Assembly (NCBI GenBank): GCA_028282195.1
Contig: JANQII010000132.1
Coordinates: forward strand, 1 to 40,328
Length of the DNA stretch: 40,328 nt
Origin: Prolixibacteraceae bacterium
Lineage (GTDB): Bacteria > Bacteroidota > Bacteroidia > Bacteroidales > Prolixibacteraceae
Reading direction: 5' to 3'
Under the pieces are notes generated by a model that saw nothing but the letters and a program-made list of their open reading frames with translations, ran no database searches and had not been told where the DNA came from. Positions 1-40,328 of this stretch are shown here, one piece after another. Made by a program: the position numbers and the translations under genes. Position 1 is the stretch's first letter, and each line of letters opens with the position of its first letter.

Positions 1-103
1 TAGTGCGTTCATAAAGTTTCGTTGAAAAACTCATCGGATGACTCTGTTGATATCGAGCATTTTAGTCATCCGATGAGTGACATGTTAATTCAAAAACGCA
101 CTA
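1..103. repeat. Large imperfect inverted repeat, cut by window edge
   Basis: Positions 29-43 and 64-78 are perfect 15-bp inverted copies of each other (core CTCATCGGATGA) around a 20-nt loop. Positions 1-9 and 95-103 form a further 9-bp inverted match (TAGTGCGTT / AACGCACTA), with a loosely matching stretch between. Together they give an imperfect stem of about 40 bp per arm. It may continue to the left of the window. It lies about 200 bp beyond the stop of the rhamnosidase gene. It has no T-tract, so it looks more like a MITE or REP-type palindrome than a terminator. Confidence 0.7.
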
Positions 104-305
104 TTAGTGGTGGTAATTTTTAAACTGCTCTAGATCTTGGTGCATAGGAATATAAAATATCGAATAAAAAATATCCAATCAGAAAGTTCCTGACTGGCTA
201 CTTATCCATTTTTTGTTCCTTATTTCTTATTTTGACTTTCTGTGTTGTTTTTCTATGAAGGCCCTATGGGTGCAAATCAAGTCCACTTTCTTTGAGGGTG
301 GATAT
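104..305. other. Non-coding tail downstream of the rhamnosidase gene
   Basis: About 200 bp with no credible gene. On the minus strand, just after the rhamnosidase stop, a short stem (TCCAC / GTGGA, about 281-302) could act as a weak terminator, but there is no clear T-run. Nothing else recognisable was seen. Confidence 0.4.
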
Positions 306-3300
306 TTAATGTTTTATAAACTTATATACCTCATTTTCAACGCGGATAAGATATGCTCCACCCGGTAAACATCCAACATCTACAATTTCACCTTTTCCAG
401 ATTGTAAATGGATCCCACTTAGATTTGAAATTGTGTAATTGGTAGGTTTCTTCGCAATGCATAACTTCGAACGTACAGGGTTCGGATATATAAAATCCTC
501 TTTTAGTTCCTTAATTTCATGAACATTTACTGTTAGAACATTCATTTTAAAAGTATAAGTCCCGGATTCAAGTTCGTAAATCGATTTTCCGTTTTCATTT
601 TTTACAAATGTTACACCATCAGCATCTTTTGCAAGGACCAAACCTTCATAAACCATATCATCAGAAGCCTGGGGTAAATAAAGCGTTGCCGTGGTATTGG
701 CCGGAACTGTCGTAGTATAAGTCAGAGAACTGTTGTCAGCAATTTGCCAGGCACTTATTATCTCACCATAATAGGAATTATATTTTGCTTCTACTGAAGT
801 AATGCGTTCCTGATCTTTTGCTAATGTCTTTCTATTATCAAGCATGGGTTGAAGTATGAAATGTTTAAATCCGGGATTGGACTCATCAGGCTCAATACCA
901 GCCATAAACCGAAACATCCACTCCGATACTGCCCCATAAGCATAATGGTTGAAGGAGTTCATGCCCACATCCTGAAATCCTTTTTCAATTGTATATGAAT
1001 CCCACCGTTCCCAAATTGTAGTTGCACCTTGGTCAACACTGTACAGCCATGATGGATTATCCCGCTGGAGTAAAAGGTTATAGGCTGTTTCGTTTGCTCC
1101 GTTTTCGCTTAATGTTTGGTTCAAAATACCAGTGCCCACAAATCCTGTACTCAGTTTGTTTCCATTGTTGGCTATTCTTGTCACCAGGTAATCCAGGCCT
1201 TTCGCTTTTGCCACATCACTTGGGAACAGGTCAAATTTAAGAGCAAGCAAATAAGCTGTTTGCGAAACCTCTTTTAACACGCCTGATTGATCAATATACC
1301 TCTCTTGGAACTCGGCCTTAATATTTTCATATAACGTATTGTAGTCTTCTTCCTTATGGCTATAAAAATCACCATCTTCCAAACTTAGTGCCCTGGACAT
1401 TTTTGACATCAGTTGAGCTGCATAAGCATAATAGCAAACGCTAATAAATCTTCTGTCTGTAGGCTCATAGGATACCCAGTCTCCATAATTTGTTCCGGCA
1501 CCATTGTATAAATAGCCACCACCAGATTGAGCTGCAAGGAAATCCATATATTTTTCCATTGATTCATAATTTTCCCTTATGATTTCCAGGTTATCGTACA
1601 TGAGATAAATATTCCATGGAACGATAATACCTGCCTCAGCCCATGCTCCCTGCCCGTATCCAACCCAGGCATGAGGTGCAACATCAGGATAAGCTCCATC
1701 TTCACGTTGGCTGTCCCTCATATCTCCCATCCATTTATGAAAGAAAGCCGCAACATCGGCATTATATGCTGATGCTTTTGAAAAAATCTGGGTATCTCCC
1801 GTCCAGCCTAAACGTTCATCACGTTGAGGACAATCAGTCGGAATACTTAAAAAATTGCCTCTTTGTCCCCAAACCACATTACGATATAATTTATTCACAT
1901 CCGAACTGCTTGTTGTAAATGAAGATCCCTCTTCGTTTACAGAACCAACAACCTCTCCGGTAAGGGATAATATTTCAATATCCCGGGTTGCTGTCACTTC
2001 ACAGTATCTGAAACCAAAAAAAGTTAATGAAGGACGATATAACTCTTCTTCACTCCCTTTCAGAAAATAATTTAGTGTTGCTTTTGCACTTCGTAAATTG
2101 GCCGTATAAATACTCCCCTTAGGCCCGTCGTTGCCTCTTGATAAGGCTCCGGAATCATTCAGCATTTCCCCAAAACGAAGTTTCATTCGGGTACCTCTTT
2201 CACCTTTTACATTAAACCTAACCCAGCCAACCATGTTTTGCCCGAGGTCGAAAATAGCAGTTTCACCCTTTTTGAGTTGAATTGCCCCAGTTCCTTCAAT
2301 TTCCTTAACCCTGTTAATTTCACCATAGTCTGAGCCATTTGCTTTGCTACCATCATAAATAGTAGTTTTAACCGGATCGAGTTCAAGTTCCGGACGAACT
2401 TGTACAGGAGTTCCTGCAAAGGCTTTTAATTCCCCCTGGAACCCGTTATAATTCACGGTTTGAAACCATTCTGAATCATCGAATCCAGCTTTAGACCAAT
2501 CCATTTCTTTTCGGGCATCATAGGTTTCCCCGTTATAGATATCCGCCATGCGAACAGGCCCGTTGTTGGACGTCAGCCATGAACTATCTGTAACCATACT
2601 TTCGACTGACCCATCAGTGTATTGAATAACAAGTTTTGCGATAAAACCAAGATCGGGACTTCCGTATTTACCATGAGAAACACCACCTTTCCACCAGCCT
2701 GATGCAAGCTGTGCCCCAATTGCGTTTTCACCCGATAGCAAGTAACCGGTTACATCATAAGTTGAGTACTGAGCAGTTTTAAAATAATCAGTCCATCCTG
2801 GTTTTAGTTCATCGTATATAACTTTACTATCCTCAATGGTTGTTCCGACTCTTTTGCCATTAATAAAAAGATCATAAACGCCCAGGGCAGAGGAATAGAT
2901 TTTAGCAGATTCAACGACTTTATCAATAGTAAATTCCTTCCGGAACATGGGAATACCAATATCTCCCTGAAGTACTCTGGAATCACCAGAATTTGAATAA
3001 TGCTTTAATTTACGATTCCCTGAGACACTTACTGTTTCACCATTTTCAAATGCATTCCCATCATTTTCAAAGTCTTCAGAAAAAGTAACAACAGGTTCGA
3101 TTATGCCATCTTCATTAGGCAAATAACTTGTTAAAACAACATTGTCATATGTTGCAACTTCATCAACATCACCACCTTTATAAGCACGAAAGCCAATAAA
3201 ACCATTACATAAACCATTCGTTTCGTCAATAAACGTGTCTACCAGAATATCATCAATGTAAGTTTTAATTACATTATTTTCCACATCAATTTTCAGATGA

Positions 3301-4574
3301 CGTTCTTTGCCAATCAAATCTGTTTTTGAATAGAACTCACCAAAAGGGGAATCACTATAAGTCGGCTGATTATTTTCGTAAATATGTCGTCTGATAAGTG
3401 GCACATTTTGATCATAAGTATTAATGGACCACATATACATATTATTGACATCTTTTGCGGAAAAGATAATACCTGCATTGTCACTTTGAAGGTTTACGTC
3501 CAGCTCCAATGTAAACCGAACAGGATAAGCGTTAATCTTTTTTTCCCACGCATACAAGTCGTTATCCCCTCCTTTTACGAATAAACGTCCATCAATAAGT
3601 TGACCTCCTGAAAATGCAAAAGGTGTATTTGAAAACTCCTCTTGAAACAGACAAATCTCAGTCCCCTTCTTTATCGTAGTCATTTTTACATTATCAAAAT
3701 ATGCCTGCTCATCTACCCCGATACCACTTTTTGATGCACGAAAGCCCAGGTCTGCACAAATGAAGTTTTCCCCAGAGGGATTATCCATGATATCAAGTTC
3801 AATGCCATTAATGTAAGTAGTTGCTGTTTTTTCTGTAATATCTATCCGAAGATGGTAAACCACATTTTTTTCAATTTTAATTTTGTCTGAAATTTCTACT
3901 TCCTTAATGACACTGACTCTTCCGTTTTTCCAACGATGAGGACGGAAATAAACCGTATTTTCCGGCTTACCATCAGTTGCGATATTGAATTGCCACATGT
4001 AAAAATCCCCGGTATCTGTCATTCCAAAACAAGGGCCGGCAGCTATTTGATTGATCTCAAAGTCCATTGAAATCGAATAATCGACTATGGATAAACGATC
4101 CAATTGATTATCCACTTCACCTTGTTCAAGCGTGGTAGATTTTATCCACTCAGCATTTCCCCAACCAGAATTTAACAAGCCGGTCTCAAAGAAAGCTGTT
4201 TCCCAGGAAGAACACTTTCTACCATGGTTATCCCAAATACTCACTTGCCAGTAATAGCGTGTTGATGGAGCGAGTGCCTTTCCCTCATATTGGTTATTTA
4301 CAGATCTGTCGGATTCTACTTTACCTGAATTCCATATGGGATTGGATCCATCTTTATTCGTAAATACAATAATTTCATAGGCAGATTGAGTTATGCCACG
4401 CTCATCTGATTTTATTTCCCAACTAAGCCGGGGCTGCGATACATCAATGCCAATAGGATTTTTTAAGTATTCAACACGTAAGTTTTTTACTTCTAAGGCT
4501 AAACCTATTGAGCTATTTAAAATAATTATTGAGATAAGCCAAAACAGTATTTTTAATCTCATTATTTTTTCCAT
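306..4574 (-). CDS. GH78 alpha-L-rhamnosidase with LamG-like inserts and T9SS tail
   Basis: Predicted to remove terminal alpha-L-rhamnose by the inverting GH78 mechanism. Order of parts: signal peptide (about 1-26); N-terminal Ig-like rhamnosidase domain (about 27-150); two consecutive LamG/DUF1080-like beta-sandwiches (about 155-300 and 305-483); the Bac_rhamnosid_N carbohydrate-binding region (about 540-720); a further beta-sandwich; the alpha/alpha-barrel (about 870-1230); a C-terminal beta domain; and a type IX secretion sorting domain (about 1360-1422, YPNPVRSKL start and ENEVYKFIKH end). The catalytic motif DCPQRDERLGWTGD puts the likely general acid at Glu920, and TTIWERWDS puts the likely base at Glu1189. 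At 1422 residues it is much longer than the usual 900-1100 because of the inserts. Met1 and Met5 are both possible starts. It is the last gene of the minus-strand locus, and the hairpin at 4641-4675 separates it from the binding-protein genes. The T9SS tail implies cell-surface or secreted location. Family call is secure; substrate is inferred. Confidence 0.95.
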   Translation of the reverse strand: MEKIMRLKILFWLISIIILNSSIGLALEVKNLRVEYLKNPIGIDVSQPRLSWEIKSDERGITQSAYEIIVFTNKDGSNPIWNSGKVESDRSVNNQYEGKALAPSTRYYWQVSIWDNHGRKCSSWETAFFETGLLNSGWGNAEWIKSTTLEQGEVDNQLDRLSIVDYSISMDFEINQIAAGPCFGMTDTGDFYMWQFNIATDGKPENTVYFRPHRWKNGRVSVIKEVEISDKIKIEKNVVYHLRIDITEKTATTYINGIELDIMDNPSGENFICADLGFRASKSGIGVDEQAYFDNVKMTTIKKGTEICLFQEEFSNTPFAFSGGQLIDGRLFVKGGDNDLYAWEKKINAYPVRFTLELDVNLQSDNAGIIFSAKDVNNMYMWSINTYDQNVPLIRRHIYENNQPTYSDSPFGEFYSKTDLIGKERHLKIDVENNVIKTYIDDILVDTFIDETNGLCNGFIGFRAYKGGDVDEVATYDNVVLTSYLPNEDGIIEPVVTFSEDFENDGNAFENGETVSVSGNRKLKHYSNSGDSRVLQGDIGIPMFRKEFTIDKVVESAKIYSSALGVYDLFINGKRVGTTIEDSKVIYDELKPGWTDYFKTAQYSTYDVTGYLLSGENAIGAQLASGWWKGGVSHGKYGSPDLGFIAKLVIQYTDGSVESMVTDSSWLTSNNGPVRMADIYNGETYDARKEMDWSKAGFDDSEWFQTVNYNGFQGELKAFAGTPVQVRPELELDPVKTTIYDGSKANGSDYGEINRVKEIEGTGAIQLKKGETAIFDLGQNMVGWVRFNVKGERGTRMKLRFGEMLNDSGALSRGNDGPKGSIYTANLRSAKATLNYFLKGSEEELYRPSLTFFGFRYCEVTATRDIEILSLTGEVVGSVNEEGSSFTTSSSDVNKLYRNVVWGQRGNFLSIPTDCPQRDERLGWTGDTQIFSKASAYNADVAAFFHKWMGDMRDSQREDGAYPDVAPHAWVGYGQGAWAEAGIIVPWNIYLMYDNLEIIRENYESMEKYMDFLAAQSGGGYLYNGAGTNYGDWVSYEPTDRRFISVCYYAYAAQLMSKMSRALSLEDGDFYSHKEEDYNTLYENIKAEFQERYIDQSGVLKEVSQTAYLLALKFDLFPSDVAKAKGLDYLVTRIANNGNKLSTGFVGTGILNQTLSENGANETAYNLLLQRDNPSWLYSVDQGATTIWERWDSYTIEKGFQDVGMNSFNHYAYGAVSEWMFRFMAGIEPDESNPGFKHFILQPMLDNRKTLAKDQERITSVEAKYNSYYGEIISAWQIADNSSLTYTTTVPANTTATLYLPQASDDMVYEGLVLAKDADGVTFVKNENGKSIYELESGTYTFKMNVLTVNVHEIKELKEDFIYPNPVRSKLCIAKKPTNYTISNLSGIHLQSGKGEIVDVGCLPGGAYLIRVENEVYKFIKH

Positions 4575-4640
4575 TTAAAAAGAATTTTATACACTCAGGG
4601 AAGCTGACAGATTTTAAATCGAACAGTTTCCTCCAAGATA

Positions 4641-4675
4641 AAATTAGATGGAACCCCCAGGATTCCATCTAATTT
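4641..4675 (-). terminator. Terminator-like hairpin before the rhamnosidase gene
   Basis: Positions 4641-4653 and 4663-4675 are a perfect 13-bp inverted repeat (AATTAGATGGAA arm) with a 9-nt C/G-rich loop. Read on the minus strand, the 3' arm ends in TAATTTTATC, a modest U-rich tail. It sits between the DUF4998-like lipoprotein and the GH78 gene and could lower read-through into the enzyme gene, or mark a separate transcript. Confidence 0.65.
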
Positions 4676-4710
4676 ATTATCGGGTTTTAGTTTTCTAAAA
4701 AGCCAGAAAT

Positions 4711-5817
4711 TTAATAACCATAAATATTAATCCCTCCTAACACCATGTAGTCCTGAGGACCAGACACTGCAACGAGCTTTAAATATCTGGCTTTGGTTGG
4801 GGGAAATTCGTAAAATTGCTCGCCATTCATGAATCGGTTAAAATCATAAATCCCCAGGTCAATCCAGCTTTCGTTATCTTCACTGACCAAAAATTGGATT
4901 TTATCCGGGGCACGATCATCCCCAATTTGATCATCGCTCAAATCATAAACAGATCTCCATACGCCCAATTTCGTAAACATTCTTCCTGCCCCCAAATCAA
5001 TTGTAGCATGGTGAGGGTACGATGAACCTCCTGCCCGGGTATGCCACCGCAGCTCATAACTGCCCGATATGATATTCACAACAGCATTTTCTCCCGGGGA
5101 ATGTTGAGTCGAATAATCAATGATCGACATATCCTTTACATCGAACAAATAAGGTCCGTTTATTGAATAAGGCGGACTATAAAGCGTGTCTATTCCTCCA
5201 TTAGGGGCATAAGTCGATGAAACCGTAAATTCACTACCTGATTGATTATCCGTAATTTTATAGGAGTCCTCAGATGAAGGAATACTAACTGAAACGATCT
5301 CACCTGTTGTATGGGTATATGAAATTTCAGTTGCAATATTATCGTCATATGCCGAAGAAAGCGTTACAGCTAAACCATCAACGGAATTAATAATCTTTAC
5401 TGCCCTTGTTAAAAGTTCGTCTTCATAATTATCCCCATATACCTCTCCGGAAAGCTCAAATGGTAAAGATCTATTCCCAAATTGATCAATACTTACCAAC
5501 TGGAAGATGTACGCCCTTTCCTCCAGGCTTTCAATCAAAACCTCAAAATCACCTACATTATTCTGTATTGAGACATCGGTTGAATCCTTGAAGTCGTTCC
5601 AAAAAATGCGGACAGTCCCAATACGTTGTGATTCAATAATCATCTTAATGAGTACACGTTCTTTCCCTGGATACACGACAGCACTATCTACTTTTGCGGC
5701 ATAAATAATTTCCCCTTCATTTAAGTATTTATCATGCAAATCATTCATTTCAGAACATGAAAAAATAAAAAAAGGAACTGCCAAAATAAATACAACATAT
5801 AATAATTTTATTCTCAT
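4711..5817 (-). CDS. DUF4998-like surface lipoprotein with F5/8 type C domain
   Basis: Probable surface glycan-binding lipoprotein. A type II signal peptide (MRIKLLYVV... with Cys after FIFS, lipobox IFSC) is followed by a DUF4998-like beta-rich region (about 25-230) and a C-terminal discoidin/F5-8C-like domain (about 235-368; HATIDLG, then LKLVAVSG and INIYGY at the end). The start is taken at the ATG at 5817, 10 nt after the upstream stop. An earlier in-frame start at 5844 would overlap the upstream gene by 17 nt and put nine charged residues ahead of the signal peptide. Gene order SusC-SusD-binding protein-binding protein-enzyme is typical of a polysaccharide utilization locus. The ligand cannot be read from the sequence; galactose or other neutral sugars are common for F5/8C domains. 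Confidence 0.8.
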   Translation of the reverse strand: MRIKLLYVVFILAVPFFIFSCSEMNDLHDKYLNEGEIIYAAKVDSAVVYPGKERVLIKMIIESQRIGTVRIFWNDFKDSTDVSIQNNVGDFEVLIESLEERAYIFQLVSIDQFGNRSLPFELSGEVYGDNYEDELLTRAVKIINSVDGLAVTLSSAYDDNIATEISYTHTTGEIVSVSIPSSEDSYKITDNQSGSEFTVSSTYAPNGGIDTLYSPPYSINGPYLFDVKDMSIIDYSTQHSPGENAVVNIISGSYELRWHTRAGGSSYPHHATIDLGAGRMFTKLGVWRSVYDLSDDQIGDDRAPDKIQFLVSEDNESWIDLGIYDFNRFMNGEQFYEFPPTKARYLKLVAVSGPQDYMVLGGINIYGY

Positions 5818-5827
5818 TTTTTTAGTC

Positions 5828-6997
5828 TTATCTGTTGTCACCAAAAATCTTGAACTCTGTAATCTGGAAGTTATCGCCCCCTGCCCAGGTTTGATTTACC
5901 AAAATCCGGATGTAACGAACTGGCGGATTGGCAGCGGAACCAAAAAAGTCCTCCCCATTTTGTGCCAGGTCAATATCTTCGTTTGAATTTTCACCGATAG
6001 GCAAGCCCGATGGTTTTATCGATTCACAATCCATTAATAATGTCCATGAATCCCAGTTTCCGGATGGGTCTAATTCCTGGCTTCCGTAAATTTTAAACTT
6101 TCTTAGATTTCCTTCAGCAAAGGTATATTGTCCCATTCGCTGGAATAATCTGAAGCGACTGATTTTCCCAACCACACCCAGATCAACAGTTACAGAATGT
6201 GGCCATATTCCTGTTCCACCCGGAGAGCTGTAGCCTTCATCCGTACCCCAGATACCATTCCACATTTTCTCTTTTCCCCAACCAGGAAAAGCCCCCATAT
6301 CGCCGCTCAAATCAACGGCTTTAAACTGGAATCGGTCAAATTCAGTTTCATAAAGGGGTGTGATTGTATCGTATTTGATCTCACTTTTATTTTCCCAGCG
6401 ATCCTGAACGTAATACGACCAGTTATAGGACAGGGTATCCATTCCTAAAATTGAGCCTTGCCCATTTACGGTTGAGGAATAAAATGTTTCTACCGGAACG
6501 TATTCATTGTTATTATCCTCATAAAGAATAACAACTGAAATTTCTGATTGATTTGGATTCTCCCATGTAGCACGGACCCCTCCAAAATCTTGTTTCAATA
6601 ATAAGGTTCTTCCGATTGATAAGACATTGGGTTCCAGGGGGGAGATTTTTACCGTTACCGGTTCCGATTCATTCCTGCTCCGGTCAACTGCAATTACTTT
6701 AACTTCACGTTCGGAAGTGTCCCCAAAGCCGACAACAGAAAGTGCATCCGAATACAGCGATGCCCGGGTTTCACTATCGACTCCATCTTTTAGCTGATAA
6801 ACCGCCTTTACGTAAAGCAAGTCTTCATCTTCAGGCAATTTATAATTTAAAATGGCACCGCCTGGCGTATTTTCGACACTTACATCGGTAACCATACCCG
6901 GGGCAATATTATCAAGGGGCTGCTGCCCCACAGGTTCTTCCTTGCAGGATATGGCAATGATAATTAAAAATATAAATATGAAAATAGTATTGTTCAT
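5828..6997 (-). CDS. DUF4959/DUF5126/DUF5000-type surface lipoprotein
   Basis: A lipoprotein of the type regularly encoded after SusD in Bacteroidota glycan loci and thought to bind glycan at the cell surface. The start is placed at the ATG at 6997 (MNNTIFIFIFL...), giving a clean type II signal peptide with lipobox AISC. The upstream alternative at 7030 overlaps the susD stop. Visible modules: an Ig-like DUF4959 (about 18-115, containing PGMVTDVSVENTPGGAIL), a second Ig-like part (DUF5126-like, about 120-220), and a C-terminal DUF5000/F5-8C-like sandwich (about 235-389; HSVTVDLG, then YIRILVNQTW and FKIFGDNR). It is followed 10 nt later by the DUF4998-like gene, so the two are probably co-transcribed. 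Binding function is inferred from family and context. Confidence 0.82.
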   Translation of the reverse strand: MNNTIFIFIFLIIIAISCKEEPVGQQPLDNIAPGMVTDVSVENTPGGAILNYKLPEDEDLLYVKAVYQLKDGVDSETRASLYSDALSVVGFGDTSEREVKVIAVDRSRNESEPVTVKISPLEPNVLSIGRTLLLKQDFGGVRATWENPNQSEISVVILYEDNNNEYVPVETFYSSTVNGQGSILGMDTLSYNWSYYVQDRWENKSEIKYDTITPLYETEFDRFQFKAVDLSGDMGAFPGWGKEKMWNGIWGTDEGYSSPGGTGIWPHSVTVDLGVVGKISRFRLFQRMGQYTFAEGNLRKFKIYGSQELDPSGNWDSWTLLMDCESIKPSGLPIGENSNEDIDLAQNGEDFFGSAANPPVRYIRILVNQTWAGGDNFQITEFKIFGDNR

Positions 6998-7023
6998 CGT
7001 ATTAATCTTTTTTAGAATACATA

Positions 7024-8952
7024 TTACCAACCATAATTCTGAACCAAATTCAGGTTTGTATTCATGGTTGATTCTTTAATTGGCCAGAAATAATCTTTAA
7101 TTGTGAATTCAACAGGATTTTTGGCCACAGTTATAACATTGTAAAAATCTTCGGGAGTTTCCCCTCTTATATTCCATCCCTTCGGTTGATCATTTAACTC
7201 CTGGATTTTCTTCCACCTTCTGATGTCCCAAAAGCGCTTACCTTCAAAGGCCAGTTCAATAGTCCTTTCCTGGTGAATAATTTCCCTCATTCCTGTTTTA
7301 GTGTCCGGTTTGTTTGGGTTTGTTGAATGCATAGCCCATGATTCCCTAACACCAGGCAGGCCTGCTCTTTCCCTGACCAGATCAACATAAGTAAACACGT
7401 CTTCAGTCGGGCCACCATATTCGTTCAAAGCTTCTGCATACATCAGATAGAGGTTAGCCAGGCGCATAATTGGGAACGGATAATACTCCACACTTGTTTG
7501 CGTGGAAGTAACCGCATTTTTAAAGCTGTGCATTTTCTTTGCGGCATAACCGGTAATGGAATACAAAGCACCTCCCTGGAAACCGGAGTAACCTAAATTC
7601 AGGAAATTACAATGCTTAACGTTTGTGGGAAATTCATAATAACCATTACCAAAATAAATTCCTTTATCAAAGCCTAAACTTGCATAAAAACGAGGTTCCC
7701 GGTTATAATGTAAATAAACAGTTACTTCCCCTTCTTTCACATAGTAAACTTCATCACCTGAGGAGGGTTCTTCTCTTATTTTATAGCGACTGGCATACCA
7801 ATCTTTCTGCTGCCACTCTGTATCTTCATCAATAGGGACACCGTTTTTCGAATAATAGGCTTCAGCCATTTTCAAGGTAGGGGCCCACTGGCTACTTATA
7901 TCATTCAATGTTTCAGGGGTCATGCGCATTATCCTGGCCTGAGCCGATCGGGACAGGTTATTACAATCATTATTTGTACTCCCCCATACTAACTCCTTGT
8001 TCCAACGATCGCAGATTGCTTGCCGGTAAATAACTTCTTGTTTAAATGCATCCGGGGCATTTACGATAAGTGGATCAACCTGCTCATGCAAAGCCTTTCC
8101 TTGTTCGTGGCAAATATCAATGGCCTCTTTGCAGGCATCAGCAGCAATTTTCCATTTACTTTCGTCATAATCTTGTGAAAAAAGCTGGACACCACGGTTA
8201 TCAGTAAGTGAAGCATAGTCTCTATTTCCATTGAATAAGGGACTTGCGGCGAATAATAAAACTTCCGCTCGCATGCTCAATGCTGCAAGTTTATCCACCC
8301 TTCCGGCCTCTGTTCCTTCCACAACTTCTGAGGCATTAGGTAAATCCTCAACAGCTTCTTTCATTAAATTACTAACGTATGAAATGACAGAATCAACGGG
8401 TTGCCGATAAACCTGTACTTCCTCTGTACCTGCCGATGTTGGTATGTTTACATCAATAATTGGAATTGGCCCGTAACATTTAAATAACCAATAATGATAA
8501 AAAGCTTTCAAAAATTTAACTTCTGCGATCCACCGCTTCTTTTCGTATGCTTCAATATCCGGGACGTTGTCGATATTTTCAAGGAAAATATTACAATCAC
8601 GAATACCTACCCATAAGCCGCTTCCCCCATTTTCCACATCCCAATAATTAATCAGTGGGCTGTTAATATTTTGTTCCCCTCTTGCGATCTGGCTTGTTGT
8701 CCAGGTAGGGTAAGCAGAAGTAGGATAGAACTGCCAGGTTTCATCGGCCCCATTCATCCCGGGGTCAATATCTACAGAACCAATACGGGGCCTGTGGTTA
8801 TAACAGGTAAATAAGTATTTTTCAGCTTCAGTCCTGTTTCTGAAAGCATAATCGATGGTTGCTACATTATCCGGTACAACATCGAGGTAATCACATGATA
8901 CAATACCAGTTAATGCAATCAAAATCAGAAAGACTCTATTTATTAATTTCAT
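7024..8952 (-). CDS. susD: SusD/RagB-family outer-membrane lipoprotein (first pair)
   Basis: Glycan-binding lid of a SusCD importer. The N-terminus is a type II signal peptide (lipobox IVSC, then DYLDVVPDN, typical of SusD). The TPR-like fold is seen through conserved stretches such as KFLKAFYHYWLFKCYGPIP (about 148-166), LAALSMRAEVLLFAASP (about 226-242) and MRLANLYLMYAEALNEYGG (about 495-513). The C-terminal family signature is present (FEGKRFWDIRRWK). At 642 residues it is at the long end for the family. It lies 84 bp downstream of its SusC partner, in the same orientation. The spacer holds a small G/C-rich stem (GTCCCG/CGGGAC, 8995-9012) but nothing stronger. Family call is secure; the ligand is not visible in sequence. 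Confidence 0.95.
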   Translation of the reverse strand: MKLINRVFLILIALTGIVSCDYLDVVPDNVATIDYAFRNRTEAEKYLFTCYNHRPRIGSVDIDPGMNGADETWQFYPTSAYPTWTTSQIARGEQNINSPLINYWDVENGGSGLWVGIRDCNIFLENIDNVPDIEAYEKKRWIAEVKFLKAFYHYWLFKCYGPIPIIDVNIPTSAGTEEVQVYRQPVDSVISYVSNLMKEAVEDLPNASEVVEGTEAGRVDKLAALSMRAEVLLFAASPLFNGNRDYASLTDNRGVQLFSQDYDESKWKIAADACKEAIDICHEQGKALHEQVDPLIVNAPDAFKQEVIYRQAICDRWNKELVWGSTNNDCNNLSRSAQARIMRMTPETLNDISSQWAPTLKMAEAYYSKNGVPIDEDTEWQQKDWYASRYKIREEPSSGDEVYYVKEGEVTVYLHYNREPRFYASLGFDKGIYFGNGYYEFPTNVKHCNFLNLGYSGFQGGALYSITGYAAKKMHSFKNAVTSTQTSVEYYPFPIMRLANLYLMYAEALNEYGGPTEDVFTYVDLVRERAGLPGVRESWAMHSTNPNKPDTKTGMREIIHQERTIELAFEGKRFWDIRRWKKIQELNDQPKGWNIRGETPEDFYNVITVAKNPVEFTIKDYFWPIKESTMNTNLNLVQNYGW

Positions 8953-9035
8953 CTTATTAAAATTGTTTGTTTTCTAAGGTATAAGATGGAACTCGTCCCG
9001 AGTGCCCGGGACTCGTTTCATCATAATACGTTTGA

Positions 9036-12000
9036 TTAAAAAGACAACTGAACGCCTAAGTTATATACCTTCTGAATTGGATAACCTAAACCATTTTCAC
9101 CCATTTCCGGATCCCATAACTTGAATTTGCTAAATGTAAGAAGGTTGGTCCCACTCAGATAAATTCTCAAGTTGCGTAGTTTTGCTTTCGACAAAATTCT
9201 TTTGGGGAAAGTATAGCCCAACTCAATAGATTTCAATCTTAAAAAAGAACCATCGCGCATATACCATGTGGATGTTTGAAGGTTATTTTCAACAGATTCC
9301 CCCGATAACCGTGGCCAAAGGGCATAAATATTCCGATTATTTTCGGACCAGTGATCTTCGGCATATGCCTGTAACAGGGCATGTTGATTATCAATAAAAG
9401 GAGAAGTAGAATGCTCATCAGGTGTATCAATCCAAAATGATTCCCTGGCAAGTCCCTGGAAAAAGAAAGAAAAATCAAGCTGTTTCCATCCGCTTGATAA
9501 TCCGAAACCATAGATGATCTCAGGACTTGTTGGGTAACCAATAGGCACCTGGTCCAATGCTGTTATTTTCCCATCACCATTAATATCTTTATACTTTATA
9601 TCACCGGCCATATAATCGCCAAACTGGGTAGGTGAGTTTCTCACTTCTTCTTCATCAACAAAAAGCCTTTCAGCAACATATCCCCAAACCTGGTTTAACG
9701 AATAACCAACGCGGGATTTCCAGGGGGCATCTATGTAAAGGGGTTCTTCGTAAACTTTAAATTCACTTGTAGCATACGTAAAATTGGCTATCCCGGTCAA
9801 CCAGAAATCCCGGGAAAACGAATGATTATAATTCATGGAAAGGTCAATCCCATGACTGGATGCTTCTCCAATGTTAGCGCGAATACCCGCTGTTAGCCCC
9901 ATTGTTGTTGGAATGGATGAGCGTGTCATCAATATATTTGATCGATACTCATTAAAAACTTCAAAATCAATATCAAGCTGTCCTAAAATTCCGAGTTCTA
10001 TTCCTGCATTCAGTTTTTTTGCTGTTTCCCATGTAATATCGTCATTGGCATATCTGGATATGGAAATTCCGGGTAGGGTATAGCCTCCCATATTGCCATA
10101 AGTACCAAATGAAGAAGCCCGGTCGTTGTTGCTCATATTTACATTCGAGAGGTAATAGAAGCGATCATTTTCGTCTCCGATTGCATCATTACCAGCCAAA
10201 CCATATGTAACTTTTAGTTTTACCTTATTAAATATACGTTTCAGGTTTTCTGTCCAATATTTCTCATTCGACACCAGATAAGCTAAACCTACTGATGGAA
10301 AAAAACCGAATCGTTCTTTTTTCGAAAATCGTTCCGAACCATTGTAACCAAAGTTCGCTTCCAGAAAATATCGTTGATCGTATGCATAGGTTGCACGACC
10401 GGCAAGACCGATATTCCTGTATGGCAATGATTTTTGCAAGTCACCTGCATTGGCCACAAGTTGTTCCCTCATTGTGAATACCAGCAAACTACCGAAAGTG
10501 TGTTTATCGTTGAAGGTCCTGTTCCAGTCAAGGGCTGATTCAAAATAAGTTGTGGATCTAATATCTTTATCCCCCTCATTATAACCCAGATATTCAGTGC
10601 CAGTCTCTTCATTTATAATTGACAATACGTACGCGTCATTCGCTTTGTCATAAGAACCAACCTGATAATAAAAGGGGTTATAAAAACGGGAAACATCAAA
10701 ATAGGAATACCTGCTTGTATTAAACATGGCTCTCAATGAAAGTCCTTCAGTAATAAAATCGAGTTTTTGCCTTAATTCAATCTGAGCCAGCATTTGAGAA
10801 GTCGTATAATTCTTATATCCCTTTACCATATCCGCATAGGGGTTGTTGTAGTTGCCAGACCCGTAATTACCAAAAAGAATATGTTGCGTTTGTGAATTTG
10901 CGATGTCCGGATCATAATATGGAGGAAAAAGCACAGGATTTGTCCGCATAACTTTATCGAACATATCATCACCCCCGTCAATAGGTCCTGTGTAATCATC
11001 AAATGCCCCATGCAAGCGAACGGTTACTTCTGTATCTTTTGTTACATTAATATTCACATTTGAACGTAACATATAACGTTTCAGCGATATATTACTGTTG
11101 AAATTATTGCGTTTATCAACATTTAATACACCATTGTCATTAACCAGGCTACCTGCTAAATAATAACGGGCAACCTTGCCACCACCACTCAAATTAAAAT
11201 TTAAACGTTGATTAAGTGTATGATCCTTGAATAAAATGTCATACCAGTTATTTGCGGGATAAACGAAAGGATTTCCTCCCTTAATTGTATTCTCAATTTT
11301 GTTTTGAGAATAGGGTACAGCCTGTAGCGGGTTTCTTGTACGAATTGCCTCGTTATGCAGCAACATATAGGTTATTGGATCAGCCAATTTAACCATTTGA
11401 GTTGGCATCGATAAGGATTCTTCAAAACGAATATTCATTTGTGCCTTTCCTTCCGTACCTTCTTTTGTGGTAATCAGGATAACGCCATTGGCACCACGAG
11501 AACCATAAAGAGCTGTAGCAGTTGCATCCTTCATAATTGAAAAACTTGCAATATCATCAGGCTGCATCCTTGATAAGTCAGAGGTAGTGGCTTCATTATT
11601 ATCAATCAATATTAGCGGATCTTTTTTATAGCCAAAGGTTGTCACACCACGAATAAAAAATTGGGCATCATCTCTTCCAGGCTCACCACTTCTTTGATAA
11701 GAAATCATGCCGGAAACGCGCCCTGCTAATGCGGTTGTTAAATTACTCGACGGAACTTTCAGTTCTGCCGGCTTTACGGTTGTAATTGAGCCAATTACAG
11801 ACTCTTTCTTTTGTTTACCAAAAGCGACTACGGTTACGTCGTCCAGTTCCTGGGATTTTTCTTTCAACTGAATATCTATTTTCTCCTGATTGCCAACATC
11901 AATAATCTGGCTTTCCATTCCAATGAAGGAAAAAACAAGCTTATCGCCAGGGGCAGCATCAATAGAATACGTTCCGTCCGTATCGGTAATAACCCCCCGG

Positions 12001-12470
12001 GTTGTTCCTACGATTGTAATGGTAACTCCAGGTAAAGGCTTGCCATCCAAATCTGTAACCTTTCCTTTTACTAATTCTTTTTGAAGTATTTCATTAACTT
12101 CCTTTTTACTTGCAGGTTGAATAATAATTTGGTTGCCTACAATACGAAATACTAAATCGGATTTTGCCAAAGCATCAGAAAGAATATTGTTGACTGTATC
12201 GTCTTTTCTATGAACATTGACTATTTGTGCATCATTTACCAAATCATTGTTATAAAAGAACCGGTAGTCTGATTGAACTTTGATCTCTTCAAACAGTTCT
12301 TTAAGCGTAAACTCTTCACTATTTTTATCGAGTTTTATTCTCTGTGAATAGACCTTTGCATTTGCATTTAACGCAAAAAGGATAGATAATAAAAATGTTA
12401 ATTTCATTAATAACAAAAGTTTACCTGTTTTTTTCCATATATAGAATTCCCAGGTACTAATTTTTTTCAT
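9036..12470 (-). CDS. susC: SusC/RagA TonB-dependent transporter with STN domain (first pair)
   Basis: Outer-membrane TonB-dependent importer of oligosaccharides, paired with the SusD downstream. Parts in order: signal peptide (about 1-40); STN (secretin/TonB N-terminal) signalling domain (about 48-118); carboxypeptidase-regulatory-like beta-sandwich (about 132-210, with GKVTDLDGKPLPGVTI); a TonB-box-like stretch VTVVAFGK; the plug (about 220-340, with the SusC signature ALYGSRGANGVILITTK); and the 22-stranded barrel, ending in aromatic VQLSF. Length (1144) is normal for STN-bearing SusC. The STN domain, with the FecR gene just upstream and the ECF sigma gene beyond it, indicates trans-envelope signalling: ligand at SusC relieves FecR and activates sigma. 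Tandem hairpins lie about 40-87 nt upstream of the start. Confidence 0.96.
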   Translation of the reverse strand: MKKISTWEFYIWKKTGKLLLLMKLTFLLSILFALNANAKVYSQRIKLDKNSEEFTLKELFEEIKVQSDYRFFYNNDLVNDAQIVNVHRKDDTVNNILSDALAKSDLVFRIVGNQIIIQPASKKEVNEILQKELVKGKVTDLDGKPLPGVTITIVGTTRGVITDTDGTYSIDAAPGDKLVFSFIGMESQIIDVGNQEKIDIQLKEKSQELDDVTVVAFGKQKKESVIGSITTVKPAELKVPSSNLTTALAGRVSGMISYQRSGEPGRDDAQFFIRGVTTFGYKKDPLILIDNNEATTSDLSRMQPDDIASFSIMKDATATALYGSRGANGVILITTKEGTEGKAQMNIRFEESLSMPTQMVKLADPITYMLLHNEAIRTRNPLQAVPYSQNKIENTIKGGNPFVYPANNWYDILFKDHTLNQRLNFNLSGGGKVARYYLAGSLVNDNGVLNVDKRNNFNSNISLKRYMLRSNVNINVTKDTEVTVRLHGAFDDYTGPIDGGDDMFDKVMRTNPVLFPPYYDPDIANSQTQHILFGNYGSGNYNNPYADMVKGYKNYTTSQMLAQIELRQKLDFITEGLSLRAMFNTSRYSYFDVSRFYNPFYYQVGSYDKANDAYVLSIINEETGTEYLGYNEGDKDIRSTTYFESALDWNRTFNDKHTFGSLLVFTMREQLVANAGDLQKSLPYRNIGLAGRATYAYDQRYFLEANFGYNGSERFSKKERFGFFPSVGLAYLVSNEKYWTENLKRIFNKVKLKVTYGLAGNDAIGDENDRFYYLSNVNMSNNDRASSFGTYGNMGGYTLPGISISRYANDDITWETAKKLNAGIELGILGQLDIDFEVFNEYRSNILMTRSSIPTTMGLTAGIRANIGEASSHGIDLSMNYNHSFSRDFWLTGIANFTYATSEFKVYEEPLYIDAPWKSRVGYSLNQVWGYVAERLFVDEEEVRNSPTQFGDYMAGDIKYKDINGDGKITALDQVPIGYPTSPEIIYGFGLSSGWKQLDFSFFFQGLARESFWIDTPDEHSTSPFIDNQHALLQAYAEDHWSENNRNIYALWPRLSGESVENNLQTSTWYMRDGSFLRLKSIELGYTFPKRILSKAKLRNLRIYLSGTNLLTFSKFKLWDPEMGENGLGYPIQKVYNLGVQLSF

Positions 12471-12509
12471 AAATTTGTTTTATTAGTGATTTGAGACTAT
12501 TTCGCTAAT

Positions 12510-12557
12510 GCAATTCTAAATTGCTGACAACGAAGATGTAACGGCATTTTCGTTGTC
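12510..12557 (-). promoter_or_regulatory. Tandem hairpins in the first fecR-susC leader
   Basis: Positions 12526-12534 and 12549-12557 form a perfect 9-bp stem (GACAACGAA / TTCGTTGTC). Directly next to it, 12510-12515 and 12519-12524 form a 6-bp stem with a 3-nt loop (GCAATT-AATTGC). On the minus strand they lie in the susC leader, about 40-87 nt before its start. The plus strand has a T-run after the large stem, but no plus-strand gene ends there. They may act as an attenuator or mRNA-processing element between fecR and susC. Confidence 0.55.
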
Positions 12558-12597
12558 TTTTTTTGATGTTTTCTTTACTGTCTTTTTACATAGGCAA

Positions 12598-13566
12598 TTA
12601 TTTTTTAGTAATTAAATATCCATTTTCAACCGATTTATACTCTAAACCTGACAATTCGCTGAAGAATATCAAGATCTGTTCTAAGTTCTTGGTATCAAAA
12701 TCAGCTGTATATCTCATTTTACCAATAGCTTCATCCTGAATGTGAATTTCTTTACCGAATTTTCGTTCTAACTCCTTGGCAATTTCATACAGTGATTCAT
12801 TATAAAATGAAACTTTGCCAAACCTCCACGCATCAAATACCGATACAGAACCAGGGTTATTTGTTTTAGTAACAACTGAAGTTTTTTTGTCATAAGAAAC
12901 CCGATCTCCAATATCAAGTTCTATAATCTGTTTCGATTCTTTTAGTTCCAGCTCAACTTTTCCTTTTATCAAATAAGCATGGGCAGTGGGTTCATTACTG
13001 TAATTATCTATCATAAAGCTAGTACCCAATACGCTCACGCTTATTAAATCTGAATGCACAATAAATGGATGTTTGTCGTCTTTTTTAACGTCAAAATAAA
13101 CTTCTCCTGTTATGGTTACTTCTCGTAGTTTTTTATTGAAACGTTCAGGATAGCTAATCGATGATTGTGCATTTAACCAAACTTCAGATCCATCCGGCAA
13201 TTTAACTTCCCGTACTTCTCCAACTTCAGTATCAACAGTAATCACTTGAACATATCTTCCTGAGAATAAATAAGCAAGGCTACCAATGATCAACGTTAAT
13301 AAAGCGACTGCAGCATATTTTGCAGTTTTTGACAAAAAAGAGAATACAGGTTTATTTATTTTCTCTATTTTGTAATATGTTCGTTGTTGTATAATCCGTC
13401 CCGAAGTTGTAGGTTTAGGCGATAAATTATTCCATATCAAATTAACCCAATTAAACAATTCTTTTGTTTCGGGATCATTTTCTAATTCTCTTTTCAGTGT
13501 TTCACGATCTTCTTCACCTGAATAATAAGCAGATATCTTGTTAAATATATTATGTTTTTTTCCCAT
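12598..13566 (-). CDS. FecR-family anti-sigma factor (first arm)
   Basis: Inner-membrane regulator that holds an ECF sigma factor until it is signalled by the STN domain of the neighbouring SusC. Parts: short cytoplasmic N-terminal region (about 1-80), one TM helix (about 83-102, KYAAVALLTLIIGSLAYL), periplasmic FecR domain (about 108-205, with VKLPDGSEVWLNAQSSISYP and ITGEVYFDV), and C-terminal DUF4974 (about 250-320), which is expected to contact STN. Length 322 is standard. It lies 127 bp upstream of susC. Unusually, it is separated from the sigma gene by 728 bp of repeat-rich non-coding DNA rather than the usual short gap. Confidence 0.93.
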   Translation of the reverse strand: MGKKHNIFNKISAYYSGEEDRETLKRELENDPETKELFNWVNLIWNNLSPKPTTSGRIIQQRTYYKIEKINKPVFSFLSKTAKYAAVALLTLIIGSLAYLFSGRYVQVITVDTEVGEVREVKLPDGSEVWLNAQSSISYPERFNKKLREVTITGEVYFDVKKDDKHPFIVHSDLISVSVLGTSFMIDNYSNEPTAHAYLIKGKVELELKESKQIIELDIGDRVSYDKKTSVVTKTNNPGSVSVFDAWRFGKVSFYNESLYEIAKELERKFGKEIHIQDEAIGKMRYTADFDTKNLEQILIFFSELSGLEYKSVENGYLITKK

Positions 13567-13766
13567 CTTAGTTGATGTCTTCTAAAACTAAAGACGCCGC
13601 GTTTTAAAAAAAGGACTAAAAAAAAATCATTTTTTTTTACGCTACCGTCCGGGGAAACCTGAAAAGATCTCTCGTTTTGCCTGGATAGAGGGCTTTGGAA
13701 TCAGTTCAGAATTAGGGTGGGTTACTGTCAGCTTTCTTTGTGGAAGTATATTTTATATCATGTATG

Positions 13767-13870
13767 TTATACCATTTTGATTATAAAGTTATCACTTGGT
13801 ATAATGCCGATAGGTTAATGACAGCGTTAAATGCAAAGCAATTTTAACGCTACGGTCATTAACTAATCGG
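13767..13870. repeat. Two neighbouring inverted repeats, MITE-like
   Basis: 13767-13774 and 13797-13804 are perfect 8-bp inverted copies (TTATACCA / TGGTATAA). Immediately to the right, 13807-13831 and 13843-13870 form an imperfect stem of about 25 bp built from three matched blocks (CCGAT/ATCGG, GTTAATGAC/GTCATTAAC, AGCGTTAAA/TTTAACGCT). No T-tract follows. It resembles a small mobile palindrome inserted between the sigma and FecR genes. Confidence 0.6.
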
Positions 13871-13957
13871 TATGAATGGGAGGATGGGAGAAGTTGAGAA
13901 AAGGGGAAAAGAAGGTTTCAAATTAATGAATGGAAGATTAAAGGGCCGGGTGAGTTG

Positions 13958-13972
13958 CGGGTTACGGGTTGC
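13958..13972 (+). repeat. Left copy of 15-bp inverted repeat around the sigma gene
   Basis: This sequence (CGGGTTACGGGTTGC) recurs as a perfect reverse complement at 15299-15313. The two copies flank the sigma gene. It is itself built of a GGGTTGC/GGGTTAC unit and is probably one copy of a repeat dispersed in the genome. Confidence 0.75.
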
Positions 13973-14294
13973 GGAAGCGAAAAGTTGTAAGCTTCAAAGA
14001 ATAAGCACTTAGACAAAATCCAGATTCCAAAATCTAAAAAACAAAATCCAAATCAAAATCCGGTAATCCAACAATCGAGGATACAATTGCCTGTCATTCA
14101 ATGACCGATGGCCAATGATAGTTGACCGTTGTCCAGGATCAAGTTTCCCGTATCCAGGATCAGAAATTCAACAAAGTTGCCCACCCTAATATTGAAGTGA
14201 TCCGGGCTTTTGGGGAAGCTAAACAATTAGGAAGGATGCTATTCTAAACAAAAAATATAATGAAAAAATCTTTGCCGCACACAAATAAACAATT

Positions 14295-14915
14295 TTATAA
14301 AAACTGTAATCTAATCTTCTTTCGTTCTATAAATGCTTCAAAAAGAAAAAGGAAAATATGGGTAATCTTTCTTTTTTTAGACAGACCTATCTTTGAACAA
14401 ATCTTTTCAAGTGCATAGGCTACATGATTTTTTACTGTTAAAGGCGAGATTTTCATGATTTCAGCAACCTCCTTGTATTTCAACCCATTGACTTTTGCCA
14501 AACTGAATGCCATTTTGCATTTAGCAGGAAGCGAATCAATGGCTTCATTTATCTGATTGATCATTGCCTGATCAAATAAATCAGAGCCATTATTTTCCTC
14601 CAATGGGGTGAAATGATAATCACTAAGCTCCTCCAGGTTAACAATTTTTATTCGGTTATTTTTTCGCATAAAGGAAATACTTTCATTCCGTGCAAGAATA
14701 AACAAATAAGACTTTATATTGACAATTTCTGAAAAATATTTCCGCTTGCTCCATAACTTCACAAAAACATCACTTACCAGTTCTTCTGCAATCTCATTAT
14801 TTCTGACAATTCCCCGAATAAAAAAAAGCAAATCATCAGAATATAAATCCATCAGTCTCTGAAGCTCTAGCTTGGTTAGTTTTTCATTTATTTGCTCTGT
14901 AATAACAGTCTTCAT
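14295..14915 (-). CDS. ECF-type RNA polymerase sigma factor
   Basis: Sigma-70 family ECF factor of the FecI-like/Bacteroidota type. Region 2 spans about residues 20-88 (EIAEELVSDVFVKLWSKR, then NIKSYLFILARNESISFMRK). Region 4 spans about 128-175, with a LuxR-like helix-turn-helix (LKYKEVAEIMKISPLTVKNH). The protein (206 residues) has a basic, hydrophobic C-terminal tail. It is the only sigma gene seen in the window, yet there are two FecR/STN-SusC arms: a same-strand arm starting 728 bp downstream and a divergent plus-strand arm starting 468 bp away. It is therefore the natural partner of the first FecR and possibly of both. Promoter elements could not be assigned. Confidence 0.94.
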   Translation of the reverse strand: MKTVITEQINEKLTKLELQRLMDLYSDDLLFFIRGIVRNNEIAEELVSDVFVKLWSKRKYFSEIVNIKSYLFILARNESISFMRKNNRIKIVNLEELSDYHFTPLEENNGSDLFDQAMINQINEAIDSLPAKCKMAFSLAKVNGLKYKEVAEIMKISPLTVKNHVAYALEKICSKIGLSKKRKITHIFLFLFEAFIERKKIRLQFL

Positions 14916-15238
14916 TGCTATACAAGGTTAGGTATAAAAGTAATAAAATATTAATAAAGTAATAAAATGTTGATAGTGAACGATTAATATAAATTTAAAA
15001 AAGTATTTCGTTTTGGTTTTCCTTCAAAGTTGGATTTCGATTTTTGCGAAAACGCTTTACAAAATGGACAAAAATCCAGCAATAAACAAGGTCAAAAACG
15101 ATGGTTTCTGCTGACTTTTCACAGTAAATCTGTTCGACAACATTATATTACGGTGAGTCTTTTCGTGTAAATGTTAACGACTTTCTTTTCATGAAGGCTA
15201 AGGTATTAAGAGTAGCCAAATCCCAGATTTTAAAACAC

Positions 15239-15293
15239 GAAGGCACTAAGGCACTAAGGGTAATCAAATCCTAAAACACAAAGGCACGAAGAG
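15239..15293. repeat. GGCACTAA-type degenerate intergenic repeat
   Basis: The unit GGCACTAA occurs twice in tandem at about 15242-15258. A related copy, ACACAAAGGCACGAAG, follows about 20 bp later. Words of the same kind (CGCAAAGACACAAAG) appear inside the element at 40087-40252, so this is probably a dispersed non-coding repeat of the genome. Confidence 0.55.
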
Positions 15294-15298
15294 GAACT

Positions 15299-15313
15299 GC
15301 AACCCGTAACCCG
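15299..15313 (-). repeat. Right copy of 15-bp inverted repeat around the sigma gene
   Basis: GCAACCCGTAACCCG, the exact reverse complement of 13958-13972. The intervening 1326 bp contains the whole sigma gene. A further partial GTAACCC unit follows at about 15314-15319. Confidence 0.75.
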
Positions 15314-15383
15314 TAACCCAAAATCCACTTATCACTCAGGGTAAAATCGATTTGGACACATATACTTTTATAAGGTGATAAAA

Positions 15384-16373
15384 ATGGATCAGGAAAAATT
15401 GATAAAACATATCGTTGACCCGGAATCTGGAGTAGATCAAACAAAACTTAAACAAGAAATTCTGGATGATCAGAAATTATTGAAAGAATACTCCAGGTTG
15501 AAAAATGCCCGGGCATTATTTGCTTCAGTAAGTAGCCCTGAAGATCCCGATAGAAAAGGACAATTAGATGCTGCAAAGGTTAAACTAGGTTTAAAAAAGA
15601 AAAGAAAACCTGTAGTTATGTATGAGCTACTAAAATATGCTGCAGTTATTCTTATCACATTTTCAATTGCTTTTTTTGCATTGAATCGCCCTGAAGCTGA
15701 ATTGGTCGAAAATCAATCTTATACAGTCGAAGTACCTTATGGGGAAACGGCAAGTATTACCTTAGCTGATGGAACAAAAGTCTGGTTAAATTCAGGAACA
15801 AAAATTAACTACCTGGCTTCTTTCGGAATGAATACCAGGGCAGTTCATTTAACAGGGGAAGCTTTTTTCAGTGTAACTAAAAATGAAAAGCTTCCTTTTA
15901 TTGTTGAGACAGACCTTATTGACATTGAAGTGACCGGAACGGAATTTAATGTTACCAGTTATGCCAATGAAGATCAAATATTAACTACCCTCGTGGAAGG
16001 AGGGGTTACGGTTAAAGATAAAAATGGGAAAGCCCTGCATTATTTAAAACCCGAAGAGCAGGCGATTTTATATAAATCAGAAAGGCGTACTTCGGTTGAA
16101 AAAGTGAATGTAAACTCATTTACTTCATGGAAAAATGGGGTAATGATTTTTGAAGAAGTGCCATTAGAACGAATTCTGAACAATATAGAACGCTGGTATA
16201 ATGTGGACGTTATTCTGGAAAACAATTCAATCAAAAAGAAAGTGTTCTCTGGAGCAATCTTAAAAAACAATCCTTTAGATCATATTTTGGATGTTCTGGT
16301 GGAGAGTTCTGAAATTGAAGAATATCAAATTAAAAACAGGGAAGGCCAAAAACGCCTGATTATTATGAAGTAA
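15384..16373 (+). CDS. FecR-family anti-sigma factor (second arm)
   Basis: Second FecR-type transmembrane anti-sigma. The start is taken at the ATG at 15384, because AGGTGA lies 5 nt upstream; a GTG at 15375 would also be in frame but overlaps that signal. Parts: cytoplasmic N-terminus (about 1-80), one TM helix (about 82-100, LLKYAAVILITFSIAFFAL), periplasmic FecR domain (about 110-215, with SITLADGTKVWLNSGTKINY and LTGEAFFSV), and a C-terminal DUF4974 (about 255-328). It has no sigma gene of its own directly upstream. The nearest sigma gene is divergent, at 14295-14915. It is followed by its STN-bearing SusC after 145 bp. Confidence 0.93.
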   Translation: MDQEKLIKHIVDPESGVDQTKLKQEILDDQKLLKEYSRLKNARALFASVSSPEDPDRKGQLDAAKVKLGLKKKRKPVVMYELLKYAAVILITFSIAFFALNRPEAELVENQSYTVEVPYGETASITLADGTKVWLNSGTKINYLASFGMNTRAVHLTGEAFFSVTKNEKLPFIVETDLIDIEVTGTEFNVTSYANEDQILTTLVEGGVTVKDKNGKALHYLKPEEQAILYKSERRTSVEKVNVNSFTSWKNGVMIFEEVPLERILNNIERWYNVDVILENNSIKKKVFSGAILKNNPLDHILDVLVESSEIEEYQIKNREGQKRLIIMK

Positions 16374-16426
16374 AATAAATAAAGTTTAACCTAAATATCA
16401 GATAATGAAGTAAAACCTAAAACAAA

Positions 16427-16476
16427 AAGTCGGAGAAAGTAGCAGTTTCCCCGACTTAATCACAAATTAAATTGTG
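16427..16476 (+). promoter_or_regulatory. Tandem hairpins in the second fecR-susC leader
   Basis: 16427-16438 and 16446-16457 form a 12-bp stem with one mismatch (AAGTCGGAGAAA / TTTCCCCGACTT) and a 7-nt loop. It is followed by a smaller stem, 16461-16465 with 16472-16476 (CACAA/TTGTG). The strong stem ends about 61 nt before the chosen susC start. The same arrangement, with unrelated sequence, precedes the other susC at 12470. Confidence 0.55.
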
Positions 16477-16518
16477 GGATTAAAAGTCTTTTGTATAACT
16501 AAAATCCAATTCAAAATT

Positions 16519-19500
16519 ATGAAAAAAAATGAAAATGACATTCCTCTTTTTGGGGGTGTTTGTAAACTAGTATTGTTTATGAAATTAACAGTTGCTTTAA
16601 TATTGCTCATAACGATTGGCACATTTGCCAACTCCCATGGGCAAAATAACCGGGTCTCTATTGCTGCAGATGAGTTGTCTGTCAAAGAGATTTTGAAAAT
16701 TATTGAAGATGAAACAGATTATTATTTCTTCTACGATGCTGAAATTATTGAGCAGTTAGGGAGGAAATCGGTAGCGTTTCGGGATGCATCTATAGATGAA
16801 GTCATGAAGAAGTTGTTCAAGGATACAGACTTCACTTATAAAATGGTTGATAAATACATAGCCATTAATAAGGAAAACAACTTAAATTCGGTTAGCCAGC
16901 AGGAAAGGAAAATAAACGGGTCCGTTACTGATTCATCCGGGCAAGCTCTTCCGGGCGTTTCAATTATTATTAAAGGAACAACGACCGGAACAATAACAGA
17001 CTTTGATGGAAATTTTAGCCTGACGAAAATACCTGAAGATGCAACCTTGGTATTTTCTTTTGTTGGGATGAGGACGCAGGAAGTGGAAGTGGCTGGACAA
17101 TCTTCACTAACGATTACGATGCAGGATGATGCCATTGGTATTGAAGAGGTTGTTGCAATTGGTTACGGGGTGGTGAAAAAACGCGATATCACGGGTTCTG
17201 TGGCAAAAGTTGATGCAGAAGATATGGCTATAGCTCCGGTTGCAAGTGTTGATATGGCTTTACGTGGAAAAACTGCCGGTGTTCAGGTAACCTCAAAAAA
17301 TGGATCACCCGGAGCAGGGACAACAATAAGGATCAGGGGTGGAAACTCAATTAGTGCATCTAATGAACCACTATATGTTATTGATGGCTTTATTGGTGGT
17401 GGCGATTTGAACCTGATCAACCCGGCTGATATTGAGTCAATGGAAATATTGAAGGATGCAAGTGCTACTGCTATTTATGGAGCAAGGGGGGCAAATGGTG
17501 TTATCCTCATAACCACCAAAAAAGGTCAGCCAGGGAAAGCAAAAATCAATATTAATGCCTATCATGGTTTTCAGGAACTTCCTCGGAAAATTGATTTGCT
17601 TACAGGGCCTGAAAGGGCTGCCTATGCCGTAGAATCTGACGAATTTACCGGAGCCCCGATTACTTACCCTGATTTATCATCGGTTACCCATACCGACTGG
17701 CAGGATGCAATAACCCAGGTTGCCCCAATGTCCAATGTTAATCTTTCAATTTCAGAAGGAAAAGAGAATGTGGACTATTTTTTCTCTGCCAATTATTTTG
17801 AACAGGAAGGTATTATTAAAAATTCAGGGTTTAAACGTTTTCAAACCCGCCTGAACCTGAATTCAAAACTGAATGACTGGCTGGCTTTTGGGGCCAACTT
17901 AAATTTTACCCAATCCAACAGGGCTAACAATACGGTTAACATCTGGACCGTATTAAAGGATGGGGTTACATCATTACCTGTTTATGATGAAAGTGGAGGG
18001 TACAACATCATTAACCCATTAAGTGGGCAATTATTTGAGAACCCCCTTGCCCAGGCCATGTTACAAAAAAATAATACCCACAAAACACGTTTCCTGGGTA
18101 ACTGGTATGGAATGGCATCATTCAAAAATGGGTTAACCTTAAAATCAACCTTTGGAGCCGATATAAATAACAGCAAACAAAATATTTATCACCCCGGGGA
18201 ATTACCAAGAAGAAAGGACCAGGAACTTGGGGGATATGCCAAAATAGAAACCTGGAAAACTGTAAACCTGCTTAACGAAAACACAGTTACTTATGTAAAA
18301 GAAATAGGAAAACATCGTTTTAATGCACTGGCAGGGGCAACTATCCAGCATTCTGAAAGTGAAAATCTTTGGGCATCTGCTGATGGCTTTACAAATGACC
18401 TGTTGGAATTCAATAAACTGAGCACAGGAGATCCGGAGCTCAGGTTAAGTGATTCAGGTTTTTCAGATTGGACGATGGTTTCTTTCCTGGGAAGGGTGAA
18501 CTATTCGTATAACGATAAATATTTATTTACAGCTTCTGCTCGCCAGGATGGATCTTCAAGATTAGCAAAAAACCACAAATGGGCATTTTTCCCATCGGCA
18601 GCAGCTGCCTGGCGTTTAGGTGAAGAAGATTTCATTAAAGATTTAGGAATATTTTACAATCTTAAACTTAGAGCCAGTTATGGTAAGACGGGTAATCAGG
18701 CAATTGGTATCTATTCAACATTGCCAACACTTGGTGTTACCAAATTCTTCTTTAATGAAAATGAGTATGTAGGGTACAGGCAAGGCAACCTGGCAAATGA
18801 TGACCTGAAATGGGAAACAACGGATCAATACTCTTTAGGTCTGGATGCGGCTTTGCTGGATGGCAAGTTATCGTTTGAAATAGATACTTATTACAAAAAA
18901 ACCAAGGATCTCTTGCTTTCTGTTGAATTGCCGGGAACAACCGGATATTCAGGGAGGATTGATAACATTGGATCTGTGGAAAATAAAGGGATTGAGTTTA
19001 TGCTTAATGCATTGGTTTTGGAGCGTAATGATTTTTCGTGGGATCTTTCATTTAATATTGCTGCAAACCGAAATAAAGTCCTTGATCTGGGCACTGAAAA
19101 AGGTTTCCGTGATGTTAAAGCTGGTGCAAGGTTAATTGAGGGTGAGCCTGCAGTCGTTTTTTATGGTGCAGTTTATGAAGGGACCTGGAAATCTCAGGAA
19201 GAGATTGATGCTTTACCCGGATACATGGTTGGAGCTAAACCCGGTTATCCAAAGTTTAAAGATGTGAATGACAATGGTAAGTACGATGGTTTGGATGATT
19301 ATGATATTATTGGTTCACCTGAAGCAGATTTCTTTGGCGGATTCAGGAATAGTTTCAGTTACAAAAATTTCGGCCTGGATGTATACTTTAATTACAGTTA
19401 CGGAAATGATATCATGAACACCATATCACCCAGGTTCTTCTTTGGTGGTTTTGCATCGAATATTCATGCTGATGTCAGAAATCGATGGACAGAAAGTAAC

Positions 19501-19833
19501 CCCACTTCTGATATTCCAAGGGCAGGTTCACACCCAATTGTCAGTGTAAATACGCCGGCTTATTCTATTAGTGTACATGATGGTTCTTTCTTACGGTTAC
19601 AAACTTTAAGGTTATCATATACTTTACCAAGCAGGAATCTTTCATGGCTAAATAAAGCTTCAGTTTATGTAACTGGTGAAAATCTTTGGTTATTAACAAA
19701 TTACGATCATGGTTTTGATCCTGAAGTAAATGCTGTGGACAATGATGGAATAAAAAAAGTTGTAAATGGGTTTGATGGTTCGTCTTATCCGCAAAACCGG
19801 ACTTTTATAATTGGGGTAAATGTTGAATTTTAA
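16519..19833 (+). CDS. susC: SusC/RagA TonB-dependent transporter with STN domain (second pair)
   Basis: Outer-membrane TonB-dependent glycan importer. The start is taken at the ATG at 16519 (MKKNENDIPLFGG...); a GTG at 16474 is in frame but falls inside the leader hairpin. Parts: signal peptide (about 20-45), STN domain (about 48-118, containing DYYFFYDAE), carboxypeptidase-regulatory-like domain (about 130-210, with VTDSSGQALPGVSIIIKGTT), TonB-box-like IEEVVAIGYG, plug (about 215-325, with the signature AIYGARGANGVILITTKKG), and a barrel ending in VNVEF. About 1104 residues, normal for the class. The SusD partner starts 11 nt downstream. The STN domain couples it to the FecR gene upstream. 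Confidence 0.96.
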   Translation: MKKNENDIPLFGGVCKLVLFMKLTVALILLITIGTFANSHGQNNRVSIAADELSVKEILKIIEDETDYYFFYDAEIIEQLGRKSVAFRDASIDEVMKKLFKDTDFTYKMVDKYIAINKENNLNSVSQQERKINGSVTDSSGQALPGVSIIIKGTTTGTITDFDGNFSLTKIPEDATLVFSFVGMRTQEVEVAGQSSLTITMQDDAIGIEEVVAIGYGVVKKRDITGSVAKVDAEDMAIAPVASVDMALRGKTAGVQVTSKNGSPGAGTTIRIRGGNSISASNEPLYVIDGFIGGGDLNLINPADIESMEILKDASATAIYGARGANGVILITTKKGQPGKAKININAYHGFQELPRKIDLLTGPERAAYAVESDEFTGAPITYPDLSSVTHTDWQDAITQVAPMSNVNLSISEGKENVDYFFSANYFEQEGIIKNSGFKRFQTRLNLNSKLNDWLAFGANLNFTQSNRANNTVNIWTVLKDGVTSLPVYDESGGYNIINPLSGQLFENPLAQAMLQKNNTHKTRFLGNWYGMASFKNGLTLKSTFGADINNSKQNIYHPGELPRRKDQELGGYAKIETWKTVNLLNENTVTYVKEIGKHRFNALAGATIQHSESENLWASADGFTNDLLEFNKLSTGDPELRLSDSGFSDWTMVSFLGRVNYSYNDKYLFTASARQDGSSRLAKNHKWAFFPSAAAAWRLGEEDFIKDLGIFYNLKLRASYGKTGNQAIGIYSTLPTLGVTKFFFNENEYVGYRQGNLANDDLKWETTDQYSLGLDAALLDGKLSFEIDTYYKKTKDLLLSVELPGTTGYSGRIDNIGSVENKGIEFMLNALVLERNDFSWDLSFNIAANRNKVLDLGTEKGFRDVKAGARLIEGEPAVVFYGAVYEGTWKSQEEIDALPGYMVGAKPGYPKFKDVNDNGKYDGLDDYDIIGSPEADFFGGFRNSFSYKNFGLDVYFNYSYGNDIMNTISPRFFFGGFASNIHADVRNRWTESNPTSDIPRAGSHPIVSVNTPAYSISVHDGSFLRLQTLRLSYTLPSRNLSWLNKASVYVTGENLWLLTNYDHGFDPEVNAVDNDGIKKVVNGFDGSSYPQNRTFIIGVNVEF

Positions 19834-19844
19834 ATCTTATCATC

Positions 19845-21299
19845 ATGAAAAAGATATTTTATTATATAATTCTGAGTATAGTTTTTGTCTCCTGTTCGGA
19901 TTTACTGGATGAAGAACCAAGGGATAAAATGGATCCAAATCAGTTTTTTACATCAGATGCTGAGGCCATTGGAGGTGTCAACGGTGTATATAAATGGCTC
20001 AACACCTTTTATGGTGGAGGCTGGGGCAGGGATTACGGGTACTGGTCACACCAGGGAACGGATATTTCCAGGCCAACGGGTGGCCGTGAAGGGAGTTTCC
20101 CTTTTCATGTATATACGTTAAGCGCTTCAAACGAGTCCAATTTACGGGAGCATTGGAAAAATCTTTACCGTGCAGTTGGTGATGCGAACCAGGTGATTGC
20201 AAGGGTTTCGGTTTCTGAAGGGATTTCCGCGGAGGTTAAAGCCAGGGTTGTTGGAGAAGCTAAGTTTTTACGTGGCCTGTATTACTATATGCTGACAAAC
20301 TGGTGGGGAGATGTTCCCCTGTGGCTTGATGAATTAAATATCGAAGAAGTAGGTGGTGCTATTCCCAGAACTCCTGTAGCTCAGGTAAGAGATCAGATTG
20401 TACTAGACTTGTTAGATGCTGAGCAAAGTTTGCCAGCTTCTTATCCGGCAACAGATATTGGACGTGCTACAAAATGGGCTGCAAAAGTGCTGCTTGCAAA
20501 AGTTTATTTATGGCAAGGAGATTGGGCTAAAGCTAAAGCTACCGCGGGAGAGGTCATTCAGCAAAGTGGCGGGCCTCATTCTTTGATTCCTGTTTACAAG
20601 GATATTTTTGGTGTTGCCAATGAGCACAATAGTGAAAGTATATTTGAAATTGATTACCAGGTCGATATTAACAAAGCTATCCGTACATCCCGCTATATGC
20701 CTCGTACAAAGGATGAACCCAGATCGCTTAATTTACCTACGGCAGGTTTTGGTTTGTTGACATCAACCGTAGAGTTCATAGCATCATTTGATCCCGATGA
20801 TCAAAGAATTGAAATGTACAACTGGCACGGATGGAATGGAATAGAAACCAATTACCACTATGTGGCCAAAAACATGGATTGGGATTCTCCGCGTGGTAAT
20901 GGCGATTTAAACGCAATTGTTTTCAGGTTAGCAGATGCTTATTTGATGTATGCAGAAGCAGAAAATGAATTGAATGGCCCAACTGCTGACGCTTATGAAA
21001 AAATCAATACAATTCGGGACCGGGCATTTGGCAATGACCCAGCGAAACAATTATCCGGTTTGTCGAAAGAAGAGTTCCGCACTGCCATTATGAATGAACG
21101 CAAGTGGGAACTTAGCTTTGAATATCACCGCAGGTGGGATTTAAACCGATGGGGAAAGCTGGTTGAAGCGGTTCAATCTATTGCTGCAACCAACCCGGAC
21201 GGAGCAGCTAATGTAAGTGATCATCACATGCTTTGTCCTGTTCCTTCTCAGGAAATTTCACTTAACGATGCACTTTTACCGAATAACCCTGGTTACTAA
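19845..21299 (+). CDS. susD: SusD/RagB-family outer-membrane lipoprotein (second pair)
   Basis: Glycan-binding partner of the SusC that ends 11 nt upstream. It has a type II signal peptide (lipobox VFVSC, followed by SDLLDEEPRD). Conserved SusD stretches include AKFLRGLYYYMLTNWWGDVP (about 139-158), ATKWAAKVLLAKVYLWQGDW, RLADAYLMYAEAENELNGP (about 362-380), and the C-terminal ERKWELSFEYHRRWDLNRWG. It has 484 residues, clearly shorter than the 642-residue SusD of the other arm, which suggests a different ligand. A strong hairpin follows at 21309-21337. Confidence 0.95.
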   Translation: MKKIFYYIILSIVFVSCSDLLDEEPRDKMDPNQFFTSDAEAIGGVNGVYKWLNTFYGGGWGRDYGYWSHQGTDISRPTGGREGSFPFHVYTLSASNESNLREHWKNLYRAVGDANQVIARVSVSEGISAEVKARVVGEAKFLRGLYYYMLTNWWGDVPLWLDELNIEEVGGAIPRTPVAQVRDQIVLDLLDAEQSLPASYPATDIGRATKWAAKVLLAKVYLWQGDWAKAKATAGEVIQQSGGPHSLIPVYKDIFGVANEHNSESIFEIDYQVDINKAIRTSRYMPRTKDEPRSLNLPTAGFGLLTSTVEFIASFDPDDQRIEMYNWHGWNGIETNYHYVAKNMDWDSPRGNGDLNAIVFRLADAYLMYAEAENELNGPTADAYEKINTIRDRAFGNDPAKQLSGLSKEEFRTAIMNERKWELSFEYHRRWDLNRWGKLVEAVQSIAATNPDGAANVSDHHMLCPVPSQEISLNDALLPNNPGY

Positions 21300-21308
21300 T
21301 AATATTAT

Positions 21309-21337
21309 GCGCTAAGTGGTTCAAAACCACTTAGCGC
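21309..21337 (+). terminator. Hairpin terminator/attenuator after susD
   Basis: A perfect 13-bp stem (21309-21321 with 21325-21337; GCGCTAAGTGGTT arm) with a 3-nt loop, followed by GTTTTC. It lies 10 nt after the susD stop and about 30 nt before the first sulfatase gene. The tail is only modestly U-rich, so partial termination is likely. That would give high susCD and lower enzyme expression from one promoter. Confidence 0.75.
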
Positions 21338-21369
21338 GTTTTCAAACAGCCTTACCATTTTGAGATAAT

Positions 21370-22815
21370 ATGTACGAGAAAAGGTTTTTCTACTTAATTT
21401 TTGCTTATTTATTTTTAACTCCATTCATCTGTTTTTCAGGTGAAAAAGAAGGCAGGGAAGTTGTGCCCAATATCTTGTGGATCGTTAATGAAGATATGAG
21501 TCCGGATTTGGGCTGCTATGGCAATACACTGGTTAAGACTCCAAATATTGATCAGCTTGCAGCAGAGGGAGCTATGTTCACTCGTGCTTATGCCCCATCG
21601 CCTGTTTGTTCACCATGCCGCTCCTCTTTTTTTACGGGCATGTACAACATACGGATTGGTGCGCATCAACACCGGACCCCCAATAAAAAACCACTGCCTG
21701 AAGGTGTAAAGCTTGTTACAGAAAGATTATCAGATCATGGATATTATATCTGCAACCTTTCGGGCATGTTTAACGATATTAAAGGGAACAGTAAGACCGA
21801 CTTTAATTTTAAATCTGAAAATGTGTTTCCAGGTTCCGACTGGAATTCTTGTCCAAAAGGGAAACCATTTTTTGCTTATATCAATTTCAATGAGCCCAAA
21901 CCTTATTTATGGAATAAGTCAGAAAAATGGGCTAAAGAAAACGGGGCTTTAATTGACAGCTCAAAGGTTGAATTACCGCCATATTACCCCAATACAACTA
22001 AAACAAAGAAATGGATGGCCCAATGCCTTCAAGGCATATCACATTTGGACAGTAAAGTAGGAAGAGTTATTAATCAGCTGAAAAAGGATGGCTTATATGA
22101 CAATACAGTCATCCTTTATTTTTCGGATCATGGATCAGCAATGGTACGGCACAAGCAGTGGCTTTACGAAACGGGTATCAGAGTTCCTTTCATTATCAGG
22201 TATCCTGAGAAAATAAAACCGGGGTCAGTTTCTGATGATTTAATAAATTTGATTGATGTTACTGCAACAACACTAAAGCTGGCGGGCATTAAAGTTCCTG
22301 AAAGTATGGATGGTTCGGTTATTCCAATCCTGGGTGGAAAAAAGAAGGAATACATTTTTACCTCTCGTGACCGTTGTGACGGGACAGAAGAACGTATTCG
22401 GGCAGTTACCGGAAAACGTTTTAAACTTATCCGTAATTACCGCAATGATGTTGGCTATGTTCAAAAGAATAGTTATTACATTGAAGCAATGCTAAGCCCA
22501 ATGCCGGAACTTCGTAGGTTAGAAAAAGAAGGGAAGCTCAATGAAATTCAGTCACAGTGGTTTTCTTCGGTTAAAGAGTATGAAGAATTTTATGATCTTG
22601 AAAATGATCCGTATGAGATAAATAATCTGATTCATTCAGAAAAATATCAAAAGCAGGTTAAGACACTCAGGAAGGCCTTAGATAACTGGATTTTAGAAAC
22701 GGATGATAAAGGAGCGATTAAAGAAGATCCGGAAATTGCCAAAAGATCAAAAGCAAGGATGCGCAAACTATACTGGCACCTGATTGATCCCGAAGTCAGG
22801 AAGGATATGGATTAG
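21370..22815 (+). CDS. S1-family sulfatase, S1_8-like, with CSPCR active site
   Basis: Secreted Cys-type sulfatase expected to hydrolyse sulfate esters. After a signal peptide (about 1-24), the formylglycine motif is CSPCR with the catalytic Cys at 80. The nearby Cys83 occupies a position that is usually Ser, Thr or Ala. Metal-binding region 1 reads NEDMSPDLGCYG (ED in place of the common DD). The C-terminal metal segment is SDHGSAMVRHKQW. The GKWHLG block of most S1 enzymes is absent and the region reads SKTDFNF. Together with the DHG segment this resembles the S1_8 subfamily; the subfamily call is from memory of its motifs and is tentative. It is the first enzyme gene after the susCD hairpin. 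Maturation needs an anaerobic sulfatase-maturing enzyme, not seen in this window. Confidence 0.88.
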   Translation: MYEKRFFYLIFAYLFLTPFICFSGEKEGREVVPNILWIVNEDMSPDLGCYGNTLVKTPNIDQLAAEGAMFTRAYAPSPVCSPCRSSFFTGMYNIRIGAHQHRTPNKKPLPEGVKLVTERLSDHGYYICNLSGMFNDIKGNSKTDFNFKSENVFPGSDWNSCPKGKPFFAYINFNEPKPYLWNKSEKWAKENGALIDSSKVELPPYYPNTTKTKKWMAQCLQGISHLDSKVGRVINQLKKDGLYDNTVILYFSDHGSAMVRHKQWLYETGIRVPFIIRYPEKIKPGSVSDDLINLIDVTATTLKLAGIKVPESMDGSVIPILGGKKKEYIFTSRDRCDGTEERIRAVTGKRFKLIRNYRNDVGYVQKNSYYIEAMLSPMPELRRLEKEGKLNEIQSQWFSSVKEYEEFYDLENDPYEINNLIHSEKYQKQVKTLRKALDNWILETDDKGAIKEDPEIAKRSKARMRKLYWHLIDPEVRKDMD

Positions 22816-22902
22816 GGAAACAACACTAAATTCCGGGCAGAAAAAATAATCTTTCAACTACTTTGGTTACATCGATGTTACTAACATTAAATAAATAGAG
22901 CA

Positions 22903-24375
22903 ATGAAACTACTTCAATTAATTTTAGCAATCCCATTAATTGGATTATTGGGATGTCAAAGCCCCGGGAACAAAATCACCATTACCGGGAAGATCCTTGG
23001 CGATATTCCTGAAAAAGTTGAGTACACATCTCCCATAAACGGAACCTGCAACTGGTGGTTTACAGAATCAGTTCAACCAGATTCGCTTGGGAATTTTCTA
23101 ATAAATGTTGAATCGAATGAAACACTATTTATAAAATTGAGGACTTCTTATAAAGAGAAAGGAACGTTGATTGTTGAACCGGGAAAAACCTATGATGTTG
23201 TTTTTGACTTAAAACAAGAGGAGGGTGTTTTCTCTGTTACCGATGAAAGTTCAATTTTTCAGGAAGCATACAACAAACTACCTGAGCCTTCTCATATCCA
23301 GCAAGGTGCCAGGGAATTTATGAATGATTCGGTAGCAACCGAAATGAAAGAAAAAGTTGACCAAAAAAGAACCAGTGAAATTGCAAAGTTCGAAAAATTC
23401 CTTACCGATAAAGTTATAAACGAAGAAGTATTTAAGCTGGTAAAAACCGACAGGAACTGTTATTATGATGCGGTTTTAGCGACAGCTATCTGGATAAAAA
23501 AAATAATGACCATGCAAGGGCGCGGGAATGTATTTAACGATGAATTTGAACAGCTGTGGAAAGACGTATTTGAACAGCCACTTTTTTCAAACACGAAAAC
23601 TATAAATTCGCAGTGGTTCAATTTTTATGCTGAAAGTTATATCCACTTTAAGGAGTATATAAATGGTAACCTTACAAAAGAAAAATTAGATAAGCTCCAC
23701 CAAACAAAACAAATCAAAAACTACCATATCGCCAAAGCTCAGGAATACCTGCCACCGGAAATTTGCGAAGATTACATCGGTAATTATTTGTACAAAGAAA
23801 GCCTCAAAAAAAAGTATGAAAAAGAATTGGTCAACTTGTTTGCCGAATTTGAAACCAATTATCCGGAAAGCGGATATAGCCAATATATTTCGCCCCTGGT
23901 CGAAGAAATAACCAGGTTTCACCAAACGGCCGGTTCGGAATTCAATGAAAAAATACATTTTATAAAAAATTACCAAAACCTGAATAGCCTTAAGGAAGTA
24001 GCAAATACGTTCAGCGAAGGTAAAATTTATGTTGATGTTTGGGCATCGTGGTGTGGCCCCTGTAAAGCCGAATTTGAGTATAACGAAGAATTGAAAACAC
24101 TGTTGCAAAAAAACGACATTCAACTTTTGTATATCTCCATCGACCGTGACAGGGATTCAGTACAATGGAAAAACATGATCAAGTATTATAATCTTGAAGG
24201 TTATCATGTAAGGGCAAATAGTGAACTTGTAACCGAATTAAGAGAACTATTTGACAAGGATGGTTCCATACAAATTCCATGGTATATGTTGATGGACAAC
24301 AAAGGCAGTATAATAAAAAAACGTGCCAGCCGGCCATCGCAAACCAAAGAATTAGAAAAAGAAATAAATGGGTAA
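22903..24375 (+). CDS. TlpA-like thioredoxin-fold lipoprotein
   Basis: Predicted periplasm-facing thiol-disulfide oxidoreductase. The lipobox is LLGC (Cys18) after MKLLQLILAIPLIG. An N-terminal DUF4369-like beta region (about 25-110) is followed by a helical middle and a thioredoxin domain (about 355-490). The active site WCGPC is complete (Cys384 and Cys387), and the cis-Pro loop is IQIPWYM. It is embedded between sulfatase genes, 87 bp after one and 3 bp before the next, so it is probably co-transcribed with them. Such proteins are frequent in Bacteroidota glycan loci but their role there is unclear. Keeping secreted cysteines reduced, or repairing disulfides in cargo enzymes, would fit but is speculative. 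A 10-bp palindrome (22869-22878, ACATCGATGT) lies in the gap upstream. Confidence 0.88.
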   Translation: MKLLQLILAIPLIGLLGCQSPGNKITITGKILGDIPEKVEYTSPINGTCNWWFTESVQPDSLGNFLINVESNETLFIKLRTSYKEKGTLIVEPGKTYDVVFDLKQEEGVFSVTDESSIFQEAYNKLPEPSHIQQGAREFMNDSVATEMKEKVDQKRTSEIAKFEKFLTDKVINEEVFKLVKTDRNCYYDAVLATAIWIKKIMTMQGRGNVFNDEFEQLWKDVFEQPLFSNTKTINSQWFNFYAESYIHFKEYINGNLTKEKLDKLHQTKQIKNYHIAKAQEYLPPEICEDYIGNYLYKESLKKKYEKELVNLFAEFETNYPESGYSQYISPLVEEITRFHQTAGSEFNEKIHFIKNYQNLNSLKEVANTFSEGKIYVDVWASWCGPCKAEFEYNEELKTLLQKNDIQLLYISIDRDRDSVQWKNMIKYYNLEGYHVRANSELVTELRELFDKDGSIQIPWYMLMDNKGSIIKKRASRPSQTKELEKEING

Positions 24376-24378
24376 CCG

Positions 24379-25809
24379 ATGAAGACAAACGTAAAACCAA
24401 TTCACTTAAAAAAGAACATAATTTTAGTCGTTCTCTTTTCTCTTTTTGGTTTTTTAATATGTAACCTTGTAAAAGCTGAGCACTCAAAACCAAATATCAT
24501 CCTTATTAATATTGATGATTTGGGATGGCGGGATGTTGGTTTTATGGGCTCAAAATTTTATGAAACCCCTAATCTTGATGCACTGGCCGCCGGAGGAATG
24601 ATTTTTACAGATGCATATGCAGCAGCATCTAATTGTGCTCCAAGCAGAGCCTGCCTGATGAGTGGTCAATGGACGCCCAGGCACGGTATTTATACAGTTG
24701 GCAGCTCGGAAAGAGGGAAAAGTGAAACCCGGAAATTAATTCCTGTTAAAAATAATACGATATTACCTGACAGCCAGTATATATTGACTGAAGCATTGAA
24801 AGACGCTGGTTACACTACCTGCCATGCCGGGAAATGGCACTTGAACGAAGACCCAACAACGCAAGGCTTTGATGTAAATATTGGTGGTTGCCATGCCGGT
24901 AATCCCGGGAGTTATTATCCGCCTTACAAATTGGTTCCGCTTGAAGCTCCATCAGAAGATTATTACCTAACGGACCTGGTCATGGACAAAACGATCGATT
25001 TTCTGAAATCTACCGGCGAAAATCCATTCTTTCTTTACTATTCGCCTTATGCCGTACATACGCCAATCCATCCTGTAAAAAGCCTGTTGCCTAAATACAA
25101 AAATAAGCCAGAGTGGAAAGAGCAGAATAATGCAAAATATGCCACCATGGTTGAGAATCTGGATATCCAAATTGGACGAATGATTGAGTACCTGGAAAGC
25201 TCAGGTAAACTTAAAAATACCTTTATCCTGTTTATTTCTGATAATGGGGGCGTTTATAGAGTAACCAAACAACGACCTCTCAGGGCAGGAAAAGGTTCTT
25301 ATTATGAAGGAGGTATCCGTGAGCCCATGTTTGCTTATTGGGAAGGAAGAATAGCAGCTGGAAAAATGTCAGATGAACCTGTAAGTAACCTGGACTTTTA
25401 TCCAACCATATTGGAAGCCGCTGGAATTGAAAAACCAGAAAATAAGATTCTTGATGGTCAATCAATTTTGCCTGTTCTGACTCAAAAAGGTTCATTGGGT
25501 TTACGTCCGCTTTACTGGCATTTCCCTATTTACCTTGAAAGTGGTAACCGTGAATGTCAGGACTTGCTTTTTCGGACTCGTCCGGGATCTGCCATTCGTC
25601 TGGGAGATTGGAAACTCATTCAATATTTTGAAAATAATGATATTGAACTTTATAACCTGAGAGATGATATCAGTGAGAAAAATAATGTAGCTGTTTCAAA
25701 TCCGGAAAAGGTTGATCAGCTATTAAAACTTCTCACTGAATGGAGAATAGAAATCAATGCACCAATTCCAACTCAGTTAAATCCTGAATACATACCATTA
25801 TCAAAATAA
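24379..25809 (+). CDS. S1-family sulfatase, S1_16-like, CAPSR
   Basis: Secreted sulfatase with a long N-region signal peptide (about 1-34). The formylglycine motif CAPSR has its catalytic Cys at 86 and continues ACLMSG. Metal-binding NIDDLGW (about 49), the HAGKWHLN block (Lys and His present) and the C-terminal SDNGG segment are intact. The substrate-facing segment reads GFDVNIGGCHAGNPGSYYPPY, in which Cys171 is shared with the sulfatases at 27877 and 29347. These features suggest an S1_16-like enzyme, often active on galactose-type sulfates; this subfamily call is tentative. It starts 3 nt after the thioredoxin gene. Length 476 is standard. Confidence 0.92.
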   Translation: MKTNVKPIHLKKNIILVVLFSLFGFLICNLVKAEHSKPNIILINIDDLGWRDVGFMGSKFYETPNLDALAAGGMIFTDAYAAASNCAPSRACLMSGQWTPRHGIYTVGSSERGKSETRKLIPVKNNTILPDSQYILTEALKDAGYTTCHAGKWHLNEDPTTQGFDVNIGGCHAGNPGSYYPPYKLVPLEAPSEDYYLTDLVMDKTIDFLKSTGENPFFLYYSPYAVHTPIHPVKSLLPKYKNKPEWKEQNNAKYATMVENLDIQIGRMIEYLESSGKLKNTFILFISDNGGVYRVTKQRPLRAGKGSYYEGGIREPMFAYWEGRIAAGKMSDEPVSNLDFYPTILEAAGIEKPENKILDGQSILPVLTQKGSLGLRPLYWHFPIYLESGNRECQDLLFRTRPGSAIRLGDWKLIQYFENNDIELYNLRDDISEKNNVAVSNPEKVDQLLKLLTEWRIEINAPIPTQLNPEYIPLSK

Positions 25810-25841
25810 ACTCAACTAAACGAATAAAAATCCGAATATAT

Positions 25842-27869
25842 ATGAAGCAACTGTGCTGGATGATCCTATGCTTAATCTGTCTTTGTTCTTGTTCACTTAA
25901 GAAATTACCGGAGCAAAGTATTACGAATGGTAGCGCAACCGTTTTTACGGAGAATGATCAACTTATAATTTCAACGGGTAAGGTTGAACGAACCTATCAA
26001 CTTACTCCGTATGGATTAGTTACGAAATCATTTCGAAATATTAGTTCTGATACCGAATGGATAAAAGCAAATCCAAAGTTACTTTGTGATTGGTCAATTG
26101 ATGGATATTCGCAAGCTAATTTGGTTTCCCTGAATTCTTTTATTTCTGATGATGAAAAATTTACGGATTCACATATCTGCGTTGAAGCTGAGTTTGAGTA
26201 CCCGAAAAACCATCTGATGTTAAAATACATTGTTTGGGCTTACCCGGGGGCGGAAGGTTTAAGGACACAAATCCAGCTAAAAGCATTGTCCGGGTTTGAT
26301 CCCAAAAGGGAACATTTCATAGAAGATATTACCGAAACCTTGAATTTTAAAATTGGATTTCCTGAAAAAACAGCGTTTGGCTATATGCAGGGGATAAAAA
26401 CCAATATGGATAAAGATATCCTCACTGAAGAAAAATTATCACCTGGTACAAAAGTTGTAGATTGGGCCAGTGGGCTGGTAATGCCTTCGGGCAACCAGGG
26501 GCTTATCCTGGTCAAGGAATCCAATAAATCAACCAGTTTGCCGGAAAAATGGGACGTTGCTACAGGTTCATTCCTGCTAAATGGGCAAACAGTGCAGGTA
26601 ACAGGTGCGGGTATGTACCCTGAAAACCTGAAGGAAGATGAATACCTTTCATGCTGGGCAAATTGGGTAATCCTATATGAAGGTGATGCTGACGATGCCC
26701 TTCTTTCATTGAAAAAGTTTGACAGGAGGAGGTACCCGGTCCATCCCGACAGGGATATTTTTATGATGGCAAATACCTGGGGGACAGAGGATATGCGCCC
26801 GGGATGCCTTTACGCTGCCCGTGAAGAAAATGTGTTGAAAGAACTGGAAAGTGTCGCTGATTTGGGTATAGATATTCTTCAGATTGATGATGGCTGGCAA
26901 ACTGCTGAATGGCTGCCCGCAAAACACTCAAGGGATCATGAACACAAAGATGTTATTGGGGATTATGATGTGTATCCTGATGGGTGGGGCAAGGTAAAGG
27001 CAAAAGCGAAAGAACTAAATGTAAAATTAGGCTTATGGGCTGCCTGGACTGCCCCTCTTGATAAGCTAAAATGGAATTATGACAAAGGGGGCTTTAGCGC
27101 GTTTAAACTGGATTTTGCCAACCTGAATACCATAGAAAGAAGAGATGGGTTGATGAGCAAAGCCCGTGAACTAATTAAATACTCCGGTTATAATACTTGC
27201 GTGAACTGGGATGTTACAGAGATCCCGCCAAGGGCAGGATATTTTTATGGGCGCGAATACGGAAACATTTACCTCGAAAACAGGAAGGTTACTACTGCAC
27301 GTCCTCCGGTTCAGTATGTCCCTTATAAAGTACTCAGGGATGCCTGGCTACTTTCAAAGTATGTAAACCTCAATAAATTTCAGCTTACTGTCCAAAACAT
27401 TGATATGACCAAAGACCCGACAAAAACGGATGCTCAACTGCATAATCATCCATATGTTGTCGCAATCGCTTTGATGTCAAGCCCTATTTTTTTTCAGGAA
27501 ACCCATTATTATTCAGATAAAGCAAGGAAGCAGATAAAACCACTTTTGTCAGTTTATAAAAAGCACAGGGAAGAAATGTATGCCGGCTATGTGTTCCCGA
27601 TTGGAAATGTACCTGACAATAAAAGCTGGACCGGTTTTCAAAACCATAATCCAGAGACTGACTCAGGCTATTTGACCATTTTCAGGGAATTGAACAATGG
27701 TGAACCAACCAAAGAGTTCTCGCTAAAATTTCTGGGGAATAAAATGATCAGGCTGACTGACCTGACTACGAACCTGGATGAGGTTTTAATCCTGAAAAAT
27801 GGAGTAGCAGGTTTTACGATTACAAGCCCGGCAGGTTTTAAATATTACAAATATGAAGTATTAGATTGA
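25842..27869 (+). CDS. GH36-like (clan GH-D) lipoprotein glycosidase
   Basis: Probable alpha-galactosidase-type retaining hydrolase. A type II signal peptide (MKQLCWMILCLICLCSC) is followed by a beta-sandwich N-terminal domain (about 25-300) and a TIM barrel (about 305-590). The strand-1 motif IDDGWQT (348-354) and the nucleophile-type motif FKLDFAN (Asp424) are typical of GH36/GH27. The acid/base is less clear: the expected Asp is not in the usual SDxTD context. The segment YGNIYLENRK, about 55 residues after Asp424, offers Glu479, and NWDVTE offers other candidates. The family is a distant one and the sugar specificity is uncertain. It lies 32 nt after the preceding sulfatase and is followed by another sulfatase with almost no gap. 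Confidence 0.75.
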   Translation: MKQLCWMILCLICLCSCSLKKLPEQSITNGSATVFTENDQLIISTGKVERTYQLTPYGLVTKSFRNISSDTEWIKANPKLLCDWSIDGYSQANLVSLNSFISDDEKFTDSHICVEAEFEYPKNHLMLKYIVWAYPGAEGLRTQIQLKALSGFDPKREHFIEDITETLNFKIGFPEKTAFGYMQGIKTNMDKDILTEEKLSPGTKVVDWASGLVMPSGNQGLILVKESNKSTSLPEKWDVATGSFLLNGQTVQVTGAGMYPENLKEDEYLSCWANWVILYEGDADDALLSLKKFDRRRYPVHPDRDIFMMANTWGTEDMRPGCLYAAREENVLKELESVADLGIDILQIDDGWQTAEWLPAKHSRDHEHKDVIGDYDVYPDGWGKVKAKAKELNVKLGLWAAWTAPLDKLKWNYDKGGFSAFKLDFANLNTIERRDGLMSKARELIKYSGYNTCVNWDVTEIPPRAGYFYGREYGNIYLENRKVTTARPPVQYVPYKVLRDAWLLSKYVNLNKFQLTVQNIDMTKDPTKTDAQLHNHPYVVAIALMSSPIFFQETHYYSDKARKQIKPLLSVYKKHREEMYAGYVFPIGNVPDNKSWTGFQNHNPETDSGYLTIFRELNNGEPTKEFSLKFLGNKMIRLTDLTTNLDEVLILKNGVAGFTITSPAGFKYYKYEVLD

Positions 27870-27876
27870 TTTGATT

Positions 27877-29331
27877 ATGAAAGGACTACTTGTTGTTTCG
27901 TTTTTAGTTTTGTTCATGGGTTTAAACGCTCAGAAAAATCAGAAACCAAATATTGTTTTCTTTTTAATTGATGACCTGGGCTGGAGTGATTTGGGCTGCT
28001 ATGGTAGTAAGTTTTATGAAACACCGAATATTGATAAGCTGGCCAATGAAGGAATACGTTTTACTTCCGCCTATATGATGCCAACCTGTTCTCCGTCCAG
28101 GGCCTCATTAATGACAGGGGAATATCCTCCGCGGACTGGTATTTATACTGTTGATGCCTATGCCGGGACGCCTTTAAAAATGCAAAAAGTAAAAGGGATC
28201 AGGTCAAAAAAATTCCTCTCCCAAAATGATGTTACAATAGCCGAGGTCTTGAAAAATGAAGGATATGTAAATGGCCACTTTGGAAAATGGCATTTGGGCA
28301 ATACACCTGAAACCTACCCCCTCGCACAGGGTTTTGATGTAAACGTTGCAGGTTGTGAAACAGGGGCACCCCGGAGTTTTTTTAGTCCATACCTGAATGT
28401 GAAAAATATTGAAACACAAAATGATGGCAAATACCTTCCTGAGGTGTTAACAGACGGAGCCTGCCGGTTTATTGAGGAGAATAAAAACAGTCCGTTTTTT
28501 CTTTATTTCCCGTTTTACCTGGTGCATGTCCCCCTCCATGCAAAAAAAGAATGGGCAGCTAAGTATGCAGCTAAAGAACCTGATGGCGGACAAAGTATTC
28601 CTGCCTATGGGGCAATGGTCAGTTACATGGATTTTTGTGTAGGTCGCGTACTAAAAAAGATTGAAGAACTGGGTTTGGATGAAAATACAATTGTGATCTT
28701 TACCTCTGATAATGGTGGACAAATCGTGGCAACTTCCAATTCCCCGTTAAAAGGCCAAAAAGGGAACCTGCATGAAGGGGGCATACGTGTCCCGTTAATC
28801 GTAAAGTGGCCTGGGAAAGTCAAAAAAGCTACTCGAAATGATACCCCCGTAACTGTTGTTGATTTCTATCCAACATTAGCCGGAATGAGTGATGCAAATC
28901 TTCCCAAAGACAAACAAATTGACGGTGAAAGTATTGTGCCCCTGCTAACGGGAAAAGGAAGGCTAAAACGTGATGCCATCTTTTGGCATTTGACATCTTA
29001 TAACGGAAACGGGCGCAGTAATTCATTGCTGTGGCAACCTCCCGGCGGAGCTATTCGAAAAGGTGACTGGAAGCTAATTGAAAACTTTGAAGATGGCTCT
29101 TTGCAGTTGTATAATTTAAAAGGGGATATTGGGGAAAAAGAAAATTTAGCGGACAAATATCCTGAAAAGACAAACGAGCTTTTAAACAGGCTTAAAGCCT
29201 GGCAGGAAAAAACCAAAGCCCCTATCCCCGGTGAGATCAATCCGCTGTTTGAAGAAAGTTCAATAGAGTGGGTTAACCAACAAAATATTAGAAACATAAG
29301 TGAAGTTGAGAGACTTACTCTAATTAAATAA
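27877..29331 (+). CDS. S1-family sulfatase, S1_16-like, CSPSR
   Basis: Secreted sulfatase. The start is taken at the ATG at 27877, 7 nt after the upstream stop; a TTG at 27871 is in frame. Signal peptide about 1-20 (MKGLLVVSFLVLFMGLNAQ). The formylglycine motif CSPSR has its catalytic Cys at 71. The DDLGW metal segment, GHFGKWHLGN and SDNGGQ are all intact. It carries the GFDVNVAGCETGAPRSFFS segment (Cys160) shared with its neighbours, so it is a likely tandem paralogue of the enzymes at 24379 and 29347. It lies in a tight run of genes, probably one operon. Confidence 0.93.
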   Translation: MKGLLVVSFLVLFMGLNAQKNQKPNIVFFLIDDLGWSDLGCYGSKFYETPNIDKLANEGIRFTSAYMMPTCSPSRASLMTGEYPPRTGIYTVDAYAGTPLKMQKVKGIRSKKFLSQNDVTIAEVLKNEGYVNGHFGKWHLGNTPETYPLAQGFDVNVAGCETGAPRSFFSPYLNVKNIETQNDGKYLPEVLTDGACRFIEENKNSPFFLYFPFYLVHVPLHAKKEWAAKYAAKEPDGGQSIPAYGAMVSYMDFCVGRVLKKIEELGLDENTIVIFTSDNGGQIVATSNSPLKGQKGNLHEGGIRVPLIVKWPGKVKKATRNDTPVTVVDFYPTLAGMSDANLPKDKQIDGESIVPLLTGKGRLKRDAIFWHLTSYNGNGRSNSLLWQPPGGAIRKGDWKLIENFEDGSLQLYNLKGDIGEKENLADKYPEKTNELLNRLKAWQEKTKAPIPGEINPLFEESSIEWVNQQNIRNISEVERLTLIK

Positions 29332-29346
29332 CGATTTGAAAGAGCT

Positions 29347-30750
29347 ATGAACTCAAGATACTTTAAAGTAAATATCTTATTACTTTTTGTGATTATCCCT
29401 TTTCTTCTTTCTGCTGAAATAAGAAACGAAAAACCCAATATCATTTTCATTTTGGTTGATGACTTGGGATATTCCGATGTGGGGTACATGAATCAAAAGC
29501 CCAAAGTCCAAACGCCCAATATTGATAAACTGGCAAAAAGCGGGATGGTTTTTACCAATGCATATGCCGCGTCTCCTGTATGTTCGCCCACGAGGGCCAG
29601 TATCATGACAGGAAAATACCCTGCAACTTTAAGGCTCACCTGTCATATCCCTGGTATTGGCATGCAACCGTACCTTGACAAAATGAACAGGGACAAGAAG
29701 CTAATGGAAGCGGAGTTTATTGATCATCTCCCTCATGAAGAATTAACTTTTGCCGAAGTTTTAAAAGCAAACGGATACAAAACAGCTTTTATTGGAAAGT
29801 GGCATTTGGCAGGCGAAGGTTCCCAAAAAACAAATGATGGTGTCGTTAATGCGATGTTTCATCCCGATCAGCATGGGTTTGATATTAATATGGGTGGTTG
29901 TGCATATGGACAGCCCGCCAGTTATTTCTCGCCATATAAAAATGCTACCATTAAGGATGGAGATGAAAATGAATATTTAACAGATAGATTGGGGGATGAG
30001 GCTTGTAATTTTATTGAAAAAAACAGAAATAAGCCTTTTTTACTTTGTTTGTGGACATACACAGTGCATACGCCATTAAGAGCTCCTAAAGATGTTATCG
30101 ATAGATACAATGGAAATAAGTATCTGGCTATGATACACAAGTCGGATGAAAATGTAGGAAAGGTGCTGGAAAAAGTTAAGGAACTGGAGTTAAATAAGAA
30201 CACCTTAATTATTTTATATTCTGATAATGGAGGATTGTTTGAAAATCCTCCCTTGAATAACCGCAAAGGCTCTTTGTATGAAGGAGGAATTCGTGTCCCT
30301 TTGATTATGAGCTATCCGGGAAAAATACAAGCAGGATCGAAGTGTGATATTCCCGTTACCAGCCCTGATTTTTCCCCGACGATCTTAGAAACTGCAGGGC
30401 TTTCATCGGAAGGATATAAAAACCTGGAAGGGCAGAATCTTTGGCCTTTACTTTCTCAAAAAGAAGGCTTTAAGGAACGTGCAATTTATTGGCATTTCCC
30501 TCACCGCAGGAATACAGATAAAGCCATGGGGGCAGCACTGCGGGAAGGAAAATGGAAATTGATCTGGGAGTACGAATCAGATAAACTAAGCTTATTCAAC
30601 CTGAAAGAAGATATTGGTGAAACAAAAAATTTGGCCAGTTTAAACCTGGAAGAATTAAAAGACTTACATAAAAAACTAAAAGTATGGCTGGTAAAAACCA
30701 ATGCAGCCATGCCCCAGGCAAATCCGAATTATAAAGAATCTATAAATTAA
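29347..30750 (+). CDS. S1-family sulfatase, S1_16-like, CSPTR
   Basis: Secreted sulfatase, signal peptide about 1-22. The formylglycine motif CSPTR has its catalytic Cys at 79, followed by ASIMTGKYPAT. Metal segment VDDLGYSDVGY and the IGKWHLAGEG block are present, as is SDNGGL. It carries the shared GFDINMGGCAYGQPASYFSP segment (Cys185). Between the CSPTR motif and this segment it holds about 20 extra residues compared with its two paralogues (spacing 106 versus 85 and 89), around MQPYLDKMNRDKKLMEAEF, which probably lies at the substrate pocket. It starts 15 nt after the preceding sulfatase. Confidence 0.93.
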   Translation: MNSRYFKVNILLLFVIIPFLLSAEIRNEKPNIIFILVDDLGYSDVGYMNQKPKVQTPNIDKLAKSGMVFTNAYAASPVCSPTRASIMTGKYPATLRLTCHIPGIGMQPYLDKMNRDKKLMEAEFIDHLPHEELTFAEVLKANGYKTAFIGKWHLAGEGSQKTNDGVVNAMFHPDQHGFDINMGGCAYGQPASYFSPYKNATIKDGDENEYLTDRLGDEACNFIEKNRNKPFLLCLWTYTVHTPLRAPKDVIDRYNGNKYLAMIHKSDENVGKVLEKVKELELNKNTLIILYSDNGGLFENPPLNNRKGSLYEGGIRVPLIMSYPGKIQAGSKCDIPVTSPDFSPTILETAGLSSEGYKNLEGQNLWPLLSQKEGFKERAIYWHFPHRRNTDKAMGAALREGKWKLIWEYESDKLSLFNLKEDIGETKNLASLNLEELKDLHKKLKVWLVKTNAAMPQANPNYKESIN

Positions 30751-30761
30751 CCTGATACATC

Positions 30762-32363
30762 ATGAAACAATCCATCGTATTTATTTTGCTTTTGATTATT
30801 GCTTATGCCTGTAAAACAGAACCTCAGGCTGTTGTTAACCTGGTTCCGGCAGAACCTGCCAAATCGGCCAATTACTGGTGTACCTGGTATGCCCAAAACT
30901 ATTGGGTACAACGTGGAGGGGAAATAAGCGATTTAAATAAAATCACCAATCCTGCTGCCCGCGAGGAACTAAGTTATAACCACCTTTACAACGAAAAAGA
31001 AGGGTGGATAACCAATTATTTGCCGAAAGGACGGAGCGATTGGTATTTTCTGATCGATCATGGCTGGCAGACCAGGGATGCTTCAGAGCGAACCATTCCG
31101 GGTGCTAAAGCTTTCTTTTCTTTGCAAATTGACCCCCGTGATTTTCCTGAATATGGAGATGCAGAGCCTGAAGAAGCGCTGCGTCTTTTTAATGAAGAAG
31201 TAATCAGTCATGGTTGGCGGGGGCTTGGTATCTGGACCCGTGGAACAATCGATTCTGTTGCAGCACACACCATGGTGGAATGGTCGAAATATGCCGGAAT
31301 TGAATATTGGAAAATTGATGGGGGAGGTATTGAAAACTTCTGGAGTTTTCAAATTAAAGAGAAGATTTTCCCGGAATTAAAATTGGAGTATGTAACACCT
31401 GCCGGTAACCTGAACCCGGATTGGGATGTGGCCGGAAAAGCTGAATATCCTTCAGTTTATGATTTTGGAGGCCGAAAGCAAACAGATATGTTGAGGGTGC
31501 TTCAAAATTCGGATGCATTCCGTACGTATGATGCTTCGCCAATTTTGATGACAGTAACTACATTACGACGTACCCATGATATTTTGAAGCAAACGCAAAA
31601 CCAACCCAAATACCGTTCCATATTGAATATTCAGGATGATTGCAATGTTGCGGCAGGTTTAGGTTGCCTGGTGGCAAGCAAGCGCCATCCAAACTACATG
31701 GAGCGCACTTTGGAAGGGAAAGATCTTCATCATCAGCTTTCCGGGAAAAGACATATGCAGGGACGTATAAATGAAGTTGAACGCTTTGGAAGATGGTCAC
31801 GGATTGCACCGGCATTTCCTGCAGGAGAGGGATCTTATTTGGCTTCAGATACTGAACTTGTGGACTATTTCGAATTCACAAAACACGATACATGGAATAA
31901 AGCCACTTATGGCAAAAATGTTTACCAGAGTGCTCCTTCCATTATGGCCCGTAACATGCCCCTTCCCCAGGTTGAAATTGACGGTGATGCACCTTATGTG
32001 ATGGCATCAACTTATCCCAATGGCCCTGTTTGTGTTGCTACTGAAGGCCGTGTTAAACCGGAAGATCAATGGTACCACCCAAGGGCAAAAGTTACAATTC
32101 AGGTAAAAGATGCAACACAGCCAATTGGTGTTTTTGGTCATTACGAAAAACTGGTTATTGAGTTCAGAGAACCAATTGACGCAGTTAAAAATATATGGGC
32201 ACAGGATTTATTGGCAGAACAGGCTTCAGACATTAAGAACAAAGTAAAAATAGACGGAAGTAAACTTTTTATTCCCGGTGAAGTAATTGATCAGATTGGA
32301 ACATCAGCAGGGGATAAAGACGATATTTCTGTTCCGGGTATGGTCATGAAGTTGGAATTTTAA
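30762..32363 (+). CDS. Unclassified lipoprotein, possible divergent clan GH-D hydrolase
   Basis: I do not recognise this family. It has a probable type II signal peptide (lipobox-like AYAC), a short N-terminal part with NYWCTWYAQNYW, and then features like a TIM barrel of clan GH-D: WYFLIDHGWQT (94-104), resembling the GH36 strand-1 motif DDGWQ, and YWKIDGGG (Asp186), resembling the K-x-D nucleophile motif. A C-terminal beta region (about 420-533, including VTIQVKDATQ) may be a sandwich domain. Total length is 533. It lies between two sulfatases in the same tight cluster, so glycan processing is likely. What argues for a hydrolase is the two motifs in the right order and its neighbours. What argues against is the His in place of the second Asp at strand 1 and no obvious acid/base residue. 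Confidence 0.55.
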   Translation: MKQSIVFILLLIIAYACKTEPQAVVNLVPAEPAKSANYWCTWYAQNYWVQRGGEISDLNKITNPAAREELSYNHLYNEKEGWITNYLPKGRSDWYFLIDHGWQTRDASERTIPGAKAFFSLQIDPRDFPEYGDAEPEEALRLFNEEVISHGWRGLGIWTRGTIDSVAAHTMVEWSKYAGIEYWKIDGGGIENFWSFQIKEKIFPELKLEYVTPAGNLNPDWDVAGKAEYPSVYDFGGRKQTDMLRVLQNSDAFRTYDASPILMTVTTLRRTHDILKQTQNQPKYRSILNIQDDCNVAAGLGCLVASKRHPNYMERTLEGKDLHHQLSGKRHMQGRINEVERFGRWSRIAPAFPAGEGSYLASDTELVDYFEFTKHDTWNKATYGKNVYQSAPSIMARNMPLPQVEIDGDAPYVMASTYPNGPVCVATEGRVKPEDQWYHPRAKVTIQVKDATQPIGVFGHYEKLVIEFREPIDAVKNIWAQDLLAEQASDIKNKVKIDGSKLFIPGEVIDQIGTSAGDKDDISVPGMVMKLEF

Positions 32364-32376
32364 AATAGGAGAGCAT

Positions 32377-33762
32377 ATGATAAAAAAAATCTCACTGATT
32401 AACTTTTTACTACTGGTCTTTTTATTGACAGCAAGCAGTCAAAATATGGAGAGGCCAAATATCATTTTTATCCTGGCTGATGATTTAGGCTATGGGGATA
32501 TAGGTTCTTTTGGACAAAAAAAGATAAAAACCCCGGCACTTGACAATATGGCTGAAGAAGGTTTGGTGTTCACTCAACATTATGCCGGAGGGCCGGTTTG
32601 TGGTCCATCGCGTGCATGCTTAATGACAGGCCTGCATCAGGGGCATGGCTATATTAAAGGAAACCCGGGGGAAATGGATGAACGGGAAACACTAAGAAAA
32701 GAAGACGTAACCATTGCTGAACTACTTCAACATTCCGGATATAAAACAGCCTGCATTGGAAAATGGGGACTCGGTAAGCTGGGTAGTACAGGATATCCGC
32801 TTGATAAGGGATTTGATTATTTTGTGGGATACGATACGCATGTAGCGGCTCACAATTATTATCCAAAAAGGCTTTGCGAAAATGATGGTTTCCTTGAGTT
32901 ACAACAAGGAACATATAGTCATGATGTATTTACACGAGAAGCTCTGGATTTTCTTGAAAAGGATCATCAGGAACCATTCTTTTTGTACCTGGCCTATACG
33001 ATACCCCATGGCCCATACAATCCGCCTGATATACTACCTTATGAAAATGAAGATTGGCCGGATAAAGCAAAAAAATATGCCGCTATGGTTACACGGATGG
33101 ACCGTGACATTGGCAGCATACTACAACTTCTTGTTGATAAAGGAATGGATGGGAATACCCTTGTAATTTTTACAAGTGATAACGGACCGCAATCAGTTTA
33201 TCAGGGTGGGGAAAATGAACTTACTGGTTTTTTTGACAGCAATGGTTGTTTACGTGGGATAAAACGGGATGTGCTTGAAGGAGGGATTAGGGTCCCGTAT
33301 ATAGCATGGTGGCCTGGCCGGATAAAAGCAGGAATATGTGAAGAAGCAACAGCTTTTCAGGATTTTATGCCTACGGCTTGTGAATTGGCAGGTATAAAAC
33401 CACCTGCTAATATTAATGGCCTTTCCATGATCCCTTTGTTTTTTGGGCAGGATGAAAATTTTCCCGGGCATGAAATGATGTATTGGGAATTTATTCGCAT
33501 GGGGGGCAAAACCCAGGGAAGCCGTCAGGGGGCACTGGATGTAAAGAACAATATAAAAGCAGTAAGGTATGGGACTAAAAGTGATATTGAACTTTATTTT
33601 CTGAATGATGATATTTCTGAAGAAAACAACTTGTCCGAAAACTACCAGGGAATTTCATTAAAAATGAAAACTTATATGGATACTGTTAGAACTGAGAGCA
33701 AACTTTGGCCTATACCGGAAAAGGGATGGGTTGTACCTCAAATACCAACTATAGGTCATTAA
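32377..33762 (+). CDS. S1-family sulfatase, arylsulfatase A-like, CGPSR
   Basis: Secreted sulfatase, signal peptide about 1-21. The formylglycine motif CGPSR has its catalytic Cys at 75, followed by ACLMTGLHQGHGYIKGN. The usual GKWHLG block reads GKWGLGKLG (His to Gly), a variant found in the CGPSR branch of S1 enzymes together with the GFDYFVGYDTHVAAHNYYP segment seen here. The SDNGP segment carries the C-terminal metal residues. It differs from the S1_16-like trio and so probably acts on a different position or sugar; I cannot assign the subfamily. A good Shine-Dalgarno, AGGAGAG, lies just before the ATG, uncommon in this region. It ends the plus-strand cluster, 16 bp from the convergent gene at 33779. 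Confidence 0.92.
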   Translation: MIKKISLINFLLLVFLLTASSQNMERPNIIFILADDLGYGDIGSFGQKKIKTPALDNMAEEGLVFTQHYAGGPVCGPSRACLMTGLHQGHGYIKGNPGEMDERETLRKEDVTIAELLQHSGYKTACIGKWGLGKLGSTGYPLDKGFDYFVGYDTHVAAHNYYPKRLCENDGFLELQQGTYSHDVFTREALDFLEKDHQEPFFLYLAYTIPHGPYNPPDILPYENEDWPDKAKKYAAMVTRMDRDIGSILQLLVDKGMDGNTLVIFTSDNGPQSVYQGGENELTGFFDSNGCLRGIKRDVLEGGIRVPYIAWWPGRIKAGICEEATAFQDFMPTACELAGIKPPANINGLSMIPLFFGQDENFPGHEMMYWEFIRMGGKTQGSRQGALDVKNNIKAVRYGTKSDIELYFLNDDISEENNLSENYQGISLKMKTYMDTVRTESKLWPIPEKGWVVPQIPTIGH

Positions 33763-33778
33763 AAAATTAAGGTAAACT

Positions 33779-35020
33779 TTATTCAAAGTCTTCGATAAAT
33801 ACCGAATTGTCTTGCAAGTCTTTTAGGTAGATGTAATCAAGTGATCCGCTACCATGAAACATGACGGTGGTTCCAAGAATTTCACCTATTGATTGGCTGT
33901 ATACATTGTCGAATACAACAGAGTCTGCAATAGAAACGCTTACATTTTTATTGTTATTCCTGATCTCAATTTCAGACCATTGCTGGAGGTTTACGGTAAA
34001 GCAACTCAAGTCCGTTACTGAACCTGACGTTTTTCTTTCACCCAGGACATATTCGCTATAGTTGCTGCACCCTTCCCCTACAAACTTGATTAATATTTTT
34101 CCTTTCGTTCCCTGAACTGAAAAATATGCGGAGAAGCAACGGATAGCTGACCAGAAAGAATCATTTTTAAATCGCGATTGAAGAACAAAAGAATCACCCG
34201 GTTTATTTGTTTTTTGGTAATTGTCGATTCTTACAACTATAATCTTAGTCGAATCTATTCCAAGTGAAACAATATTTTTTCTTGAGCCATGAAAAATTCC
34301 ATCTTTCGTATTATCCTGAAGTGGGATTGGGTAATAACGATCAATTAATTCATTTTCAAAATAATGGCATAAGGCTTGCCATCCCCTGGTTGGAATAAAT
34401 ACTTTAACGGGTTCAGTTAATACCTCTTTTCTTGTTTGTAAGTCAGCAGAAAAATAACCGGGATACCCATAAAAATGAGAAACCGTTTTATCAAATCCTG
34501 CACTATTTATTAAATCTGAACCATCTCCAAAATTTAAGAAAACACTATCCTTACTTTCAGGAACATCGTAAATAAAATATGCAGAAGCAGGGCCACTACC
34601 TTCAACTTTTATCAGTTCAAGTTTGCTATTCTTTAGTACATTGGTTTTACTATCGTTGTTGAAAAACCACATCAAAATAACAATAGATAAAACCGTGAAG
34701 ATCGTTAGCCAAAGCCACCTGTTTTTCAAAATCCCGGGTGATCCTGGAGTATATCCGGAATATATAATAAGTGCTTTTAATGTACTTTCCTGTGGGGTAT
34801 AAGCATCACTTATTTTTACTTTTCCAAAAATTCGTTTAAGGGTTGCAGGACTTATTAAAATTTTAGCTTTCTGGTTGATCTCAAAACTTAAATCTTCAAA
34901 ATCCTTATTGCGCCATTTCCCGGATGAACCTCTTCCAAACCTGATTTCAGTTTGTTTGATAATTTTTTTGATATTTCCTTCTTGTATTTGCAAAATTCTC
35001 AAAAAATAGTGTCGATGCAA
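33779..35020 (-). CDS. Membrane HTH-TM-PKD-LamG protein, possible one-component regulator
   Basis: Predicted single-span inner-membrane protein with a cytoplasmic DNA-binding-like head. Residues about 17-90 match a Bacteroidota N-terminal module with helix-turn-helix character (DFEDLSFEINQK, ISPATLKRIFGKVK, then STLKALIIYSGY). One TM helix spans about 102-120. The periplasmic part has a PKD-like domain (about 145-205: FLNFGDGSD ... HFYGYPGYF) and a LamG-like beta-sandwich (about 215-410). The topology resembles ToxR-like one-component regulators that sense outside and bind DNA inside. It sits convergent to the sulfatase operon and divergent from the FAD oxidoreductase operon, so that operon is a natural target. 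Start: no ATG is in frame near the N-terminus. TTG at 35020 is used here; an ATC at 34970-34972 after AGAAGGA better fits the family's usual N-terminus. Function is inferred. Confidence 0.7.
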   Translation of the reverse strand: MHRHYFLRILQIQEGNIKKIIKQTEIRFGRGSSGKWRNKDFEDLSFEINQKAKILISPATLKRIFGKVKISDAYTPQESTLKALIIYSGYTPGSPGILKNRWLWLTIFTVLSIVILMWFFNNDSKTNVLKNSKLELIKVEGSGPASAYFIYDVPESKDSVFLNFGDGSDLINSAGFDKTVSHFYGYPGYFSADLQTRKEVLTEPVKVFIPTRGWQALCHYFENELIDRYYPIPLQDNTKDGIFHGSRKNIVSLGIDSTKIIVVRIDNYQKTNKPGDSFVLQSRFKNDSFWSAIRCFSAYFSVQGTKGKILIKFVGEGCSNYSEYVLGERKTSGSVTDLSCFTVNLQQWSEIEIRNNNKNVSVSIADSVVFDNVYSQSIGEILGTTVMFHGSGSLDYIYLKDLQDNSVFIEDFE

Positions 35021-35177
35021 TTATTTGTAAAGTAGCGCCTTAGCTTGTTCATTGTTTTGAAAAGCTAATGAATAAGCGAATATGAAAATATTTTTTCAGC
35101 TTTCCATAAATTTGATTTACTAATTTGATTCGTATTGAAAGTTATAACTAACATAAATCAACTAAACTAATAATAAC
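35021..35177. promoter_or_regulatory. Divergent promoter region of regulator and redox operon
   Basis: A 157-bp AT-rich spacer between two divergent genes, which must contain both promoters. TTTG words occur near 35111 and 35123, but no full TTTG/TAnnTTTG pair with proper spacing could be assigned. No clear long palindrome was seen. Confidence 0.4.
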
Positions 35178-37043
35178 ATGGTTCGGAGTTTTGTAATAAT
35201 TTATCTGATAGCTAGTAGTTTAATTTGTATTGCCAAAAAGCACACAACGATTTTAGTTGAGGCTGAAAGTTTCAAAAATAAAGGGGGTTGGGTTGTTGAC
35301 CAACAATTTATGGATGAAATGGGTTCACCTTATTTAATGGCGCATGGTTTAGGAGTAACGGTTAAAGATGCTTCTACTATAGTTAAGTTTCCAAAGGCAG
35401 GTAGATATTACTTGTTTGTAAGAACAAAAAACTGGGCTGCCCGTTGGTCTGATAAAGATGCACCAGGTAAGTTTCAGGTTAAAATTGATGAAAAGCTTAT
35501 TGATCGGGTTTTTGGGACAAAGCAAAAAGAATGGAGCTGGATAAATGGAGGAGCAGTTGATATCAGTAAAAAAGAAACATCAGTTGCTTTGCATGATTTG
35601 ACAGGCTTTAATGGTAGGTGCGATGCTTTAATTTTCACTACTGATCCAAACTTTGAGCCAGTTAATGACCTGGTTTCTCTTTCAGTGTTCAGACAAAAAA
35701 TGCCTGGGATATCCAACAAACCCAAATCGGCAGGGAAATATGACTTTGTGGTTGTAGGAGGAGGAATGGGAGGAATCTGTTCCGCAATTTCTGCTGCAAG
35801 GCTTGGTGTAAAAGTTGCATTAATCCAAAACCGGCCTGTTCTTGGTGGGAATAATAGTTCTGAAGTCCGTGTGCATCTTGGTGCCCGAATCAGGCAGGAA
35901 CCTTGGCCTAATTTGGGAAATCTTGTTAATGAAATTGGGCCGGAAAGAGGAGGAAATGCCCAGCCAAAAGATTATTACGAGGATAATAAAAAGTTAAAAG
36001 CTGTTTTAGCCGAAAAGAATATCAGTCTTTTCCTGAATTGCCATGCCAATAAGGTGATTGTTGAGAATGGGAAAATTAAATCAGTAATTGCCCAGCACAT
36101 AGAAACAGGTGAGAGATTGGAGTTTAAAGCGTCTTTATTTGCTGATTGTACTGGCGATGGAACGATTGGAGCTTTAGCTGGTGCCGGGTTCATGACAGGC
36201 CGGGAAAGTAAACGTGTTTTTGGGGAATCAACAGCACCTGAGAACGCAGATAGTTTGACCATGGGGGCTTCAGTACAGTGGTTCTCGCAGAAACAAGACA
36301 GGCCAGCTCTTTTTCCTGATATTAAATGGGGAATTGAACTGGATGACGAAAAATCACATGCCATTACCCGGGGTGATTGGGATTGGGAAACCGGTATGGG
36401 AATAGATATGACCAAAGATTTTGAGCGTGTTCGTGATTATGGAATGTTGGTCGTTTTTTCAAACTGGTCGTATGTGAAAAACCATTCAAAAGTGAAAGAT
36501 AAATTTACAAATGAGCAGTTGCAGTGGGTTGCTTTTGTTGCTGGGAAACGGGAATCACGTCGTTTGGTTGGGGACTATGTTTTGGTAGAGCAGGATTTAA
36601 CCGAGCGAAGGATATACCCTGATGGGACAGCCCCAACAACCTGGACAATCGATTTGCATTACCCACATCCGGAGAACTCAAAAATGTTCCCTGATGCACC
36701 TTTCAGGTCTATAGCAAAGCATATTACAATTTATCCTTACCCGATACCCTTCCGCTGCTTGTATTCCAAAAATGTTGATAATCTCATGATGGCTGGTCGT
36801 AATATCAGTGTTTCGCATGTTGCTTTGGGAACTGTAAGGCTTATGAGAACTATTGGAATGATGGGAGAAGTTTTGGGTATGGCTGCCTCCATTTGTAAAG
36901 AAGAAAAAATATTACCACGGGGTGTTTATGAAAATCATTTTTCAAAAATGGAAAAGCTAATGGCTGAAGGAGTTGGAAATCCGGAGCTTCAAAATACACA
37001 AAAATACAATTTGGGAGGAACATTGCATAAGAACAATGATTAG
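35178..37043 (+). CDS. Secreted FAD-dependent oxidoreductase with CBM-like N-terminal domain
   Basis: Flavoprotein of the FAD_oxidored (PF12831) type. A signal peptide (about 1-19) is followed by a beta-sandwich (about 25-155: TTILVEAESF start, then FPKAGRYYLFVRTKNW), resembling CBM6/35-like modules. A Rossmann fold then starts at 185 with FVVVGGGMGG (GGGMGG at 194-199). The family-typical LGGNNSSEVRVHLGA follows shortly after, and a C-terminal MMAGRNISVSHVALGTVRLM closes the FAD site. It is expected outside the cytoplasm, which needs an electron acceptor there; the next gene encodes a candidate flavinylated protein. The substrate is unknown; a sugar or glycan is inferred from the CBM-like domain and the neighbouring glycan locus. 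The ATG at 35178 is the first gene of a four-gene run. Confidence 0.87.
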   Translation: MVRSFVIIYLIASSLICIAKKHTTILVEAESFKNKGGWVVDQQFMDEMGSPYLMAHGLGVTVKDASTIVKFPKAGRYYLFVRTKNWAARWSDKDAPGKFQVKIDEKLIDRVFGTKQKEWSWINGGAVDISKKETSVALHDLTGFNGRCDALIFTTDPNFEPVNDLVSLSVFRQKMPGISNKPKSAGKYDFVVVGGGMGGICSAISAARLGVKVALIQNRPVLGGNNSSEVRVHLGARIRQEPWPNLGNLVNEIGPERGGNAQPKDYYEDNKKLKAVLAEKNISLFLNCHANKVIVENGKIKSVIAQHIETGERLEFKASLFADCTGDGTIGALAGAGFMTGRESKRVFGESTAPENADSLTMGASVQWFSQKQDRPALFPDIKWGIELDDEKSHAITRGDWDWETGMGIDMTKDFERVRDYGMLVVFSNWSYVKNHSKVKDKFTNEQLQWVAFVAGKRESRRLVGDYVLVEQDLTERRIYPDGTAPTTWTIDLHYPHPENSKMFPDAPFRSIAKHITIYPYPIPFRCLYSKNVDNLMMAGRNISVSHVALGTVRLMRTIGMMGEVLGMAASICKEEKILPRGVYENHFSKMEKLMAEGVGNPELQNTQKYNLGGTLHKNND

Positions 37044-37055
37044 GTGTTGAATAGG

Positions 37056-38177
37056 ATGAAATTGGGGTTTAAAATAGTAATTAAGAATACAGGGGTAAGT
37101 TTGTTGCTCCTGTTATTTATATTACCTGTCACATCTTTTATCCCCAATCAATTTGTTAAGCCAGGTTTTAGCTTTTTAACACAAGATTCTGTTCAGGTAG
37201 ATGTTTATAATTGTTTCGGTCATGATTCAGTGTTAAATGGATACAAAGCATTGGTTTTTACTCCTATCTGCGAAGAAGAAGATTGTTATGCAGTCGATCT
37301 GGTTTTTTATTGGGATGTGCTGGGCAATTTCGAAAAATTTGAATTGGTTCCCGGCAAGCCTCTTACAAAAAAGGAGCATGAACCATTTACTAAAGAAGAC
37401 TATCAAAAGCTTCAATTTTTACTAAAGAAGAAACATGTTTCATTTTCAGAGTTAAAGAAAGAAGATTTAATCCAGGTTTCTGAAGATTCTATAGATGGCT
37501 ATACAGGTGCAACCATTTCTGCTGTAAAAGATGAAGTAATTGAGGGGGCGGTTTATAGCTGTTATACGCTATGGTACATCGCAAACGGAGTGGTAAAAGA
37601 TAGCATTCATAAAAACACTGCAAGACAACTTGATAAAAAACTTGTTCAAAAGCTTGTCTTTTCTGACGATGTCGAGGCTAATTATTTTTTAATTAATCAC
37701 TTTCGTACAAAAGACTTTAGAAGCTACTCTGATGAAGTATTAACCATGCTTAGGAAGAATAGTGGCTATTTTTTTAAAATAGCCATAGAGAAGTTTCCCG
37801 TTGAATTAATTTCAAGCAGAAACTTTCAGGATTCACTTTCTTCTTTTTTCCAGGATCAGGATTATTTTACAAAACTAAGCTTTCTAAAAAGCCTGGATAA
37901 TCAGCTCAAATCAACAAAACTATCCGGTTCAATTCTGGAAAGTATTCATTCAGGTAACTTTTCCCGGATTGAATTAGTTGTCGAATTATTTTTTAAATCT
38001 GCTGAGTATATTGATTACAGTATGTATAAAGCATTGCTGAATGTTTTATCGGAAAAAGAGTTAAAACTAAAAAAAGAACATTATAAAATGATTCGGACCT
38101 TAGGGCAGACAAATGATCAATTTAAGAAAGAATTTAAACGTTTTAAACGGACCTATCTAAATATGTCGCAAACATGA
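37056..38177 (+). CDS. Putative covalently flavinylated FMN-binding protein
   Basis: Probable extracytoplasmic electron carrier. The start is taken at the ATG at 37056; a GTG at 37044, directly after the upstream stop, is also in frame. A hydrophobic signal/anchor (about 10-28) precedes a domain with the motif DGYTGATIS. That fits the D-x-x-[ST]-G-A-T-x-[ST] signature on which ApbE-type flavin transferases attach FMN to Thr (here Thr153). The segment after it (AVYSCYTLWYIANG) fits an FMN_bind-like fold. The C-terminal 200 residues are helical, lysine-rich and unrecognised. The CEEEDCY pair of cysteines near residue 70 is notable. Being directly downstream of the FAD oxidoreductase suggests electron transfer between the two. 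No ApbE gene lies in the window. Overall the match rests on one motif and is moderate. Confidence 0.6.
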   Translation: MKLGFKIVIKNTGVSLLLLLFILPVTSFIPNQFVKPGFSFLTQDSVQVDVYNCFGHDSVLNGYKALVFTPICEEEDCYAVDLVFYWDVLGNFEKFELVPGKPLTKKEHEPFTKEDYQKLQFLLKKKHVSFSELKKEDLIQVSEDSIDGYTGATISAVKDEVIEGAVYSCYTLWYIANGVVKDSIHKNTARQLDKKLVQKLVFSDDVEANYFLINHFRTKDFRSYSDEVLTMLRKNSGYFFKIAIEKFPVELISSRNFQDSLSSFFQDQDYFTKLSFLKSLDNQLKSTKLSGSILESIHSGNFSRIELVVELFFKSAEYIDYSMYKALLNVLSEKELKLKKEHYKMIRTLGQTNDQFKKEFKRFKRTYLNMSQT

Positions 38178-38488
38178 TAAAAAATCAAGTATTGAAAATT
38201 ACAAGCTTAGTTGTATTGATTTTAGTTTTTGGATGCCAGACAAAAAAAGCAGAAAAGAAAAGTTCAATAACTGATTTTTCAAAACTAATCCAAAAAGTGC
38301 CCGGAACTTCAATATTGGAAGAAGAGGGTTATTTCGTTTGGGGTGGCTCTGTTGTAAAAGTACATCGGCTTGAACGTTTTCAAATCTTGCTTGAAAACGA
38401 TCAACCCATAATGATGTATTGTGCATGTAGAAAAGGAGAATCTTTCGAGGATGAGACATTTAATATGCATATTCCTTTAAAGCATTAA
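38174..38488 (+). pseudogene. Remnant of a beta-propeller glycosidase-like lipoprotein, internally deleted
   Basis: A 104-residue open frame whose ATG overlaps the preceding stop (ATGA). The N-terminus is a lipoprotein signal (lipobox VFGC). The rest looks like the two ends of a longer five-bladed beta-propeller (GH43-like) glycosidase joined together: EGYFVWGGSVVK matches the typical first-blade start, and directly after it RLERFQILLENDQPIMMYCA and FNMHIPLK match the typical C-terminal end (consensus like ERPQLLFENGKP ... FNxxIPL). Full-length members have about 350-380 residues, so about 250 codons would be missing between roughly 38355 and 38370. The frame is intact, so it may still be translated, but catalytic blades are gone. 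This reading is from motif memory and should be checked. Confidence 0.5.
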
Positions 38489-38525
38489 TCGCAAAGGCGA
38501 GTTATTAACCCATCAAAAAAATAGA

Positions 38526-39977
38526 ATGCTTACTTTTTTTATATCAATAGCAGTTTTAGTTTCAGCTTATTTTATTTACGGGAGTTTTGTTGAAAAAAAG
38601 TTTGGTGCTGATCCAAATAGAGAGACTCCGGCGTATTCTAAAAATGATGGCGTTGATTTTGTGCCATTGAAACCCGGGAAAATATTTCTGATACAGTTTC
38701 TGAACATTGCCGGTTTAGGACCAATATTCGGTGCAATAGCCGGAGCTCTTTGGGGACCGGTTGCTTTTATCTGGATTGTAGTTGGATGCATTTTTATGGG
38801 TGCTGTGCATGACTACTTCTCAGGAATGTTATCCATTCGTCACGGAGGGGCCAGTATCCCCGAAGTTGTAGGTAAATATCTTGGGATTCCGGCACAATAC
38901 TTTATGCGTTTATTTGCAGTAGTGTTGCTTATTCTTGTTGGTGCTGTTTTTATGAAAGGACCTGCCACAATCCTAAATGGTATCACTGGGATAAATGTTA
39001 CAACTCTGATCTTGATTATTTTTCTCTATTATTTAATGGCAACTATGATACCGGTCGACAAGCTGATCGGGAAAGTGTATCCTGCATTTGGGATATCCTT
39101 GTTGATTATGGCTGTTGGAATTTTTGGAGTGTTGGTTTTTGGTGGTTATCAAATTCCAGACCTGATTCCTGAAACTGTGACGAATATGCACTACGAAACA
39201 GAAAATTATCCGATATTTCCATTACTTTTTATAACAATAGCATGCGGGGCAATTTCGGGCTTTCATAGTACACAATCTCCTTTAATGGCCAGATGTTTAC
39301 CTAATGAAGCAATGGGTAAAAAGATATTTTTTGGAGCGATGATAACTGAAGGTATTGTGGCAATCATCTGGGCAGCTGCTGCTATGGCATTTTTTGGAGG
39401 TGTAAAAGAATTAAATGAAGTTACATTGTCAGGAAAAAATGCTGCATGGGTGGTCAATGAGATTTGTAATACGATGTTAGGTAAAATTGGAGGATTGCTT
39501 GCCCTGATTGGGGTTGTTGCTGCTCCAATTACTTCAGGCGATACTGCGTTTCGAAGTGCACGTTTGACGATTGCCGATGCGTTTAATTTTCCTCAAGACA
39601 AATTGAAAAAACGATTCTTAATCACCATCCCATTGTTTATCGCAGGGCTTCTGTTAACCCAAATCAATTTTGATATTATATGGCGTTATTTCGGTTGGGC
39701 TAACCAAACGTTGGCTACAATTGTTTTGTGGACTGCAGCCGTTTATATGGTAAAACAAAGAAAACCAAGCTGGTTCATAACCTGGCCTTCTTGTTTTATG
39801 ACCGCTGTGGTTACAACTTATATTCTGGTTGCTCCTGAAGGGTTCAATATTGATCATCAATATGGTTTGTATGCTGGTTGTACAATTGCTTTTGTTGGAT
39901 GGGTTATTCTATTACGATACAAACACATTACAAGTAGAAAAAAAGAAAACGTAAAAGTAGTTGCTCAATCAAATTAG
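38526..39977 (+). CDS. cstA: CstA-family carbon starvation transporter
   Basis: Polytopic inner-membrane protein of the CstA family, proton- or ion-coupled importers linked to peptide or pyruvate uptake in enteric bacteria. Typical segments are PGKIFLIQFLNIAGLGPIFG (about 50-69), GPVAFIWIVVGCIFMGAVHDY and FHSTQSPLMARCL (about 245-257), with many hydrophobic spans up to residue 470. At 483 residues it is the short Bacteroidota form (the E. coli protein has about 700). It ends the redox operon 37 bp after the remnant gene. A role in taking up a small product of the oxidoreductase pathway is possible but inferred. A perfect hairpin follows at 39992-40046. Confidence 0.92.
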   Translation: MLTFFISIAVLVSAYFIYGSFVEKKFGADPNRETPAYSKNDGVDFVPLKPGKIFLIQFLNIAGLGPIFGAIAGALWGPVAFIWIVVGCIFMGAVHDYFSGMLSIRHGGASIPEVVGKYLGIPAQYFMRLFAVVLLILVGAVFMKGPATILNGITGINVTTLILIIFLYYLMATMIPVDKLIGKVYPAFGISLLIMAVGIFGVLVFGGYQIPDLIPETVTNMHYETENYPIFPLLFITIACGAISGFHSTQSPLMARCLPNEAMGKKIFFGAMITEGIVAIIWAAAAMAFFGGVKELNEVTLSGKNAAWVVNEICNTMLGKIGGLLALIGVVAAPITSGDTAFRSARLTIADAFNFPQDKLKKRFLITIPLFIAGLLLTQINFDIIWRYFGWANQTLATIVLWTAAVYMVKQRKPSWFITWPSCFMTAVVTTYILVAPEGFNIDHQYGLYAGCTIAFVGWVILLRYKHITSRKKENVKVVAQSN

Positions 39978-39991
39978 TTTGTTCTTATAAA

Positions 39992-40046
39992 CAATGTGAA
40001 TCAAGGATTTCCCTGAATATTCAGCTTCAACCCTTGATTCACATTG
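39992..40046 (+). terminator. Hairpin downstream of cstA
   Basis: 39992-40006 and 40032-40046 are perfect 15-bp inverted copies (CAATGTGAATCAAGG arm) around a 25-nt loop, which itself contains a GAATATTC palindrome. It starts 14 nt after the cstA stop. It has no clear U-tract, so it may be a processing or transcript-end structure rather than a classic intrinsic terminator. Confidence 0.6.
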
Positions 40047-40086
40047 GTAATAAATTATTGAATGTCCGCAATGAATCATAACCCGA

Positions 40087-40252
40087 ACGTCATGAGGCTG
40101 TCCAAAAAGTTAACTTAACCGCTAAGTATTTTAAGGAACCGCAAAGACACAAAGAATTAAGCTTTTCTATATCAGAATCTTAGTGTTCTTTGCGTAATCT
40201 TATGCGTTCTTCGCGGTTTGAATTTTATTCTTTTTGGACAGCCTCATGACGT
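40087..40252. repeat. MITE-like element with perfect 23-bp terminal inverted repeats
   Basis: 40087-40109 and 40230-40252 are perfect 23-bp inverted copies; the arm contains ATGAGGCTGTCCAAAAAG. The 120-bp interior has no gene but contains a second, looser inverted pair built of CGCAAAGACACAAAG-like words (about 40138-40156 versus 40188-40220). The outer arm resembles ends of Bacteroidota insertion sequences, which would make this a non-autonomous derivative. No clear target-site duplication was seen. Confidence 0.7.
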
Positions 40253-40328
40253 AAAAATAAGCGATAGGGAATAAAACGGATATTCAAATAAATTATGTCT
40301 GCTTCCATTTGTCAATTTAAGTGAATAT

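Follow-up and report, generated by a model that had tools for sequence, protein, structure and literature searches.

How an exported FAD-dependent oxidoreductase may exchange electrons outside the cytoplasm, and with what substrate, is the question raised by the genes at 35178-39977 of the window, the whole stretch of 40,328 nucleotides analysed here. An earlier note on this DNA had proposed that such an enzyme needs an extracytoplasmic electron acceptor, that a covalently flavinylated protein encoded next door supplies it, and that the two take part in a new kind of redox attack on a glycan linked to sulfatases.

The locus and its neighbours

On re-reading the sequence, the gene order and the coordinates were found to be as first described: the FAD gene, the gene of a protein with an FMN-attachment motif, a glycosidase remnant and a CstA transporter, the last assignment borne out by Pfam (Table 1). 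The family of the second product is called FMNL here. Its start, ATG 37056, lies 12 bases past the FAD stop, with GTG 37044 as an alternative, and the 104-aa ORF that follows shares 4 bases with the end of FMNL. In a relative, a single open frame of 366 aa has at its two ends the counterparts of both ends of this ORF, about 770 bases apart and in the same frame; since both ends are kept, the middle of the glycosidase has been lost, which upholds its reading as a remnant. An identity as TSP1_CFP_C (E 0.007, below the cut-off) was ruled out because the two-ended glycosidase match explains the ORF, and a match to a phage record (60% coverage, 36% identity) was uninformative. CstA lies no more than three genes away from 9 of the 34 FMNL genes in a set of 33 loci and from 6 of 83 in the best 80 of 169 relatives. 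No membrane electron acceptor was found among the genes of the window's operon. A promoter and terminator scan of 33500-40328 gave 19 promoter-like sites against 22.4 expected and was uninformative.

Table 1. Features of the window; FMNL residues are counted from ATG 37056.
Feature	Position	Strand	Basis or remark
Polysaccharide-utilisation cluster adjoining the pair	16474-33762	+	Pfam matches
SusC-type TonB-dependent receptor	16474	+	in polysaccharide-utilisation cluster
SusD	19845	+	in polysaccharide-utilisation cluster
Sulfatases	21370, 24379, 27871, 29347, 32377	+	in polysaccharide-utilisation cluster
Thioredoxin-like	22903	+	in polysaccharide-utilisation cluster
Weakly melibiase-like	25842	+	in polysaccharide-utilisation cluster
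Divergent neighbour, 413 aa	33779-35020	-	no Pfam match at E 0.01
Exported FAD-dependent oxidoreductase, 621 aa	35178-37043	+	PF12831 match, alignment of 25, structure model
FMNL, exported: divergent flavinylation domain and HEAT/ARM-like solenoid	37056-38177	+	motif, family alignment, model
Conserved Cys72 and Cys77 (CEEEDC)	37269-37286	+	near turn between strands 60-73 and 76-86
Flavinylation motif DGYTGAT; acceptor Thr153 codon 37512-37514	37494-37514	+	exact ApbE motif
Glycosidase remnant, 104 aa	38174-38488	+	both ends match relative's frame
CstA-family transporter, last gene of probable operon	38526-39977	+	PF02554, E 1.1e-57

The pair had been placed beside a sulfatase locus. It does adjoin the cluster that holds the sulfatase genes, but a gene on the opposite strand lies between them, so the pair belongs to a separate operon. 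This intervening gene possibly encodes a membrane-anchored regulator; its homologues adjoin the FAD gene in two relative loci (L026 and L027), and its cluster comprises five loci including the window.

The FAD-dependent oxidoreductase

The first protein is a PF12831 oxidoreductase (E 3.2e-70; 237.9 bits against a cut-off of 27), the match running over residues 189-584 and profile positions 1-408 of 416. PF00890 also scores above its cut-off (34 bits against 20.4), yet over residues 189-225 and profile positions 1-37 of 414 only, which falls short of the whole domain, and none of the seven Pfam matches at E 0.01 is a GMC oxidoreductase domain. A Foldseek search with the model placed SDHA and FrdA in the top rows, together with flavocytochrome c3, and urocanate reductase at rank 9. 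Both reductases and dehydrogenases are among the best matches.

Export of the enzyme, as first proposed, is supported by a hydrophobic N-terminus (signal region), a trait shared, by a simple score, by 129 of 153 FAD ORFs and 117 of 121 FMNL ORFs. An RR pattern occurs in 21 FAD ORFs, and several of these resemble Tat signals. The CBM-like domain claimed for this protein fared less well. In the model (pLDDT 82.9) the N-terminal region, about residues 24-155, is rich in beta structure, but the match to Golvesin_C is weak and below threshold (E 0.059); a CBM-like nature is plausible from the model but unproven.

FMNL and its probable flavinylation domain

The second protein carries DGYTGATIS at 37494-37520, with the acceptor threonine at residue 153, as the earlier note had read it. 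The flavinylation motif is D-x-x-[ST]-G-A-[ST], following the definition in PMC12052999. Among 122 FMNL sequences (ORFs of 230 aa or shorter being excluded from this count), the aspartate is present in all and the acceptor is threonine in 121 and serine in one; A or V stands in place of the [ST] ahead of G-A in 32, and the glycine is replaced in 20. The strict motif was found in 65 of 118 FMNL genes and is beyond chance: of the 1037 remaining called genes of these loci with a length of 150 aa or more, none has it. Cys72 and Cys77 are invariant in alignment A2 (56 sequences: the window and 55 of the 58 listed FMNL sequences) and are kept in 121 of 122 in the larger set, with one gap; they could form a disulphide or a redox pair.

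In the model, the flavinylation domain (about residues 36-190) is followed by a C-terminal half with a helical-repeat, HEAT/ARM-like fold (about 192-373). When the whole model was searched against the PDB, the solenoid alone filled the list of matches, so this search does not count against an FMN_bind fold of the N-terminal domain. The best PDB sequence match of the domain is 8p2b, a covalent-FMN domain, over about 40 residues with E between 0.016 and 0.39 (0.094 in one search).

Membership of the second protein in PF04205 (FMN_bind) was not borne out. The whole window protein gave no PF04205 match at E 0.01, and a trimmed piece reached 13.0 bits against a cut-off of 22. PF04205 is nevertheless the commonest weak Pfam match of the family: when E values up to 1 are allowed, 9 of 34 domain sequences hit it, the best at E 0.0038. 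The matches of 30 full-length members span 34 Pfam families, and PF04205 is absent from the 25 of these that were listed. NCBIfam gave no match for the window protein at E 0.01. Three NCBIfam matches within the family, each in one of 56 members, were taken as chance, as were KH_PARP14 and other weak matches. When the FMNL profile was compared by hhalign with that of 26 canonical FMN_bind domains, the alignment covered only 11 columns, at the motif. Most of these 26 domains, from relatives, read DAITAATIS or DAITASTIT, so the glycine varies there too. FMNL joins a probable, divergent flavinylation domain, marked by its cysteine pair, to a solenoid, and belongs to a family named by neither Pfam nor NCBIfam.

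Pairing and flavinylation among relatives

A search with the single window FMNL protein found no relative; with the family alignment as query 169 were found, and the best 80 were taken. In these best 80 loci, 80 of the 83 FMNL genes directly adjoin a FAD_oxidored gene on the same strand; counted per locus, pairing was seen in 77 of 80 and in 21 of 22 named genera. The three unpaired genes lie at a contig start (L073), beside a small antisense ORF that comes between (L128) and in another clade (L130). Both orders occur, 62 FMNL-FAD and 18 FAD-FMNL. When 395 genomes were drawn evenly from the Bacteroidota, all eight FMNL genes outside the window's genome stood beside a FAD gene, one of them with apbE between; the genome search at E 1e-30 did not list one of the eight partners, a divergent homologue of 1056 aa (E 2e-34). 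In the 33-locus set a FAD gene adjoins 16 of 34 FMNL genes, the rest being contig ends, one pair separated by CstA, and for the most part members of other clades. Near-duplicates were removed for alignments A2 and A3 and for the trees, and are included in the counts of pairing, motif, strict motif and genera. The tree excludes sequences under 250 aa save two 175-aa forms, and some contigs occur in both locus sets (for example L029 and L077). No fusions among FAD, FMNL and ApbE were found in the loci examined. The earlier note had staked its proposal on the pairing recurring in other genomes, and it does recur.

ApbE, the enzyme that would attach the FMN, is encoded within three genes of 31 of the 83 FMNL genes, or in 29 of the best 80 of 169 loci, its Pfam identity having been checked for three. 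It was found within three genes in none of 20 loci that have FAD without FMNL. The window's genome has one ApbE, on another contig and with a lipoprotein-like start. It is very improbable that FMNL carries no flavin, its motif being a structural loop and the protein a scaffold for the secreted enzyme. The missed PF04205 cut-off and the replacements at the [ST] and glycine positions would fit such a scaffold; the invariant aspartate and threonine or serine, the nearby ApbE, the weak PF04205 matches, the 8p2b match and the varying glycine of canonical domains all argue against it. Given the recurrent pairing and the ApbE genes close by, FMNL is very probably flavinylated, as predicted for the protein next door, and is, with high likelihood, the physical and electronic partner of the FAD enzyme.

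The partnership is not fixed, however. Across 149 genomes, the FAD genes that share 51% identity or more with that of the window divide into 12 with FMNL nearby and 20 without it, a count that includes seven genes in split stretches and, among the 20, one that stops at a contig end. FMNL is therefore not an obligatory partner, and the premise that an exported enzyme of this family needs this acceptor is not supported. Genomes with FAD but no FMNL match anywhere exist, and some of the close FAD relatives without FMNL sit in genomes without a heme-copper oxidase. Within two genes of FMNL-less FAD genes, CxxCH and flavinylation-like motifs gave one match each in 20 loci, neither convincing. These 20 of 32 relatives, some from genomes without any FMNL match, would suit a redox-neutral FAD enzyme, which oxidises, eliminates or epimerises and re-reduces one substrate, FMNL having only a priming or repair role or working with a different partner from the operon. 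Such an enzyme is quite unlikely, as FAD is the most constant neighbour of FMNL in the window's wider clade (80 of 83, best 80 of 169) and ApbE often joins them.

Substrate and direction of electron flow

The pair is most reasonably, if with some reserve, read as a two-protein extracytoplasmic redox unit. The PF12831 enzyme would oxidise a glycan-derived compound outside the cytoplasm, ApbE would place FMN on Thr153 of FMNL, and FMNL would take electrons from the FAD enzyme and carry them to the respiratory chain, with the HEAT/ARM-like solenoid as a possible docking surface.

A glycan-derived substrate is likely from the gene neighbourhoods. SusC/SusD-type genes were found in 55 of the best 80 of 169 loci, and other neighbours in relatives include GH2 and weak GH88-like and melibiase/GH97-like genes. 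Sulfatases were found in only 17 of the 80, and the special tie to sulfatases proposed at first is a weak one.

The dehydrogenase direction appears the likelier one. The opposite flow, in which FMNL feeds the FAD enzyme and the latter reduces a glycan-derived group or some organic acceptor outside the cytoplasm, much as the flavinylated reductases of urocanate and fumarate do, seems unlikely. It draws on the Foldseek rows for FrdA, SDHA, flavocytochrome c3 and urocanate reductase, and on the view, given in PMC8238504, that FMN domains feed electrons into fumarate-reductase-like enzymes. Respiration speaks against it. In a comparison of 36 genomes, a heme-copper oxidase was found in 19 of the 20 that have the pair and in 10 of the 16 that have FAD without an FMNL match (Fisher p 0.03, kinship ignored). 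Seven of the 36 genomes have no oxidase match; six of them have FAD without an FMNL match, and the seventh, the pair-bearing G030, is 86% complete. The comparison left out pair-bearing G002, G033, G081 and G085 and other genomes with FAD, among them G008, G010 and G083. Many loci also look catabolic, with SusC/D and glycosidases, although an aerobic life is still compatible with a reductase.

The pair points to a little-explored extracytoplasmic electron-transfer step during glycan breakdown. Its occurrence in 21 named Bacteroidota genera (best 80 of 169 relatives), often with SusC/D, leads one to expect that the breakdown of polysaccharides includes a redox step linked to respiration, and it gives part of the large PF12831 group of 'FAD-dependent oxidoreductases' a function that can be tested. 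The FMNL family would escape surveys of flavin electron transfer outside the cytosol that rely on Pfam FMN_bind. As ApbE is close by in many relatives, reconstitution should be straightforward. The broadest reading can be put forward only tentatively: the pair may belong to an oxidative branch of glycan use that is widespread in Bacteroidota and as yet undescribed. In it, an exported PF12831 enzyme would oxidise sugars derived from glycans, and a HEAT-fused covalent-FMN protein, loaded by an ApbE that is often encoded nearby, would bring the electrons to the respiratory chain in the place of the cytochromes of other sugar dehydrogenases.

Comparison with known systems

LacA is a GMC-type enzyme that works with cytochrome c, and a 2024 paper in Nature reportedly concerns 3-keto glycan breakdown. 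The LacABC lactose 3-dehydrogenase, which occurs with a DUF1080 hydrolase, resembles the proposed unit in that periplasmic sugar oxidation is a step of glycoside use (PMC9007349). Redox-assisted attack on glycosides is thus not new in itself, although the earlier note had thought such attack on a sulfatase-linked glycan to be new. The FAD protein of the window matches PF12831 and no GMC model, and the sole DUF1080 (PF06439) gene met among the representative neighbours scanned lies near an FMNL without FAD (L032). In Maribacter forsetii, a FAD-dependent oxidoreductase gene stands beside a SusC/D pair, with no flavin partner named in the passage of PMC11345257 concerned. In the open-licence PMC literature, no paper was found that brings FMN-binding and a FAD-dependent oxidoreductase together with SusC and sulfatase, an FMN-binding domain and ApbE with polysaccharide utilization, flavinylation and an oxidoreductase with polysaccharide and Bacteroidetes, or ApbE with SusD.

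On the flavin side, FMNL resembles the multi-flavinylated FMN domains: 8p2b ('FMN4 domain 1'), which we take to be a structure from a study of such domains, aligns in register over the FMNL motif. The match is weak and short, however, and 8p2b has no HEAT part. The motif region is also similar to that of the canonical FMN_bind domains of relatives, including RnfG in the window's genome, but profile comparison aligns the 11 motif columns only, and no membrane complex is encoded at the pair's locus.

A further likeness is to the flavinylated fumarate-reductase-like enzymes, where an exported FAD enzyme of related fold works with an ApbE-flavinylated FMN domain. According to PMC8238504, PF00890 and FMN_bind (as in UrdA and Listeria FrdA) occur in the same protein or at most two genes apart, in 189 gene clusters in 171 genomes; the main text makes no mention of polysaccharide, SusC, carbohydrate, sulfatase, FAD_oxidored, Bacteroidetes or Bacteroidota. 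By comparison, the enzyme described here is a PF12831 protein, in the window with an extra beta-rich N-terminal part. The FMN domain resides in a protein of its own that falls outside Pfam FMN_bind, continues into a HEAT/ARM-like solenoid and is often encoded in SusC/D loci. FAD/FMN-domain pairs are known for the fumarate-reductase-like enzymes, and the pair in the window is a new form of such pairing.

Gene order at the locus

In the window, the gene for an exported FAD oxidoreductase of family PF12831 is followed by that of FMNL, a protein that joins a divergent flavinylation domain, with the ApbE motif DGYTGAT, to a HEAT/ARM-like solenoid. A glycosidase remnant comes next, with its frame intact and its middle gone, and a CstA-family transporter starts 37 bases beyond it. 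This spacing suggests that the four genes form a single operon, in which the remnant would be included. The polysaccharide cluster upstream holds a SusC-type TonB-dependent receptor, SusD and five Pfam sulfatases. The 413-aa protein encoded in between gave no match in Pfam and looks, we infer, like a membrane-anchored regulator; homologues of its gene adjoin the FAD gene in two related loci (L026 and L027).

Features of the window locus
Feature	Position	Strand	Remarks
Thioredoxin-fold protein	22903-24375		Redoxin and Thioredoxin_8 matches; inside the sulfatase cluster
413-aa gene	33779-35020	-	between the FAD gene and the upstream polysaccharide cluster
Exported FAD oxidoreductase	35178-37043	+	first gene of the pair
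FMNL, second exported protein	37056-38177	+	begins 12 bases past the FAD gene
104-aa ORF	38174-38488	+	4-base overlap with FMNL; glycosidase remnant

Recurrence of the pair

FMNL was present in 30 of 149 genomes, the window's own among them. In 33 loci taken from the other genomes, a FAD gene was immediately adjacent on the same strand for 16 of 34 FMNL genes; the remaining 18 include contig ends, one case with CstA intervening and clades with different neighbours. Among the best 80 of 169 relatives from named genomes, which are biased to the window's clade because they are its best matches, a FAD gene adjoins 80 of 83 FMNL genes. To lessen this bias, 395 genomes were drawn evenly across the phylum Bacteroidota. 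FMNL was found in at least eight of them, including the window's (a lower bound, as five candidates were scored per genome), and the seven other genomes carry eight FMNL genes. Each of these neighbours a FAD gene, in one case across an intervening apbE; the partner in L171 is divergent (1056 aa, E 2e-34). Mapped onto the FMNL tree, the presence of FAD no more than two genes away required seven changes, against 14.2 in shuffles.

A protein of about 340 aa that recurs in the neighbourhood is ApbE, the enzyme that attaches FMN covalently (PF02424, E 7e-71 in L134, 1.8e-77 in L172 and 1.6e-78 in L165). Among the best 80 of 169 loci, 31 of 83 FMNL genes have it at most three genes away, in 29 loci (27 Cytophagales, two Chitinophagales), with SusC-SusD-FMNL-FAD-ApbE as the usual order. 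ApbE was also close to FMNL in two of the eight evenly drawn loci and in none of 20 loci having FAD without FMNL. The window's own locus has no ApbE; its genome encodes one on a different contig, with a lipoprotein-like start. This co-occurrence is the strongest functional evidence for the probable flavinylation of FMNL.

FAD enzymes without FMNL

The FAD family extends beyond the pair. At 51% identity or more to the window's FAD gene, itself included, 25 single-stretch genes were counted. Of these, 12 have FMNL nearby, in two cases across intervening genes, and 13 lack it, one of which lies at a contig end. Seven further genes are split stretches, none on a contig with an FMNL match, so that FMNL is near 12 of 32. 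It was also absent from all 20 FAD-bearing stretches chosen for having had no FMNL match. On the FAD tree, pairing required 11 changes, against 25.4 in shuffles. Together with the close relatives lacking FMNL, these changes mean that the partner has been gained or lost repeatedly, and they tell against a strict partnership. Elsewhere, the FAD enzyme must use another acceptor or none.

Substrate and direction of electron flow

SusC/D-type genes occur in 55, and sulfatases in 17, of the best 80 of 169 loci, although the sulfatase profile was built from one cluster of these loci and distant sulfatases may escape it. GH2, weak GH88-like and weak melibiase/GH97-like genes recur as neighbours, as do CstA or sodium-symporter transporters, and FAD genes without FMNL share such surroundings (e.g., L152). 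The substrate is likely glycan-derived; a sulfated one is not specifically indicated.

A heme-copper oxidase was found in 19 of 20 pair-bearing genomes versus 10 of 16 with FAD but no FMNL match (Fisher p 0.03). As the 36 genomes were chosen and kinship was uncorrected, the difference does no more than hint that FMNL connects the FAD enzyme to aerobic respiration. If so, the enzyme would be a dehydrogenase, whereas the known flavinylated relatives described in PMC8238504 act in the opposite direction, as reductases.

FMNL in other settings

One FMNL clade without FAD (L031, L032, L035 and Sunxiuqinia elliptica L130) adjoins a 446-aa gene. In L032 this gene encodes an MFS transporter, and genes for a 3-keto-disaccharide hydrolase (PF06439) and NIF3 are also close, suggesting a second redox use of FMNL. 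In L036, Pfam identifies the neighbour of FMNL as an AcrB-type efflux pump, accompanied by a HlyD-type protein and a peptidase of the DPPIV type; gene sizes in L040 are similar, and neither locus has a redox enzyme adjacent to FMNL. Shorter forms neighbour an imelysin gene (L048), a gene of equal size (L053) or a di-haem oxidoreductase gene, DHOR (L049), possibly marking an iron-related redox locus. Minimal proteins of the FMNL type, 175 aa long (L056:9132-9659 and L057:9172-9699) retain D-x-x-S-G-A-S, without the Cys pair or solenoid, and may be a reduced or older version of the domain.

Comparison with known systems

The principle of the pair is already known, since PMC8238504 gives examples of FAD reductases whose FMN_bind domain is part of the enzyme itself or is encoded at most two genes away. 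As far as a search of open-access papers shows, what is new is a PF12831 enzyme in such a pair, a HEAT-fused FMN protein that neither Pfam nor NCBIfam names, and the association of the pair with SusC/D loci that have ApbE nearby.
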